A stretch of DNA of 27,283 bases from a virus, in IMG/VR virus record IMGVR_UViG_3300045996_000691, positions 1 to 27,283 of that record. One strand, given 5' to 3'. Position 1 is the first letter of the stretch, and each line of letters begins with the position of its first letter. The notes beneath the pieces were generated by a model, which made no database searches, was not told the DNA's origin, and worked only from the letters and a program-made list of their open reading frames with translations. The translations under genes were made by a program, and so were the position numbers. Of the stretch, positions 1 through 27,283 are shown piece after piece.

Positions 1-1
1 T

Positions 2-2605
2 AACGTTGCCGAAGAATTAGAAGTTAGTTTATCTAACGTTAATGACCCCTCATCTTCAACTGGTCATATATTTAGATATAGAGTTGCTAAAACAAATGCT
101 GGAACAGTTAACGGTACAGGTAATGCTGTAACTGTTACTGCACGGTTAATGCAGGGAACAACTCAAATAGCAACAGATTCAGCTAAAACTGCTGATGGTA
201 CTTGGACTCAATATGCATATACACTAACTTCCGGTGAAGCAGACGCTATTACCGACTATACTGATCTTAGACTTGAATTTGTAACTTCTGCATCAGGAGG
301 TTCGCCAGCTAACAGAAGAGGCGGCGCTGTTTCTTGGGCTGAATTAGAAGTACCAGATGCAATAGTAGTAAATACTTTTAGAGCATTTGCACAAGCTCAG
401 GCACGTATTAAACAAACATACCAAGGCTATGCGCAAGCACAGGCCAATATAAAAGCCACTAGCAGAGGCTATGCACAAGCACAAGCACTTATCTATATTC
501 CAAGTGTATACGGTGACGAAGTAAGAGCAGACTCACCTTCTGCATGGTATAGAATGGGTGAGGCATCAGGCGATGTAATTGACTGGATGGGGGGACCATC
601 GGGTACTACATCAGGCACAGTTACGCGAGACGTAGCGGGAGCAATTAATCCCGATGATGGCGCAATTAACTATAATGGTTCTACAGGCTTTGTAAATGTT
701 CCTGATCATAATGGGGTAGACTTAGGGGACGGACCATTCTCAATAGAGCTATGGTTAAAGCGAGATAGATCGGGAGCAATAACAGAGGAACCGATAACTA
801 AAGGTAGCAACGCTCCTACAATCTCTATAGTTAATGATAAAGTTGGTATGTATGGATTCGGCCTAGGATTATCGGTCGAAGAAACGGGCACATCAGTTGA
901 TACTATCGCCTACCATCATTACGTTGTTACCCATGATGGTACTACTTCAATAATCTATAAAGATGGCGAAGATGTTTCAGGAACATCAACTAACCGTGCC
1001 TTTGCTTCTAACACAACAGATTTAAATATAGGGCGTAACACAGGTAACAGTAACTACTTTGATGGATCAATTGATGAAGTAGCTTTCTATAAATCTGTAC
1101 TAAGTCCAGCTAGGGTTTTAGCTCACTTCCAAGCTAGCGGACAAGCTACAGCAATTAGAGGATACGGCCAAGCTCAGGCTCAGATAAAGCAAACTTACTT
1201 TGGTTTAGGTCAAGCACAAGCTAGCATACTACAGACATACTATGGTTTAGGTCAAAGCCAAGCCGATATCAAGCAAACTTATTACGGATTAGGTCAAGCT
1301 CAGGGCACTATTTTACAGACCTACTACGGTCTAGGACAGGCTCAGGCTTCGATCCTGACAACGTATAATAGCTTTGGTCAGGCGCAAGCCGACATTAAGC
1401 AGACCTACTATGGATTAGCTAATGCTCAGGGTACAATTCTGACAAACTATCAGGGATTTGGACAAGCTAATGCAGCCATTGCACAGACTGCCTTTGGATT
1501 AGGCCAGAGTCAAGCGTCGATTAAAACTACATATAATCAACATGGACAAGCCCAAGCTGATATCAAGCAAACTTATCAGGGATTTGGACAAGCTCAGGGT
1601 TATATAAAAGTTACAGATATAGAAGGATTTGGACAAGCCCAAGCTCTTATTACAGCTACATACCAAGGCTACGGTCAGGCTCAGGCTTGTATTCAGGGAA
1701 CAGCTTTTGCTCAGGCGCAAGCATCTATTAAGCAAACATACTATGGACTAGCTCAGGCAGAAGCTTGGATTGAAACTACTTACGTAGCTCATGCTCAAAG
1801 CCAAGCTAGTATTAAACAAGTCTACTATGGATTAGGACAAGCTGAGGCTTGGATTGAAAATACTTATCAAGGCTATGGACAGGCACAAGCTCAAATTAAG
1901 GGTATAGATGTTTGTGCATTTGGACAAGCACAAGCTGAGATAGCATCTGAAATTGTTACAACCTACGCTCATGCACAGGCACAAGCTCAGATCAAAGCAT
2001 TCGACGTAAATGCTTACGCTCAATCACAAGCTAACATTAAGCAAAGCTATCAGGGTTATGGTCAGAGCCAAGCTGATATTAAGCAGACTTACCAAGGTTA
2101 CGGCCAATGTCAGGCATTAATTGCAACGTACCAGCAAGGTTACGGACAGGCTCAGGGTACAATTCTTGCAACAAGTAACGCCTTTGGACAATCACAAGGT
2201 AACATTAAACAGACATATGTAGCTTATGCAAATGCCCAAGGTTTGATTTCTACAGCAGTTATTAATTGCGCGCAAGCACAAGCAAGTATACTAGCAACCT
2301 CACAGGCATACGCTCAGGCTCAGGCAATGATTACTTCTGGTAATCTTGGATTTGCTCAGGCTCAGGCGCTAATTATAGTAGTAGGTATCACTCAGTTTGG
2401 ACAAGCTAATGCTCTGATCATAAAGAGCGCGGGCTACGGACAGGCACAAGCATTAATAGTAAGTGTATTCATAATACAGAGTATGAGTCTATTTAGAGAT
2501 AGACCTTCAATAAATCTAGCTCTAACAGACACAGATAGTGACTCACCGTCCCTTGATCTAAGTGATAGAAGCATAACTCTTATACTCTCAGATAAAAATT
2601 ATTAG
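2..2605 (+). CDS. Repeat-rich tail fibre/adhesin with LamG domain (5' partial)
   Basis: The frame is open from the window edge, so the true start lies upstream; 867 codons are visible. In order: a beta-rich module resembling a carbohydrate-binding jelly roll (nt ~2-360), three copies of a 14-residue repeat (nt ~386-500), a LamG/concanavalin-like domain (nt ~509-1140, with SAWYRMGE near its start and DGSIDEVAFYKSVLS near its end), then 31 more repeats to nt ~2465 and a short tail. The repeat consensus is [YFLH][GA]QAQAxIKQTYxG. LamG domains bind glycans or proteins, so a role in host-surface binding on the virion is inferred. It ends in TAG, and the next ORF continues in the same frame. No chaperone or peptidase domain is seen. 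Confident as a phage surface protein, not on its exact position in the tail. Confidence 0.8.
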   Translation, partial: NVAEELEVSLSNVNDPSSSTGHIFRYRVAKTNAGTVNGTGNAVTVTARLMQGTTQIATDSAKTADGTWTQYAYTLTSGEADAITDYTDLRLEFVTSASGGSPANRRGGAVSWAELEVPDAIVVNTFRAFAQAQARIKQTYQGYAQAQANIKATSRGYAQAQALIYIPSVYGDEVRADSPSAWYRMGEASGDVIDWMGGPSGTTSGTVTRDVAGAINPDDGAINYNGSTGFVNVPDHNGVDLGDGPFSIELWLKRDRSGAITEEPITKGSNAPTISIVNDKVGMYGFGLGLSVEETGTSVDTIAYHHYVVTHDGTTSIIYKDGEDVSGTSTNRAFASNTTDLNIGRNTGNSNYFDGSIDEVAFYKSVLSPARVLAHFQASGQATAIRGYGQAQAQIKQTYFGLGQAQASILQTYYGLGQSQADIKQTYYGLGQAQGTILQTYYGLGQAQASILTTYNSFGQAQADIKQTYYGLANAQGTILTNYQGFGQANAAIAQTAFGLGQSQASIKTTYNQHGQAQADIKQTYQGFGQAQGYIKVTDIEGFGQAQALITATYQGYGQAQACIQGTAFAQAQASIKQTYYGLAQAEAWIETTYVAHAQSQASIKQVYYGLGQAEAWIENTYQGYGQAQAQIKGIDVCAFGQAQAEIASEIVTTYAHAQAQAQIKAFDVNAYAQSQANIKQSYQGYGQSQADIKQTYQGYGQCQALIATYQQGYGQAQGTILATSNAFGQSQGNIKQTYVAYANAQGLISTAVINCAQAQASILATSQAYAQAQAMITSGNLGFAQAQALIIVVGITQFGQANALIIKSAGYGQAQALIVSVFIIQSMSLFRDRPSINLALTDTDSDSPSLDLSDRSITLILSDKNY

Positions 2606-2617
2606 GTGGTGAAATAT

Positions 2618-2911
2618 GTGGCTAAGCCAAATGTATATGTTCTAGGAAGCGTGCCAGAATTAGATTTAGCATTTACGTCTGTTACTGGCGATACGTTTGC
2701 TCCTAGCGAAGTTAGGTTAAGTGTTAAGCAGCCTGATGGTGAGATAATTACCGTATCTGGTGATATGCTTACGGTAGCATCTGGTTATCTATACTACCTA
2801 TACAAGCCGCCTACAATTGGATGGTATGAGTACGAGGGTTGGGGCAAGGATAACTCAGGTAGAGAGGTCGCTAATACGAACGGTTTCGAAGTAATAGATC
2901 GGGTATATTAG
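2618..2911 (+). CDS. Small Ig-like phage protein, in frame with the fibre
   Basis: A product of 97 residues, all-beta in character (PDGEIITVSGD, GWYEYEGWGKDN), resembling small Ig-like phage proteins that accompany tail or head decoration genes. I chose GTG 2618 because AGGTGGTG (2604-2611) lies six bases before it; GTG 2606 would leave no room for a ribosome site. The reading frame is the same as that of the fibre and only the fibre's TAG (2603-2605) separates them, so amber readthrough would append this domain to the fibre. It ends in TAG, backed up by TGA three codons later. No function is assigned from sequence. Confidence 0.7.
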   Translation: MAKPNVYVLGSVPELDLAFTSVTGDTFAPSEVRLSVKQPDGEIITVSGDMLTVASGYLYYLYKPPTIGWYEYEGWGKDNSGREVANTNGFEVIDRVY

Positions 2912-2916
2912 GAACC

Positions 2917-2946
2917 TTGACAACAAAATATCTAGTGTGTTATAGT
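2917..2946 (+). promoter_or_regulatory. Extended -10 promoter for structured RNA and tRNA array
   Basis: TTGACA (2917-2922), an 18-bp spacer ending in TGT, and TATAGT (2941-2946): a housekeeping-sigma promoter with the extended -10 TGn element. Predicted start is near 2953, where a structured non-coding region begins. Confidence 0.75.
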
Positions 2947-2952
2947 GATGTA

Positions 2953-3292
2953 GCCTACGAGGGAAGCACAGCCAGCTAGAAGGCGTGGGTGGAACGCAGC
3001 GGGATTTCATTACAAGGTACCAGAGTAATGAGAGCCTGATCTTGGTAGCGTAGGTCCGTAACGGCTCCGGTTATCCGTTTCAAGTTTCGGTGGGTGCGAT
3101 TAATCGACGGGAAGTATAGGGCTGTAGCAGACGACTTGGGAGAGTATTTTTACTCGCTAGGACCAAAACTTAATTCAAGGCAATGAATTAAGAGTCGGAT
3201 AAGGCACTAGTCCGCGAAACTGCTAGAGACAGGCTAGCCGGTACCGAGAATCTGCACCTATTGCTGAGGGTTCTACCTACTGAAACTATTAT
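2953..3292 (+). ncRNA. Structured non-coding RNA A (about 340 nt)
   Basis: There is no plausible gene between the promoter and the first tRNA. The stretch folds into many hairpins: CCTACG/CGTAGG (2954-2959 with 3049-3054), TCATTAC/GTAATGA (3007-3013 with 3025-3031), GAGTA-TTTT-TACTC (3142-3155), a perfect 9-bp helix with loop AGGCAA (3169-3192), and GCTAG/CTAGC near 3225-3240. It runs straight into tRNA-Leu, so the pair is probably one precursor. RNase P, tmRNA and intron signatures were not recognised. Large ornate phage RNAs (GOLLD, ROOL) also sit beside tRNAs, but I cannot confirm membership. The 3' boundary is inferred. Confidence 0.6.
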
Positions 3293-3369
3293 GGCCCGGT
3301 ATCCCAATCGGCAGAGGAAGCTGACTTAAAATCAGTACAGTGTGGGTTCGAATCCCACTCGGGCTACCA
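3293..3369 (+). tRNA. tRNA-Leu (TAA), class I body
   Basis: Seven-bp acceptor with G1-U72, anticodon loop CTTAAAA (anticodon TAA, reads UUA), T loop TTCGAAT, A73 and encoded CCA. The variable loop is only five bases, whereas bacterial tRNA-Leu normally has a long variable arm. Confidence 0.85.
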
Positions 3370-3424
3370 ATTTCGCCCTAAATCTATAAAAAGACACGTT
3401 TATGTATAAGGGGGTGAATAATGA

Positions 3425-3844
3425 ATGAAGAAGTTTTTTGCTGCATTATTAGGATCATTATTAATAGTGGCTACGCTCGTAGCTCCTGCTAGCGCGGCTA
3501 AGCCTTTACCTAAGGTTTTACGAGACATTACAGCAGTAGTAGCAACAGATGCTACTGAAATACATGCTGGTGATACTGTAACATTTACAGCTACCACAAA
3601 TGCTGAATGGTGGAAGCATGAATTGCTTTGCTTTCAGGGGGATAACTTAGTTATGCAGGGAGGATGGAAATTTTATCCTGCGGGTACCGCAAGTGTAACA
3701 CTAACCCTTTCAAGCGGAGCTTATCGACTAAATCCAATTGGTGCTGAATGTGAAGTATGGGTTGCAGTATGGCTAGGCTATGAAAAGAATTATAACGGAA
3801 CATATCGAGTGCCAGAACCACTAAGATTTACTCTGTTACCTTAA
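3425..3844 (+). CDS. Secreted phage protein with Sec signal peptide
   Basis: A product of 139 residues. It starts with a classic signal peptide: two lysines, a hydrophobic core at residues 5-20, and an ASA-A cleavage site near residue 24. The mature part is beta-rich and Trp-rich, with two cysteines (LLCFQG and AECEVW) that could form a disulfide outside the cell. The start is ATG 3425, seven bases after AAGGGGGTGA; an ATG four bases earlier (3421) is in another frame. Its stop overlaps the next start (TAATG). Export suggests action on the host surface, for example exclusion of other phages or envelope modification, which is inference. The family was not recognised. Confidence 0.75.
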   Translation: MKKFFAALLGSLLIVATLVAPASAAKPLPKVLRDITAVVATDATEIHAGDTVTFTATTNAEWWKHELLCFQGDNLVMQGGWKFYPAGTASVTLTLSSGAYRLNPIGAECEVWVAVWLGYEKNYNGTYRVPEPLRFTLLP

Positions 3845-4080
3845 TGAATCCAATTGAAAAATACGCACAGGTAATACTGCATTCAGGGTGCAGTATTCCA
3901 CCTAAAGGTGAGCAAGAACCACGTAAGCATAAATGGGAAGAATGTAGAGCGCAAAAATTCTTCCTAAGAATAGCGTGCAAACATCAGCATAAATTACAAT
4001 CTAATGGACTTACAATAGGATACTGGATACGCGGAGACGTTGATCAAATCCTAGAAATGGTCAAAGGCAAGCTCCCGTAG
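3844..4080 (+). CDS. Hypothetical 78-residue protein ending inside tRNA-Leu
   Basis: A basic, Cys/His-containing protein (WEECRAQKFFLRIACKHQHK) of unknown function, coupled to the upstream gene by TAATG. Codons 11-18 form a perfect 9-bp hairpin in the mRNA (AATACTGCA at 3873-3881 with its complement at 3889-3897), which could affect translation. The stop TAG (4078-4080) is U8-A9-G10 of the following tRNA-Leu, so the last two codons also form tRNA acceptor stem. Confidence 0.65.
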   Translation: MNPIEKYAQVILHSGCSIPPKGEQEPRKHKWEECRAQKFFLRIACKHQHKLQSNGLTIGYWIRGDVDQILEMVKGKLP

Positions 4081-4146
4081 CCCAACGGTAGAGGCAATAG
4101 TTTCAAAAACTATACAGTATCAGTTCGAATCTGATCGGGAGTACCA
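4071..4146 (+). tRNA. tRNA-Leu (CAA), class I body
   Basis: Acceptor GCTCCCG pairs with CGGGAGT; anticodon loop TTCAAAA gives CAA (reads UUG); T loop TTCGAAT, A73 and encoded CCA. The variable loop is five bases (ACAGT), short for Leu. U8-A9-G10 is the stop of the upstream CDS, and the 3' strand CGGGAG lies where the next gene needs a ribosome site. Confidence 0.88.
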
Positions 4147-4148
4147 CA

Positions 4149-4649
4149 ATGTTAGAAGCGTTTGGGAATATTTGGGATCATATTGATGACTACGATGCTG
4201 TAGTCATTACTACTAATGGCTATGTTAAGAAAAACGGCGAAGCTGTTATGGGTAAGGGTATAGCGTTAGAAGCTAGAAATAGGTATCCTTTATTGGCCCA
4301 AGATTTAGGCGACATGCTTACTAAGCATGGAAATAATGTGTTCGGATTTTGCTATGATGAAAATCTTTGGATAATTACGCTACCTGTTAAACCTGAGTAT
4401 GGGCCTAATGGAGAAGTGGGCTGGCGAGCTAAAGCTAGCATTAAATTGATCGAACAGTCAGTATGGCAACTAGCTGGACAGCATCCGTTTTATGGACTAC
4501 TGAGAAATCTTGGGGATGCAGGATTAAATTTAGAGAAGATTATCATGCCAAGACCCGGCTGTGGAAATGGCGGGCTGAAATGGGAAGATGTTAAACCAGT
4601 AATAGAGCCCTACCTAGATGATCGTTTTACTGTGATGGAGAAATTATGA
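4149..4649 (+). CDS. Macro domain protein, TARG1/DarG-like
   Basis: A single-domain protein of 166 residues. Macro-domain features are a ligand-loop Asn (VITTNG, N23), the Gly-rich VMGKGIALEA segment (33-42), and the motif PRPGCGNGGLKW (134-145) typical of the TARG1/ALC1-like branch, which includes the DNA ADP-ribosylglycohydrolase DarG. Members bind ADP-ribose and many remove it from macromolecules. A phage copy could reverse ADP-ribosylation imposed by a host toxin such as DarT, which is inference. ATG lies two bases after the CCA of the preceding tRNA; its only Shine-Dalgarno candidate is the tRNA's own GGGAG. It overlaps the next gene by ATGA. Confidence 0.82.
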   Translation: MLEAFGNIWDHIDDYDAVVITTNGYVKKNGEAVMGKGIALEARNRYPLLAQDLGDMLTKHGNNVFGFCYDENLWIITLPVKPEYGPNGEVGWRAKASIKLIEQSVWQLAGQHPFYGLLRNLGDAGLNLEKIIMPRPGCGNGGLKWEDVKPVIEPYLDDRFTVMEKL

Positions 4650-4876
4650 TTTCATCGCAAGAAGTTCTATATCGTATAGAAGCAATAAACGAAGCTGCGA
4701 GTTTCAATCTTAAATTAGGGCTCGGGGTTATCTATGGATTAATGATGGCAGCTAACTATCCAGAGGAAGCTTCTACATTCTATAGGGATACTTTGAAAGG
4801 CATGGCTAAAGATGCTCCTTTAGAAGTTATTGAAAGAGAATTAGAAGAAGTAGTTAAAGTAATATTAGGTAAATAA
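4646..4876 (+). CDS. Hypothetical 76-residue acidic helical protein
   Basis: Starts within the macro-domain gene (ATGA overlap), so it is translationally coupled to it. The sequence is largely helical and acidic at its C terminus (EVIERELEEVVKVILGK), with one Gly-rich stretch (LGLGVIYGLMMAA). No catalytic motif was seen. Coupling suggests it may work with the macro protein, but no family was recognised. It ends in TAA. Confidence 0.65.
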   Translation: MISSQEVLYRIEAINEAASFNLKLGLGVIYGLMMAANYPEEASTFYRDTLKGMAKDAPLEVIERELEEVVKVILGK

Positions 4877-4877
4877 T

Positions 4878-4899
4878 CCGTTCGAATCTGGAGTACTAA
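4878..4899 (+). pseudogene. Degenerate 3' end of a tRNA
   Basis: Contains an intact T loop (TTCGAAT, 4881-4887) followed by CTGGAGTACTA, closely resembling the T-arm and acceptor end of the upstream tRNA-Leu, but the 5' two thirds of a tRNA are missing and the T stem pairs only partly. GGAG (4890-4893) sits seven bases before the next ATG, so the remnant now appears to serve as a ribosome site. Confidence 0.5.
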
Positions 4900-4900
4900 C

Positions 4901-5197
4901 ATGTGTAGATATAGTGATCACAGATATAGAACACATTATGTATGTTTAAACTGTAGATACCATAAGAAAGATTATCCTGAAAAGGATGTTAAATGTACTC
5001 ACTGTCATAATTTTATGATTAATGTGGGCATGGACTTTAAACCCCCACTTAAACATAGTGATGATCAGTGGGAAAAGTTAAAGCTAATTAATCAAACTAC
5101 AGGTTTAAACAGATATTTTCAAAACTGTGGTTGCGGCGGCTATGGAAGAAGTGCGCCTAAAACAGCAGCAGAAGTTAAACATCCGTATTTAAGATAA
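4901..5197 (+). CDS. Zinc-ribbon small protein
   Basis: A product of 98 residues. Two CxxC pairs, C15-L-N-C18 and C32-T-H-C35, form a probable zinc ribbon, and a C-terminal NCGCGGYG segment adds two more cysteines. Such microproteins often bind nucleic acid or a protein partner, but no specific family was recognised. The start is ATG 4901, whose Shine-Dalgarno GGAG belongs to the tRNA remnant just upstream. It stops ten bases before tRNA-Leu(TAG). Confidence 0.7.
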   Translation: MCRYSDHRYRTHYVCLNCRYHKKDYPEKDVKCTHCHNFMINVGMDFKPPLKHSDDQWEKLKLINQTTGLNRYFQNCGCGGYGRSAPKTAAEVKHPYLR

Positions 5198-5206
5198 TTA
5201 GTTCAG

Positions 5207-5283
5207 GGCCTCGTAGCCCAATCGGTAGAGGCGATAGCCTTAGGAGCTATTTAGTGAGAGTTCGAATCTCTCCGAGGCCACCA
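5207..5283 (+). tRNA. tRNA-Leu (TAG), class I body
   Basis: Acceptor GGCCTCG/CGAGGCC, anticodon loop CTTAGGA (TAG, reads CUA), T loop TTCGAAT, A73 and encoded CCA. The variable loop is five bases (TTAGT). This is the third Leu-anticodon tRNA here without a long variable arm. Confidence 0.9.
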
Positions 5284-5319
5284 ACTTTAATAGAGCGGGG
5301 TGATTGCAAATGACTCCAA

Positions 5320-5532
5320 ATGAATTGGAGGATGGGATACAATCTTAAAGAATTTACATCCAAGGATTTGCGCATCCTTTATAGGAAGCTTTTAATTAAG
5401 GGCTATACCAAAGAGGAAGCTTCTAATCTTTGTGCAGTAATAGTAGGAATACATGCAGTACCCCGAGGTTGGAAACTAGAAGAATTAGAAAGACTCTTAT
5501 TCGAAAGATATAGAGCAGCTACCCGTCCGTAG
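5320..5532 (+). CDS. Hypothetical 70-residue protein ending at tRNA-Arg
   Basis: A basic helical protein (LRILYRKLLIKGYTKEEASNLCAVIVG). The Thr-Lys-Glu-Glu-Ala and hydrophobic pattern resembles small helical DNA-binding or regulatory phage proteins, but no family is recognised. The start is uncertain: ATG 5320 lacks a good ribosome site and ATG 5332 directly abuts GGAGG. The best-spaced start after GGGGTGA is ATG 5310, which opens a different 12-codon frame. Stop TAG 5530-5532 is U8-A9-G10 of tRNA-Arg. Beyond the UAG the frame stays open through the whole tRNA into the gene at 5617. Confidence 0.55.
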   Translation: MNWRMGYNLKEFTSKDLRILYRKLLIKGYTKEEASNLCAVIVGIHAVPRGWKLEELERLLFERYRAATRP

Positions 5533-5599
5533 CTTAATGGATCAAAGCATCTGCCTTCTAAGCAGAGGATTGAAGGTTCGAATCCTTTCGGACGGGCCA
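5523..5599 (+). tRNA. tRNA-Arg (TCT)
   Basis: Acceptor CCGTCCG/CGGACGG, anticodon loop CTTCTAA (TCT, reads AGA), T loop TTCGAAT, G73 and encoded CCA. U8-A9-G10 doubles as the stop codon of the preceding CDS. Confidence 0.93.
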
Positions 5600-5616
5600 A
5601 TTTATTTGAGGGGATT

Positions 5617-5853
5617 ATGAAGAGAATAGAAACTAAGAAAGACTTATTACAGTTTGCAATAGAACGATATAATCATTATGATGCTATCTTTAAGAAAGAA
5701 GATAAAGGTAGTGTGTACGATTCATTCTCAGGTATAACGCACTTTTATCTTAAAGATTTTCTTACTGATCTTCTAGTAATACAAAGGTTTGCGGCAAAGG
5801 ATAACGAAGATGAAAACGGTGAGGAACGGGCAGAAGGTATGGCCGTACTGTAG
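5617..5853 (+). CDS. Hypothetical 78-residue charged protein
   Basis: Starts at ATG 5617 after a GAGGGGATT ribosome site. Charged and helical (MKRIETKKDLLQFAIERYNHY) with an acidic tail (DNEDENGEERAEG). No motif was recognised. Its 3' end overlaps the start of the next gene by about 44 bases in another frame. It ends in TAG, followed by another in-frame TAG a few codons later. Confidence 0.65.
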   Translation: MKRIETKKDLLQFAIERYNHYDAIFKKEDKGSVYDSFSGITHFYLKDFLTDLLVIQRFAAKDNEDENGEERAEGMAVL

Positions 5854-6031
5854 CGATTGCGGCTGTAGGTTAGAAGTTAATTGGGTATTTGAAAATACTG
5901 AGCAGGAACATGCACTAGTCGTGCATTTTTATGATGGTATTATTAATAAAGATGCAAGAGGTCATAGTTGTTCTCTTGTAGATAAAATGTACTTAGCTAA
6001 TAGAAAGATGTTAGCGCATATCGGAGTGTAG
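5810..6031 (+). CDS. Zinc-ribbon-like microprotein ending at tRNA-Pro
   Basis: A product of 73 residues from ATG 5810, eight bases after AAAGGA; an upstream in-frame start at 5789 has no ribosome site. Cysteines CSDCGC near residue 14 and another at ~55 with a His nearby could bind metal. Function unknown. Stop TAG 6029-6031 is U8-A9-G10 of tRNA-Pro, so the final codons are also acceptor stem. Confidence 0.65.
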   Translation: MKTVRNGQKVWPYCSDCGCRLEVNWVFENTEQEHALVVHFYDGIINKDARGHSCSLVDKMYLANRKMLAHIGV

Positions 6032-6099
6032 CTCAGCTTGGTTAGAGCGTCGCGTTTGGGGCGCGAAAGTCGAAGGTTCGAATCCTTTCACTCCGACCA
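6022..6099 (+). tRNA. tRNA-Pro (TGG)
   Basis: Acceptor CGGAGTG/CACTCCG, anticodon stem TCGCG/CGCGA with loop TTTGGGG (TGG, reads CCA), T loop TTCGAAT, A73 and encoded CCA. It supplies the stop codon of the upstream gene. Confidence 0.93.
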
Positions 6100-6124
6100 A
6101 ATTTAATAATGGAGGCGATGATGA

Positions 6125-6589
6125 TTGGCAGGAGTTTACTGTCATATATGTTCATCGCCAGTAGATAAAATGACATTCCCCATGTGGGGAATCGTTTGTA
6201 TAGACTGTGAAATGAGGTACGTACATGACTTAGACGTTAGCAAGGGTAAGGCGATTATTATGAACAAGAATGGAGACAGATATACAGAACAGAGATATAG
6301 GGCGGCTATTGGAAGCGGCCACTTCCCATTAAATTTCAACTTCCTGTTGATCCGTAATGAGAAGTTTACACAGTGTAGCTATTGTGGTTCTTTTGTTCAT
6401 GAAAAAAAGCTTACCCGTGATCACGTCTATCCAAAGAGTAAGGGCGGAATAATAAAGACACCTTGCTGTATGTCATGCAACGTTGAGAAGGAAGATATGC
6501 TTCCTATAGCGTGGGCTATACATGCATCTAAACAACAGAGAGATTTAGCAGTTATTCCTATAGGTTTTACAGAGTTTGGAGAACCTTAG
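6125..6589 (+). CDS. HNH endonuclease
   Basis: A product of 154 residues. The C-terminal half is an HNH nuclease: C84-S-Y-C87, LTRDHVYPKSKGG (96-108) with the catalytic Asp-His, and CCMSCN (114-119) closing the zinc site. An N-terminal zinc knuckle pair (C6-H-I-C9 and C25-I-D-C28) probably helps DNA contact. Such proteins cut DNA as free-standing homing enzymes or as packaging or defence nucleases; its position between two tRNAs, away from terminase, favours a mobile homing type (inference). Start TTG 6125 follows GGAGG by nine bases and lies four bases after an out-of-frame ATG. Confidence 0.82.
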   Translation: MAGVYCHICSSPVDKMTFPMWGIVCIDCEMRYVHDLDVSKGKAIIMNKNGDRYTEQRYRAAIGSGHFPLNFNFLLIRNEKFTQCSYCGSFVHEKKLTRDHVYPKSKGGIIKTPCCMSCNVEKEDMLPIAWAIHASKQQRDLAVIPIGFTEFGEP

Positions 6590-6597
6590 GGTACAGA

Positions 6598-6671
6598 GCG
6601 GGATTAATTAAATGGCATAATGTCTGCCTTCCAAGCAGAATTTAGCGGTTCGAATCCGCTATCCCGCACCA
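6598..6671 (+). tRNA. tRNA-Gly (TCC)
   Basis: Acceptor GCGGGAT/ATCCCGC, anticodon stem TCTGC/GCAGA with loop CTTCCAA (TCC, reads GGA), T stem AGCGG/CCGCT, A73 and encoded CCA. Confidence 0.92.
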
Positions 6672-6681
6672 ATTTTGAGAT

Positions 6682-6831
6682 ATGAAACTTAAAAGTTATA
6701 AACCGGATATCGGATGGAAATGGTTAAAGTGGACATTCGGTGTTTGGTCTGATCCTAAAAATTACACATTATTTGGTATAGATATTGGCCCACTAGAAAT
6801 AGTGTGGCACTTTGAGGGCTATAGACCCTAG
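6682..6831 (+). CDS. Trp-rich 49-residue microprotein
   Basis: ATG 6682 lies ten bases after the CCA of tRNA-Gly; the ribosome site is weak (TTTGAGAT). The 49 residues include five Trp (GWKWLKWTFGVW, VWHF), suggesting a small beta protein. No family was recognised. TAG at 6829-6831 is followed in frame by TGA 13 codons later. It packs exactly between the tRNA and the next gene's ribosome site, which supports it being real. Confidence 0.55.
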   Translation: MKLKSYKPDIGWKWLKWTFGVWSDPKNYTLFGIDIGPLEIVWHFEGYRP

Positions 6832-6844
6832 GGGGTGATTATGT

Positions 6845-7204
6845 TTGGCACAGCACGTAACAGTCTTTGAATCAAAGGCTAGAACAGCTACAACAAGTAG
6901 CAGAGATATTAAAAATTTTGATGGTACTGGTGCCGTAGTAGTTATTGATTGCACCGCTGATCCAGCATCAGCGTCAGTTACATTTACTATCGAAGGTAAA
7001 GACCCGGCATCAGCTAAGTATTATACAATTTTAACGTCGGCTGCAATTACAGGAACAGGTACAACAGTACTAAGAGTACATCCTGACCTAACAGCGGCGG
7101 CAAATACTGTGGCTAAAGATATGCTTCCGGCTGTATGGCGAGTAACTGCTACAGCGGGTAACGGCGACTCATTAACCTACAGTGTAGGAGCATCAATGAT
7201 CTAA
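6845..7204 (+). CDS. Small beta-rich phage structural-type protein
   Basis: A product of 119 residues matching the style of a widespread phage family with the core FTIEGKDPASAKYYTIL, TGTGTTVLRVHP and a C-terminal SLTYSVGASMI, usually annotated hypothetical and probably a virion decoration or cement protein (family assignment from memory, not searched). Start is TTG 6845, six bases after GGGGGTGA, with an out-of-frame ATG four bases earlier. It overlaps the next gene as TAATG. Confidence 0.7.
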   Translation: MAQHVTVFESKARTATTSSRDIKNFDGTGAVVVIDCTADPASASVTFTIEGKDPASAKYYTILTSAAITGTGTTVLRVHPDLTAAANTVAKDMLPAVWRVTATAGNGDSLTYSVGASMI

Positions 7205-7371
7205 TGGAAGATATAGAAAGATTAAAGAGTGCTTATAGTACAGCACTTACAAAACTAAAGAGTGGTAAGGTCGGGGGCTCTAATGGATTGGAGCGAGATT
7301 ACGCTACTGCGTATGACAAACTAGCACTAGCTGGCGGGGCTCAAAGACTTAGAAGAAAATACCGGCCATAA
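7204..7371 (+). CDS. Small helical phage protein (55 residues)
   Basis: ATG 7204 overlaps the stop of the preceding gene. Helical and basic: IERLKSAYSTALTKLKSG, then ERDYATAYDKLALAGGAQRLRRKYR. Short proteins of this pattern commonly follow the preceding family in phage genomes and may be structural partners; no function is known to me. It ends in TAA four bases before tRNA-Gly(GCC). Confidence 0.65.
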   Translation: MEDIERLKSAYSTALTKLKSGKVGGSNGLERDYATAYDKLALAGGAQRLRRKYRP

Positions 7372-7375
7372 TTAT

Positions 7376-7450
7376 GCGGTAGTCGTATAAAGGCTATTAT
7401 ACGTGCTTGCCATGCACGCGATCAGGGTTCGATTCCCTGTTACCGCACCA
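7376..7450 (+). tRNA. tRNA-Gly (GCC)
   Basis: Acceptor GCGGTAG/TTACCGC (one G-U), anticodon stem CGTGC/GCACG with loop TTGCCAT (GCC, reads GGC/GGU), T arm CAGGG-TTCGATT-CCCTG, A73 and encoded CCA. Confidence 0.9.
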
Positions 7451-7459
7451 AGGAATTAT

Positions 7460-7882
7460 ATGAGTAAATATATATGTAATCCATGTATGACTGACGATCA
7501 CTCTAAGCATGAATATAGCGATGAGGAATGTAAGAGTACATGGACAGATAGCACATGTGGTTGTGCTTGGAGGTTGATGGGTATGGAGAAGGTTTATGAA
7601 ATACCAGTAGAAGAAAGTACTACTTTACCTAGCGCAGTAAAAGGTGGTTGGCAGCCTTACCAAACAAGCGATACATTTGGAAATATCTCTACTTCTAATA
7701 CGATAGATTATAACTGGTGGGTATATCCTCAAACAATTTATATGTATCAGGTACGGTGCCCTAAGCGTGGCTGTAAGACAGATAATTGGCTACAGCTAGA
7801 CACGATAACTCCGTGCAAAAAGTGTGGATCGCATCTAAAGGCAGTTTCCATGAAGGCAGACTTTGAAATCGAGGTAGGTTGA
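7460..7882 (+). CDS. Multi-zinc-knuckle protein
   Basis: A product of 140 residues with cysteine clusters throughout: CNPC near the N terminus, ECKS and CGC at ~23-35, and a C-terminal CPKRGC ... CKKCG ribbon at ~100-122. Probably a small zinc protein; the specific role is unknown. I chose ATG 7460 (AAGGA five bases upstream) over the in-frame start inside the tRNA gene. Its stop overlaps the -35 box of the next promoter. Confidence 0.7.
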   Translation: MSKYICNPCMTDDHSKHEYSDEECKSTWTDSTCGCAWRLMGMEKVYEIPVEESTTLPSAVKGGWQPYQTSDTFGNISTSNTIDYNWWVYPQTIYMYQVRCPKRGCKTDNWLQLDTITPCKKCGSHLKAVSMKADFEIEVG

Positions 7883-7908
7883 CAAGTCTAGCTCATCTAT
7901 GTTAATAT
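7879..7908 (+). promoter_or_regulatory. Extended -10 promoter for RNA B
   Basis: TTGACA (7879-7884), 18-bp spacer ending TGT, TAATAT (7903-7908). Same architecture as the promoter at 2917, including TTGACAA and an extended -10. The predicted start (~7914-7916) coincides with the 5' strand of a long terminal helix. Confidence 0.78.
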
Positions 7909-7913
7909 GAGTA

Positions 7914-8056
7914 TGGTGCAGTAGCGGGAGAGTGCGAGAGCGCCAAAGGTACCAGTAGATAATTTCTATGCGCTCATTGGTCGCCCTAATCTTTAGGGTA
8001 AGGTACATGACCCGTCCAGTTGGTTTCGCACACATAATCTGGATTCTACTGCACCA
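7914..8056 (+). ncRNA. Structured small RNA B with tRNA-like acceptor and CCA end
   Basis: An 11-bp perfect terminal helix joins 7914-7924 to 8046-8056. Read as an acceptor stem it is GCAGTAG/CTACTGC, followed by A and CCA (8053-8056). Inside are nested helices GTGCGA/TCGCAC (7932-7937 with 8026-8031), AGCGC/GCGCT (7939-7943 with 7970-7974), a GTAGA/TCTAT hairpin (~7955-7969) and CCCTAA/TTAGGG (7984-7998). There is no T loop, anticodon arm or convincing ORF. It has its own promoter immediately upstream. It is not recognised as tmRNA, 6S or RNase P. Confidence 0.72.
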
Positions 8057-8065
8057 AATAAATAT

Positions 8066-8140
8066 GGGCCGGTAGCTCAACGGTAGAGCGCGGGACTTTT
8101 AATCCAAGGGTTGTAGGTTCGAATCCTATCCGGCTCACCA
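8066..8140 (+). tRNA. tRNA-Lys (TTT)
   Basis: Acceptor GGGCCGG/CCGGCTC, D stem GCTC/GAGC, anticodon loop CTTTTAA (TTT, reads AAA), T loop TTCGAAT, A73 and encoded CCA. The anticodon stem has mismatches at its outer pairs (CGGGA/TCCAA). Confidence 0.88.
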
Positions 8141-8172
8141 ATCTTTTTGGTTGATAGAAACCATATATTAAA

Positions 8173-8355
8173 GTGAGTAAATTTCACGTACATATTTGCA
8201 CACCAAGAAACGAATGTAGCATGGATGGCTACAGAGTAAATATCAGGACACCTTGGAAGTTTATTATTATTGCTTTAAATCCTAATGCTAGGGTAGTTAA
8301 GTATTTTAATAGTAAACCTAAGTGGATTGATATTTCAGATATCAGGAATAAATAA
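8173..8355 (+). CDS. Hypothetical 60-residue protein
   Basis: GTG 8173 gives MSKFHVHICTPRN and a hydrophobic middle (WKFIIIALNPNARVV). No clear ribosome site precedes it, so both start and reality are moderately uncertain, but it fills the gap between tRNA-Lys and the next gene (TAATATG junction). No family was recognised. Confidence 0.45.
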   Translation: MSKFHVHICTPRNECSMDGYRVNIRTPWKFIIIALNPNARVVKYFNSKPKWIDISDIRNK

Positions 8356-8356
8356 T

Positions 8357-8536
8357 ATGAGACACCTTGCAATACTCGGGGGCTATTGGGATCACAATCA
8401 GCCTTACTGCGCATTGTGCCATAAGCCGATTATTAAATCCGTAGCTATTCATGGGTATAATAAGCAAGGTGTTCCTAAATGGTTACATAAAAGACAATGG
8501 GCGGGTAGTTCAATGGATGGAACGGGAGACTCTTAA
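8357..8536 (+). CDS. Hypothetical CxxC microprotein ending in a tRNA anticodon loop
   Basis: ATG 8357 gives 59 residues with a C-A-L-C knuckle near residue 20. The coding frame runs 38 bases into the next tRNA-Lys and stops at UAA formed by tRNA positions 36-38 (8534-8536), so the C-terminal WAGSSMDGTGDS is translated tRNA sequence. Function unknown. A longer in-frame TTG start at 8327 is less likely because it would overlap the preceding gene. Confidence 0.5.
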   Translation: MRHLAILGGYWDHNQPYCALCHKPIIKSVAIHGYNKQGVPKWLHKRQWAGSSMDGTGDS

Positions 8537-8575
8537 CCTCCGCGTATGTGGGTTCGATTCCCACCCCGCTCACCA
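8499..8575 (+). tRNA. tRNA-Lys (CTT)
   Basis: Acceptor GGGCGGG/CCCGCTC, anticodon stem GGAGA/CCTCC (A31-C39 mismatch), loop CTCTTAA (CTT, reads AAG), T arm GTGGG-TTCGATT-CCCAC, A73 and encoded CCA. Its 5' half overlaps a CDS. Confidence 0.88.
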
Positions 8576-8615
8576 AACTTTTGACCCAAATAAACTCTTG
8601 TTAGAGGGTTAATAC

Positions 8616-9068
8616 ATGTTACGGGAATATCCGTACAACGTTGTACCGGACTCGTATAGGGCTAGGGTATATAGATGGAAGCGTAAGAACCATCAAAAAA
8701 TTACAAATCCCATTATTAAGGATTTGTTAGCTGGTAAGACATTACTTGTAGACGCTCAAATTCCTATCCATACGAAAGGCGGATTCCCAAGGGAATTCCG
8801 GTCCCTATACAACACTTTTTCAAGCCGAGGATATCGGCTGCATTGTTATATGTACGATGATGTTGATCGTGACATCTATCGCGCATTAATTATGTGGGCT
8901 GAGCCTCTTGTTAAACTTTGGAATTGTAGCCGATGTGGTAATTTTGAAGTTTCTAATGAAGAGGGTAAGCCATCGAATAAGCATTGTGATTCCAAGTATC
9001 GGGCTCACTCTTGGCGCTCAGTTAAGGAAATGCATAAGCACCATTTTATAGAGAGCGCTGTCGCTTAA
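8616..9068 (+). CDS. Hypothetical 150-residue basic zinc protein
   Basis: Starts at ATG 8616, six bases after AGAGGGTT. Basic N terminus (SYRARVYRWKRKNHQK), a middle with a DxD-like YDDVDRD, and a C-terminal CSRCG ... C-D-S cysteine set followed by His-rich HKHHF. Probably a metal-binding nucleic-acid protein by composition; no family was recognised. It ends five bases before tRNA-Trp. Confidence 0.65.
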   Translation: MLREYPYNVVPDSYRARVYRWKRKNHQKITNPIIKDLLAGKTLLVDAQIPIHTKGGFPREFRSLYNTFSSRGYRLHCYMYDDVDRDIYRALIMWAEPLVKLWNCSRCGNFEVSNEEGKPSNKHCDSKYRAHSWRSVKEMHKHHFIESAVA

Positions 9069-9073
9069 AATAT

Positions 9074-9147
9074 ATGGAGGTCGTTCAACGGTAGGACTAC
9101 AGTCTCCAAAACTGTCAATCAGGGTTCGAATCCCTGCCGCCATGCCA
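9074..9147 (+). tRNA. tRNA-Trp (CCA)
   Basis: Anticodon stem ACAGT/ACTGT with loop CTCCAAA (CCA, reads UGG); G73 matches Trp identity; T arm CAGGG-TTCGAAT-CCCTG; encoded CCA. The acceptor ATGGAGG/CCGCCAT carries one A-G mismatch at 5-68. Confidence 0.88.
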
Positions 9148-9188
9148 AATCCAATTGTCTAATATAGACCAGCGAAAGGATCATAGTT

Positions 9189-10184
9189 ATGCCATTACAG
9201 CACCTAATTAATCACGTTGCACTTGTTGTAGATAAGTCTGGTTCAATGCGAGGGCATTCACAGAAGGTTGTGGAAGTCTTTGACAGGGAGCTAAACGCTC
9301 TAAAGCAGCGCAGCGTTGATGCACATCAGGAAACTAGAATTTCAATATATCTATTTGATGATAAGATTGAAGTTTTAACTTTTGATATGGATGTAATGAG
9401 ATTTACGTCCCTAAAAGATTACTATAAGATTGGTGGACAAACTGCTCTTATTGATGCAACATTAAGCGCAATATTAGATCACCAGAAACTTCCAGAATTA
9501 TACGGGGACCATGCATTCCTCCTGTATGTTATCACAGACGGACAGGAAAACGCTAGTAGAATTAATACAAGAGATTCAATCTCTAATACATTAAAAACTC
9601 TAGCTGATAACTGGACTACAGGTATTCTTGTACCAGATCAGAACGGGGTTAGATACGCACAGCAATTCGGCTTTAATGCTGGATCGATTGCTACTTGGGA
9701 TACAAGCGCATCCTTTGAGAATGTCGGGCAGAATTTCAATTCTGTTATGACAAACTATATGGACATGCGTTCCAAGGGTATTCGTTCTACAAAGACTCTC
9801 TTTACTCTTGATTCTTCAACATTAAATCAGGCGGGTAGAGAGCTTAATGAGCTACCTGTACAGGATTACGATGTATTCCCTGTTCATCAGAAAGTTGCAA
9901 TTAAGCCCTATGTTGAATCATGGACAGGCGATAAGTATCGTCTAGGTTCAGCTTACTATGAGCCCGCAGATAAAGTTGTCATTCAGGATCATAAGAGCCT
10001 ACTTGTACAAAACAAGAAGAATGGTAAGGTTTATTGGGGCCATAGAATTCGTGATCTATTAGGACTACCTTACGATACAGTTAAGGTTGATCCCGGTGTT
10101 CATAAGGATTGGCGCATTTTTGTTCAATCTACATCAGTAAATAGAAATCTTCTACCTAATACATACGTATTGGTAATGAAGTAA
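9189..10184 (+). CDS. VWA-domain (MIDAS) protein
   Basis: A product of 331 residues. The N-terminal ~200 residues form a von Willebrand A domain with a full metal site: D15-K-S17-G-S19, T85 in GGQTALID, and D117 in VITDGQEN. The C-terminal ~110 residues form a separate beta-rich domain (VFPVHQKVAIKPYV ... NTYVLVMK). There is no signal peptide, so it probably acts in the cytoplasm. VWA proteins bind ligands or partner ATPases through Mg2+; no MoxR partner lies nearby. Start ATG 9189 follows AAAGGATC. It ends in a terminator hairpin that contains its own stop codon. Confidence 0.82.
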   Translation: MPLQHLINHVALVVDKSGSMRGHSQKVVEVFDRELNALKQRSVDAHQETRISIYLFDDKIEVLTFDMDVMRFTSLKDYYKIGGQTALIDATLSAILDHQKLPELYGDHAFLLYVITDGQENASRINTRDSISNTLKTLADNWTTGILVPDQNGVRYAQQFGFNAGSIATWDTSASFENVGQNFNSVMTNYMDMRSKGIRSTKTLFTLDSSTLNQAGRELNELPVQDYDVFPVHQKVAIKPYVESWTGDKYRLGSAYYEPADKVVIQDHKSLLVQNKKNGKVYWGHRIRDLLGLPYDTVKVDPGVHKDWRIFVQSTSVNRNLLPNTYVLVMK

Positions 10185-10203
10185 GCCGCTAATGCGGCTT
10201 TTC
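10184..10203 (+). terminator. Terminator after the VWA gene
   Basis: AGCCGC-TAAT-GCGGCT followed by TTT. It overlaps the last base of the VWA stop codon and the first base of tRNA-Asp. The U tract is short, so termination may be partial, and the hairpin could also mark a processing site. Confidence 0.6.
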
Positions 10204-10278
10204 CTCCTATCGTTTAATGGCTAAGGACACTTGACTGTCTATCAGGAGATACGGGTTCGATTCCCGTTGGGAGGGCCA
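10203..10278 (+). tRNA. tRNA-Asp (GTC)
   Basis: Acceptor CCTCCTA/TGGGAGG, anticodon loop CTGTCTA (GTC, reads GAC/GAU), G73 as expected for Asp, T arm ACGGG-TTCGATT-CCCGT, encoded CCA. The next CDS begins at the very next base, with GGGAGG of the acceptor in Shine-Dalgarno position. Confidence 0.92.
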
Positions 10279-10431
10279 ATGAAAAACCACGATAAAAAAC
10301 TTCTCAAAGATCAACTTGATAAGCTTGACTGGCACGACTTGCTACGATATCAACATATAGTAGATGATGTAGTACAAAAACGTCGTGAGAAAATTGTTGA
10401 TGAACGATATAAAAAATATGGAGACTACTAG
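10279..10431 (+). CDS. Hypothetical 50-residue charged helical protein
   Basis: ATG 10279 directly abuts the CCA of tRNA-Asp. An in-frame start at 10231 lies inside the tRNA and was rejected. The product is highly charged and helical (KKLLKDQLDKLDWHDLLRY, DDVVQKRREKIVDERYKKY). Function unknown. Cleavage after the tRNA CCA would give a leaderless message. It ends in TAG with TGA six codons later. Confidence 0.62.
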   Translation: MKNHDKKLLKDQLDKLDWHDLLRYQHIVDDVVQKRREKIVDERYKKYGDY

Positions 10432-10448
10432 CAAGGGGTTGATCATGA

Positions 10449-11159
10449 TTGAGGATTTTCTACTGGAATAAGAAACAAAACTTTGGGGATTTATTAGGTC
10501 CCCTTCTTCTAGAGAAATTCTCTCGTATCTCAACCACATGGAGCGAAGCTAAAGACAGTGAGATAGTTTCAACAGGTTCCATCATAGGCTTGCTTCCATC
10601 AGATTACACAGGTATTATTGCAGGATCGGGTAAGCTAAAAGAAGAGTCTCAGGTTCCGAAGAATGCTAAGGTATTAGGTCTACGTGGACCATTATCAGCT
10701 AAAGGAATACAGGGAAACTTTATTCTAGGCGATCCCGGCTTACTAGCAGACGAGCTAATAGATAGACCTGATAAGGAATATGAGTTAGGTATCGTAGCTC
10801 ATTGGACAGATGATAAATTAATACATGATCCAAGATTTACCAGATATAATCCTAAAATTATCCGTGTAAGTGACGAGCCTTTAGAAGTTATTCGTCAAAT
10901 AGGTCAGTGTAAAAAGATAATAAGCTCATCATTACATGGAATTATACTAGCAGATGCGTTCGGAATTTCTAGGCGCATCGAGTTAGCGCCTAAACAGCTA
11001 ACTCCACAAGAGGGAGGGCTGTTTAAATGGCGCGATTATCATGCTAGTATAGGTATGAAATTAGAGATAGGTATAACTAAACAACCTTCACCACTTCTTG
11101 TTTCCGAGAGGCAGCATGAGCTATATGATATGTTTAAAGAATTGAGGCGCTATAAGTGA
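10449..11159 (+). CDS. Polysaccharide pyruvyltransferase family protein
   Basis: A product of 236 residues with the family signatures: NFGD near the N terminus (11-14), LRGPLSAKGI (78-87), ILGDPGLLA (92-100), GIVAHWTD, and the SSSLHGIILADAFG motif with His163. Relatives transfer pyruvate from PEP to sugars of cell-surface polymers. It is shorter than most bacterial members, and similar short forms occur in phages. Start is TTG 10449 after AGGGGTTGATC, with an out-of-frame ATG four bases earlier. It overlaps the next gene by GTGA, implying coupled translation and a shared glycan-related task. Confidence 0.82.
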   Translation: MRIFYWNKKQNFGDLLGPLLLEKFSRISTTWSEAKDSEIVSTGSIIGLLPSDYTGIIAGSGKLKEESQVPKNAKVLGLRGPLSAKGIQGNFILGDPGLLADELIDRPDKEYELGIVAHWTDDKLIHDPRFTRYNPKIIRVSDEPLEVIRQIGQCKKIISSSLHGIILADAFGISRRIELAPKQLTPQEGGLFKWRDYHASIGMKLEIGITKQPSPLLVSERQHELYDMFKELRRYK

Positions 11160-12049
11160 ATTGGAAAGGATGGCTAATCAGGCTCCGATTAAAGAAACGG
11201 CCAGAGATTAGTATCCTGATGCCATTCACCAGCGATGAGTCCTACCGTCAGGAAGCTTTTAAATGGTTAAAAGAATACTGGAAATATGAGCTACCAGACG
11301 CAGAGTTTATTGTAGGTCGTTCTAATGGTAAGCCCTTTGTAAAGACTGAGGCGCTTAATCATGCTGCTAAGCGTGCTAATGGTAAAGTCTTTGTAGTACT
11401 TGATGCCGACGCTTTATTGTCGGGACCTGTATTAGAAATTTGTGCCAAAGATATTCTAGAAGCACTTAAATATGATCATCGTATATGGTATGTTCCCTAT
11501 CGAAACTTATATAGACTAAATAAGAATCTAACTAGAGCATTACTTCGATCTGATCCTAAAAGTTTTTCAGTATATGAATTAGAGAGAATTACTGATCAAT
11601 TAGATACCGATCCTCATGAAAGTCGATACGGTAAATCTTATGCGGCTATGGCGTATGTCATACCTAGAGAAGCCCTAAAAGTTATTGGTTGCTTTGATGA
11701 AAGATTCGATAAGGGATGGGGCGGGGAAGATGTTTCCACCCTTAAAGCACTAGATACTCTATGGGGAAAGCATAAGACTACAAATAATTATATTCTTCAT
11801 TTCTGGCACCCAAAGCTAGGTTCAGGATTTAAGAACAGAGCTTGGGAAGGTCAACAAGGCACAAACTCAGATATCTCTATGAGATACTATAGAGCAGGGA
11901 ATGATCCTGCTAAGATGAGACAACTAGTGTTAGAAGGTTGTGCCTATGGAAAAGAGAAGCATAAGTGCGACGGTAGACTCGGTAAGGCTAAATGCAAAAT
12001 CCGAGGATACTACAAGAAAATACGAAGCTTCCGTAGCTCAGCCCGGTAG
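11156..12049 (+). CDS. GT-A family glycosyltransferase ending inside tRNA-Phe
   Basis: A product of 297 residues. GT-A fold features: EISILMPFTSD at 17-27, a metal/nucleotide DxD in VLDADALL (D83, D85), and GWGGEDV (187-193) typical of the acceptor-side ED motif in GT2/GT7-like enzymes. The C-terminal tail is Lys/Cys-rich. Its GTG start overlaps the pyruvyltransferase stop. The last codons (SFRSSAR) and the stop TAG (12047-12049) lie inside tRNA-Phe, in its D loop. The pair may decorate virion proteins or remodel host surface sugars; I cannot choose between them. Confidence 0.82.
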   Translation: MNWKGWLIRLRLKKRPEISILMPFTSDESYRQEAFKWLKEYWKYELPDAEFIVGRSNGKPFVKTEALNHAAKRANGKVFVVLDADALLSGPVLEICAKDILEALKYDHRIWYVPYRNLYRLNKNLTRALLRSDPKSFSVYELERITDQLDTDPHESRYGKSYAAMAYVIPREALKVIGCFDERFDKGWGGEDVSTLKALDTLWGKHKTTNNYILHFWHPKLGSGFKNRAWEGQQGTNSDISMRYYRAGNDPAKMRQLVLEGCAYGKEKHKCDGRLGKAKCKIRGYYKKIRSFRSSAR

Positions 12050-12103
12050 AGCGGCGGTTTGAAGGTCCGCGCGTCATCGGTTCAAATCCGGTCGGAAGCA
12101 CCA
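12027..12103 (+). tRNA. tRNA-Phe (GAA)
   Basis: Acceptor GCTTCCG/CGGAAGC, D stem GCTC/GAGC, anticodon loop TTGAAGG (GAA, reads UUC/UUU), T31-T39 mismatch, T loop TTCAAAT, A73 and encoded CCA. The 5' 23 bases also encode the end of the glycosyltransferase. Confidence 0.9.
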
Positions 12104-12125
12104 ACTTGACAAATGGAGGGCGGTT

Positions 12126-12332
12126 ATGGCACACTACAAGCGTAAGCGCCCAAAGGAATATACTATACGGGATTGCGGATATCGTAGCTGCAAACAGGAC
12201 AAGGGCAAGCTTCAAAATCCTAACGGTAAGGACAGATATTTATTTAGACAATGGATGAGAGTACCATTTGAAGGTAAAAATCCTTGGAGGCATAAAAGAA
12301 ATGACATAGGCACGATACACGATTACAGTTAA
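12126..12332 (+). CDS. Hypothetical 68-residue basic protein
   Basis: ATG 12126 with GGAGGG five bases upstream. Very basic (HYKRKRPKEYTIRDCGYRSCKQDKGK), with a C-x5-C pair, probably nucleic-acid binding by composition. It overlaps the following amber-interrupted ORF by 32 bases in another frame. Family unknown. Confidence 0.62.
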   Translation: MAHYKRKRPKEYTIRDCGYRSCKQDKGKLQNPNGKDRYLFRQWMRVPFEGKNPWRHKRNDIGTIHDYS

Positions 12333-12537
12333 TGGTTATAAGGTTAAGCAGTGTAAAGAGGGTACACCTACAGCGTGTATTCGGATCGAAGATAAAGAAG
12401 ATAGTAGCGGAATGAAGTACGCTAAGTCTATCAAGATTGATGGACCAAGTAAAATTCTTCAAGCTGACTTTGATCCCGAGAATCCTAATAAACCTTTTAT
12501 TTGGATCGAGACTGACGGGCCAATAGAGTATGGCTGA
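12301..12537 (+). CDS. ORF with in-frame amber codon at position 3 (possible readthrough gene)
   Basis: Reads ATG-ACA-TAG, then 75 further sense codons (ARYTITVNGYKVKQCKEG ... FIWIETDGPIEYG) and TGA. GGAGG lies ten bases before the ATG. No other ATG, GTG or TTG is in frame until an internal ATG with no good ribosome site, so the protein-like N-terminal half is unreachable unless UAG is read as sense or a non-standard start is used. Its TGA overlaps the next gene's ATG (ATGGCTGA), as expected for a translated gene. A tRNA with anticodon CUA lies about 400 bases downstream. If not read through, it is a pseudogene by a nonsense mutation. Confidence 0.55.
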
Positions 12538-12730
12538 TATTGAAGTAGATAAAAAATGGATCGATGAGATTAAGAAAATTACCGATCCTAATGACTTAAT
12601 GAATGAATTAGCTATTCTACATTTAGAAGTACATGGTGTAGGTGATCCCTACTACCGCGACTTATATGAAGCAATTTGTGAAAGAGCTATAGAGTTAAGA
12701 GAAACTTATAATAGAAACAAGCGCCCTTAG
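12530..12730 (+). CDS. Hypothetical 66-residue acidic protein ending in the suppressor tRNA
   Basis: ATG 12530 overlaps the stop of the preceding ORF. Helical and acidic (VDKKWIDEIKKITDPNDLMNELAIL, YRDLYEAICERAIELRETY). Function unknown. Its TAG stop (12728-12730) is U8-A9-G10 of the CUA-anticodon tRNA, so the tRNA that may read UAG supplies this gene's UAG. Confidence 0.65.
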   Translation: MADIEVDKKWIDEIKKITDPNDLMNELAILHLEVHGVGDPYYRDLYEAICERAIELRETYNRNKRP

Positions 12731-12797
12731 CTCAATTGGTTAGAGCGGTCGCCTCTAAAGCGATGTGTTAAGGGTTCAAATCCCTTAGGGCGCTCCA
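12721..12797 (+). tRNA. Amber suppressor tRNA (anticodon CTA)
   Basis: A complete cloverleaf: acceptor GCGCCCT/AGGGCGC, D stem GCTC/GAGC with GG in the loop, anticodon stem GTCGC/GCGAT, loop CTCTAAA with anticodon CTA at 12755-12757, variable loop of five, T arm AAGGG-TTCAAAT-CCCTT, U73 and encoded CCA. U33 and A37 are normal. CUA pairs with UAG. The amino acid is not evident: U73, G1-C72 and C2-G71 resemble Gly acceptors, but anticodon-dependent synthetases would not see their usual bases. Confidence 0.88.
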
Positions 12798-12799
12798 CT

Positions 12800-12877
12800 G
12801 GCAGGGTACCCGAGCAGAAATCAGGGACTTACCCGCAAGGTAAGAATACGTAGGTTAGAGTCCTACCCCTGCCTCCA
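12800..12877 (+). tRNA. tRNA-Cys (GCA), non-canonical elbow
   Basis: Acceptor GGCAGGG/CCCTGCC, D stem CCC/GGG, anticodon stem CTTAC/GTAAG with loop CCGCAAG (GCA, reads UGC/UGU), T stem GTAGG/CCTAC, U73 (the Cys discriminator) and encoded CCA. Oddities: C33 instead of U33, T loop TTAGAGT without C56, and a D loop lacking the GG pair. It starts two bases after the suppressor tRNA. Confidence 0.72.
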
Positions 12878-12892
12878 CAATTAGGGTAAATT

Positions 12893-13186
12893 ATGGAAAA
12901 TGTATGGGATCAAATACGCGCTCTAGAAAAAGGTTGGGATAGTTACGGAGGTAATCCCATATCAGAAGATGTAATAAATACAGCTCAATGGATTCAACTA
13001 TTCTTTAAGAATACTGGATTAAATGAGCCACATCCTATACCCGGACCAGACGGTAGTATTACCTTTGAATGGGATAAGGCAATGTTAACTATTGAATCTG
13101 ATTTAAGTATATCAATTTATACTGAATTTAAGAGTGAGCTTGTACAAGCTGCTTGGGAAAAAACTTGGAAAGCTATCGCGGATTAG
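12893..13186 (+). CDS. Hypothetical 97-residue acidic protein ending in tRNA-His
   Basis: ATG 12893 after AGGGTAAATT. Resembles a common small bacterial/phage family with a KGWDSYGG motif near residue 14, then HPIPGPDGSITFEWD and a closing beta segment (MLTIESDLSISIY). Its function is unknown to me. Stop TAG 13184-13186 is U8-A9-G10 of the next tRNA. Confidence 0.7.
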   Translation: MENVWDQIRALEKGWDSYGGNPISEDVINTAQWIQLFFKNTGLNEPHPIPGPDGSITFEWDKAMLTIESDLSISIYTEFKSELVQAAWEKTWKAIAD

Positions 13187-13251
13187 TGTAGTGGCAGCAC
13201 AGTTGACTGTGAATCAGCTAGGAACGGATCGTAACCGTAGTTCCGCGACCA
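13177..13251 (+). tRNA. tRNA-His (GTG), atypical T arm
   Basis: Anticodon stem GTTGA/TCAGC with loop CTGTGAA (GTG, reads CAC/CAU). The acceptor starts CGCGGA; U at -1 could pair with A73, in place of the usual G-1:C73. The T arm is weak (ACGG-ATCGTAA-CCGT) and competes with a GGAAC/GTTCC hairpin. Encoded CCA. Confidence 0.72.
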
Positions 13252-13261
13252 GAAATAAGAT

Positions 13262-13585
13262 ATGAATAGAGAAACAATCTACACAGAACGCGGGGCAATA
13301 ACTCCGCTACAAAACGGTAAAGCTGTTTGGGTAAGAGGCGTTGGTAACTCAATGACTCCTATCCTAAAGAGTAAAGATATAGTGTTTGTTGAGCCTGTTA
13401 CCGATGATATGCGCTTAGAAAAAGGTGACATAGTATTAGTTAAGGTTCATGGCAATGTTTACTTGCACAAGATTACTGCGGTTAAAGGCCAGCAGGAATT
13501 CCAGATTAGTAATAATCATGGTCATGTAAATGGTTGGGCACCTAGGAGACAGGTTTATGGAATTGTCACCATATTGCCAGTATGA
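13262..13585 (+). CDS. S24/S26-like serine peptidase domain, stand-alone
   Basis: A product of 107 residues. Peptidase core: GNSMTPILKSKDIVFVEP with Ser30 as nucleophile, EKGDIVLVKV (53-62), YLHKITAV with Lys70 as the likely general base, then the closing ISNNHGHVNGW and VYGIVTIL strands. This matches the LexA/UmuD/signal-peptidase clan. There is no DNA-binding domain and no membrane anchor, so it is neither a full repressor nor a typical signal peptidase. It may cleave itself, a repressor or a virion protein (inference). ATG 13262 has a poor ribosome site. Confidence 0.78.
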   Translation: MNRETIYTERGAITPLQNGKAVWVRGVGNSMTPILKSKDIVFVEPVTDDMRLEKGDIVLVKVHGNVYLHKITAVKGQQEFQISNNHGHVNGWAPRRQVYGIVTILPV

Positions 13586-13763
13586 AAAGTTACGAAAAGA
13601 ATATAACGTAGCTGTTGCTAATGGCCTTATAATTAAGGCAAGGCAATTAGATCGTGTGATTAAGTCTATAAGAAATAATGCTAGAGCAACGGCGGCTGAG
13701 GATTCCTCTGGCGGATTCCGAGAATTTTTTGGATGTGCATGTGTACATTGCAAGTCCCCTTAG
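13557..13763 (+). CDS. Hypothetical 68-residue protein ending at tRNA-Ile
   Basis: ATG 13557 follows AGGAGA by seven bases and overlaps the peptidase gene's end in another frame; an upstream in-frame start at 13530 has no ribosome site. A helical middle (EKLRKEYNVAVANGLIIKARQLDRVIKSIR) is followed by a C-terminal CACVHC cluster. Function unknown. The stop TAG (13761-13763) is U8-A9-G10 of tRNA-Ile. Confidence 0.65.
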   Translation: MELSPYCQYEKLRKEYNVAVANGLIIKARQLDRVIKSIRNNARATAAEDSSGGFREFFGCACVHCKSP

Positions 13764-13829
13764 TATAATGGTTCATTATAATTGTCTGATAAGCAGTAGA
13801 AAACAGTTCGATTCTGTTAGGGGGCACCA
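13754..13829 (+). tRNA. tRNA-Ile (GAT)
   Basis: Acceptor GTCCCCT/AGGGGGC, anticodon stem ATTGT/GCAGT with loop CTGATAA (GAT, reads AUC/AUU), T loop TTCGATT, A73 and encoded CCA. It supplies the upstream stop codon and, through AGGGGG, a possible ribosome site for the CDS beginning at the next base. Confidence 0.87.
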
Positions 13830-14009
13830 ATGAAATTAACTGATGAAGAAATTGAATCAGCTATTCGTGATCCCTATGCATTTGTAGGAGATTTTAGATT
13901 ACGACACGAAGCGGCAGAAAAGATAAGACAATTATCTGAGGATTTAAAGGAAGCTAAAGAATTAGCTAAATTCTATGAACGACAAGCATTTGATAATGGT
14001 AAGTGGTGA
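13830..14009 (+). CDS. Hypothetical 59-residue helical protein
   Basis: ATG directly abuts the tRNA-Ile CCA. Charged, probably coiled-coil (MKLTDEEIESAIRDPYAF, then EAAEKIRQLSEDLKEAKEL). The only Shine-Dalgarno candidate is AGGGGG in the tRNA acceptor, five bases upstream. Function unknown. TGA stop. Confidence 0.65.
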   Translation: MKLTDEEIESAIRDPYAFVGDFRLRHEAAEKIRQLSEDLKEAKELAKFYERQAFDNGKW

Positions 14010-14014
14010 TATGA

Positions 14015-14212
14015 TTGGTTCGAATATGGATGATACTACAGAATGATGTAGGGGATATAACTTGGGCATCTGATCCAATGGAACGTTATATCGCTGAATG
14101 TTTACTGAGTAATATATCTCAGGGCTTACCTTGGCATACACACCCTGATCATCGTGTTGTGCGCGCCAAGATAATCCCTGAAAAAGATAGTATAGTTAAA
14201 GTCCTTCCCTAA
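14015..14212 (+). CDS. Hypothetical 65-residue protein
   Basis: TTG 14015 (four bases after an out-of-frame ATG) or ATG 14030 could start this frame. The product contains DITWASDPMERYIAECLL and LPWHTHPDHRVVRAKIIP, a small alpha/beta protein of unknown function. It is followed immediately by the GGGGGTGA ribosome site of the next tiny gene. Confidence 0.58.
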   Translation: MVRIWMILQNDVGDITWASDPMERYIAECLLSNISQGLPWHTHPDHRVVRAKIIPEKDSIVKVLP

Positions 14213-14233
14213 CCATATAAGGGGGTGATAAGG

Positions 14234-14305
14234 ATGGACATACTAACAGTACTAGTTATTATTCTTATCTTTTTAATTATATTGAAGGTATTAAAGATTG
14301 TGTAA
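14234..14305 (+). CDS. 23-residue single-span membrane peptide
   Basis: ATG 14234 lies downstream of a strong AAGGGGGTGATAAGG ribosome region. The whole product is one hydrophobic helix with a short basic end (MDILTVLVIILIFLIILK, then VLKIV). It is probably inserted in the cytoplasmic membrane, as holin-like or regulatory micropeptides are; function unknown. Its last codons overlap the TTG start of the next gene. Confidence 0.55.
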   Translation: MDILTVLVIILIFLIILKVLKIV

Positions 14306-14480
14306 TAAACATGAAAAGGAAATGCAGTGGGTATGTGACACACAGGTTTGTGGGCTATGTTATGAAGAATGGCTAGCTAGTGAACCTGTTAGACTTCCTA
14401 AGCTTCCTCCATTCGATCCTGACTCTATGTTTATAGTAGGCGGGCATCGAATAGATGTTAATCGTTCTCCTGTAGTCTAA
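14298..14480 (+). CDS. Zinc-binding microprotein ending inside tRNA-Gln
   Basis: TTG 14298 overlaps the end of the membrane-peptide gene, suggesting coupling. The 60 residues start with a metal cluster: C2, H5, C13, C18 and C21 (CNKHEK, WVCD, VCGLCYEEW), then a Pro-rich middle (VRLPKLPPFDPD). It resembles a B-box-like or treble-clef knuckle, not assignable further. Its stop TAA (14478-14480) lies inside tRNA-Gln. Confidence 0.58.
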   Translation: MCNKHEKEMQWVCDTQVCGLCYEEWLASEPVRLPKLPPFDPDSMFIVGGHRIDVNRSPVV

Positions 14481-14539
14481 CGGTAAAACGGCTGGCTCTG
14501 GACCAGCAATTCTATGTTCGAATCATAGCGGGAGAGCCA
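14466..14539 (+). tRNA. tRNA-Gln (CTG)
   Basis: Acceptor TCTCCTG/CGGGAGA, anticodon stem GCTGG/CCAGC with loop CTCTGGA (CTG, reads CAG), G73 as in Gln tRNAs, T arm CTATG-TTCGAAT-CATAG, encoded CCA. GGGAG of the acceptor precedes the TTG start of the next CDS. Confidence 0.9.
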
Positions 14540-14541
14540 AT

Positions 14542-14715
14542 TTGAAGTATTTTGATTGGTATACAAGTAAAGAGAAATTTCATACCGTTGGATATTGTGG
14601 TTGTGGCCTGTGGCATTATGCTAATGAAGAAGGCAGACCAATGTACAAAGAAAATGGTGAATGGAGAGCGGGTAGAAAATACCCTAAAACTCCTGATGCT
14701 TTAAGACTAAAATAA
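14542..14715 (+). CDS. Hypothetical 57-residue Cys-containing protein
   Basis: TTG 14542 lies two bases after tRNA-Gln CCA with GGGAGA of the tRNA seven bases upstream. The product is aromatic-rich (KYFDWYTSKEKFHTV) with CGCGLWHY and EENGEWRAGRKY-like segments. No ATG start is available before residue 35. Function unknown; tight packing against the tRNA and RNA C supports it. Confidence 0.5.
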   Translation: MKYFDWYTSKEKFHTVGYCGCGLWHYANEEGRPMYKENGEWRAGRKYPKTPDALRLK

Positions 14716-15044
14716 TAAGCCTACCCTATCAGCTTGTCTGATAGTATGGTGGAGGGGCGGATAATACGGACCTGTGGCTTATGCCCGATGGCTATTTTAT
14801 CTGCGGTTAGTGTTCGAAAGAACGGCTAATGCGGGACTCCCTACACCGCTAGAATTTTCCTAGTTTTACAACGCTATAAACTAGGAGTTGCGGCCCTATA
14901 ACTATAAAAGACGTGGGAGAGTGCGTAGCTAGCTTAATAAGCTAACCTAATCCGTAGCAATACGGTGAGAGAGTGAGAGCGCACACCGCAGTTAAAGCTC
15001 TGCGGCACGCCTAGCAAATAGGAACAAACAAAAGCTTACCTAAT
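14716..15044 (+). ncRNA. Structured non-coding RNA C (about 330 nt)
   Basis: No ORF of note, but dense helices: CTATCAG-CTTGT-CTGATAG (14726-14744) inside a CTACC/GGTGG extension, GTTC-GAAA-GAAC (14812-14823), CCTAGTTT/AAACTAGG (14859-14885), GTGCG/CGCAC (14921-14925 with 14980-14984) enclosing TAGCTT-AAT-AAGCTA and CCGTA-GCAA-TACGG (14952-14965), and CCGCAG/CTGCGG (14986-15005). Two GNRA tetraloops indicate tertiary packing. It shares an 11-base motif with RNA B. It runs into tRNA-Arg, probably on one precursor. Boundaries are approximate and no known family was recognised. Confidence 0.62.
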
Positions 15045-15121
15045 CCGCCTGTAGCTCAATGGATCAGAGTACTTGGCTTCGAACCAATTGGTTGCACGTT
15101 CGAATCGTGTCAGGCGGGCCA
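15045..15121 (+). tRNA. tRNA-Arg (TCG)
   Basis: Acceptor CCGCCTG/CAGGCGG, anticodon loop CTTCGAA (TCG, reads CGA), T arm GCACG-TTCGAAT-CGTGT, G73 and encoded CCA. It sits between structured RNAs C and D. Confidence 0.92.
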
Positions 15122-15335
15122 GAAATAATTAAGGGTTTTACAGCACCCATCCTAGACCTGAGGGTATAGTTAAGCTGTAAATATAACTAATCCTGTATCC
15201 TTGACCGTTGGGGACCTTGCGCATTCATTAACCCGAATGCCCCGACGTAAACTCGGTAACTAGCGAATGGGTTTAGCTAGGGACAGCAGGAGTTGTTGCC
15301 AAATAAAAGGATAGAAATAGGCAATTAAATAAGGA
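15122..15335 (+). ncRNA. Structured non-coding RNA D (about 180-210 nt)
   Basis: No gene is visible between tRNA-Arg and the ribosome site at ~15331. Helices: TTTACAGC/GCTGTAAA (15137-15144 with 15174-15181) enclosing ACCC/GGGT (15145-15148 with 15162-15165), GCATTC/GAATGC (15221-15240), and a CCGA/TCGG hairpin just after it. It could be a separate RNA, a continuation of RNA C around the tRNA, or the leader of the next gene. Boundaries are uncertain. Confidence 0.5.
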
Positions 15336-15342
15336 GGTAGAT

Positions 15343-15546
15343 ATGAGAGGACGAGATATTGCCCTATCAGTACTTATCGTATTTGCTCTACTGTTTGGAC
15401 TTATCGGTATATGGACTGTTCTATATCAAGATAGAGTAGCACATTTTACTGAAATGTGCTATGCAGAGAATGGTCATACGTATACTGTAGAAAATAGAAC
15501 CTTCTGTATATCAGAAGATGGAAGATGGATTGAAATAGATACATAA
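15343..15546 (+). CDS. Single-span membrane protein with two cysteines
   Basis: A product of 67 residues from ATG 15343 with a near-perfect AAGGAGGT site. MRGRDIALSVLIVFALLFGLIGIWTV is split here only as description: a basic start, then a transmembrane helix at about residues 6-27. The remaining C-terminal domain (MCYAENGHTYTVENRTFCI) is predicted outside, with two cysteines placed for a disulfide. It could be a membrane anchor, an exclusion factor or a spanin-like piece; no lipobox is present. Function unknown. Confidence 0.7.
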   Translation: MRGRDIALSVLIVFALLFGLIGIWTVLYQDRVAHFTEMCYAENGHTYTVENRTFCISEDGRWIEIDT

Positions 15547-15554
15547 CAATTCAT

Positions 15555-15641
15555 GGGTCAGGTGAGCATGTTCGGTGCGCTCAGCGGTCTGTAAAACCGT
15601 GACATAGAAACTTGCTGGTTCGAATCCAGTCTGGCCCACCA
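15555..15641 (+). tRNA. tRNA-Tyr (GTA), class II
   Basis: Acceptor GGGTCAG/CTGGCCC, D stem GAGC/GCTC, anticodon stem GCGGT/ACCGT region with loop CTGTAAA (GTA, reads UAC/UAU), an extended variable arm as bacterial Tyr tRNAs have, T arm GCTGG-TTCGAAT-CCAGT, A73 and encoded CCA. Confidence 0.9.
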
Positions 15642-15659
15642 AATATCTAGGAGAAAGCT

Positions 15660-15761
15660 TTGGAATGGTCGATACTAGATAACATTATCTTTTGGGGCGG
15701 TTTAATCGCTCTAATTGTTATTGTTGGATATAATGAGCTATATCTAAAGCGCCGTAGATAA
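15660..15761 (+). CDS. 33-residue single-span membrane peptide
   Basis: TTG 15660 with AGGAGAAAGC just upstream. It has a short acidic N terminus (MEWSILDN), one hydrophobic helix (IIFWGGLIALIVIVGY) and a basic C terminus (LKRRR), which predicts the C terminus inside. It is a holin- or regulator-sized membrane micropeptide of unknown function, and the second such peptide in this region. Confidence 0.52.
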   Translation: MEWSILDNIIFWGGLIALIVIVGYNELYLKRRR

Positions 15762-15766
15762 TTCAT

Positions 15767-15844
15767 GGGGACAGCGTAGTTTAGGATTACGCCCTAGTAT
15801 AGAAATAATACTGGACGCCATTGCGAGAGCAACTGTTTCCACCA
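15767..15844 (+). ncRNA. tRNA-shaped 78-nt RNA without T loop or anticodon
   Basis: Acceptor-like helix GGGGACA/TGTTTCC (two G-U) followed by A and CCA. Inside are three hairpins in cloverleaf order: GCGTA/TACGC with a GG-containing D-like loop, CTAGTAT/ATACTGG with the 7-base loop AGAAATA, and TTGC-GAGA-GCAA with a GNRA tetraloop where the T arm should be. There is no U33, no usable anticodon and no TTCGA loop. It lies one base before tRNA-Thr, so it is probably co-processed. It is either a decayed tRNA or a repurposed one. Confidence 0.55.
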
Positions 15845-15845
15845 A

Positions 15846-15921
15846 GCAGGATTAGTATAATGGCATATTACCACTCCCTTGTAACGAGTAGATGTGGGTT
15901 CGATTCCCTCATCCTGCGCCA
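15846..15921 (+). tRNA. tRNA-Thr (TGT)
   Basis: Acceptor GCAGGAT/ATCCTGC, anticodon loop CTTGTAA (TGT, reads ACA) on stem ACTCC/CGAGT with a C31-C39 mismatch, T loop TTCGATT with one T-stem mismatch, G73 and encoded CCA. Confidence 0.85.
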
Positions 15922-15937
15922 CTAATTTAGAGAACAT

Positions 15938-16132
15938 ATGATAAATAAAGAAAACGTGTTACAATTAGTACACGCTAAATGTGACATACAGTACGACCAT
16001 ACAGCAGATGTGCATAGATACGTTGTAGCTGTATTTTGCAATCGTGTGAACGATGCAGGACTCGACACGACCGAGGAACAGGTCGCAGAGGCTATTATAG
16101 AGGCCGAGGATCGGCTCAGTAGCTACTGGTAA
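15938..16132 (+). CDS. Hypothetical 64-residue acidic protein
   Basis: ATG 15938, with only a weak AGAGAAC ribosome site. The product is mixed alpha/beta (MINKENVLQLVHAKCDI, then DVHRYVVAVFCNRVND) with an acidic helical C terminus (EEQVAEAIIEAEDRLSS). The regular pattern looks like a folded domain, but no family was recognised. It ends in TAA just before an unusual CAT tRNA. Confidence 0.65.
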   Translation: MINKENVLQLVHAKCDIQYDHTADVHRYVVAVFCNRVNDAGLDTTEEQVAEAIIEAEDRLSSYW

Positions 16133-16138
16133 TTACGT

Positions 16139-16222
16139 TGCGGAGAGGAACGGTTTCCCGCCAGTTTCATATGCTGGTCCTAACAGAATTAGGCGTAGGT
16201 TCAACTCCTACCTCCGCTTCCA
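16139..16222 (+). tRNA. CAT-anticodon tRNA on a class II body
   Basis: Anticodon stem CCAGT/GCTGG with loop TTCATAT (CAT, 16168-16170), T arm GTAGG-TTCAACT-CCTAC and encoded CCA. The acceptor is GCGGAG/CTCCGC with positions 1 and 72 unpaired (U-U). The D arm is minimal (GGAA-CGGT-TTCC), and a real variable-arm hairpin CCTAA-CAGAA-TTAGG (16179-16193) is present. Met and Ile2 tRNAs normally have short variable loops and A73, whereas this one has U73. Charging is unknown. Confidence 0.68.
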
Positions 16223-16224
16223 AT

Positions 16225-16296
16225 GGCCGGGTGATTTGGTAATCTAATCAATTTCATAAGTTGGTGTAGAGAGTTCGATTCTCTCCCCGGCTACCA
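16225..16296 (+). tRNA. tRNA-Met or tRNA-Ile2 (CAT)
   Basis: Compact, 72 nt. Acceptor GGCCGGG/CCCGGCT with G1-U72, anticodon loop TTCATAA (CAT), T arm GAGAG-TTCGATT-CTCTC, A73, encoded CCA and a short variable loop. If C34 is modified to lysidine it would read AUA, a codon frequent here; otherwise it reads AUG. The two cannot be told apart by eye. Confidence 0.85.
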
Positions 16297-16309
16297 TATT
16301 TAAAGGTAA

Positions 16310-16340
16310 AGGTCATCCTCAGGGATGGCCTATTTTTTTG
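16310..16340 (+). terminator. Rho-independent terminator ending the tRNA region
   Basis: Nine-bp stem AGGTCATCC/GGATGGCCT with loop TCAG (16310-16331), then A and seven T. It separates the tRNA/accessory block from the head genes. Confidence 0.88.
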
Positions 16341-16359
16341 TGCTAAAAGAGGCTATTAA

Positions 16360-17010
16360 ATGGATGACGGTAATGTTATCGATTTCGATGACGCATCTAT
16401 AGCTAAACTACGTAACTTAAAACCATATAGAGATTTGTCAGATGAGCAGATCAGGGAGAAGTTACGGCAGCGAGCTATAGACAGGGCTCCTAAGCAACGG
16501 AGCAATAAGAAAACTGTTGAAGATTATGACAAGAGATTTAATTCCAAGTTAGACAATCTAACTAAGGAATATGCTCTTGATATGAACAACTCTAACGACG
16601 TAGAGAACCTACACTTATTAGTTAGATTGCAGATACAGAACGAAGATTTATCAAGAGATATCGCTGCGATTCAGCGGCAAGATCGCCTAAGTGTTGAGGA
16701 TTATAGATCACTCAAAACTCTAGGAGATTTCCAGACAGGCACGATCAATGCCATAACTAATATCCAAGATAAACTAGGAATTTCTAGAAAGATAAGAAAA
16801 GAAAAGCAAGTAGATGATATCCCACAGTTTATTAATGGGTTACTAGAGAAAGCTAAGCAAGAATTTGATACTAAAACTACTGTAATTTCTTGCCCTAAGT
16901 GTAAGATTGAGTTATTTAGATTTTGGCTCAACTTTCCACATCTAGAGAACAAGATGGATATCAGTCTAACGTGCTGGAAATGTGAGGAACAAATCCTATA
17001 TGCTAGATAG
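16360..17010 (+). CDS. Putative terminase small subunit
   Basis: A product of 216 residues directly upstream of and overlapping the large terminase, the usual place for the DNA-recognition subunit. The N-terminal half is charged and helical (LSDEQIREKLRQRAIDR), followed by a coiled-coil-like centre (LLVRLQIQNEDLSRDIAAI) and a C-terminal zinc ribbon (C-P-K-C and C-W-K-C, residues ~182-210). The assignment rests mainly on position; a zinc-ribbon tail is not typical of small terminases. ATG 16360 follows AAGAGGCTATTAA. It ends in tandem stops TAG-TGA. Confidence 0.55.
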   Translation: MDDGNVIDFDDASIAKLRNLKPYRDLSDEQIREKLRQRAIDRAPKQRSNKKTVEDYDKRFNSKLDNLTKEYALDMNNSNDVENLHLLVRLQIQNEDLSRDIAAIQRQDRLSVEDYRSLKTLGDFQTGTINAITNIQDKLGISRKIRKEKQVDDIPQFINGLLEKAKQEFDTKTTVISCPKCKIELFRFWLNFPHLENKMDISLTCWKCEEQILYAR

Positions 17011-18595
17011 TGATCTAACACCGGAAGAGTGGGCATTAGTTAACATCATTAAGAATCCTGTTATGTTCAGGGAGTTTATTAACTTAGGTGATGAAAACTG
17101 GCAGCCACTAGAACCACACGAAAGGGCTTGGACTTCAAGTACCGCTCAGTACCTTTGCATGTGTTGTGGTCGAGGCGTTAGAAAGACTACTACTATGATT
17201 GAAATGACATACTATTGGATGATCAATAGGATGTTCATACCCGGCGATCCGGGGCTACTAGTATACGTTCCTAATAAAGCTCAGAAGGATGCTATCTTCC
17301 CGAGAATACGCGATGCCTGTACTCAACACTGGTTGATGAATAAAATGGTAGACGCTAACAAAATTAACGTGCAAGAAGGTAGAATTACATTCTACAACGG
17401 GTTCACATTTATCCTTAGAATCGCGGGCTCCGAAGGAAAAGAATCTAATGTTATCTCTATCCATACATCAAGAATATGGATCGATGAGGCACAGGACTTT
17501 CCTTGGAGAGCTTGGCTATCAGTACAGAACGTATTGAAGTTTGATATCCCCGGACATATGCTGTGGGTATCTGGCGTGCCAAATGGAGAGCGCCGGGAGA
17601 ATGTTCTTTATAGCTGTGACATGGAAGATGAGAAGTATATCTCATTCAATATTGCTAAAACAATAATGTCATGGTGGACACCCGAATTAGAGCTAGAAGA
17701 ACGTCGAAGATACGGTGCCGTACAGGAAGATAGTGAAGATTTTAAGCATTATGTTCTTGGACAGCATGGTGTGCCCACTTTCTCTGTATTTGATAGAGTA
17801 AGATTTTTGAGAGAGGAATATGAAGTACAACATTTAGTATTTACTCAACAAATGTTCGAAGGAACAAAGAGAATAGAACCAGATGGTGTTGTAAGATATC
17901 ATATTAACGAATTAATCAACTGCCCTCCACTAGAATCTAACTACGTAGGAGTTAAACCTAAAGTGGGGGTAGGTTGGGACGTAGGATATTCTCCTGATCC
18001 GACAGTATTTTTCTTGATGTATCAAGACCTAAATACGGGTGTATGGAGAAACTTCATGCGAATCAAATTACAGAGAGTAGAATATGCTCTACAAAGAGAG
18101 ACATTACTATGGTTAGATACCGTATATAACTTTGACTTTATAGGTATCGACATGGGCGGTGTTGGTAAGGTTGTTTATCAGGAGCTAACTTCTGAGATAG
18201 CTGATCCAGAATACCGTAAGAGAAACTACTCTGAGAGAATCTATCCTGTAGAATTCGGCGGGCGAATAGCTGTAGCCGTACAGGAAGAAAATAACGAGAT
18301 TACAGAGACAAGAGATAATGTCAAGCGAGTAGCTGTAGAAACTGTTAGCCGATGGGTTCATGAACATAAGTTTTCATTCTCAAAAGATGATAACAGCTTA
18401 ATGGACGAGTTGGAAAGAACAAAGTTTACTAGAACAGCCTCAGGTGAGCCCCTATATAAAACTATAGATGATCACCAATTCGCTGCAATGATGTGCGCAA
18501 TAATGGCATACGAACATTATTACGGTACGCCTCTACTGGTACCAAAAGTAGAGCCTCGTCCTAAGTTGATGACGGCTAAATGGATAAGTACATAG
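17000..18595 (+). CDS. terL: Terminase large subunit
   Basis: The ATP-driven motor that packages DNA into the prohead and cuts concatemers. With ATG 17000 the product is 531 residues: Walker A variant CGRGVRKTT (56-64, K62), Walker B IWIDEAQD (159-166), and a coupling-type WVSGVPNGERR segment after it. The C-terminal RNase H-like nuclease has acidic motifs in GVGWDVGYSPDPT, DFIGIDMGGVG and DDHQFAAMM. GTG 16982 in the same frame is an alternative start with a closer GGA. It overlaps the upstream gene and ends in TAG with TGA four codons later. The portal follows after AGGAG. Confidence 0.93.
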   Translation: MLDSDLTPEEWALVNIIKNPVMFREFINLGDENWQPLEPHERAWTSSTAQYLCMCCGRGVRKTTTMIEMTYYWMINRMFIPGDPGLLVYVPNKAQKDAIFPRIRDACTQHWLMNKMVDANKINVQEGRITFYNGFTFILRIAGSEGKESNVISIHTSRIWIDEAQDFPWRAWLSVQNVLKFDIPGHMLWVSGVPNGERRENVLYSCDMEDEKYISFNIAKTIMSWWTPELELEERRRYGAVQEDSEDFKHYVLGQHGVPTFSVFDRVRFLREEYEVQHLVFTQQMFEGTKRIEPDGVVRYHINELINCPPLESNYVGVKPKVGVGWDVGYSPDPTVFFLMYQDLNTGVWRNFMRIKLQRVEYALQRETLLWLDTVYNFDFIGIDMGGVGKVVYQELTSEIADPEYRKRNYSERIYPVEFGGRIAVAVQEENNEITETRDNVKRVAVETVSRWVHEHKFSFSKDDNSLMDELERTKFTRTASGEPLYKTIDDHQFAAMMCAIMAYEHYYGTPLLVPKVEPRPKLMTAKWIST

Positions 18596-18603
18596 GAGAT
18601 TAG

Positions 18604-20298
18604 ATGACAAAAGAAAATAAGGAGTTAGAACCTAAGAAGTTATTCGTCGCAGAAGCTTCGTTTGGCGCTATGCCTGATGCACCGTTTGGTGAATCCAACG
18701 GTGCTTTTTATATGCCTTATGCATATAATAATGCGGCACTAGGTATAACTCCTGAAAAGCTTGTTGTACCTAAAGAGTACCACACTGTCCTACAGATGTG
18801 TTATGACTTCTATCAACGTGGTGGAGTTGTAGCTACAGTAGTTAATCGACTGGCAGAATTTACAATAACTGATATTCGAAATGGTCAGAGAGAAACCTCT
18901 GATGAAGCGAACAACTATTACCACTCTGTTCTACACAGTAGACCCTCACGATTGATGAGATTCTTGCGAACAATGGCGCTAGAATATTTTCTTACAGGTA
19001 TGGTTCTTCCTAGAGTTACTTGGGAAGAGTTACCCGGTGATGAAATCGATCCGAGCTTAAAGGCATCCAAAACATACTGGATGCCTACCTTTGATCTTTA
19101 TCCCCCAATGCTAGTAGAAGCTAGATGGGAAGGATGGGGCCGAAAAAGTTTCTGGTTGAAAGTACCCGATAAGGATGTACGTCTTATTAGAAATGGCGGC
19201 AGTAAGATTAAAGAACAGCAATTAAAGTACATGAATTATCTAGAACACTATCCACAGTTTGTTTCTATGATTAAGGGCGGTGCCAATACCATTGAAATAA
19301 AGGACACCGATCCTATACTACGGAAGGAGATAAGTGTATCTCCATATCCAACTCCGTATCTTTTCCCCGTATTAGAACCACTAATCTTTAAGCAGCAATT
19401 ACGCCGGATGGACTTTGCCGTTGCTTCCCGAGTTATTAACGCCATTTTGCTTATCCGAGAAGGTAATGATGATTACCCACTAACGGAAGAAAACGCGGGC
19501 AACCTAGAGAAATTAAAGGCTCAGATTATGGCAAGAACAGGCAACCCATTACTTATGGAAAGACTGTTCATGTTGTTCTCTAACCACACTACTCAGATGG
19601 ATTGGATAACACCGGACCTAGAAGCTCTCTTAAATCAGGAGAAATATGCTCAGGTAAATGACGAGCTACAGGAGGGTCTAGGCTTTACTACGATCCTACT
19701 AACAGGAGAGTCAAGACAGGCTCAGGCATCGGAAGTTTCTACTTGGGCTATTCAGCCTCAGATGGAAGAATTTAGATCAATGGCTACTGAGTGGTTAAGC
19801 GATATTTATAATGAAGGTAAGGTACGAAACAACTTTAGGAATGTTCCTAAGCCTCAATTTAAGCCTATTAAGTTACAAGATTTTGTTAAAACAGCCGCAG
19901 TATTTGCCTCTCTATTTGCCGAAGGAAATGTTAGTAGAACAACACGAACTGATATGGCTGGCATTGATTTTGAAACAGAAACAGAGCTAATGCGCGATGA
20001 GCAAGAGCTAGCTAAAGACTTACCGGCCTTTATGCCAACACCTTATAGCCCCCCTCCACCGGCAATTGGAGCGCCGGGAGCAGGGCCGGGTAGACCAATT
20101 GGCTCACAAAATGTTCCAGTAAATAACCGAAATTCCGGCGTAAAACCGAAGGGACAGAAGCCATTAAGCAAAGTTAAGGCACAAATAGACGAAAATATAG
20201 AGATAATGACCGATGATGAGGTTATTCAACTTATCGATAGAGTAGCTAAAGACTATGGATTAAAGCTAACTCCCGATGATATAATTGATAAAAGTTAG
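18604..20298 (+). CDS. Portal protein
   Basis: A product of 564 residues right after terminase; its position, length and style match the dodecameric portal through which DNA enters and leaves the head. Features include an amphipathic N terminus, a central GNLEKLKAQIMARTGNPLLM to FSNHTTQMDWITPDLEALLNQE region typical of the portal stem, a conserved-looking GLGFTTILLTGESRQAQASE segment described here in parts (LLTGESR, QAQASE), a Pro/Gly-rich linker near residue 480 (YSPPPPAIGAPGAGPGRP) and a helical tail. ATG 18604 follows AGGAGATTAG. The stop TAG lies in a small hairpin. Confidence 0.85.
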   Translation: MTKENKELEPKKLFVAEASFGAMPDAPFGESNGAFYMPYAYNNAALGITPEKLVVPKEYHTVLQMCYDFYQRGGVVATVVNRLAEFTITDIRNGQRETSDEANNYYHSVLHSRPSRLMRFLRTMALEYFLTGMVLPRVTWEELPGDEIDPSLKASKTYWMPTFDLYPPMLVEARWEGWGRKSFWLKVPDKDVRLIRNGGSKIKEQQLKYMNYLEHYPQFVSMIKGGANTIEIKDTDPILRKEISVSPYPTPYLFPVLEPLIFKQQLRRMDFAVASRVINAILLIREGNDDYPLTEENAGNLEKLKAQIMARTGNPLLMERLFMLFSNHTTQMDWITPDLEALLNQEKYAQVNDELQEGLGFTTILLTGESRQAQASEVSTWAIQPQMEEFRSMATEWLSDIYNEGKVRNNFRNVPKPQFKPIKLQDFVKTAAVFASLFAEGNVSRTTRTDMAGIDFETETELMRDEQELAKDLPAFMPTPYSPPPPAIGAPGAGPGRPIGSQNVPVNNRNSGVKPKGQKPLSKVKAQIDENIEIMTDDEVIQLIDRVAKDYGLKLTPDDIIDKS

Positions 20299-20312
20299 CC
20301 CAAAAAGGCTAA
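20295..20312 (+). other. Small hairpin over the portal stop codon
   Basis: TTAGCC-CAAAAA-GGCTAA, a perfect 6-bp stem with the portal TAG inside the 5' strand. No T tract follows, so a terminator is unlikely. It could slow ribosomes at the amber stop or mark an mRNA processing site. Confidence 0.4.
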
Positions 20313-20327
20313 TGTTGTGAGTGTTAA

Positions 20328-20591
20328 ATGAAGGGATACCCCATAATAGGAGTTCTTTGGCAAGACCATATAACAAGAGTGGCACAGGAGCTTCCAGAAA
20401 ATCCAGATGACGTAGTAGAAGTACCGACTTTAACAGTTGGTATTTTATTGCGCGAAACAGATAGAACTATTCTTATAGCACATGATCTAGAATTAGGTAC
20501 TGATGTAGCTACTTACACCGTGCTATATAAGAATGCAGTTATGCAAACAACTTTATACGGGGAAATTGAATTAGAGTTAGGTGGTGATTAA
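20328..20591 (+). CDS. Small head-module protein (87 residues)
   Basis: Lies between portal and protease. The sequence starts MKGYPIIGVLWQDHITRV and includes VEVPTLTVGILLRETDRTILIAHDL, a pattern shared by small beta-rich proteins at this site in other phages (general impression; function not known to me). ATG 20328 has a weak upstream GTGAGTG. It ends in TAA overlapping the ribosome site region of the protease gene. Confidence 0.65.
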   Translation: MKGYPIIGVLWQDHITRVAQELPENPDDVVEVPTLTVGILLRETDRTILIAHDLELGTDVATYTVLYKNAVMQTTLYGEIELELGGD

Positions 20592-21662
20592 GTGTCTACA
20601 ACTATTTTTAGAGAAGCAATAGCGGAAATAGTATCAACGAATCCGCTACAGACAACAATCACATTTGTACTAGCAGATAATAAACCTGATGGTAATAATC
20701 GAGTTTTAGATCGGGCTGAATTTCCTAATGTTATTAGATCAGCATTAGGGATGCCGGTTAAGATGAAATTTAATGGCTTTGATGTGGAGAACCACGAAGG
20801 AGCAATACCCTTAGGAGCTATTACAGGCGTGGAGGAAAAAGAGGTTGCACCGGATCACTATCAACTAGTGGCAACTGCGATGCTTTGGCCGGATGAATAT
20901 CCAGAAGAAGTTAAATGGCTAAAGGACAAGTACGCGCAGGGTAAGGCACCCGGAATTTCCTATGAATTAGTATACAGTGATGCTGAACATGAAGGTGGAT
21001 TAGAAAAGATAAAGAATGTTCTAACTGCCGCAGCAGCATTTGTTAAGGTTCCAGCTTTCGGAAAGCGAACACCTTTGCTAGCACTAGCCTCATTGATGGA
21101 AACTCCCGAGGGTGAACAAGAGGTTAATAAATTACTAGCACAGATTTTTAAAGTTGAAGGAGGTAACAGTATGGATGAAAAGGAGCTTGAAGCGCTAAAG
21201 GCTAAGGCTGAATTAGCAGAAAAGATTCCACAGCTAGAGGCAGATGCCGCATCAAAGGATCAGGCAATTGCCGATCTACAGGCACAGCTAACAGCTAAGG
21301 ACGGCGAGCTAACTACAGCGAATGACACAATCGCTTCTATGCAAAGGGACAGTCTATTGAATGCCCGAGTAGCTAAGTATACAGAGGCAGGATTCAACCT
21401 AGAAGCTGAGGCAGAAAAGGCTGATAAGAGAAAGAATTATTTCTTGTCATTAGATGATGATCAGTTTGATACTTATATTAATGACCTAATTGCCGCAAAG
21501 CCAGCACCAGCAGCACCAACAGGAGTTGCTACAGCGTCACTTAAAAAGGCACTTAGCGGTCAGGGCGATCCACTTCCAAAATTGGACCCACAATCAGGCA
21601 CAACAACAGACACATTACGCGCGCAGCTAAGAGGTATCGCGCGACCAAATTCGGTTGAATAA
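20592..21662 (+). CDS. Prohead protease with C-terminal scaffold domain
   Basis: A product of 356 residues from GTG 20592 after GGTGGTGATTAA. The N-terminal ~165 residues look like an HK97-type serine protease: ENHEGAIPLGAITG with His68, and KAPGISYELVYSD with Ser123, the spacing expected for prohead proteases. The C-terminal ~160 residues are a Lys/Glu/Ala coiled coil (EALKAKAELAEKIPQLEAD) followed by a Pro/Ala linker, typical of scaffolding proteins. It processes head proteins and shapes the shell during assembly. An internal ribosome site at 21157 allows the scaffold half to be made alone. Confidence 0.8.
   Translation: MSTTIFREAIAEIVSTNPLQTTITFVLADNKPDGNNRVLDRAEFPNVIRSALGMPVKMKFNGFDVENHEGAIPLGAITGVEEKEVAPDHYQLVATAMLWPDEYPEEVKWLKDKYAQGKAPGISYELVYSDAEHEGGLEKIKNVLTAAAAFVKVPAFGKRTPLLALASLMETPEGEQEVNKLLAQIFKVEGGNSMDEKELEALKAKAELAEKIPQLEADAASKDQAIADLQAQLTAKDGELTTANDTIASMQRDSLLNARVAKYTEAGFNLEAEAEKADKRKNYFLSLDDDQFDTYINDLIAAKPAPAAPTGVATASLKKALSGQGDPLPKLDPQSGTTTDTLRAQLRGIARPNSVE
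21171..21662 (+). CDS. Nested in-frame scaffold protein
   Basis: Inside the protease gene, AAGGAGGT (21157-21164) lies six bases before ATG 21171 in the same frame. This is a stronger ribosome site than that of the full gene. The product would be 163 residues comprising only the coiled-coil scaffold domain (MDEKELEALKAKAELAEK ... LRGIARPNSVE). The arrangement matches nested scaffolds such as lambda Nu3 within gene C. The separate scaffold would be needed in many more copies than the protease. Confidence 0.75.
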   Translation: MDEKELEALKAKAELAEKIPQLEADAASKDQAIADLQAQLTAKDGELTTANDTIASMQRDSLLNARVAKYTEAGFNLEAEAEKADKRKNYFLSLDDDQFDTYINDLIAAKPAPAAPTGVATASLKKALSGQGDPLPKLDPQSGTTTDTLRAQLRGIARPNSVE

Positions 21663-21681
21663 AGGAGGTTAGCGTAAATAA

Positions 21682-22317
21682 ATGGCAGATGCAATTAACA
21701 CTGGAAATCCAGTAAAGAGTACATTCATTGTTAACAAGTATGCAGATATTGATGGCGCACGAAGCGCACAGGAAACTCCTAGAGGCCGACTTTGCTTTAG
21801 AGATACTAATGGAAGAATGACACTTCCTACAACTCTTGCGATGGCGCAAAAGGCTGTATTCCCTGTCGATTGGGCTAAGCCACTAAATCCGGGTCCTTAT
21901 TACGATGGTCCGGGTCTTAATGGAGCAACACTATATCCATACAACGATGGTTCTCTAAATGAGCAGGAAAATGATTTCTTGCTTGATCCAGACCTAGGTT
22001 TCACAACACCTTGGCCCGCAGGAGTAAAGGAATACGACCTTCCTCCACATCTATACAACCTACCTGTTACATCAGGTAACAAGGTTCTAGTATACGACGA
22101 GGGTACATTTACTTATGGTTCAGGTAACTACTCAGGAATTATTACTGACTTCGCACCGGGATCACTAGTATATGCGGATTACAGTACAGGAAATGAAGGC
22201 AAGATCACAGTTTCAGGTGCCGTAGCTGGTAACACAGCTATCGGACATGTTACACAGGTTGACGTTTTCGGAAAGAACACAGTTACAGTTAAAATGAAGG
22301 GCCACAACGCTCTATAA
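21682..22317 (+). CDS. Putative capsid decoration protein
   Basis: A product of 211 residues between scaffold and major capsid genes, where decoration or stabilisation proteins are common. The N-terminal arm is extended (MADAINTGNPVKSTFIVNK), followed by Pro/Tyr/Gly-rich surface-type sequence (GPYYDGPGLNGATLYPYNDG) and a beta-barrel-like C-terminal half (KVLVYDEGTFTYGSGNYSG ... NTVTVKMKGHNAL). AAAGGAGGTTAGCG precedes ATG 21682. The role is inferred from position and composition. Confidence 0.65.
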   Translation: MADAINTGNPVKSTFIVNKYADIDGARSAQETPRGRLCFRDTNGRMTLPTTLAMAQKAVFPVDWAKPLNPGPYYDGPGLNGATLYPYNDGSLNEQENDFLLDPDLGFTTPWPAGVKEYDLPPHLYNLPVTSGNKVLVYDEGTFTYGSGNYSGIITDFAPGSLVYADYSTGNEGKITVSGAVAGNTAIGHVTQVDVFGKNTVTVKMKGHNAL

Positions 22318-22347
22318 ATAATCCAGTAAAGGAGGGAAATATAAAGG

Positions 22348-23376
22348 ATGGCAGCTTTAAAGAGAGCAGTCGCATCGACTGATCCAAACATAACTCCTGA
22401 AATGCGAAGAGCATTAGCGGAGTTAGCAAAAACAGACCGAAGAGCTTTTGCTGAGGTTATTACAGAGTACGTGGACCCTGTTTATCTATCTCTTGATCTT
22501 CTAGGAAATTTCATGGGAACAAGAGAAATGAATTTCGGAGAAATTCTAGTAAAGAGATTTAAGGGAAAGTACAATGTTCAGCAGATAGTACCCGGCCAGA
22601 TCACACTAGGTCAGCAGATCATAGTACGGGATAAGGCCGTAAGTATGAACCTAGATATTCTTGCAGCTAAGGCTGAATACAACGAGCTAGAACTACAGCA
22701 TGGTGGACCACAGTTTACACCAGAACAGGTTAGAGCAGATGTACAGGCAGCGCTAAGAGAAAAGCTTTTGATGAGAACATGGAATGCGCTAGGCAATATC
22801 TGGTCAGCAGGTAACGCATCAGCACTTACAATCTCAGGCTCAGCTAACAGCAACTATCTAGCAGCGGGTGGTCCATTGACTTCTACGCTTCTAGATACAG
22901 CTATTGATCACGTTAACTACTGGTCAGGCTCAGTACGAGCTATTATTGGTACCGAAGCAGCATTAGCCCCGCTAAGCGAATTCGGACAGTATACTCTTAT
23001 CTCAGGTTCAAACTCAGATAATTATGTAACAACAAATGGTCAGCCAGCAGGAACATTCCAGCGGGTTTCTCCGTATGGAAGCGGGCCTAAGGGAGTAGAA
23101 ACATACAGAGGCGTATCAAATATTGTTAGAATCCCACAGATTTTCGACAACACTGAATACCCACCTGTACCACAACTACCAACAGATTTCGTTTTGGTTG
23201 TAGGTGAGGACGTAGGTGAATTTATCACATACGGTGGACCACAATTCAAGGAATTCGTTGATCAGCGACCAACACCGCCTTACTGGAATTATGAAACATG
23301 GATTCAGTTCGGCATGATGATCTGGAACGCTAGAGGCATCGTAAAGATTGGCGGAATTACTAACTCAGTACCGTAA
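22348..23376 (+). CDS. Major capsid protein
   Basis: A product of 342 residues in the expected location after protease, scaffold and decoration genes. It begins with a short helical delta-like segment (TPEMRRALAELAKTDRRAF) and has an extended beta region (FGEILVKRFKGKYNVQQIV), a long spine-type helix (TPEQVRADVQAALREKLLM) and late beta strands. HK97 fold is assumed from context. GGAGGG is followed by AAAGG close to ATG 22348, consistent with high expression, and a strong terminator follows the gene. There is no obvious cleavage site, although the protease suggests processing. Confidence 0.85.
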   Translation: MAALKRAVASTDPNITPEMRRALAELAKTDRRAFAEVITEYVDPVYLSLDLLGNFMGTREMNFGEILVKRFKGKYNVQQIVPGQITLGQQIIVRDKAVSMNLDILAAKAEYNELELQHGGPQFTPEQVRADVQAALREKLLMRTWNALGNIWSAGNASALTISGSANSNYLAAGGPLTSTLLDTAIDHVNYWSGSVRAIIGTEAALAPLSEFGQYTLISGSNSDNYVTTNGQPAGTFQRVSPYGSGPKGVETYRGVSNIVRIPQIFDNTEYPPVPQLPTDFVLVVGEDVGEFITYGGPQFKEFVDQRPTPPYWNYETWIQFGMMIWNARGIVKIGGITNSVP

Positions 23377-23421
23377 GCTTTATTTTAGCCCGTAGGCGGC
23401 TCATATTGAGTGTTATTCAAA

Positions 23422-23468
23422 TGGGGCTGCTGGTCTTGCCAGAGGCCAGTAGCCCACTATTTTTTTAT
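23422..23468 (+). terminator. Terminator after the major capsid gene
   Basis: Ten-bp stem GGGCTGCTGG/CCAGTAGCCC (23424-23433 with 23446-23455, one G-U) and a 12-base loop, then ACTA and seven T. It limits readthrough from the highly expressed capsid unit. Confidence 0.85.
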
Positions 23469-23501
23469 TTCTGGCATGTTCCTGCTTACCTAAAGCATGG
23501 G

Positions 23502-23516
23502 AGCGCCTAGGGCGCT
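23502..23516 (+). other. Inverted repeat in the leader of the next gene
   Basis: AGCGCC-TAG-GGCGCT, a perfect 6-bp stem with a 3-base loop, about 10 bases before the AGGAGG ribosome site of the gene at 23540. It could be an RNA-stabilising leader hairpin or an operator. The rest of 23377-23539 holds the terminator and nothing else I recognise. Confidence 0.4.
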
Positions 23517-23539
23517 GAAATAAATAGGAGGAAATACAA

Positions 23540-24004
23540 ATGGCAGAGGAAGAAACTCTATATTTCTATAAGAAAAATGTACCCTACCCTGTAGGTGTAA
23601 GATTTTTTGTTAAGGACCCTGTAGGAAAAACTCTAACAGATAATGATCCATATGTTGCTGTAGAAGCTAAGAAGTTACGAGACTTTAGACGTGCTAATAA
23701 GCGGCATATATTGGACGGACTTCTAATAGAAACAGATGAGCCCGATTTTGATGAGGAAACACCGAACGCTATAACGGATGCTCAGGCAGAATCCTTAGTT
23801 AAAAATGTTGTAGCTTTGAAGAAAGCTTTAAAAGAAATAACATCTGATGCGGCGGTAATTAAGCTTCTAGAGGAAGCTAGATTACAGGGCCGTTCGTCTA
23901 AGACGATTGAGTTAATAGAAACCAGACTAAGAGAGATAGTCGGAGAATCGCCCGCAGATATGCGTGGGGTTTCTTGGGATACACAGGGAGAAGTGAATTA
24001 TTAA
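23540..24004 (+). CDS. Head-tail region protein (154 residues)
   Basis: ATG 23540 after AGGAGGAAATACAA. It starts with a beta segment (LYFYKKNVPYPVGVRFFVK) and continues with long charged helices (ESLVKNVVALKKALKEI, KLLEEARLQGRSSKTIELIE). Its location just after the capsid gene suggests a head completion or connector-associated role. No family was recognised. Its stop TAA is followed one base later by the GTG of the next gene. Confidence 0.62.
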   Translation: MAEEETLYFYKKNVPYPVGVRFFVKDPVGKTLTDNDPYVAVEAKKLRDFRRANKRHILDGLLIETDEPDFDEETPNAITDAQAESLVKNVVALKKALKEITSDAAVIKLLEEARLQGRSSKTIELIETRLREIVGESPADMRGVSWDTQGEVNY

Positions 24005-24454
24005 GTGAATCTTCTAGATTTAGTGCCGTCATTAGATCGGCAGTTAGGACAATACAGACGATCCGGTGATACGGACTCAACTCTTGCTGCCTATTTAGCG
24101 GATGCTGTAGAAGCTCTAGCATATAGATGGGAGAGAGACTACGTAATAGAGGTTACTGCCCCTATGACGTTTGAAGTTACTCCTGATATAGTTATGAGAG
24201 ATAAGCGTCCAATAATATTGATGGCATCTATAATCTATAAGATGGGAAATCTAGAAGCTGCCAGCTTTAAGGACGGGGATTTTGCTTGGGACCCACAGCA
24301 GGGACGACAGAATCCTCTACAGGTGGATTTGGCAGAGCTAGATAAACTACTCCCACCAGCTACAACCCGACTAGCGACAGGAATTACTGCACCGCTACGA
24401 GGATATGCTAATGTCTACAATAGAGAGTCTTATAATTATATATTAGGATTATAA
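24005..24454 (+). CDS. Putative head-tail connector (neck) protein
   Basis: A product of 149 residues from GTG 24005. The pattern is that of DNA-packaging/adaptor proteins: an N-terminal helical bundle (STLAAYLADAVEALAYRWERDYV), an extended strand segment (EVTPDIVMRDKRPIILMASIIYK) and an extended C terminus. It sits in the connector position after the capsid gene. Assigned by fold impression and synteny only. Confidence 0.6.
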   Translation: MNLLDLVPSLDRQLGQYRRSGDTDSTLAAYLADAVEALAYRWERDYVIEVTAPMTFEVTPDIVMRDKRPIILMASIIYKMGNLEAASFKDGDFAWDPQQGRQNPLQVDLAELDKLLPPATTRLATGITAPLRGYANVYNRESYNYILGL

Positions 24455-24455
24455 A

Positions 24456-25262
24456 ATGGCAGAAACACCACCATCATATGAGTCACCGACTCACGCGCTT
24501 CCAAGAATTACTTTCACTAAATTTGAAAGTTTACTAGCATCAAAAAATTCCCCAGCTACAGATGAGGCTGCGATGATATGGGAGATTCTACTGATTAATA
24601 ATGTAGACCCGTCATTTGCTTTAGCTCATTTTAGAGTGGAATCTCAGTATGGAACGTCAGGATTTGCTATTGAAACTGGATCATGGGGTAACATGCTTTA
24701 CGATCCAAGTTTGACTACGCATTCTGGCACACCGCAAAAAGAGGTAGTAGGTGGACATACCTATGTCTATGCTACATACGATAACTACGGCGATGCTGTT
24801 ACTGATTACTGTAACTATCTTGCATGGTATAGAGACGAGTATGGTCTAGATACAATCTATGAGGCTACAGGACGTTGGTTAGGACTAAATAGAACCGGCG
24901 ATTCCGGTCACATTAATTATGTAAATATAATCATAAATGATATGATTCTTTATGAGTTTAAAGAGGGCGAGTTTTACGAGACAGGAGATAGAATGATAGT
25001 ACCGGGAGTAAATTTCAATAATACTACGGGCACAGTAACCAAGAGAATCTTTGTTAAGCGCGGTACTACTCTTTATCGAGGTACTAACGGCGACAGACTT
25101 AAGGAGTTATCACCAGCTACAGGGTTAGCAGGATTAGACCTTAGATTCATGGGCTTAGTGCAAGGTTCTAAGGATTGGGGAATGGTTTATGTAGTCTCAT
25201 CTGGCGTAGGTCAATGGGTTTATATCCAGAATCCTGATCTAAGTACGGTGAAAAACGCCTAA
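24456..25262 (+). CDS. Glucosaminidase-like lysin with SH3-type domain
   Basis: A product of 268 residues. Residues ~35-170 resemble the glucosaminidase/lysozyme-like superfamily: ALAHFRVESQYGTSGFA with E62 as candidate acid, followed by SWGNMLYD and YATYDNYGDAVTDYCNYL typical of that fold. The C-terminal ~80 residues look like a bacterial SH3 wall-binding domain (VKRGTTLYRGTNGD ... GQWVYIQNP). It probably cuts peptidoglycan glycan strands. Being among head genes, away from a holin, it may be virion-associated, but an endolysin role is possible. Confidence 0.75.
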   Translation: MAETPPSYESPTHALPRITFTKFESLLASKNSPATDEAAMIWEILLINNVDPSFALAHFRVESQYGTSGFAIETGSWGNMLYDPSLTTHSGTPQKEVVGGHTYVYATYDNYGDAVTDYCNYLAWYRDEYGLDTIYEATGRWLGLNRTGDSGHINYVNIIINDMILYEFKEGEFYETGDRMIVPGVNFNNTTGTVTKRIFVKRGTTLYRGTNGDRLKELSPATGLAGLDLRFMGLVQGSKDWGMVYVVSSGVGQWVYIQNPDLSTVKNA

Positions 25263-25277
25263 ATAAAGGGAGAGGTA

Positions 25278-25931
25278 ATGGTAGAGGCGACAATAGTAAT
25301 TCCCACATATTTTGGGAATCAAATGCTTGCAGGATGTATTAATAGTATTTTAAAGAATGTCGTGTTACCTAAAATATGGGTATTTAAGAATGACATTGGC
25401 TGGCTAAAAGCGTGCAATAAAGCTATGCATGAAGTATCCGGCGATATAATAATACTAAATGATGATACTTTAGTACTTACAGACATAGTACAAGAAATGA
25501 GTGCGTTAGCCTACAGCGATCCAAAGATAGGAATAGTAGGCGGCGTTTCTTTAGCGCCAAATGGGGAGACGATCAATAACTACGGCATCTATGTAGCACC
25601 AGATGGTAACACGGCTCACAAATATTTTGGGCAGCCGAAAAATACCGTACAAGTTGAAAAGCAACAAGCCGTAGAAGGATCGTGCATGTTTATCAAGAGG
25701 GAGGTAATCGATACCATTGGTTATTTTGATGAAGAATACGGTGCGGGCTATAGGGAAGAAGTTGACTTCTGTTTTAGGGCTAGGGAACAAGGATTTAAAG
25801 TTGTCTCCTGTCCGAGTGCGGAATACATACACTTCGTCAACCAGACGCATTCGAAGGTAGGAATAACTAACGATAAATTCGATTACTTTAATAAAAAATG
25901 GGGCGCTAAACTAAAATTAGGGAAGCTATAA
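25278..25931 (+). CDS. GT2-family glycosyltransferase
   Basis: A product of 217 residues with a clear GT-A/GT2 pattern: ATIVIPTYFGNQMLAGCINSI at the start (in parts: VIPTYFGN), GDIIILNDDTLVL with the DxD-type NDD near residue 63, QAVEGSCMFIKREV, FDEEYGAGYREEVDFCFRA with the ED-type acidic pair, and a final HF-x-NQTH. Probably uses a nucleotide sugar. GGGAGAGGTA precedes ATG 25278. Its position among virion genes suggests decoration of capsid or tail proteins, or of host glycans. Confidence 0.85.
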   Translation: MVEATIVIPTYFGNQMLAGCINSILKNVVLPKIWVFKNDIGWLKACNKAMHEVSGDIIILNDDTLVLTDIVQEMSALAYSDPKIGIVGGVSLAPNGETINNYGIYVAPDGNTAHKYFGQPKNTVQVEKQQAVEGSCMFIKREVIDTIGYFDEEYGAGYREEVDFCFRAREQGFKVVSCPSAEYIHFVNQTHSKVGITNDKFDYFNKKWGAKLKLGKL

Positions 25932-25942
25932 AGGAGAAGGTA

Positions 25943-26917
25943 ATGGCGGTTAAAGCTATTGGCGAAATGGCTATATTCTATGGAGACAAGCAGAACCAAG
26001 GTCAATACGACAATGGTGTTTGGATGGACCTTCTAGATATACCATATATATCAAAATTAGAAGAAGCTGGTTTATACAAAACTATCATACGGACTCTTTG
26101 GTTAGAGTCAACCGGATGGTCTAGGGAAATTAAGAATAGATATCCCCATGTTACCCTGATAGGGTTGTCCGATCATCCCCTTTCTACTCACATTTCACGA
26201 TTACCCGCAAATCAGCAACACGCTTATATCAGCGATTTAGAATATCTCGACGGAATCATGGCTCTTACAGAAGAAGAGCGTCAGTGGTATTCGATTGCAG
26301 TTCCGTCAAAGCCGGTAGAGCGTGTCGGCCTTCCCTTTCCGTTCGATTCTTATGAAGAGAAATACGGGCAGCTAAGAAATAGTGAAAAGCGCTATATAGG
26401 GCTAGGCGTCGGAGCGTCGGATAACGATAGAAACTTTGTGAGTAATCTAATGGCTTTCCGCTACCTACAACTCCATAATCCTGATCTAGTGGGGGTATTT
26501 CTATCAATTCCACAACAGTTGATGCCCTACTGCATCTATTGGGCGGATCAAATTGATAATGTTTATATCCACGAGCGAGAGGATATGCCTGAGTTTTATG
26601 ATATGTTATCTCAGTGTAAATTTGTTATCAATCTTGCTGATCGGAATACCCCCGGTAGAATACAAGGAGAAGCAGCGTTCTTTGAGGTACCAGTTATAGG
26701 TTCAAATAGGCTTGAATTACAGAATGAGTTATACCCGACCTTGGCTGTTACCCCGTATGCTATAGAAGATGTTGTGAAGATGGGTCAGTACCTATTAGAC
26801 AACCCCGTAGAGGGAGCTAAGATAGGTGCGCGGGCCAGAAAAACTTTACGTCATTATTCTTATGATAGAAGCTTACAAAGATTCAATAGACTACTTGAAC
26901 GAATAAGGGGTGACTAG
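25943..26917 (+). CDS. GT-B glycosyltransferase-like protein
   Basis: A product of 324 residues, following the GT2 gene by 11 bases with AAGGAGAAGG as ribosome site. It has a GT4-like layout: an N-terminal Rossmann half (VTLIGLSDHPLSTHI), then the C-terminal donor half with VYIHEREDMPEFYDMLSQCK, NLADRNTPGRIQGEAAFFEVP (shown in parts: TPGRIQGEAAF, with the acidic donor-site Glu) and EVPVIGSNR. Probable sugar transferase acting with its neighbour. It ends with tandem amber codons TAG-TAG, the second sharing its G with the next GTG start. Confidence 0.75.
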   Translation: MAVKAIGEMAIFYGDKQNQGQYDNGVWMDLLDIPYISKLEEAGLYKTIIRTLWLESTGWSREIKNRYPHVTLIGLSDHPLSTHISRLPANQQHAYISDLEYLDGIMALTEEERQWYSIAVPSKPVERVGLPFPFDSYEEKYGQLRNSEKRYIGLGVGASDNDRNFVSNLMAFRYLQLHNPDLVGVFLSIPQQLMPYCIYWADQIDNVYIHEREDMPEFYDMLSQCKFVINLADRNTPGRIQGEAAFFEVPVIGSNRLELQNELYPTLAVTPYAIEDVVKMGQYLLDNPVEGAKIGARARKTLRHYSYDRSLQRFNRLLERIRGD

Positions 26918-26919
26918 TA

Positions 26920-27283
26920 GTGCCAATAAATCCAGAGTGGATAAAAGAAAAGATAGACAGTGTACGGGAAGAAATAGGACGTAACGTAACATTTTCTGTA
27001 TCCTCTAATGAAGAATGCTCGCTCTGTGTAGCGAGTGGATATTATGATACCATTAATGATACTACATTCTACTTCACTTGTCCTGTCTGTGATGGTAACT
27101 ACTACATGCCTACTCAAACAGAAACAGAAGTATTGGCACGAATCCATTGGGTTAGCGATGAACAGATTACAGCTACTCCCGGTGGTAAGTACTTTGCTGG
27201 TGACGCCTACATACATGTTGATCCTAGCTATAGAGAGCTAGCAGAATCCGCACAAACTGAGCGGGGCAAGGTCATTGTAGATG
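26920..27283 (+). CDS. Zinc-ribbon head/neck-region protein (3' partial)
   Basis: GTG 26920 (PINPEWIKEKIDSVREEIGR) opens a frame that runs off the window edge: 121 codons are visible with no stop. GGGGTGA lies seven to eight bases upstream. A zinc ribbon is formed by C-S-L-C and C-P-V-C about residues 37-63, then a beta-rich part (EVLARIHWVSDEQITATPGGKYFAGDAYIHVDPSY in outline) suggests a head-closure or neck protein. A different frame at 27035-27241 is its shadow. The role is inferred from position. Confidence 0.68.
   Translation, partial: MPINPEWIKEKIDSVREEIGRNVTFSVSSNEECSLCVASGYYDTINDTTFYFTCPVCDGNYYMPTQTETEVLARIHWVSDEQITATPGGKYFAGDAYIHVDPSYRELAESAQTERGKVIVD

What the first reader, a model, noticed from the sequence alone, without database searches (positions are those of the whole stretch)
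4071..13763. tRNA U8-A9-G10 serves as the UAG stop codon of six upstream genes
CDSs ending at 4080, 5532, 6031, 12730, 13186 and 13763 all take their TAG from positions 8-10 of the next tRNA (Leu-CAA, Arg-TCT, Pro, suppressor, His, Ile). RNase P cleavage at the tRNA 5' end would remove the final codons and the stop, leaving non-stop messages; translation would instead intrude on the tRNA. Each transcript may thus become tRNA or full-length mRNA, and the UAGs are also potential suppressor targets.
Basis: partly seen in the sequence, partly recalled or inferred. Interest (0 to 1): 0.78.

Follow-up and report, generated by a model that had tools for sequence, protein, structure and literature searches.

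The report
Phage genes borrowing tRNA stop codons
In this gene-packed phage, six small genes end inside the tRNA gene that follows and use its built-in UAG as their stop codon; related phages suggest this is a recurring by-product of tight packing rather than a conserved switch.

Summary
Six ORFs end at TAG = positions 8-10 of the next tRNA. Three more ORFs run into tRNAs in other frames and stop at positions 13, 21 and 36.

The window is a whole 27.3-kb IMG/VR record. Twenty-seven terminase relatives give a comparative test. Three of the six ORFs have homologs there, and none keeps the fusion: relatives have their own stop before the same tRNA, or no tRNA follows closely. The other three are orphans. 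The UAG belongs to the tRNA and is usual in the orthologous tRNAs.

Across relatives, gene ends drift across tRNA 5' ends. One HNH gene stops at -15, -10, -7, -2, +8, +13, +13, +15, +20 and +21 relative to tRNA-Gly. A null that removes a gene's own stop puts about 24% of in-tRNA stops at position 8. Relatives show 8/30 and the window 6/9, a modest post-hoc excess. T5 has annotated gene-tRNA overlaps of the same kind.

Best reading: passive capture of the tRNA's UAG in a dense array. The either-tRNA-or-mRNA switch and the suppressor-target idea are not supported, though untested at RNA level.

The parts
3844..4080 (+). small ORF (78 aa, ends KLP) whose TAG is tRNA-Leu(CAA) positions 8-10
   Evidence: homologs in L011 (43% id, own TAA at -6) and L009/L010
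4071..4146 (+). tRNA-Leu (CAA)
   Evidence: ARAGORN; Rfam 59.1 bits
5320..5532 (+). small ORF (70 aa, ends TRP) whose TAG is tRNA-Arg(TCT) positions 8-10
   Evidence: homolog in L011 (39% id, own TAA at -9)
5523..5599 (+). tRNA-Arg (TCT)
   Evidence: Rfam 70.7 bits
5810..6031 (+). small Cys-rich protein gene (listed as TTG 5789; homolog N-termini suggest ATG 5810), TAG is tRNA-Pro(TGG) positions 8-10
   Evidence: 11 homologous hits (L009 and L010 identical), none ending inside a tRNA
6022..6099 (+). tRNA-Pro (TGG)
   Evidence: Rfam 64.7 bits
12530..12730 (+). orphan ORF (66 aa, ends KRP), TAG is positions 8-10 of the CUA-anticodon tRNA
   Evidence: codon z 2.9; no homolog
12721..12797 (+). tRNA with CUA anticodon (amber-suppressor-like; ARAGORN label 'Pyl')
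   Evidence: Rfam 69.9 bits; CUA tRNAs also in L002, L004, L011
12893..13186 (+). orphan ORF (97 aa, ends IAD), TAG is tRNA-His positions 8-10
   Evidence: codon z 4.4; no homolog
13177..13251 (+). tRNA-His (GTG)
   Evidence: Rfam 32.4 bits
13530..13763 (+). orphan ORF (77 aa, ends KSP; alternative ATG 13557), TAG is tRNA-Ile positions 8-10; weakest coding evidence of the six
   Evidence: z about 2; no homolog
13754..13829 (+). tRNA-Ile (GAT); the next ORF's ATG (13830) abuts its CCA
   Evidence: Rfam 54.4 bits
11156..12049 (+). glycosyltransferase-like gene entering tRNA-Phe in another frame, stop at position 21
14298..14480 (+). ORF entering tRNA-Gln in another frame, stop TAA at position 13
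8357..8536 (+). ORF entering tRNA-Lys(CTT) in another frame, stop at position 36

Best explanation
This is passive stop capture in a crowded tRNA array. The phage strings tRNAs on one strand and packs small, fast-changing genes between them, usually ending a few bases before the next tRNA. When a gene loses its own stop, or is trimmed or inserted so that it reaches the tRNA, translation ends at the first in-frame stop in the tRNA. In one of three frames that stop is U8-A9-G10, which the tRNA usually carries for its own reasons; in the other frames genes stop deeper. Overlap is tolerated because the genes are small and the tRNA stays intact. Shown: positions, drift of gene ends across relatives, presence of UAG in the orthologous tRNAs whether or not a gene overlaps, other-frame overlaps, T5 precedent. 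Inferred: that both products come from the same transcripts, by translation first and RNase P cleavage later, with leftover non-stop fragments going to normal ribosome rescue.
For: Homologs of three of the six ORFs end before the same tRNA or without a tRNA close behind: Leu ORF TAA at -6 in L011, Arg ORF TAA at -9 in L011, Pro ORF 0 of 11 hits ending inside a tRNA. The HNH gene before tRNA-Gly(TCC) stops at -10, -15, +13, +8, +13, +15, -7, -2, +21 and +20 in 10 distinct loci. A small Cys-rich gene before tRNA-Phe stops at TAG 8 in three phages and at TGA 34 in two. A gene that ends at position 8 of tRNA-Arg in L024 reads through a whole tRNA-Ile in L013 and L025 and ends at UAG 8-10 of tRNA-Gln. 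UAG is present at 8-10 in 5/9 Leu(CAA), 9/12 Arg, 7/11 Pro, 4/4 CUA, 8/12 His and 7/15 Ile orthologs, window included. The stop-removal null puts 24.0% of in-tRNA stops at position 8 in relatives; observed 8/30. T5 has four annotated same-strand CDS ends inside tRNAs, at positions 4, 12, 21 and 22, two of them HNH genes.
Against: The window itself has 6 of 9 in-tRNA stops at position 8 against the null's 24% (p=0.008) and 6/16 junctions against 8/105 in relatives (p=0.003), so a local preference for the shortest overlap, or something more, is possible. In the tRNA-Phe case the overlap itself (not the frame) is seen in five diverged phages. The survey loci also lean to position 8 (10/24, p=0.052), although their seed pattern required TAG there.
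Confidence: 0.8

Rival explanations
1. Dual-fate switch: each transcript is used either as mRNA, read to the UAG, or as tRNA precursor, cut by RNase P into a non-stop message. The overlap thereby sets the ratio of small protein to tRNA.
For: The geometry is real at six junctions. The same model was proposed for selB with a nested or overlapping tRNA-Sec (PMC8124441), so it is mechanistically reasonable.
Against: The fusion is not kept in relatives for the three testable genes. Overlaps occur in all frames. Genes and tRNAs have no evident functional pairing. Genes that end a few bases before the tRNA would occlude its 5' end almost as much (inference from ribosome footprint size, recalled).
Confidence: 0.08
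2. The UAGs are programmed targets of the phage's own CUA tRNA: suppression extends the proteins into or through the tRNA.
For: A CUA-anticodon tRNA with a high cloverleaf score is in the window and CUA tRNAs occur in L002, L004 and L011. Read-through of the Arg-side UAG would stay open through the whole tRNA-Arg and join in frame with ORF 5617-5853.
Against: The other five extensions are 5-40 aa of translated tRNA and spacer. TAG still closes 9 of 25 ORFs of at least 100 codons in the window. The fusion at the CUA tRNA is absent from L002 and L004; in L011 the frame before it is open for only 27 codons. The Leu, Arg and Pro ORF homologs in L011, which has a CUA tRNA, use TAA, TAA and a TAG 41 bases upstream.
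Confidence: 0.04
3. Some of the six ORFs are not genes; open frames happen to run into the tRNA.
For: ORF 13530-13763 has no homolog and only a weak codon signal (z about 2). In the 613-tRNA survey, open frames of at least 60 aa before tRNAs are nearly even among frames (17, 20, 14).
Against: Three have homologs in the same frame, best E about 4e-14, 1e-10 and 8e-13, and mostly in the same place. Two others have codon z 2.9 and 4.4.
Confidence: 0.08

Closest known systems
Bacteriophage T5 tRNA region (AY543070)
   Same: tRNAs interspersed with small genes and HNH endonuclease genes, tRNA-like stable RNAs, and annotated same-strand genes ending inside tRNAs: T5.057 at position 4, hegC at 12, hegD at 21, T5.069 at 22, by the record's tRNA boundaries
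   Different: none of the T5 overlaps checked uses positions 8-10; the window's terminase has no T5 hit by tblastn
selB-selC (tRNA-Sec) overlaps in Proteobacteria (PMC8124441; abstract and passages read)
   Same: gene stop lies in or beyond a same-strand tRNA; processing would give a non-stop mRNA; some related strains have a stop before the tRNA
   Different: one functionally linked gene-tRNA pair, with the overlap conserved across many species; here many unlinked pairs, not conserved where testable
Mitochondrial tRNA punctuation and gene-tRNA overlaps (search listing; model otherwise recalled)
   Same: tRNAs between protein genes; cleavage at tRNA ends can leave messages without a complete stop
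   Different: mitochondria can complete stops by polyadenylation; no such repair is known to me in phages
Unidirectional overlapping genes formed by stop loss (PMC3887535, abstract read)
   Same: the upstream gene loses its stop and ends at the next in-frame stop inside its neighbour
   Different: there the neighbour is a protein gene; here it is a tRNA, which usually supplies a fixed UAG in one frame
Mycobacteriophage Fionnbharth gene 37 / tRNA-Lys (PMC10865867 passages; JN831653)
   Same: a tRNA overlaps the 3' end of a phage gene
   Different: the tRNA is on the opposite strand, so it does not supply a U8-A9-G10 stop

Membership tests
T5-type tRNA region (organisation) | many same-strand tRNAs with small genes and HNH genes between them | tested here: met
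   21 tRNAs, 20 junctions with a gap of at least 150 b; HNH gene 6125-6589
T5-type tRNA region (organisation) | same-strand genes ending inside tRNAs | tested here: met
   9 of 16 junctions in the window; T5 has 4 annotated cases
T5 relatives (Demerecviridae) | homologous terminase | tested here: not met
   tblastn of the window terminase hits only Moorella phage MTATph1 and GX15bay at E 1e-5
selB-selC type regulatory overlap | overlap conserved across related species | tested here: not met
   0 of 3 testable fusions kept in relatives; the other 3 not testable
selB-selC type regulatory overlap | gene product acts with the overlapping tRNA | tested here: inconclusive
   none of the six ORFs has a Pfam hit; five were also run against PHROGs without a hit
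Stop capture after stop loss | relatives have an own stop just upstream of the same neighbour | tested here: met
   L011 Leu -6 and Arg -9; Pro at -8, -7, -2 and -3 in several relatives
TAG-reassigned phage | TAG absent as terminator, present inside genes | tested here: not met
   9 of 25 window ORFs of at least 100 codons end in TAG
Dual-fate transcript | mRNA and tRNA are alternative products of one transcript | not testable with these tools
   needs RNA mapping during infection

The most novel reading that the evidence does not exclude
The excess of position-8 stops in this one phage reflects selection. In particular, the gene ending inside the CUA suppressor tRNA makes a feedback loop: suppressor activity sends ribosomes past the UAG into the tRNA's own precursor and so limits its maturation, while the other five junctions tie small-protein output to tRNA release.
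Probability: 0.04. Interest if true: 0.75.

Novelty: new member of a known kind. Interest (0 to 1): 0.3.

Why it matters
It shows how a nearly fixed tRNA feature, U8 followed often by A9-G10, acts as a ready-made stop codon in one frame, and how dense phage tRNA arrays let gene ends slide over tRNAs. Gene callers that forbid CDS-tRNA overlap would misplace or drop such genes. The junctions are natural test pieces for how translation and RNase P share one transcript.

Tried and rejected
Homolog searches for the three orphan ORFs in viral contigs found none. Rfam gave no family other than tRNA above its gathering score. A megablast of 3000-17000 against phages gave no match. PHROGs and Pfam gave no hit for the six ORFs (five of the six; all six). 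Fionnbharth was considered as a same-strand precedent and rejected because its tRNA is on the opposite strand. The downstream side, gene starts placed at the tRNA 3' end, was checked: in 72 cases with a homology-supported ORF, only 4 candidate starts lie within 8 bases of CCA, so it is not a general rule. DNA alignments at the Leu and Pro junctions were too diverged to show which bases changed.

Caveats on counts. 'Nonredundant' means distinct upstream 50 bases (or 60), so near relatives (L015, L017, L023) partly repeat. The homology-supported set of 86 junctions counts one L013 ORF at two tRNAs and may hold a few ORFs that are translated tRNA. The survey and bacterial loci were fetched with a pattern that begins with TAG at positions 8-10, which biases them toward position 8; the null uses the same loci. 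The bacterial set (7 of 14 in-tRNA stops at 8, of 79 ORF ends) is therefore a weak control. The codon model (built, used) was trained on stop-free stretches of at least 250 codons of the same loci, and its signal is weak.
Full report
WHAT IS THERE. The window is a whole IMG/VR virus record of 27,283 bases, possibly a genome fragment, with a terminase, portal and other structural genes downstream of a 13-kb array of 21 tRNAs, all on the + strand. Small genes fill nearly every interval: 20 of 21 tRNAs have at least 150 bases before them that are free of tRNA. The six named ORFs do end at TAG = tRNA positions 8-10. Three others enter a tRNA in another frame (stops at positions 13, 21 and 36). The Pro-side gene probably starts at ATG 5810 (homolog N-termini). 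Three ORFs have homologs among relatives, two more have codon bias (z 2.9 and 4.4), and one, 13530-13763, is weakly supported.

ARE THE FUSIONS KEPT? A terminase search gave 27 related loci; those with tRNAs have largely the same tRNA order and partly different genes between them. The Leu-side gene in L011 has its own TAA ending four bases before tRNA-Leu; the Arg-side gene in L011 has its own TAA ending seven bases before tRNA-Arg; the Pro-side gene has 11 homologous hits (L009 and L010 identical), none ending in a tRNA. The three remaining ORFs have no relative to compare in those loci or by separate scans.

GENE ENDS SLIDE OVER tRNAs. The HNH gene before tRNA-Gly(TCC) is the clearest natural series: in 10 distinct loci (13 with near-identical copies) it stops at -15, -10, -7, -2, +8 (TGA), +13, +13, +15, +20 and +21. 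A small Cys-rich gene before tRNA-Phe ends at TAG 8 in L019, L021 and L024 and at TGA 34 in L013 and L025. A further gene ends at position 8 of tRNA-Arg in L024, while its homologs in L013 and L025 read through an entire tRNA-Ile and stop at UAG 8-10 of tRNA-Gln. Among 86 homology-supported junctions (window included), stops cluster at -10 to -1, 33 lie inside or past the start of a tRNA and 12 of those at position 8. The tRNAs that supply UAG in the window also carry it in many relatives: Arg 9/12, Pro 7/11, His 8/12, Leu 5/9, Ile 7/15, CUA 4/4, window included. The stop is thus a property of the tRNA that genes run into.

IS IT MORE THAN CHANCE? I removed each gene's own stop, by substitution or short deletion, at junctions where that stop lies just before a tRNA, and asked where translation would end. 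About 24% of stops that then fall inside the tRNA (deletion version) land at position 8 (relatives 0.240, survey loci 0.248). Observed: relatives 8/30, survey 10/24, window 6/9 (p = 0.43, 0.052 and 0.008). On the window's own 7 own-stop junctions the same null gives 0.080. The window is therefore enriched, also against junction totals (6/16 against 8/105, p=0.003). This is a test on a window selected for the feature. A mild preference for the shortest overlap would suffice to explain it.

HOW IT MOST LIKELY WORKS. In a packed array a gene that loses its stop ends at the first in-frame stop of the tRNA. One frame usually offers UAG at 8-10 after only two or three extra codons; the others tend to give longer tails. 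Both products can come from one transcript if ribosomes pass first and RNase P cuts later; leftover cut messages would be handled by ribosome rescue. This last part is inference. Four of the six products end in proline, a context I recall as slow to terminate in E. coli; I read no paper on it here (search listing).

SUPPRESSOR. A CUA-anticodon tRNA is present here and in L002, L004 and L011, with L011's of a visibly different sequence. TAG remains a common terminator in the window (9 of 25), although the other three CUA-tRNA loci show fewer TAG ends (3/12, 2/18, 2/22) than the seven loci without it that were counted (48/165 in all); this would fit some suppressor activity but rests on crude ORF counts. 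Only the window has a gene-length ORF fused to the CUA tRNA. Read-through tails are 17, 106, 24, 40, 15 and 5 aa.

COMPARISON. T5 has the same organisation and four annotated genes ending inside tRNAs, at positions 4, 12, 21 and 22, but is not a terminase relative at the sensitivity used. Felix O1 ORF97 ends at position 5 of a tRNA-Ile. The dual-fate model has been proposed for selB-selC (PMC8124441 passages). Stop loss followed by capture is a proposed origin of same-strand gene overlaps (PMC3887535 abstract). Full-text searches for gene-tRNA overlaps listed no paper that I recognised as describing U8-A9-G10 as a shared stop in phages; one search returned none, only titles and abstract starts were seen for most, and these searches cover open-licence papers only.

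VERDICT. A real and tidy observation, best explained as passive stop capture; new member of a known kind; interest 0.3.

Noticed in passing
window 12800-12877: A probable tRNA-Cys (GCA) missed at ARAGORN's default threshold, found with a relaxed one; complete acceptor and CCA, odd T loop.
   Followed up: partly
window 15768-15844; 7908-8055; 2930-3290; 14715-15040; 15125-15320: Stretches without clear ORFs that look structured, two of them with tRNA-like CCA ends, without an Rfam match; reminiscent of T5's tRNA-like stable RNAs of unknown function.
   Followed up: partly
window 5320-5853: The ORF before tRNA-Arg, the whole tRNA-Arg and ORF 5617-5853 are one frame interrupted only by the UAG at tRNA 8-10.
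   Followed up: no
L013:4858-5418 and L025:7831-8421: A gene reads through an entire tRNA-Ile and ends at UAG 8-10 of the next tRNA-Gln.
   Followed up: partly
window 10279, 13830, 4149: ATGs lie 0-2 bases after a tRNA's CCA, with a Shine-Dalgarno-like G-run inside the tRNA acceptor 3' strand; rare in homology-supported genes.
   Followed up: partly
survey loci L029-L148 and relatives L002-L028: Genes before tRNAs end in a sharp mode at about -10 to -1 from the tRNA 5' end in the survey phages too, which may say something about leader length for RNase P.
   Followed up: no
window 1141-2460: Long protein with dozens of degenerate GQAQAxI repeats, tail-fibre-like by my reading.
   Followed up: no
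window 12721; L002:5769; L004:3548; L011:8024: CUA-anticodon tRNAs differ clearly in sequence between relatives, and L011's has a different discriminator base, hinting at repeated origin.
   Followed up: no

Follow-up and report, generated by a model that had tools for sequence, protein, structure and literature searches.

A conserved amber codon near the start of a small phage gene, next to a tRNA with anticodon CUA, points to suppressor-dependent expression

The DNA analysed here, referred to as the window, comprises the 27,283 bases of the virus record IMGVR_UViG_3300045996_000691 and is itself a 27-kb fragment. At position 12301 it reads ATG ACA TAG, followed by 75 sense codons and a TGA at 12535-12537 (Table 1); we refer to this frame as the gated gene. 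A preliminary description of the sequence had stated that the ATG two codons before the UAG is the only usable start of the 75-codon frame, that a GGAGG lies upstream, that the end of the frame overlaps the start of the next gene and that a suppressor tRNA is encoded some 400 bases downstream. All of these features are present: the next ORF begins at ATG 12530, giving an 8-base overlap, and the tRNA(cta) found by ARAGORN at 12721-12797, one of 21 tRNAs in the window, lies 412 bases downstream of the gated TAG. No ATG, GTG or TTG occurs in the gated frame between the TAG at 12307-12309 and an ATG at 12412, and the ORF listing shows the frame only as a truncated 41-aa ORF (12412-12537). What had been missed is that the gated start sits inside the end of an overlapping ORF, 12126-12332.

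Table 1. Positions of the gated gene and neighbouring features in the window
Feature	Positions	Strand	Basis and remarks
Upstream ORF, 68 aa, other frame, extending past the start of the gated gene	12126-12332	+	Similar ORF in L001 and L005; absent from L002
Shine-Dalgarno (SD) sequence GGAGG of the gated gene	12286-12290	+	Sequence; gap of 10 nt to ATG, 16 nt to TAG
Start codon ATG and Thr codon ACA	12301-12306	+	Homologues: GTG TCA, ATG ACT, ATG ACC
Gate, in-frame UAG at codon 3	12307-12309	+	TAG kept in 4/4 homologues although synonymous sites are close to saturation
Remainder of the gated frame (75 codons, then TGA)	12310-12537	+	Homologues L001, L002, L005; function unknown
Next ORF, 66 aa	12530-12730	+	First 8 bases shared with the gated gene; terminal TAG inside the CUA tRNA gene
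tRNA with anticodon CUA, predicted amber suppressor	12721-12797	+	ARAGORN; canonical cloverleaf, encoded CCA, U73

The stop TAGs of the ORFs ending at 12049 and 12730 each fall within the adjoining downstream tRNA gene (tRNA-Phe and tRNA-CUA, respectively), and tRNA genes may act as suppliers of UAG stops to the ORFs before them. A long variable arm is expected of bacterial tRNA-Leu. Three tRNAs with Leu anticodons (3293-3369, 4071-4146 and 5207-5283) are 76-77 nt long and have none, as is also the case in relatives, unlike the tRNA-Tyr of the window (15555-15641), in which the arm is long. Elsewhere in the window, an 818-aa ORF (149-2605) contains long runs of degenerate AQAQA/GYGQAQA-type repeats.

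Homologues of the gated gene, which together with it make up our family A, were found in viral contigs (L001, L002) and by searching relatives sharing the terminase or capsid (L005), and come from different metagenomes. Protein identity among them is 61-65%, dN/dS is about 0.1-0.2 where computable and dS is 1.7 or more, with synonymous sites near saturation; as inferred from these comparisons, the frame downstream of the UAG is under purifying selection. The leaders of L001, L002 and L005 read GTG TCA TAG, ATG ACT TAG and ATG ACC TAG, and in all four leaders the start and a Thr or Ser codon are followed by TAG, never by TAA or TGA. Given the level of identity and the near-saturated dS, the start, the codon-2 Thr/Ser and the codon-3 UAG have been retained while silent positions turned over. 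A stop at codon 3 might in itself suggest a pseudogene, a fresh nonsense mutation or a sequencing error, but this UAG recurs in all four contigs, which are diverged and come from different metagenomes, and the codons after it are under purifying selection; practically no room is left for such an explanation, and the fresh nonsense mutation considered in the preliminary description is thereby excluded. That description had also named sense-codon homologues lacking a suppressor tRNA as the case that would refute its idea of a gene switched on by the suppressor. We looked for them, and the UAG was conserved at codon 3 in each close relative found; sense starts were seen only in a remote sister family, phrog_8676.

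The linkage to the tRNA is conserved as well. In all four contigs the gated gene has a CUA tRNA no more than 0.5 kb away, but two types of tRNA (U73 and A73) are involved: L002 has a changed gene order and a CUA tRNA of the other type (A73 not U73, with a different D-arm), so the target persisted although the tRNA was not the same. Searches of relatives lacking a CUA tRNA, and of genome contigs, turned up no homologue of the gated gene. The co-occurrence of codon-3 UAG and CUA tRNA in 4/4 homologues thus supports a gene switched on by the suppressor, with the decoding itself inferred. In L005 (5533-5781) the gated homologue's own terminator is TAG, and further in-frame TAGs follow 2 and 4 codons on, into the CUA tRNA gene.

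The overlapping upstream ORF offers another way past the UAG, namely a +1 frameshift out of that ORF, which overlaps in the right frame in the window, L001 and L005. In L002, however, the upstream ORF stops before the ATG, yet the UAG is kept. Frameshifting would also leave unexplained the conservation of the SD-ATG-Thr-UAG arrangement, the linkage to the tRNA and the two further gated families (B and C) described below, and we find it extremely improbable.

The position of the SD sequence bears on where translation starts. Across 59 distinct leaders of families A and B, the median spacing from SD to start codon was 7 nt, with 55 leaders within 4-11 nt, while the median spacing from SD to UAG was 15 nt, with none in that range; in the family A homologues of the window the SD lies 7-8 nt before the start codon. 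The spacing therefore fits the start codon rather than the UAG, so translation most likely begins at the ATG and must pass the UAG. Initiation at the UAG itself, also raised in the preliminary description, would have the UAG serve as start codon for an unusual initiator tRNA with a CUA anticodon. Such a start would agree with the alignment of the UAG in L001 and L002 with the initiator Met of phrog_8676, and with family B, where the spacing from the UAG to the protein is constant but the ATG lies at varying distances. Yet nearly every UAG is preceded by an in-frame start with an SD 7-8 nt ahead of it, the ATG or GTG is conserved together with a Thr/Ser codon 2 that shows synonymous change, and the SD is 7-10 nt from the start as against 13-16 nt from the UAG. 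The CUA tRNAs are, moreover, not initiator-like, as by inspection they lack the GGG:CCC anticodon-stem feature. Initiation at the UAG is accordingly disfavoured, and we regard it as quite unlikely.

Searches of Pfam, PHROGs, NCBIfam and PADLOC returned no function for the window protein, which itself had no hmmscan match to phrog_8676. A profile of its family, by contrast, matched seven members of the phrog_8676 group (hhalign 96.7%, E 4.7e-10). On the strength of this profile match the gated protein is inferred to be a remote homologue of that group, for which viral contigs hold over 500 matches; the function of the gated protein is unknown. None of the 80 phrog_8676 members checked has a UAG after the start. 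A structure model of the gated protein built from 71 relatives was compact (pLDDT 91.8), against a pLDDT of 49 from four sequences only, and a Foldseek search with the model retrieved no solved relative, only unnamed phage proteins. The UAG position is N-terminal of the first predicted strand, in a flexible region. In Bacteriophage DSS3_VP1 (L109), the gene immediately upstream of the phrog_8676-type gene encodes an RNA ligase 2, and this neighbourhood suggests a possible link between phrog_8676-type genes and RNA repair.

A CUA tRNA might instead signal reassignment of UAG throughout the genome (genetic code 15), the gated gene being one of many recoded genes. The features that define code 15 were tested and are not met. 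UAG is not avoided as a terminator: among homology-supported genes, TAG ends 8 of 22 in the window, 7 of 42 in G001 and 21 of 104 in G002, the other CUA-bearing phages counted, and 14-27% in CUA-lacking relatives. Nor are there many in-frame UAGs in conserved genes, as a screen of five CUA-bearing contigs for an SD-start-UAG arrangement yielded no other convincing gene besides the gated one, and a whole-genome comparison, whose output was made noisy by antisense shadow frames and translated tRNAs, contained no other conserved internal UAG among the matches listed. UAG is an ordinary stop in these CUA-bearing phages and the code has not been reassigned; that the gated gene belongs to a generally recoded genome is highly improbable. 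In sequence the tRNA has the make-up of an amber suppressor, being canonical with anticodon CUA; it lacks the reduced D-loop and the short variable loop that mark tRNA-Pyl, these loops being ordinary by inspection. The amino acid it carries could not be assigned from the nearest phage tRNAs by sequence, as these differ between CUA tRNAs.

We then asked how general the arrangement is by collecting CUA tRNAs in viral contigs by pattern and screening 32 ARAGORN-confirmed loci for start-proximal UAGs. The screen returned a family of about 190 residues (family B, with the motif FHFNKKHLED), a family resembling peptidyl-tRNA hydrolase 2 (PTH2; family C) and a few chance-looking frames. Profile comparison detected no relationship of family B to A or C. 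Searching for family B, we obtained 80 loci, in 77 of which the motif could be placed; in all 77 the UAG lies 10 or 11 codons before the motif, with an in-frame start 1-9 codons before the UAG. A CUA tRNA is found within the available contig DNA in 63 of these 77 loci, often as the only tRNA there. Family B also occurs in the cultured Rhizobium phage RHph_I1_18, where the leader reads ATG AGT GAG TTC ATG TAG. The assignment of family C rests on Pfam PTH2 (PF01981), matched by the L215 protein with an E-value of 3.9e-25 (88.7 bits against a cut-off of 23), the shorter L262-type protein falling below the cut-off.

Gated PTH2-like genes are present in 10 records of the annotated collection, cultured phages among them and all with a CUA tRNA. 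Their leaders are ATG ACT TAG (Acinetobacter phage ME3), ATG CTG TAG (Salmonella phage Arash), ATG ACG CAC TAG (Serratia phage BF and Erwinia phage SNUABM_19), ATG GCA CAA TAG (Cronobacter phage GAP32 and Pectobacterium phage CBB), ATG GCT CAC TAG (Kaldavass and XbC2), ATG AAA TAG (Tenacibaculum phage pT24) and ATG ACT CAC TAG (an uncultured 595-kb phage). The annotated records in which a gated gene was initially detected have a CUA tRNA in 11/11 cases; many such records are close kin, and the counts are not independent events. Six records carry an ungated homologue. By the pattern used, three of them (RaK2, S-CBWM1 and Atu_ph07) have no CUA tRNA, and the other three (Sinorhizobium phage Phosso, Xanthomonas phage XacN1 and Stenotrophomonas phage CM1) do. 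Of these, Phosso has another gated gene, a PTH2 with the leader ATG AAG TAT TAG (176491-176985 of the record, annotated from 176653). In Phosso (L313) family B and the peptidyl-tRNA hydrolase gene lie one gene apart, a layout that Atu_ph07 (L314) shares; this hints at a pathway common to families B and C.

In public annotation, gated PTH2 or PTH2-like genes are started downstream of the UAG or are missing (L360:14492-14986, which is PV764938.1, L315, L317, L316 and L327); the phages whose gated gene is missed or wrongly started in public records are BF, SNUABM_19, Phosso, ME3 and GAP32. The CUA tRNA of Salmonella phage Arash (L319:3807-3881) is labelled tRNA-Phe in its record. Stenotrophomonas phage CM1 encodes, besides its CUA tRNA, a tRNA that ARAGORN reads as having an ochre anticodon, UUA (L362:13612-13686), near which we saw no convincing UAA-gated gene.

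In the absence of protein or ribosome data, we consider it very likely that the suppressor tRNA and a single gene with a start-proximal UAG form a two-part module, in which expression of the gene depends on the tRNA. Ribosomes would initiate at ATG 12301 and reach the UAG at the third codon. If only host release factor 1 acted there, translation would end after two residues with no useful product, whereas once the phage tRNA(CUA) had been transcribed and charged the UAG could be read, in competition with release factor 1, to give the 78-residue protein. Output of the gene would then follow the ratio of charged suppressor tRNA to release factor 1, and the gene would remain silent for as long as the tRNA had not built up. 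Such a circuit would work like a coherent feed-forward loop, tRNA and mRNA both being needed. Because the UAG lies in a flexible N-terminus before the first strand, the inserted residue is probably unimportant and the codon serves as a gate. Decoding of the UAG by the CUA tRNA is strongly inferred from sequence, the charging of this tRNA and its activity on UAG being inferences too, and the gated gene is probably made only when the tRNA is present.

Gating calls for a UAG that is conserved and close to an SD-backed start, and both properties hold in family A (4/4) and family B (77/77). Counted against it are phages with a CUA tRNA but no gated gene in the stretches checked, namely L037 (no gated homologue visible, in an 18.5-kb fragment only) and XacN1 and CM1 (no gated gene in the 20 kb surrounding their CUA tRNAs), as well as the 14 of 77 family B loci without a CUA tRNA in the available DNA, several of which are cut by contig ends.

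Peptidyl-tRNA hydrolase acts on short peptidyl-tRNAs that have dropped off the ribosome. That one gated family is a peptidyl-tRNA hydrolase, and that the UAG stands only 1-9 codons from the ATG, would also suit a leader acting as a release factor 1 sensor or minigene (ATG-X-UAG), comparable to prfB autoregulation or the lambda bar minigenes, with abortive translation as the signal and the tRNA setting no more than a basal level. This remains conceivable but unlikely to us, as the tight link to the CUA tRNA makes suppression the simplest need and there is no direct evidence of sensing. Under suppressor-dependent gating, one may speculate that the gated hydrolase is a companion that offsets unwanted consequences of suppression or of short, abortive translation.

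Taken more broadly, it is probable that suppressor tRNA and start-proximal-UAG gene constitute a control module that is widespread in phages and was assembled convergently, acting as a natural feed-forward lock that gates at least three unrelated families, peptidyl-tRNA hydrolase 2 included, and that would explain why CUA tRNAs are kept in phages with an unchanged code. The module has so far been invisible because its genes are missed or wrongly started in public annotation. Our results supply candidate targets for phage suppressor tRNAs that previously had no identifiable target, and since these targets are conserved beside the tRNA, the question becomes directly testable, in cultured phages as well.

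Gating as proposed here would be a further form of stop-codon decoding by phage suppressor tRNAs, and we do not count it as code-15 recoding because the defining features of the latter were not met. In pyrrolysine decoding a dedicated CUA tRNA likewise reads UAG in a few genes, but the phage tRNA is canonical and not Pyl-like, and the ARAGORN label rests on the anticodon. An in-frame stop near the start also controls expression of prfB (RF2), where a premature UGA is bypassed by programmed frameshifting without need of a tRNA gene (PMC12421855), whereas the phage UAG is, by inference, read by a tRNA. Comparable too are the crAss-like, Lak and other phages of code 15, whose suppressor tRNA recoding has been proposed to control late genes (PMC9523058, PMC11210395). 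There a phage-encoded CUA tRNA reads UAG as sense, as is inferred for the gated module, but in the latter UAG otherwise remains a normal terminator and a single small gene carries it in frame, always next to the start. CUA suppressor tRNAs without recoding have been reported in XacN1, where target genes could not be identified (PMC5852040), and work on zeta crAss-like phages has asked why seemingly inactive suppressor tRNAs are kept (PMC12386605); the window phage has a conserved target adjoining its tRNA, unlike XacN1, which showed none in the 20 kb around its CUA tRNAs. We found no description of single-gene gating in the open literature, most subscription papers being outside our coverage. 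A further likeness is an engineered 'leak dampener' feed-forward loop, in which a suppressor tRNA is combined with amber codons, in one construct directly after the start codons (PMC7969014). In both, by inference in the phage case, expression depends on the suppressor tRNA and on the amber-bearing gene; that loop is man-made, while the phage module is natural and recurs in unrelated genes and, if our reading is true, would be a naturally occurring version of a control circuit described until now as engineered.

What the first reader, a model, noticed from the sequence alone, without database searches (positions are those of the whole stretch)
12721..12797. Phage-encoded amber suppressor tRNA (CUA) in a phage that also uses UAG as stop
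The fold is unambiguous: a 5-bp anticodon stem, a 7-base loop CTCTAAA, U33 and A37. Such tRNAs are known from phages that recode UAG. Here TAG ends many clear genes (terminase, portal, fibre, glycosyltransferase), so partial or timed suppression fits better than full recoding.
Basis: partly seen in the sequence, partly recalled or inferred. Interest (0 to 1): 0.85.

Follow-up and report, generated by a model that had tools for sequence, protein, structure and literature searches.

The report
Amber-locked phage gene with suppressor tRNA
This phage carries a tRNA that reads the stop codon UAG, and close by a small gene whose third codon is UAG, so the gene can apparently be made only when that tRNA works; the same lock-and-key pairing, with other genes, turns up in many unrelated phages, including cultured ones whose suppressor tRNAs had no known target.

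Summary
The tRNA is real: ARAGORN and Rfam place a well-formed CUA tRNA at 12721-12797, one of 21 called in a conserved array. Instead I found a dedicated target 184 bases upstream of the tRNA. Gene 12301-12537 begins ATG ACA TAG. Its homologues occur in only four members of this phage family, all with UAG as codon 3 and all with a CUA tRNA; relatives without the tRNA lack the gene. The same layout recurs in unrelated phages: peptidyl-tRNA-hydrolase (PTH2) and HD-domain genes begin M-x(1-6)-UAG beside CUA tRNAs. Two homology-only searches gave 26 PTH2 loci: 23 locked, all by UAG, 22 of them with a CUA tRNA within 10 kb; 3 unlocked, none with one. Cultured carriers include XacN1, ME3, GAP32, CBB, pT24 and Arash; the XacN1 authors could not identify a target for their CUA tRNAs. 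Best reading: a two-part translational lock, an amber codon near the start of one gene opened by the phage's own suppressor tRNA. Charging, readthrough and purpose are untested.

The parts
12721..12797 (+). Amber-suppressor tRNA, anticodon CUA, U33, A37, U73, encoded CCA
   Evidence: ARAGORN; Rfam RF00005 69.9 bits; orthologues with CUA and U73 but different, still paired acceptor stems in L002 and L004
12301..12537 (+). Amber-locked gene: ATG ACA TAG then 75 codons (ARYTITVNGYKVKQ...PFIWIETDGPIEYG), stop TGA 12535-12537
   Evidence: Homologues in L002, L004, L011 all with TAG at codon 3; pN/pS 0.27-0.41 with near-saturated synonymous sites; absent from relatives without CUA tRNA
12307..12309 (+). 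The lock: in-frame UAG, codon 3
   Evidence: next in-frame ATG/GTG/TTG is 34 codons further on
12286..12290 (+). Shine-Dalgarno-like GGAGG upstream of the ATG; GGAG kept in all four homologues
12126..12332 (+). Upstream small gene overlapping the first 32 bases of the locked gene in another frame; related gene upstream in L002 and L004, a different gene in L011
12530..12730 (+). Small gene between locked gene and tRNA; its start overlaps the locked gene's stop, and its own TAG stop (12728-12730) is bases 8-10 of the CUA tRNA
12800..12877 (+). Probable tRNA-Cys (GCA loop CCGCAAG, U73) directly behind the CUA tRNA, missed by ARAGORN; similar element with TTGCAAG in L004
   Evidence: Read from the sequence

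Best explanation
The tRNA and the gene 12301-12537 form a two-part translational lock. The gene has a normal ribosome-binding site and start codon, but its third codon is UAG, so ribosomes normally stop after two residues. When the phage's own CUA tRNA has been transcribed, processed and charged by a host synthetase, it competes with release factor 1 at that UAG and lets the ribosome go on, so the ~77-residue protein is made in proportion to the charged suppressor tRNA. Shown: a well-formed tRNA; conservation of the UAG and of the protein after it; strict co-occurrence in this family; the same layout with unrelated genes in many phages, always UAG and nearly always with a CUA tRNA. Inferred: charging, readthrough, and the benefit, most likely delaying or tuning the product to the state of phage translation.
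For: In four family members the gene has TAG at codon 3 although synonymous sites are near saturation (pS 0.66-0.81, pN/pS 0.27-0.41). All four carry a CUA tRNA; 0 of 15 records without the tRNA have the gene (several are fragments or near-copies). Tree: at least two gains or losses, and tRNA and gene go together: L003, sister of window+L002, lacks both, as do L012 and L028, sisters of L011. L011 keeps the lock with a different CUA tRNA (A73, other body) and without the overlapping upstream gene. PTH2 genes in 50 CUA-bearing records: 17 begin M-x(1-6)-TAG, none with TAA or TGA. Recurrent locked clusters in 101 CUA loci: PTH2 15 loci, HD 5, L089 family 4, all TAG. Homology-only searches: 23 locked loci, 22 with CUA nearby; 3 unlocked, none with CUA. 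Cultured or complete phages: 15 locked, 13 with CUA confirmed; 4 unlocked, no CUA found. The base after the PTH2 lock UAG is a purine in 32/32, against 103/201 after terminal TAGs; a 3' purine favours amber suppression (own knowledge).
Against: No expression, charging or proteomic data. The window family has only four members and its protein has no known domain or usable model. Three locked PTH2 phages have no clear CUA tRNA (LR745206; LR756504 has a tRNA with a four-base anticodon tcta; L318 none within 10 kb). About half of the CUA phages tested have no PTH2 hit, so their targets are unknown. In L011 the base after the UAG is C.
Confidence: 0.82

Rival explanations
1. One reading: the tRNA partly suppresses the terminal UAGs of many phage genes, perhaps late in infection, giving extended proteins or timing control.
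For: Many genes end in TAG; fibre 149-2605 is followed in frame by 101 open codons.
Against: No conserved extension past any TAG; the 101-codon piece is an independent gene in ten relatives; TAG stop use is not lower with the tRNA. Several TAG stops lie at tRNA bases 8-10, so an extension would run into tRNA sequence.
Confidence: 0.08
2. The UAG is not read through: translation starts after it, or the two-codon ORF is a leader with re-initiation, and the tRNA is incidental.
For: In some PTH2 cases a start codon follows at once (L217; Bxz1-type LRRHood ATG TAG GTG, Myrna and Phabba GTG TAG GTG). XacN1 is annotated from an ATG five codons after the UAG.
Against: In the window the next start codon is 34 codons downstream, inside the conserved domain; in several PTH2 genes 26 to 77 codons. 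Re-initiation does not explain why the stop is always UAG or why it goes with a CUA tRNA.
Confidence: 0.07
3. The tRNA has no target: a nonfunctional, decoy or 'pre-emergent' suppressor, or an anti-host factor causing readthrough of host genes, as proposed for crAss-like phages (PMC7886860).
For: Suppressor tRNAs without recoding are documented.
Against: Orthologous CUA tRNAs keep anticodon, U33 and U73 while acceptor stems change and stay paired; the tRNA is tied to one gene that needs it.
Confidence: 0.05

Closest known systems
Suppressor-tRNA recoding in crAss-like, Lak and other code-15 phages (e.g. PMC7886860, PMC9523058)
   Same: Phage-encoded CUA tRNA that reads UAG as sense.
   Different: There UAG is spread through many genes; here UAG remains the stop of many genes and a single codon near the start of one gene is the target.
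XacN1 jumbo phage suppressor tRNAs (PMC5852040)
   Same: Two CUA tRNAs per terminal repeat in a phage with standard UAG stops; a locked gene is present.
   Different: Its authors read past terminal ambers and reported no target; here ORF364 (HD+PTH2) is seen to be preceded in frame by ATG AAG TAG.
Autoregulated release factor 2 gene (prfB; own knowledge)
   Same: An early in-frame stop codon makes output depend on the state of termination.
   Different: prfB uses UGA and +1 frameshifting; here UAG and a dedicated suppressor tRNA.
Programmed readthrough such as Q-beta A1 (own knowledge)
   Same: A leaky stop inside a gene.
   Different: That gives two long products and uses host tRNA; here the stop is at codon 2-7 and the phage brings its own tRNA.

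Membership tests
Amber-suppressor tRNA | Canonical tRNA fold with anticodon CUA, U33 and purine 37 | tested here: met
Amber-suppressor tRNA | Aminoacylated in the host and inserts an amino acid at UAG | not testable with these tools
   Identity unclear: U73 fits bacterial Gly or Cys, but the phage's own tRNA-Gly have A73
tRNA-Pyl / pyrrolysine system | 6-bp anticodon stem, very short variable loop, atypical D and T loops | tested here: not met
   5-bp stem, 5-nt variable loop, ordinary D and T arms; the 'Pyl' label only reflects the anticodon
Code-15 (UAG-recoded) phage | Many conserved genes interrupted by in-frame UAG | tested here: not met
   Homology tests across the family show no such genes
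Code-15 (UAG-recoded) phage | UAG avoided as terminal stop | tested here: not met
   19 of 44 ORFs end in TAG
Amber lock (this report) | Start codon, 1-6 codons, UAG, then a conserved protein, with a CUA tRNA in the genome | tested here: met
   Window and three relatives; PTH2 and HD families in other phages
Amber lock (this report) | Specific for UAG, not UAA or UGA | tested here: met
   Every homology-supported lock is TAG
Amber lock (this report) | Product requires the suppressor tRNA | not testable with these tools
   Needs infection experiments
PTH2 peptidyl-tRNA hydrolase | Window locked protein or any window ORF matches PF01981 | tested here: not met
   No match in the family's records, none for the locked protein

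The most novel reading that the evidence does not exclude
Amber locking is a general, convergent class of phage gene control without genome recoding: the phage carries a suppressor tRNA as key and places UAG within the first codons of one or two nearby genes (PTH2-like peptidyl-tRNA hydrolase, HD-domain hydrolase, the window's unnamed protein, the L089 family), so those products report the balance of suppressor tRNA and release factor 1 and feed back on peptidyl-tRNA turnover.
Probability: 0.6. Interest if true: 0.93.

Novelty: new variant of a known kind. Interest (0 to 1): 0.87.

Why it matters
Phage suppressor tRNAs without recoding have been reported as puzzles: one paper found no targets (PMC5852040), another called it incipient code change (PMC7886860). 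This gives a concrete target that has been mis-annotated or truncated in several deposited genomes, makes the question directly testable in cultured phages, and suggests that stop-codon recoding may have started from such one-gene locks. It also warns gene callers: proteins locked at codon 2-7 are truncated or missed.

Tried and rejected
Recoding: not supported. Fibre readthrough: the downstream piece is an independent gene. Phage release factor: none found. A first six-frame readthrough-by-homology scan drowned in antisense shadow ORFs and was discarded. A second scan by upstream extension gave mainly 5'-leader noise and no clear further locked gene in the family; its L002 candidate (2448-3122) starts just behind a tRNA-Lys, so I took the upstream match as tRNA sequence. 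Structure of the locked protein: pLDDT 51, unusable. Profile comparison of the window protein with the PTH2 and L089 families: no similarity. Host through genome contigs: none. Exact tRNA sequence elsewhere in IMG/VR: none. Noncoding stretch 2912-3292: no Rfam family, no similarity in relatives, fold no better than shuffles.

Full report
OBSERVATION. ARAGORN finds 21 tRNAs between 3.3 and 16.3 kb, one with anticodon CUA at exactly 12721-12797. Rfam gives it 69.9 bits. The window is a 27,283-bp IMG/VR fragment. The tRNA is ordinary in its arms and is not tRNA-Pyl.

DOES THE PHAGE RECODE OR LEAK AT UAG? Twenty-seven terminase relatives were fetched, and several of the longer records were read whole or nearly so. 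TAG ends 43% of ORFs of at least 60 aa in the window, 18-29% in the other three CUA-bearing relatives, and 11-40% in those without the tRNA. Extending every gene past its stop and asking for homologues that span it gave no supported TAG case. The one apparent case, fibre 149-2605, is followed in frame by a 101-codon ORF; that ORF is a separate conserved gene in ten relatives, out of frame with the fibre in those compared, and in the window the fibre TAG overlaps its ribosome-binding site. No release factor was found. Partial suppression of terminal UAGs therefore has no sequence support.

THE TARGET. Reading the neighbourhood in the four CUA-bearing genomes showed a small conserved gene that no standard ORF list contains. 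In the window it is ATG ACA TAG GCA CGA TAC..., 12301-12537. Homologues begin ATG ACC TAG (L002), GTG TCA TAG (L004) and ATG ACT TAG (L011), each behind a GGAG-type ribosome-binding site. The proteins are 60-65% identical to the window's. Synonymous differences are near saturation while pN/pS is 0.27-0.41, so the part after the UAG is translated and selected, and the UAG has been kept. In the window no start codon follows for 34 codons. In the first three genomes an upstream gene overlaps the start in another frame, but in L011 the upstream gene ends before it, so overlap does not explain the UAG.

CO-OCCURRENCE. A profile of the protein finds it in three of 18 related records (plus the window), exactly those with a CUA tRNA. 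Nothing else was found in IMG/VR, in cultured phages or in bacterial genomes. On the terminase tree the CUA group needs at least two changes and the gene follows the tRNA each time. The CUA tRNA of L011 has A73 and another body and place in the array, so two different tRNAs serve the same lock.

THE SAME LAYOUT ELSEWHERE. A pattern for CUA tRNAs found more than 100 further viral loci. Scanning their surroundings for start - few codons - stop - long ORF turned up peptidyl-tRNA hydrolase (PTH2) genes beginning MT*, ML*, MH* and so on. Of 50 CUA-bearing records, 25 have PTH2 hits, and 17 of 30 PTH2 genes begin M-x(1-6)-UAG; none is interrupted by TAA or TGA (L217 has an ATG right after the UAG and is ambiguous). 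Several phages have both an ordinary and a locked PTH2 gene. A systematic scan of 101 CUA loci found recurrent locked clusters of PTH2 (15 loci), an HD-domain family (5) and a third family (4), all with TAG; recurrent TAA/TGA clusters came from near-identical phages or were trivial. In L101, L171 and L304-L309 an HD gene and a PTH2 gene stand in tandem, each with its own UAG; in XacN1 they are fused behind one UAG.

TEST NOT CONDITIONED ON THE tRNA. Two IMG/VR searches by PTH2 homology alone gave 12 and 14 loci. Twenty-three are locked, all by TAG, and 22 have a CUA tRNA within 10 kb; three are unlocked (two of them one phage) and have none. Many of these are related phages, so the independent number is smaller. 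Among complete or cultured phages, 15 are locked: XacN1 MK*, RAS14 MK*, ME3 MT*, GAP32 MAQ*, Arash ML*, pT24 MK*, Kaldavass MAH*, CBB MAQ*, XbC2 MAH*, BF MTH* and five uncultured giants. A CUA tRNA is confirmed in 13 of the 15. RaK2, K64-1, ZPAH1 and LR745208 are unlocked and no CUA tRNA was found. Myrna, Phabba and LRRHood read GTG/ATG TAG GTG beside a CUA tRNA and are ambiguous. Lak-A1 is a recoded phage and was set aside. After the lock UAG of PTH2 genes the next base is a purine in 32 of 32, against 103 of 201 after terminal TAGs.

MECHANISM. Best reading: the phage brings key and lock. Without charged suppressor tRNA the ribosome terminates after 2-7 codons; with it a share of ribosomes pass. 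Because tRNA and locked gene lie in one closely packed stretch (the locked gene's stop overlaps the next start, and that gene's stop lies inside the tRNA), they are probably transcribed together, and output would follow processed, charged tRNA (inference). For PTH2 carriers a feedback on peptidyl-tRNA is attractive because early termination and drop-off make short peptidyl-tRNAs; this is inference. The window protein's role is unknown; it has no family and no PTH2 exists in its relatives.

LITERATURE. XacN1's authors report two CUA tRNAs and that they could not identify potential target genes (PMC5852040). Suppressors without reassignment are discussed for crAss-like phages (PMC7886860). A 2026 jumbo-phage survey discusses suppressors only with recoding (PMC13037316). 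Searches of the held library found no description of early-UAG locks; subscription journals and preprints are mostly not held, so prior description cannot be excluded.

LIMITS. No wet-lab data; small family for the window gene; tRNA identity unknown; a few locked genes without a detected key.

Noticed in passing
window 3293-16296: tRNAs alternate with single small genes over 13 kb, and six small genes end with a TAG that is bases 8-10 (U8-A9-G10) of the following tRNA (4078, 5530, 6029, 12728, 13184, 13761); nine ORFs of at least 50 aa end inside a tRNA. Cutting the tRNA out would remove the gene's stop codon. Rarer in relatives.
   Followed up: partly
window 3293-3369, 4071-4146, 5207-5283 and relatives: tRNA-Leu genes lack the long variable arm: 29 of 31 tRNA-Leu in the family are of class I length. 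Bacterial tRNA-Leu normally have a long arm.
   Followed up: partly
window 12800-12877; L004 around 4285-4365; L002 around 5855-5960; L011 around 8515-8610: Probable tRNA-Cys missed by ARAGORN; the window copy has C33 instead of U33. L002 and L011 have a similar element with a long insert in the anticodon region, perhaps an intron.
   Followed up: no
AP018399.1 (XacN1) 243741-244595, L230: Annotated ORF364 starts just downstream of an in-frame ATG AAG TAG; it is an HD+PTH2 fusion and the likely target of the phage's CUA tRNAs.
   Followed up: yes
OQ632216.1 (Arash) about 50233-50556 on the minus strand, L235: Peptidyl-tRNA hydrolase gene gp84c is annotated truncated because its start is ATG CTG TAG; the full domain begins upstream.
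   Followed up: yes
L089 7322-7873 (-), L091 910-1467 (+), also L110, L151: A third locked family (MA*/MS* IEFACDDIVFHFNKKH...), 363-374 bp from a CUA tRNA, no Pfam or PHROG match.
   Followed up: partly
G006 (119,870 bp), L046 8688-8757: The relative L011/G006 also encodes a UCA (opal) suppressor-like tRNA; not examined for a UGA-locked gene.
   Followed up: no
window 2912-3292: 381-bp stretch without genes before the first tRNA; no Rfam match, no similarity in relatives where the gap is 86-821 bp.
   Followed up: partly
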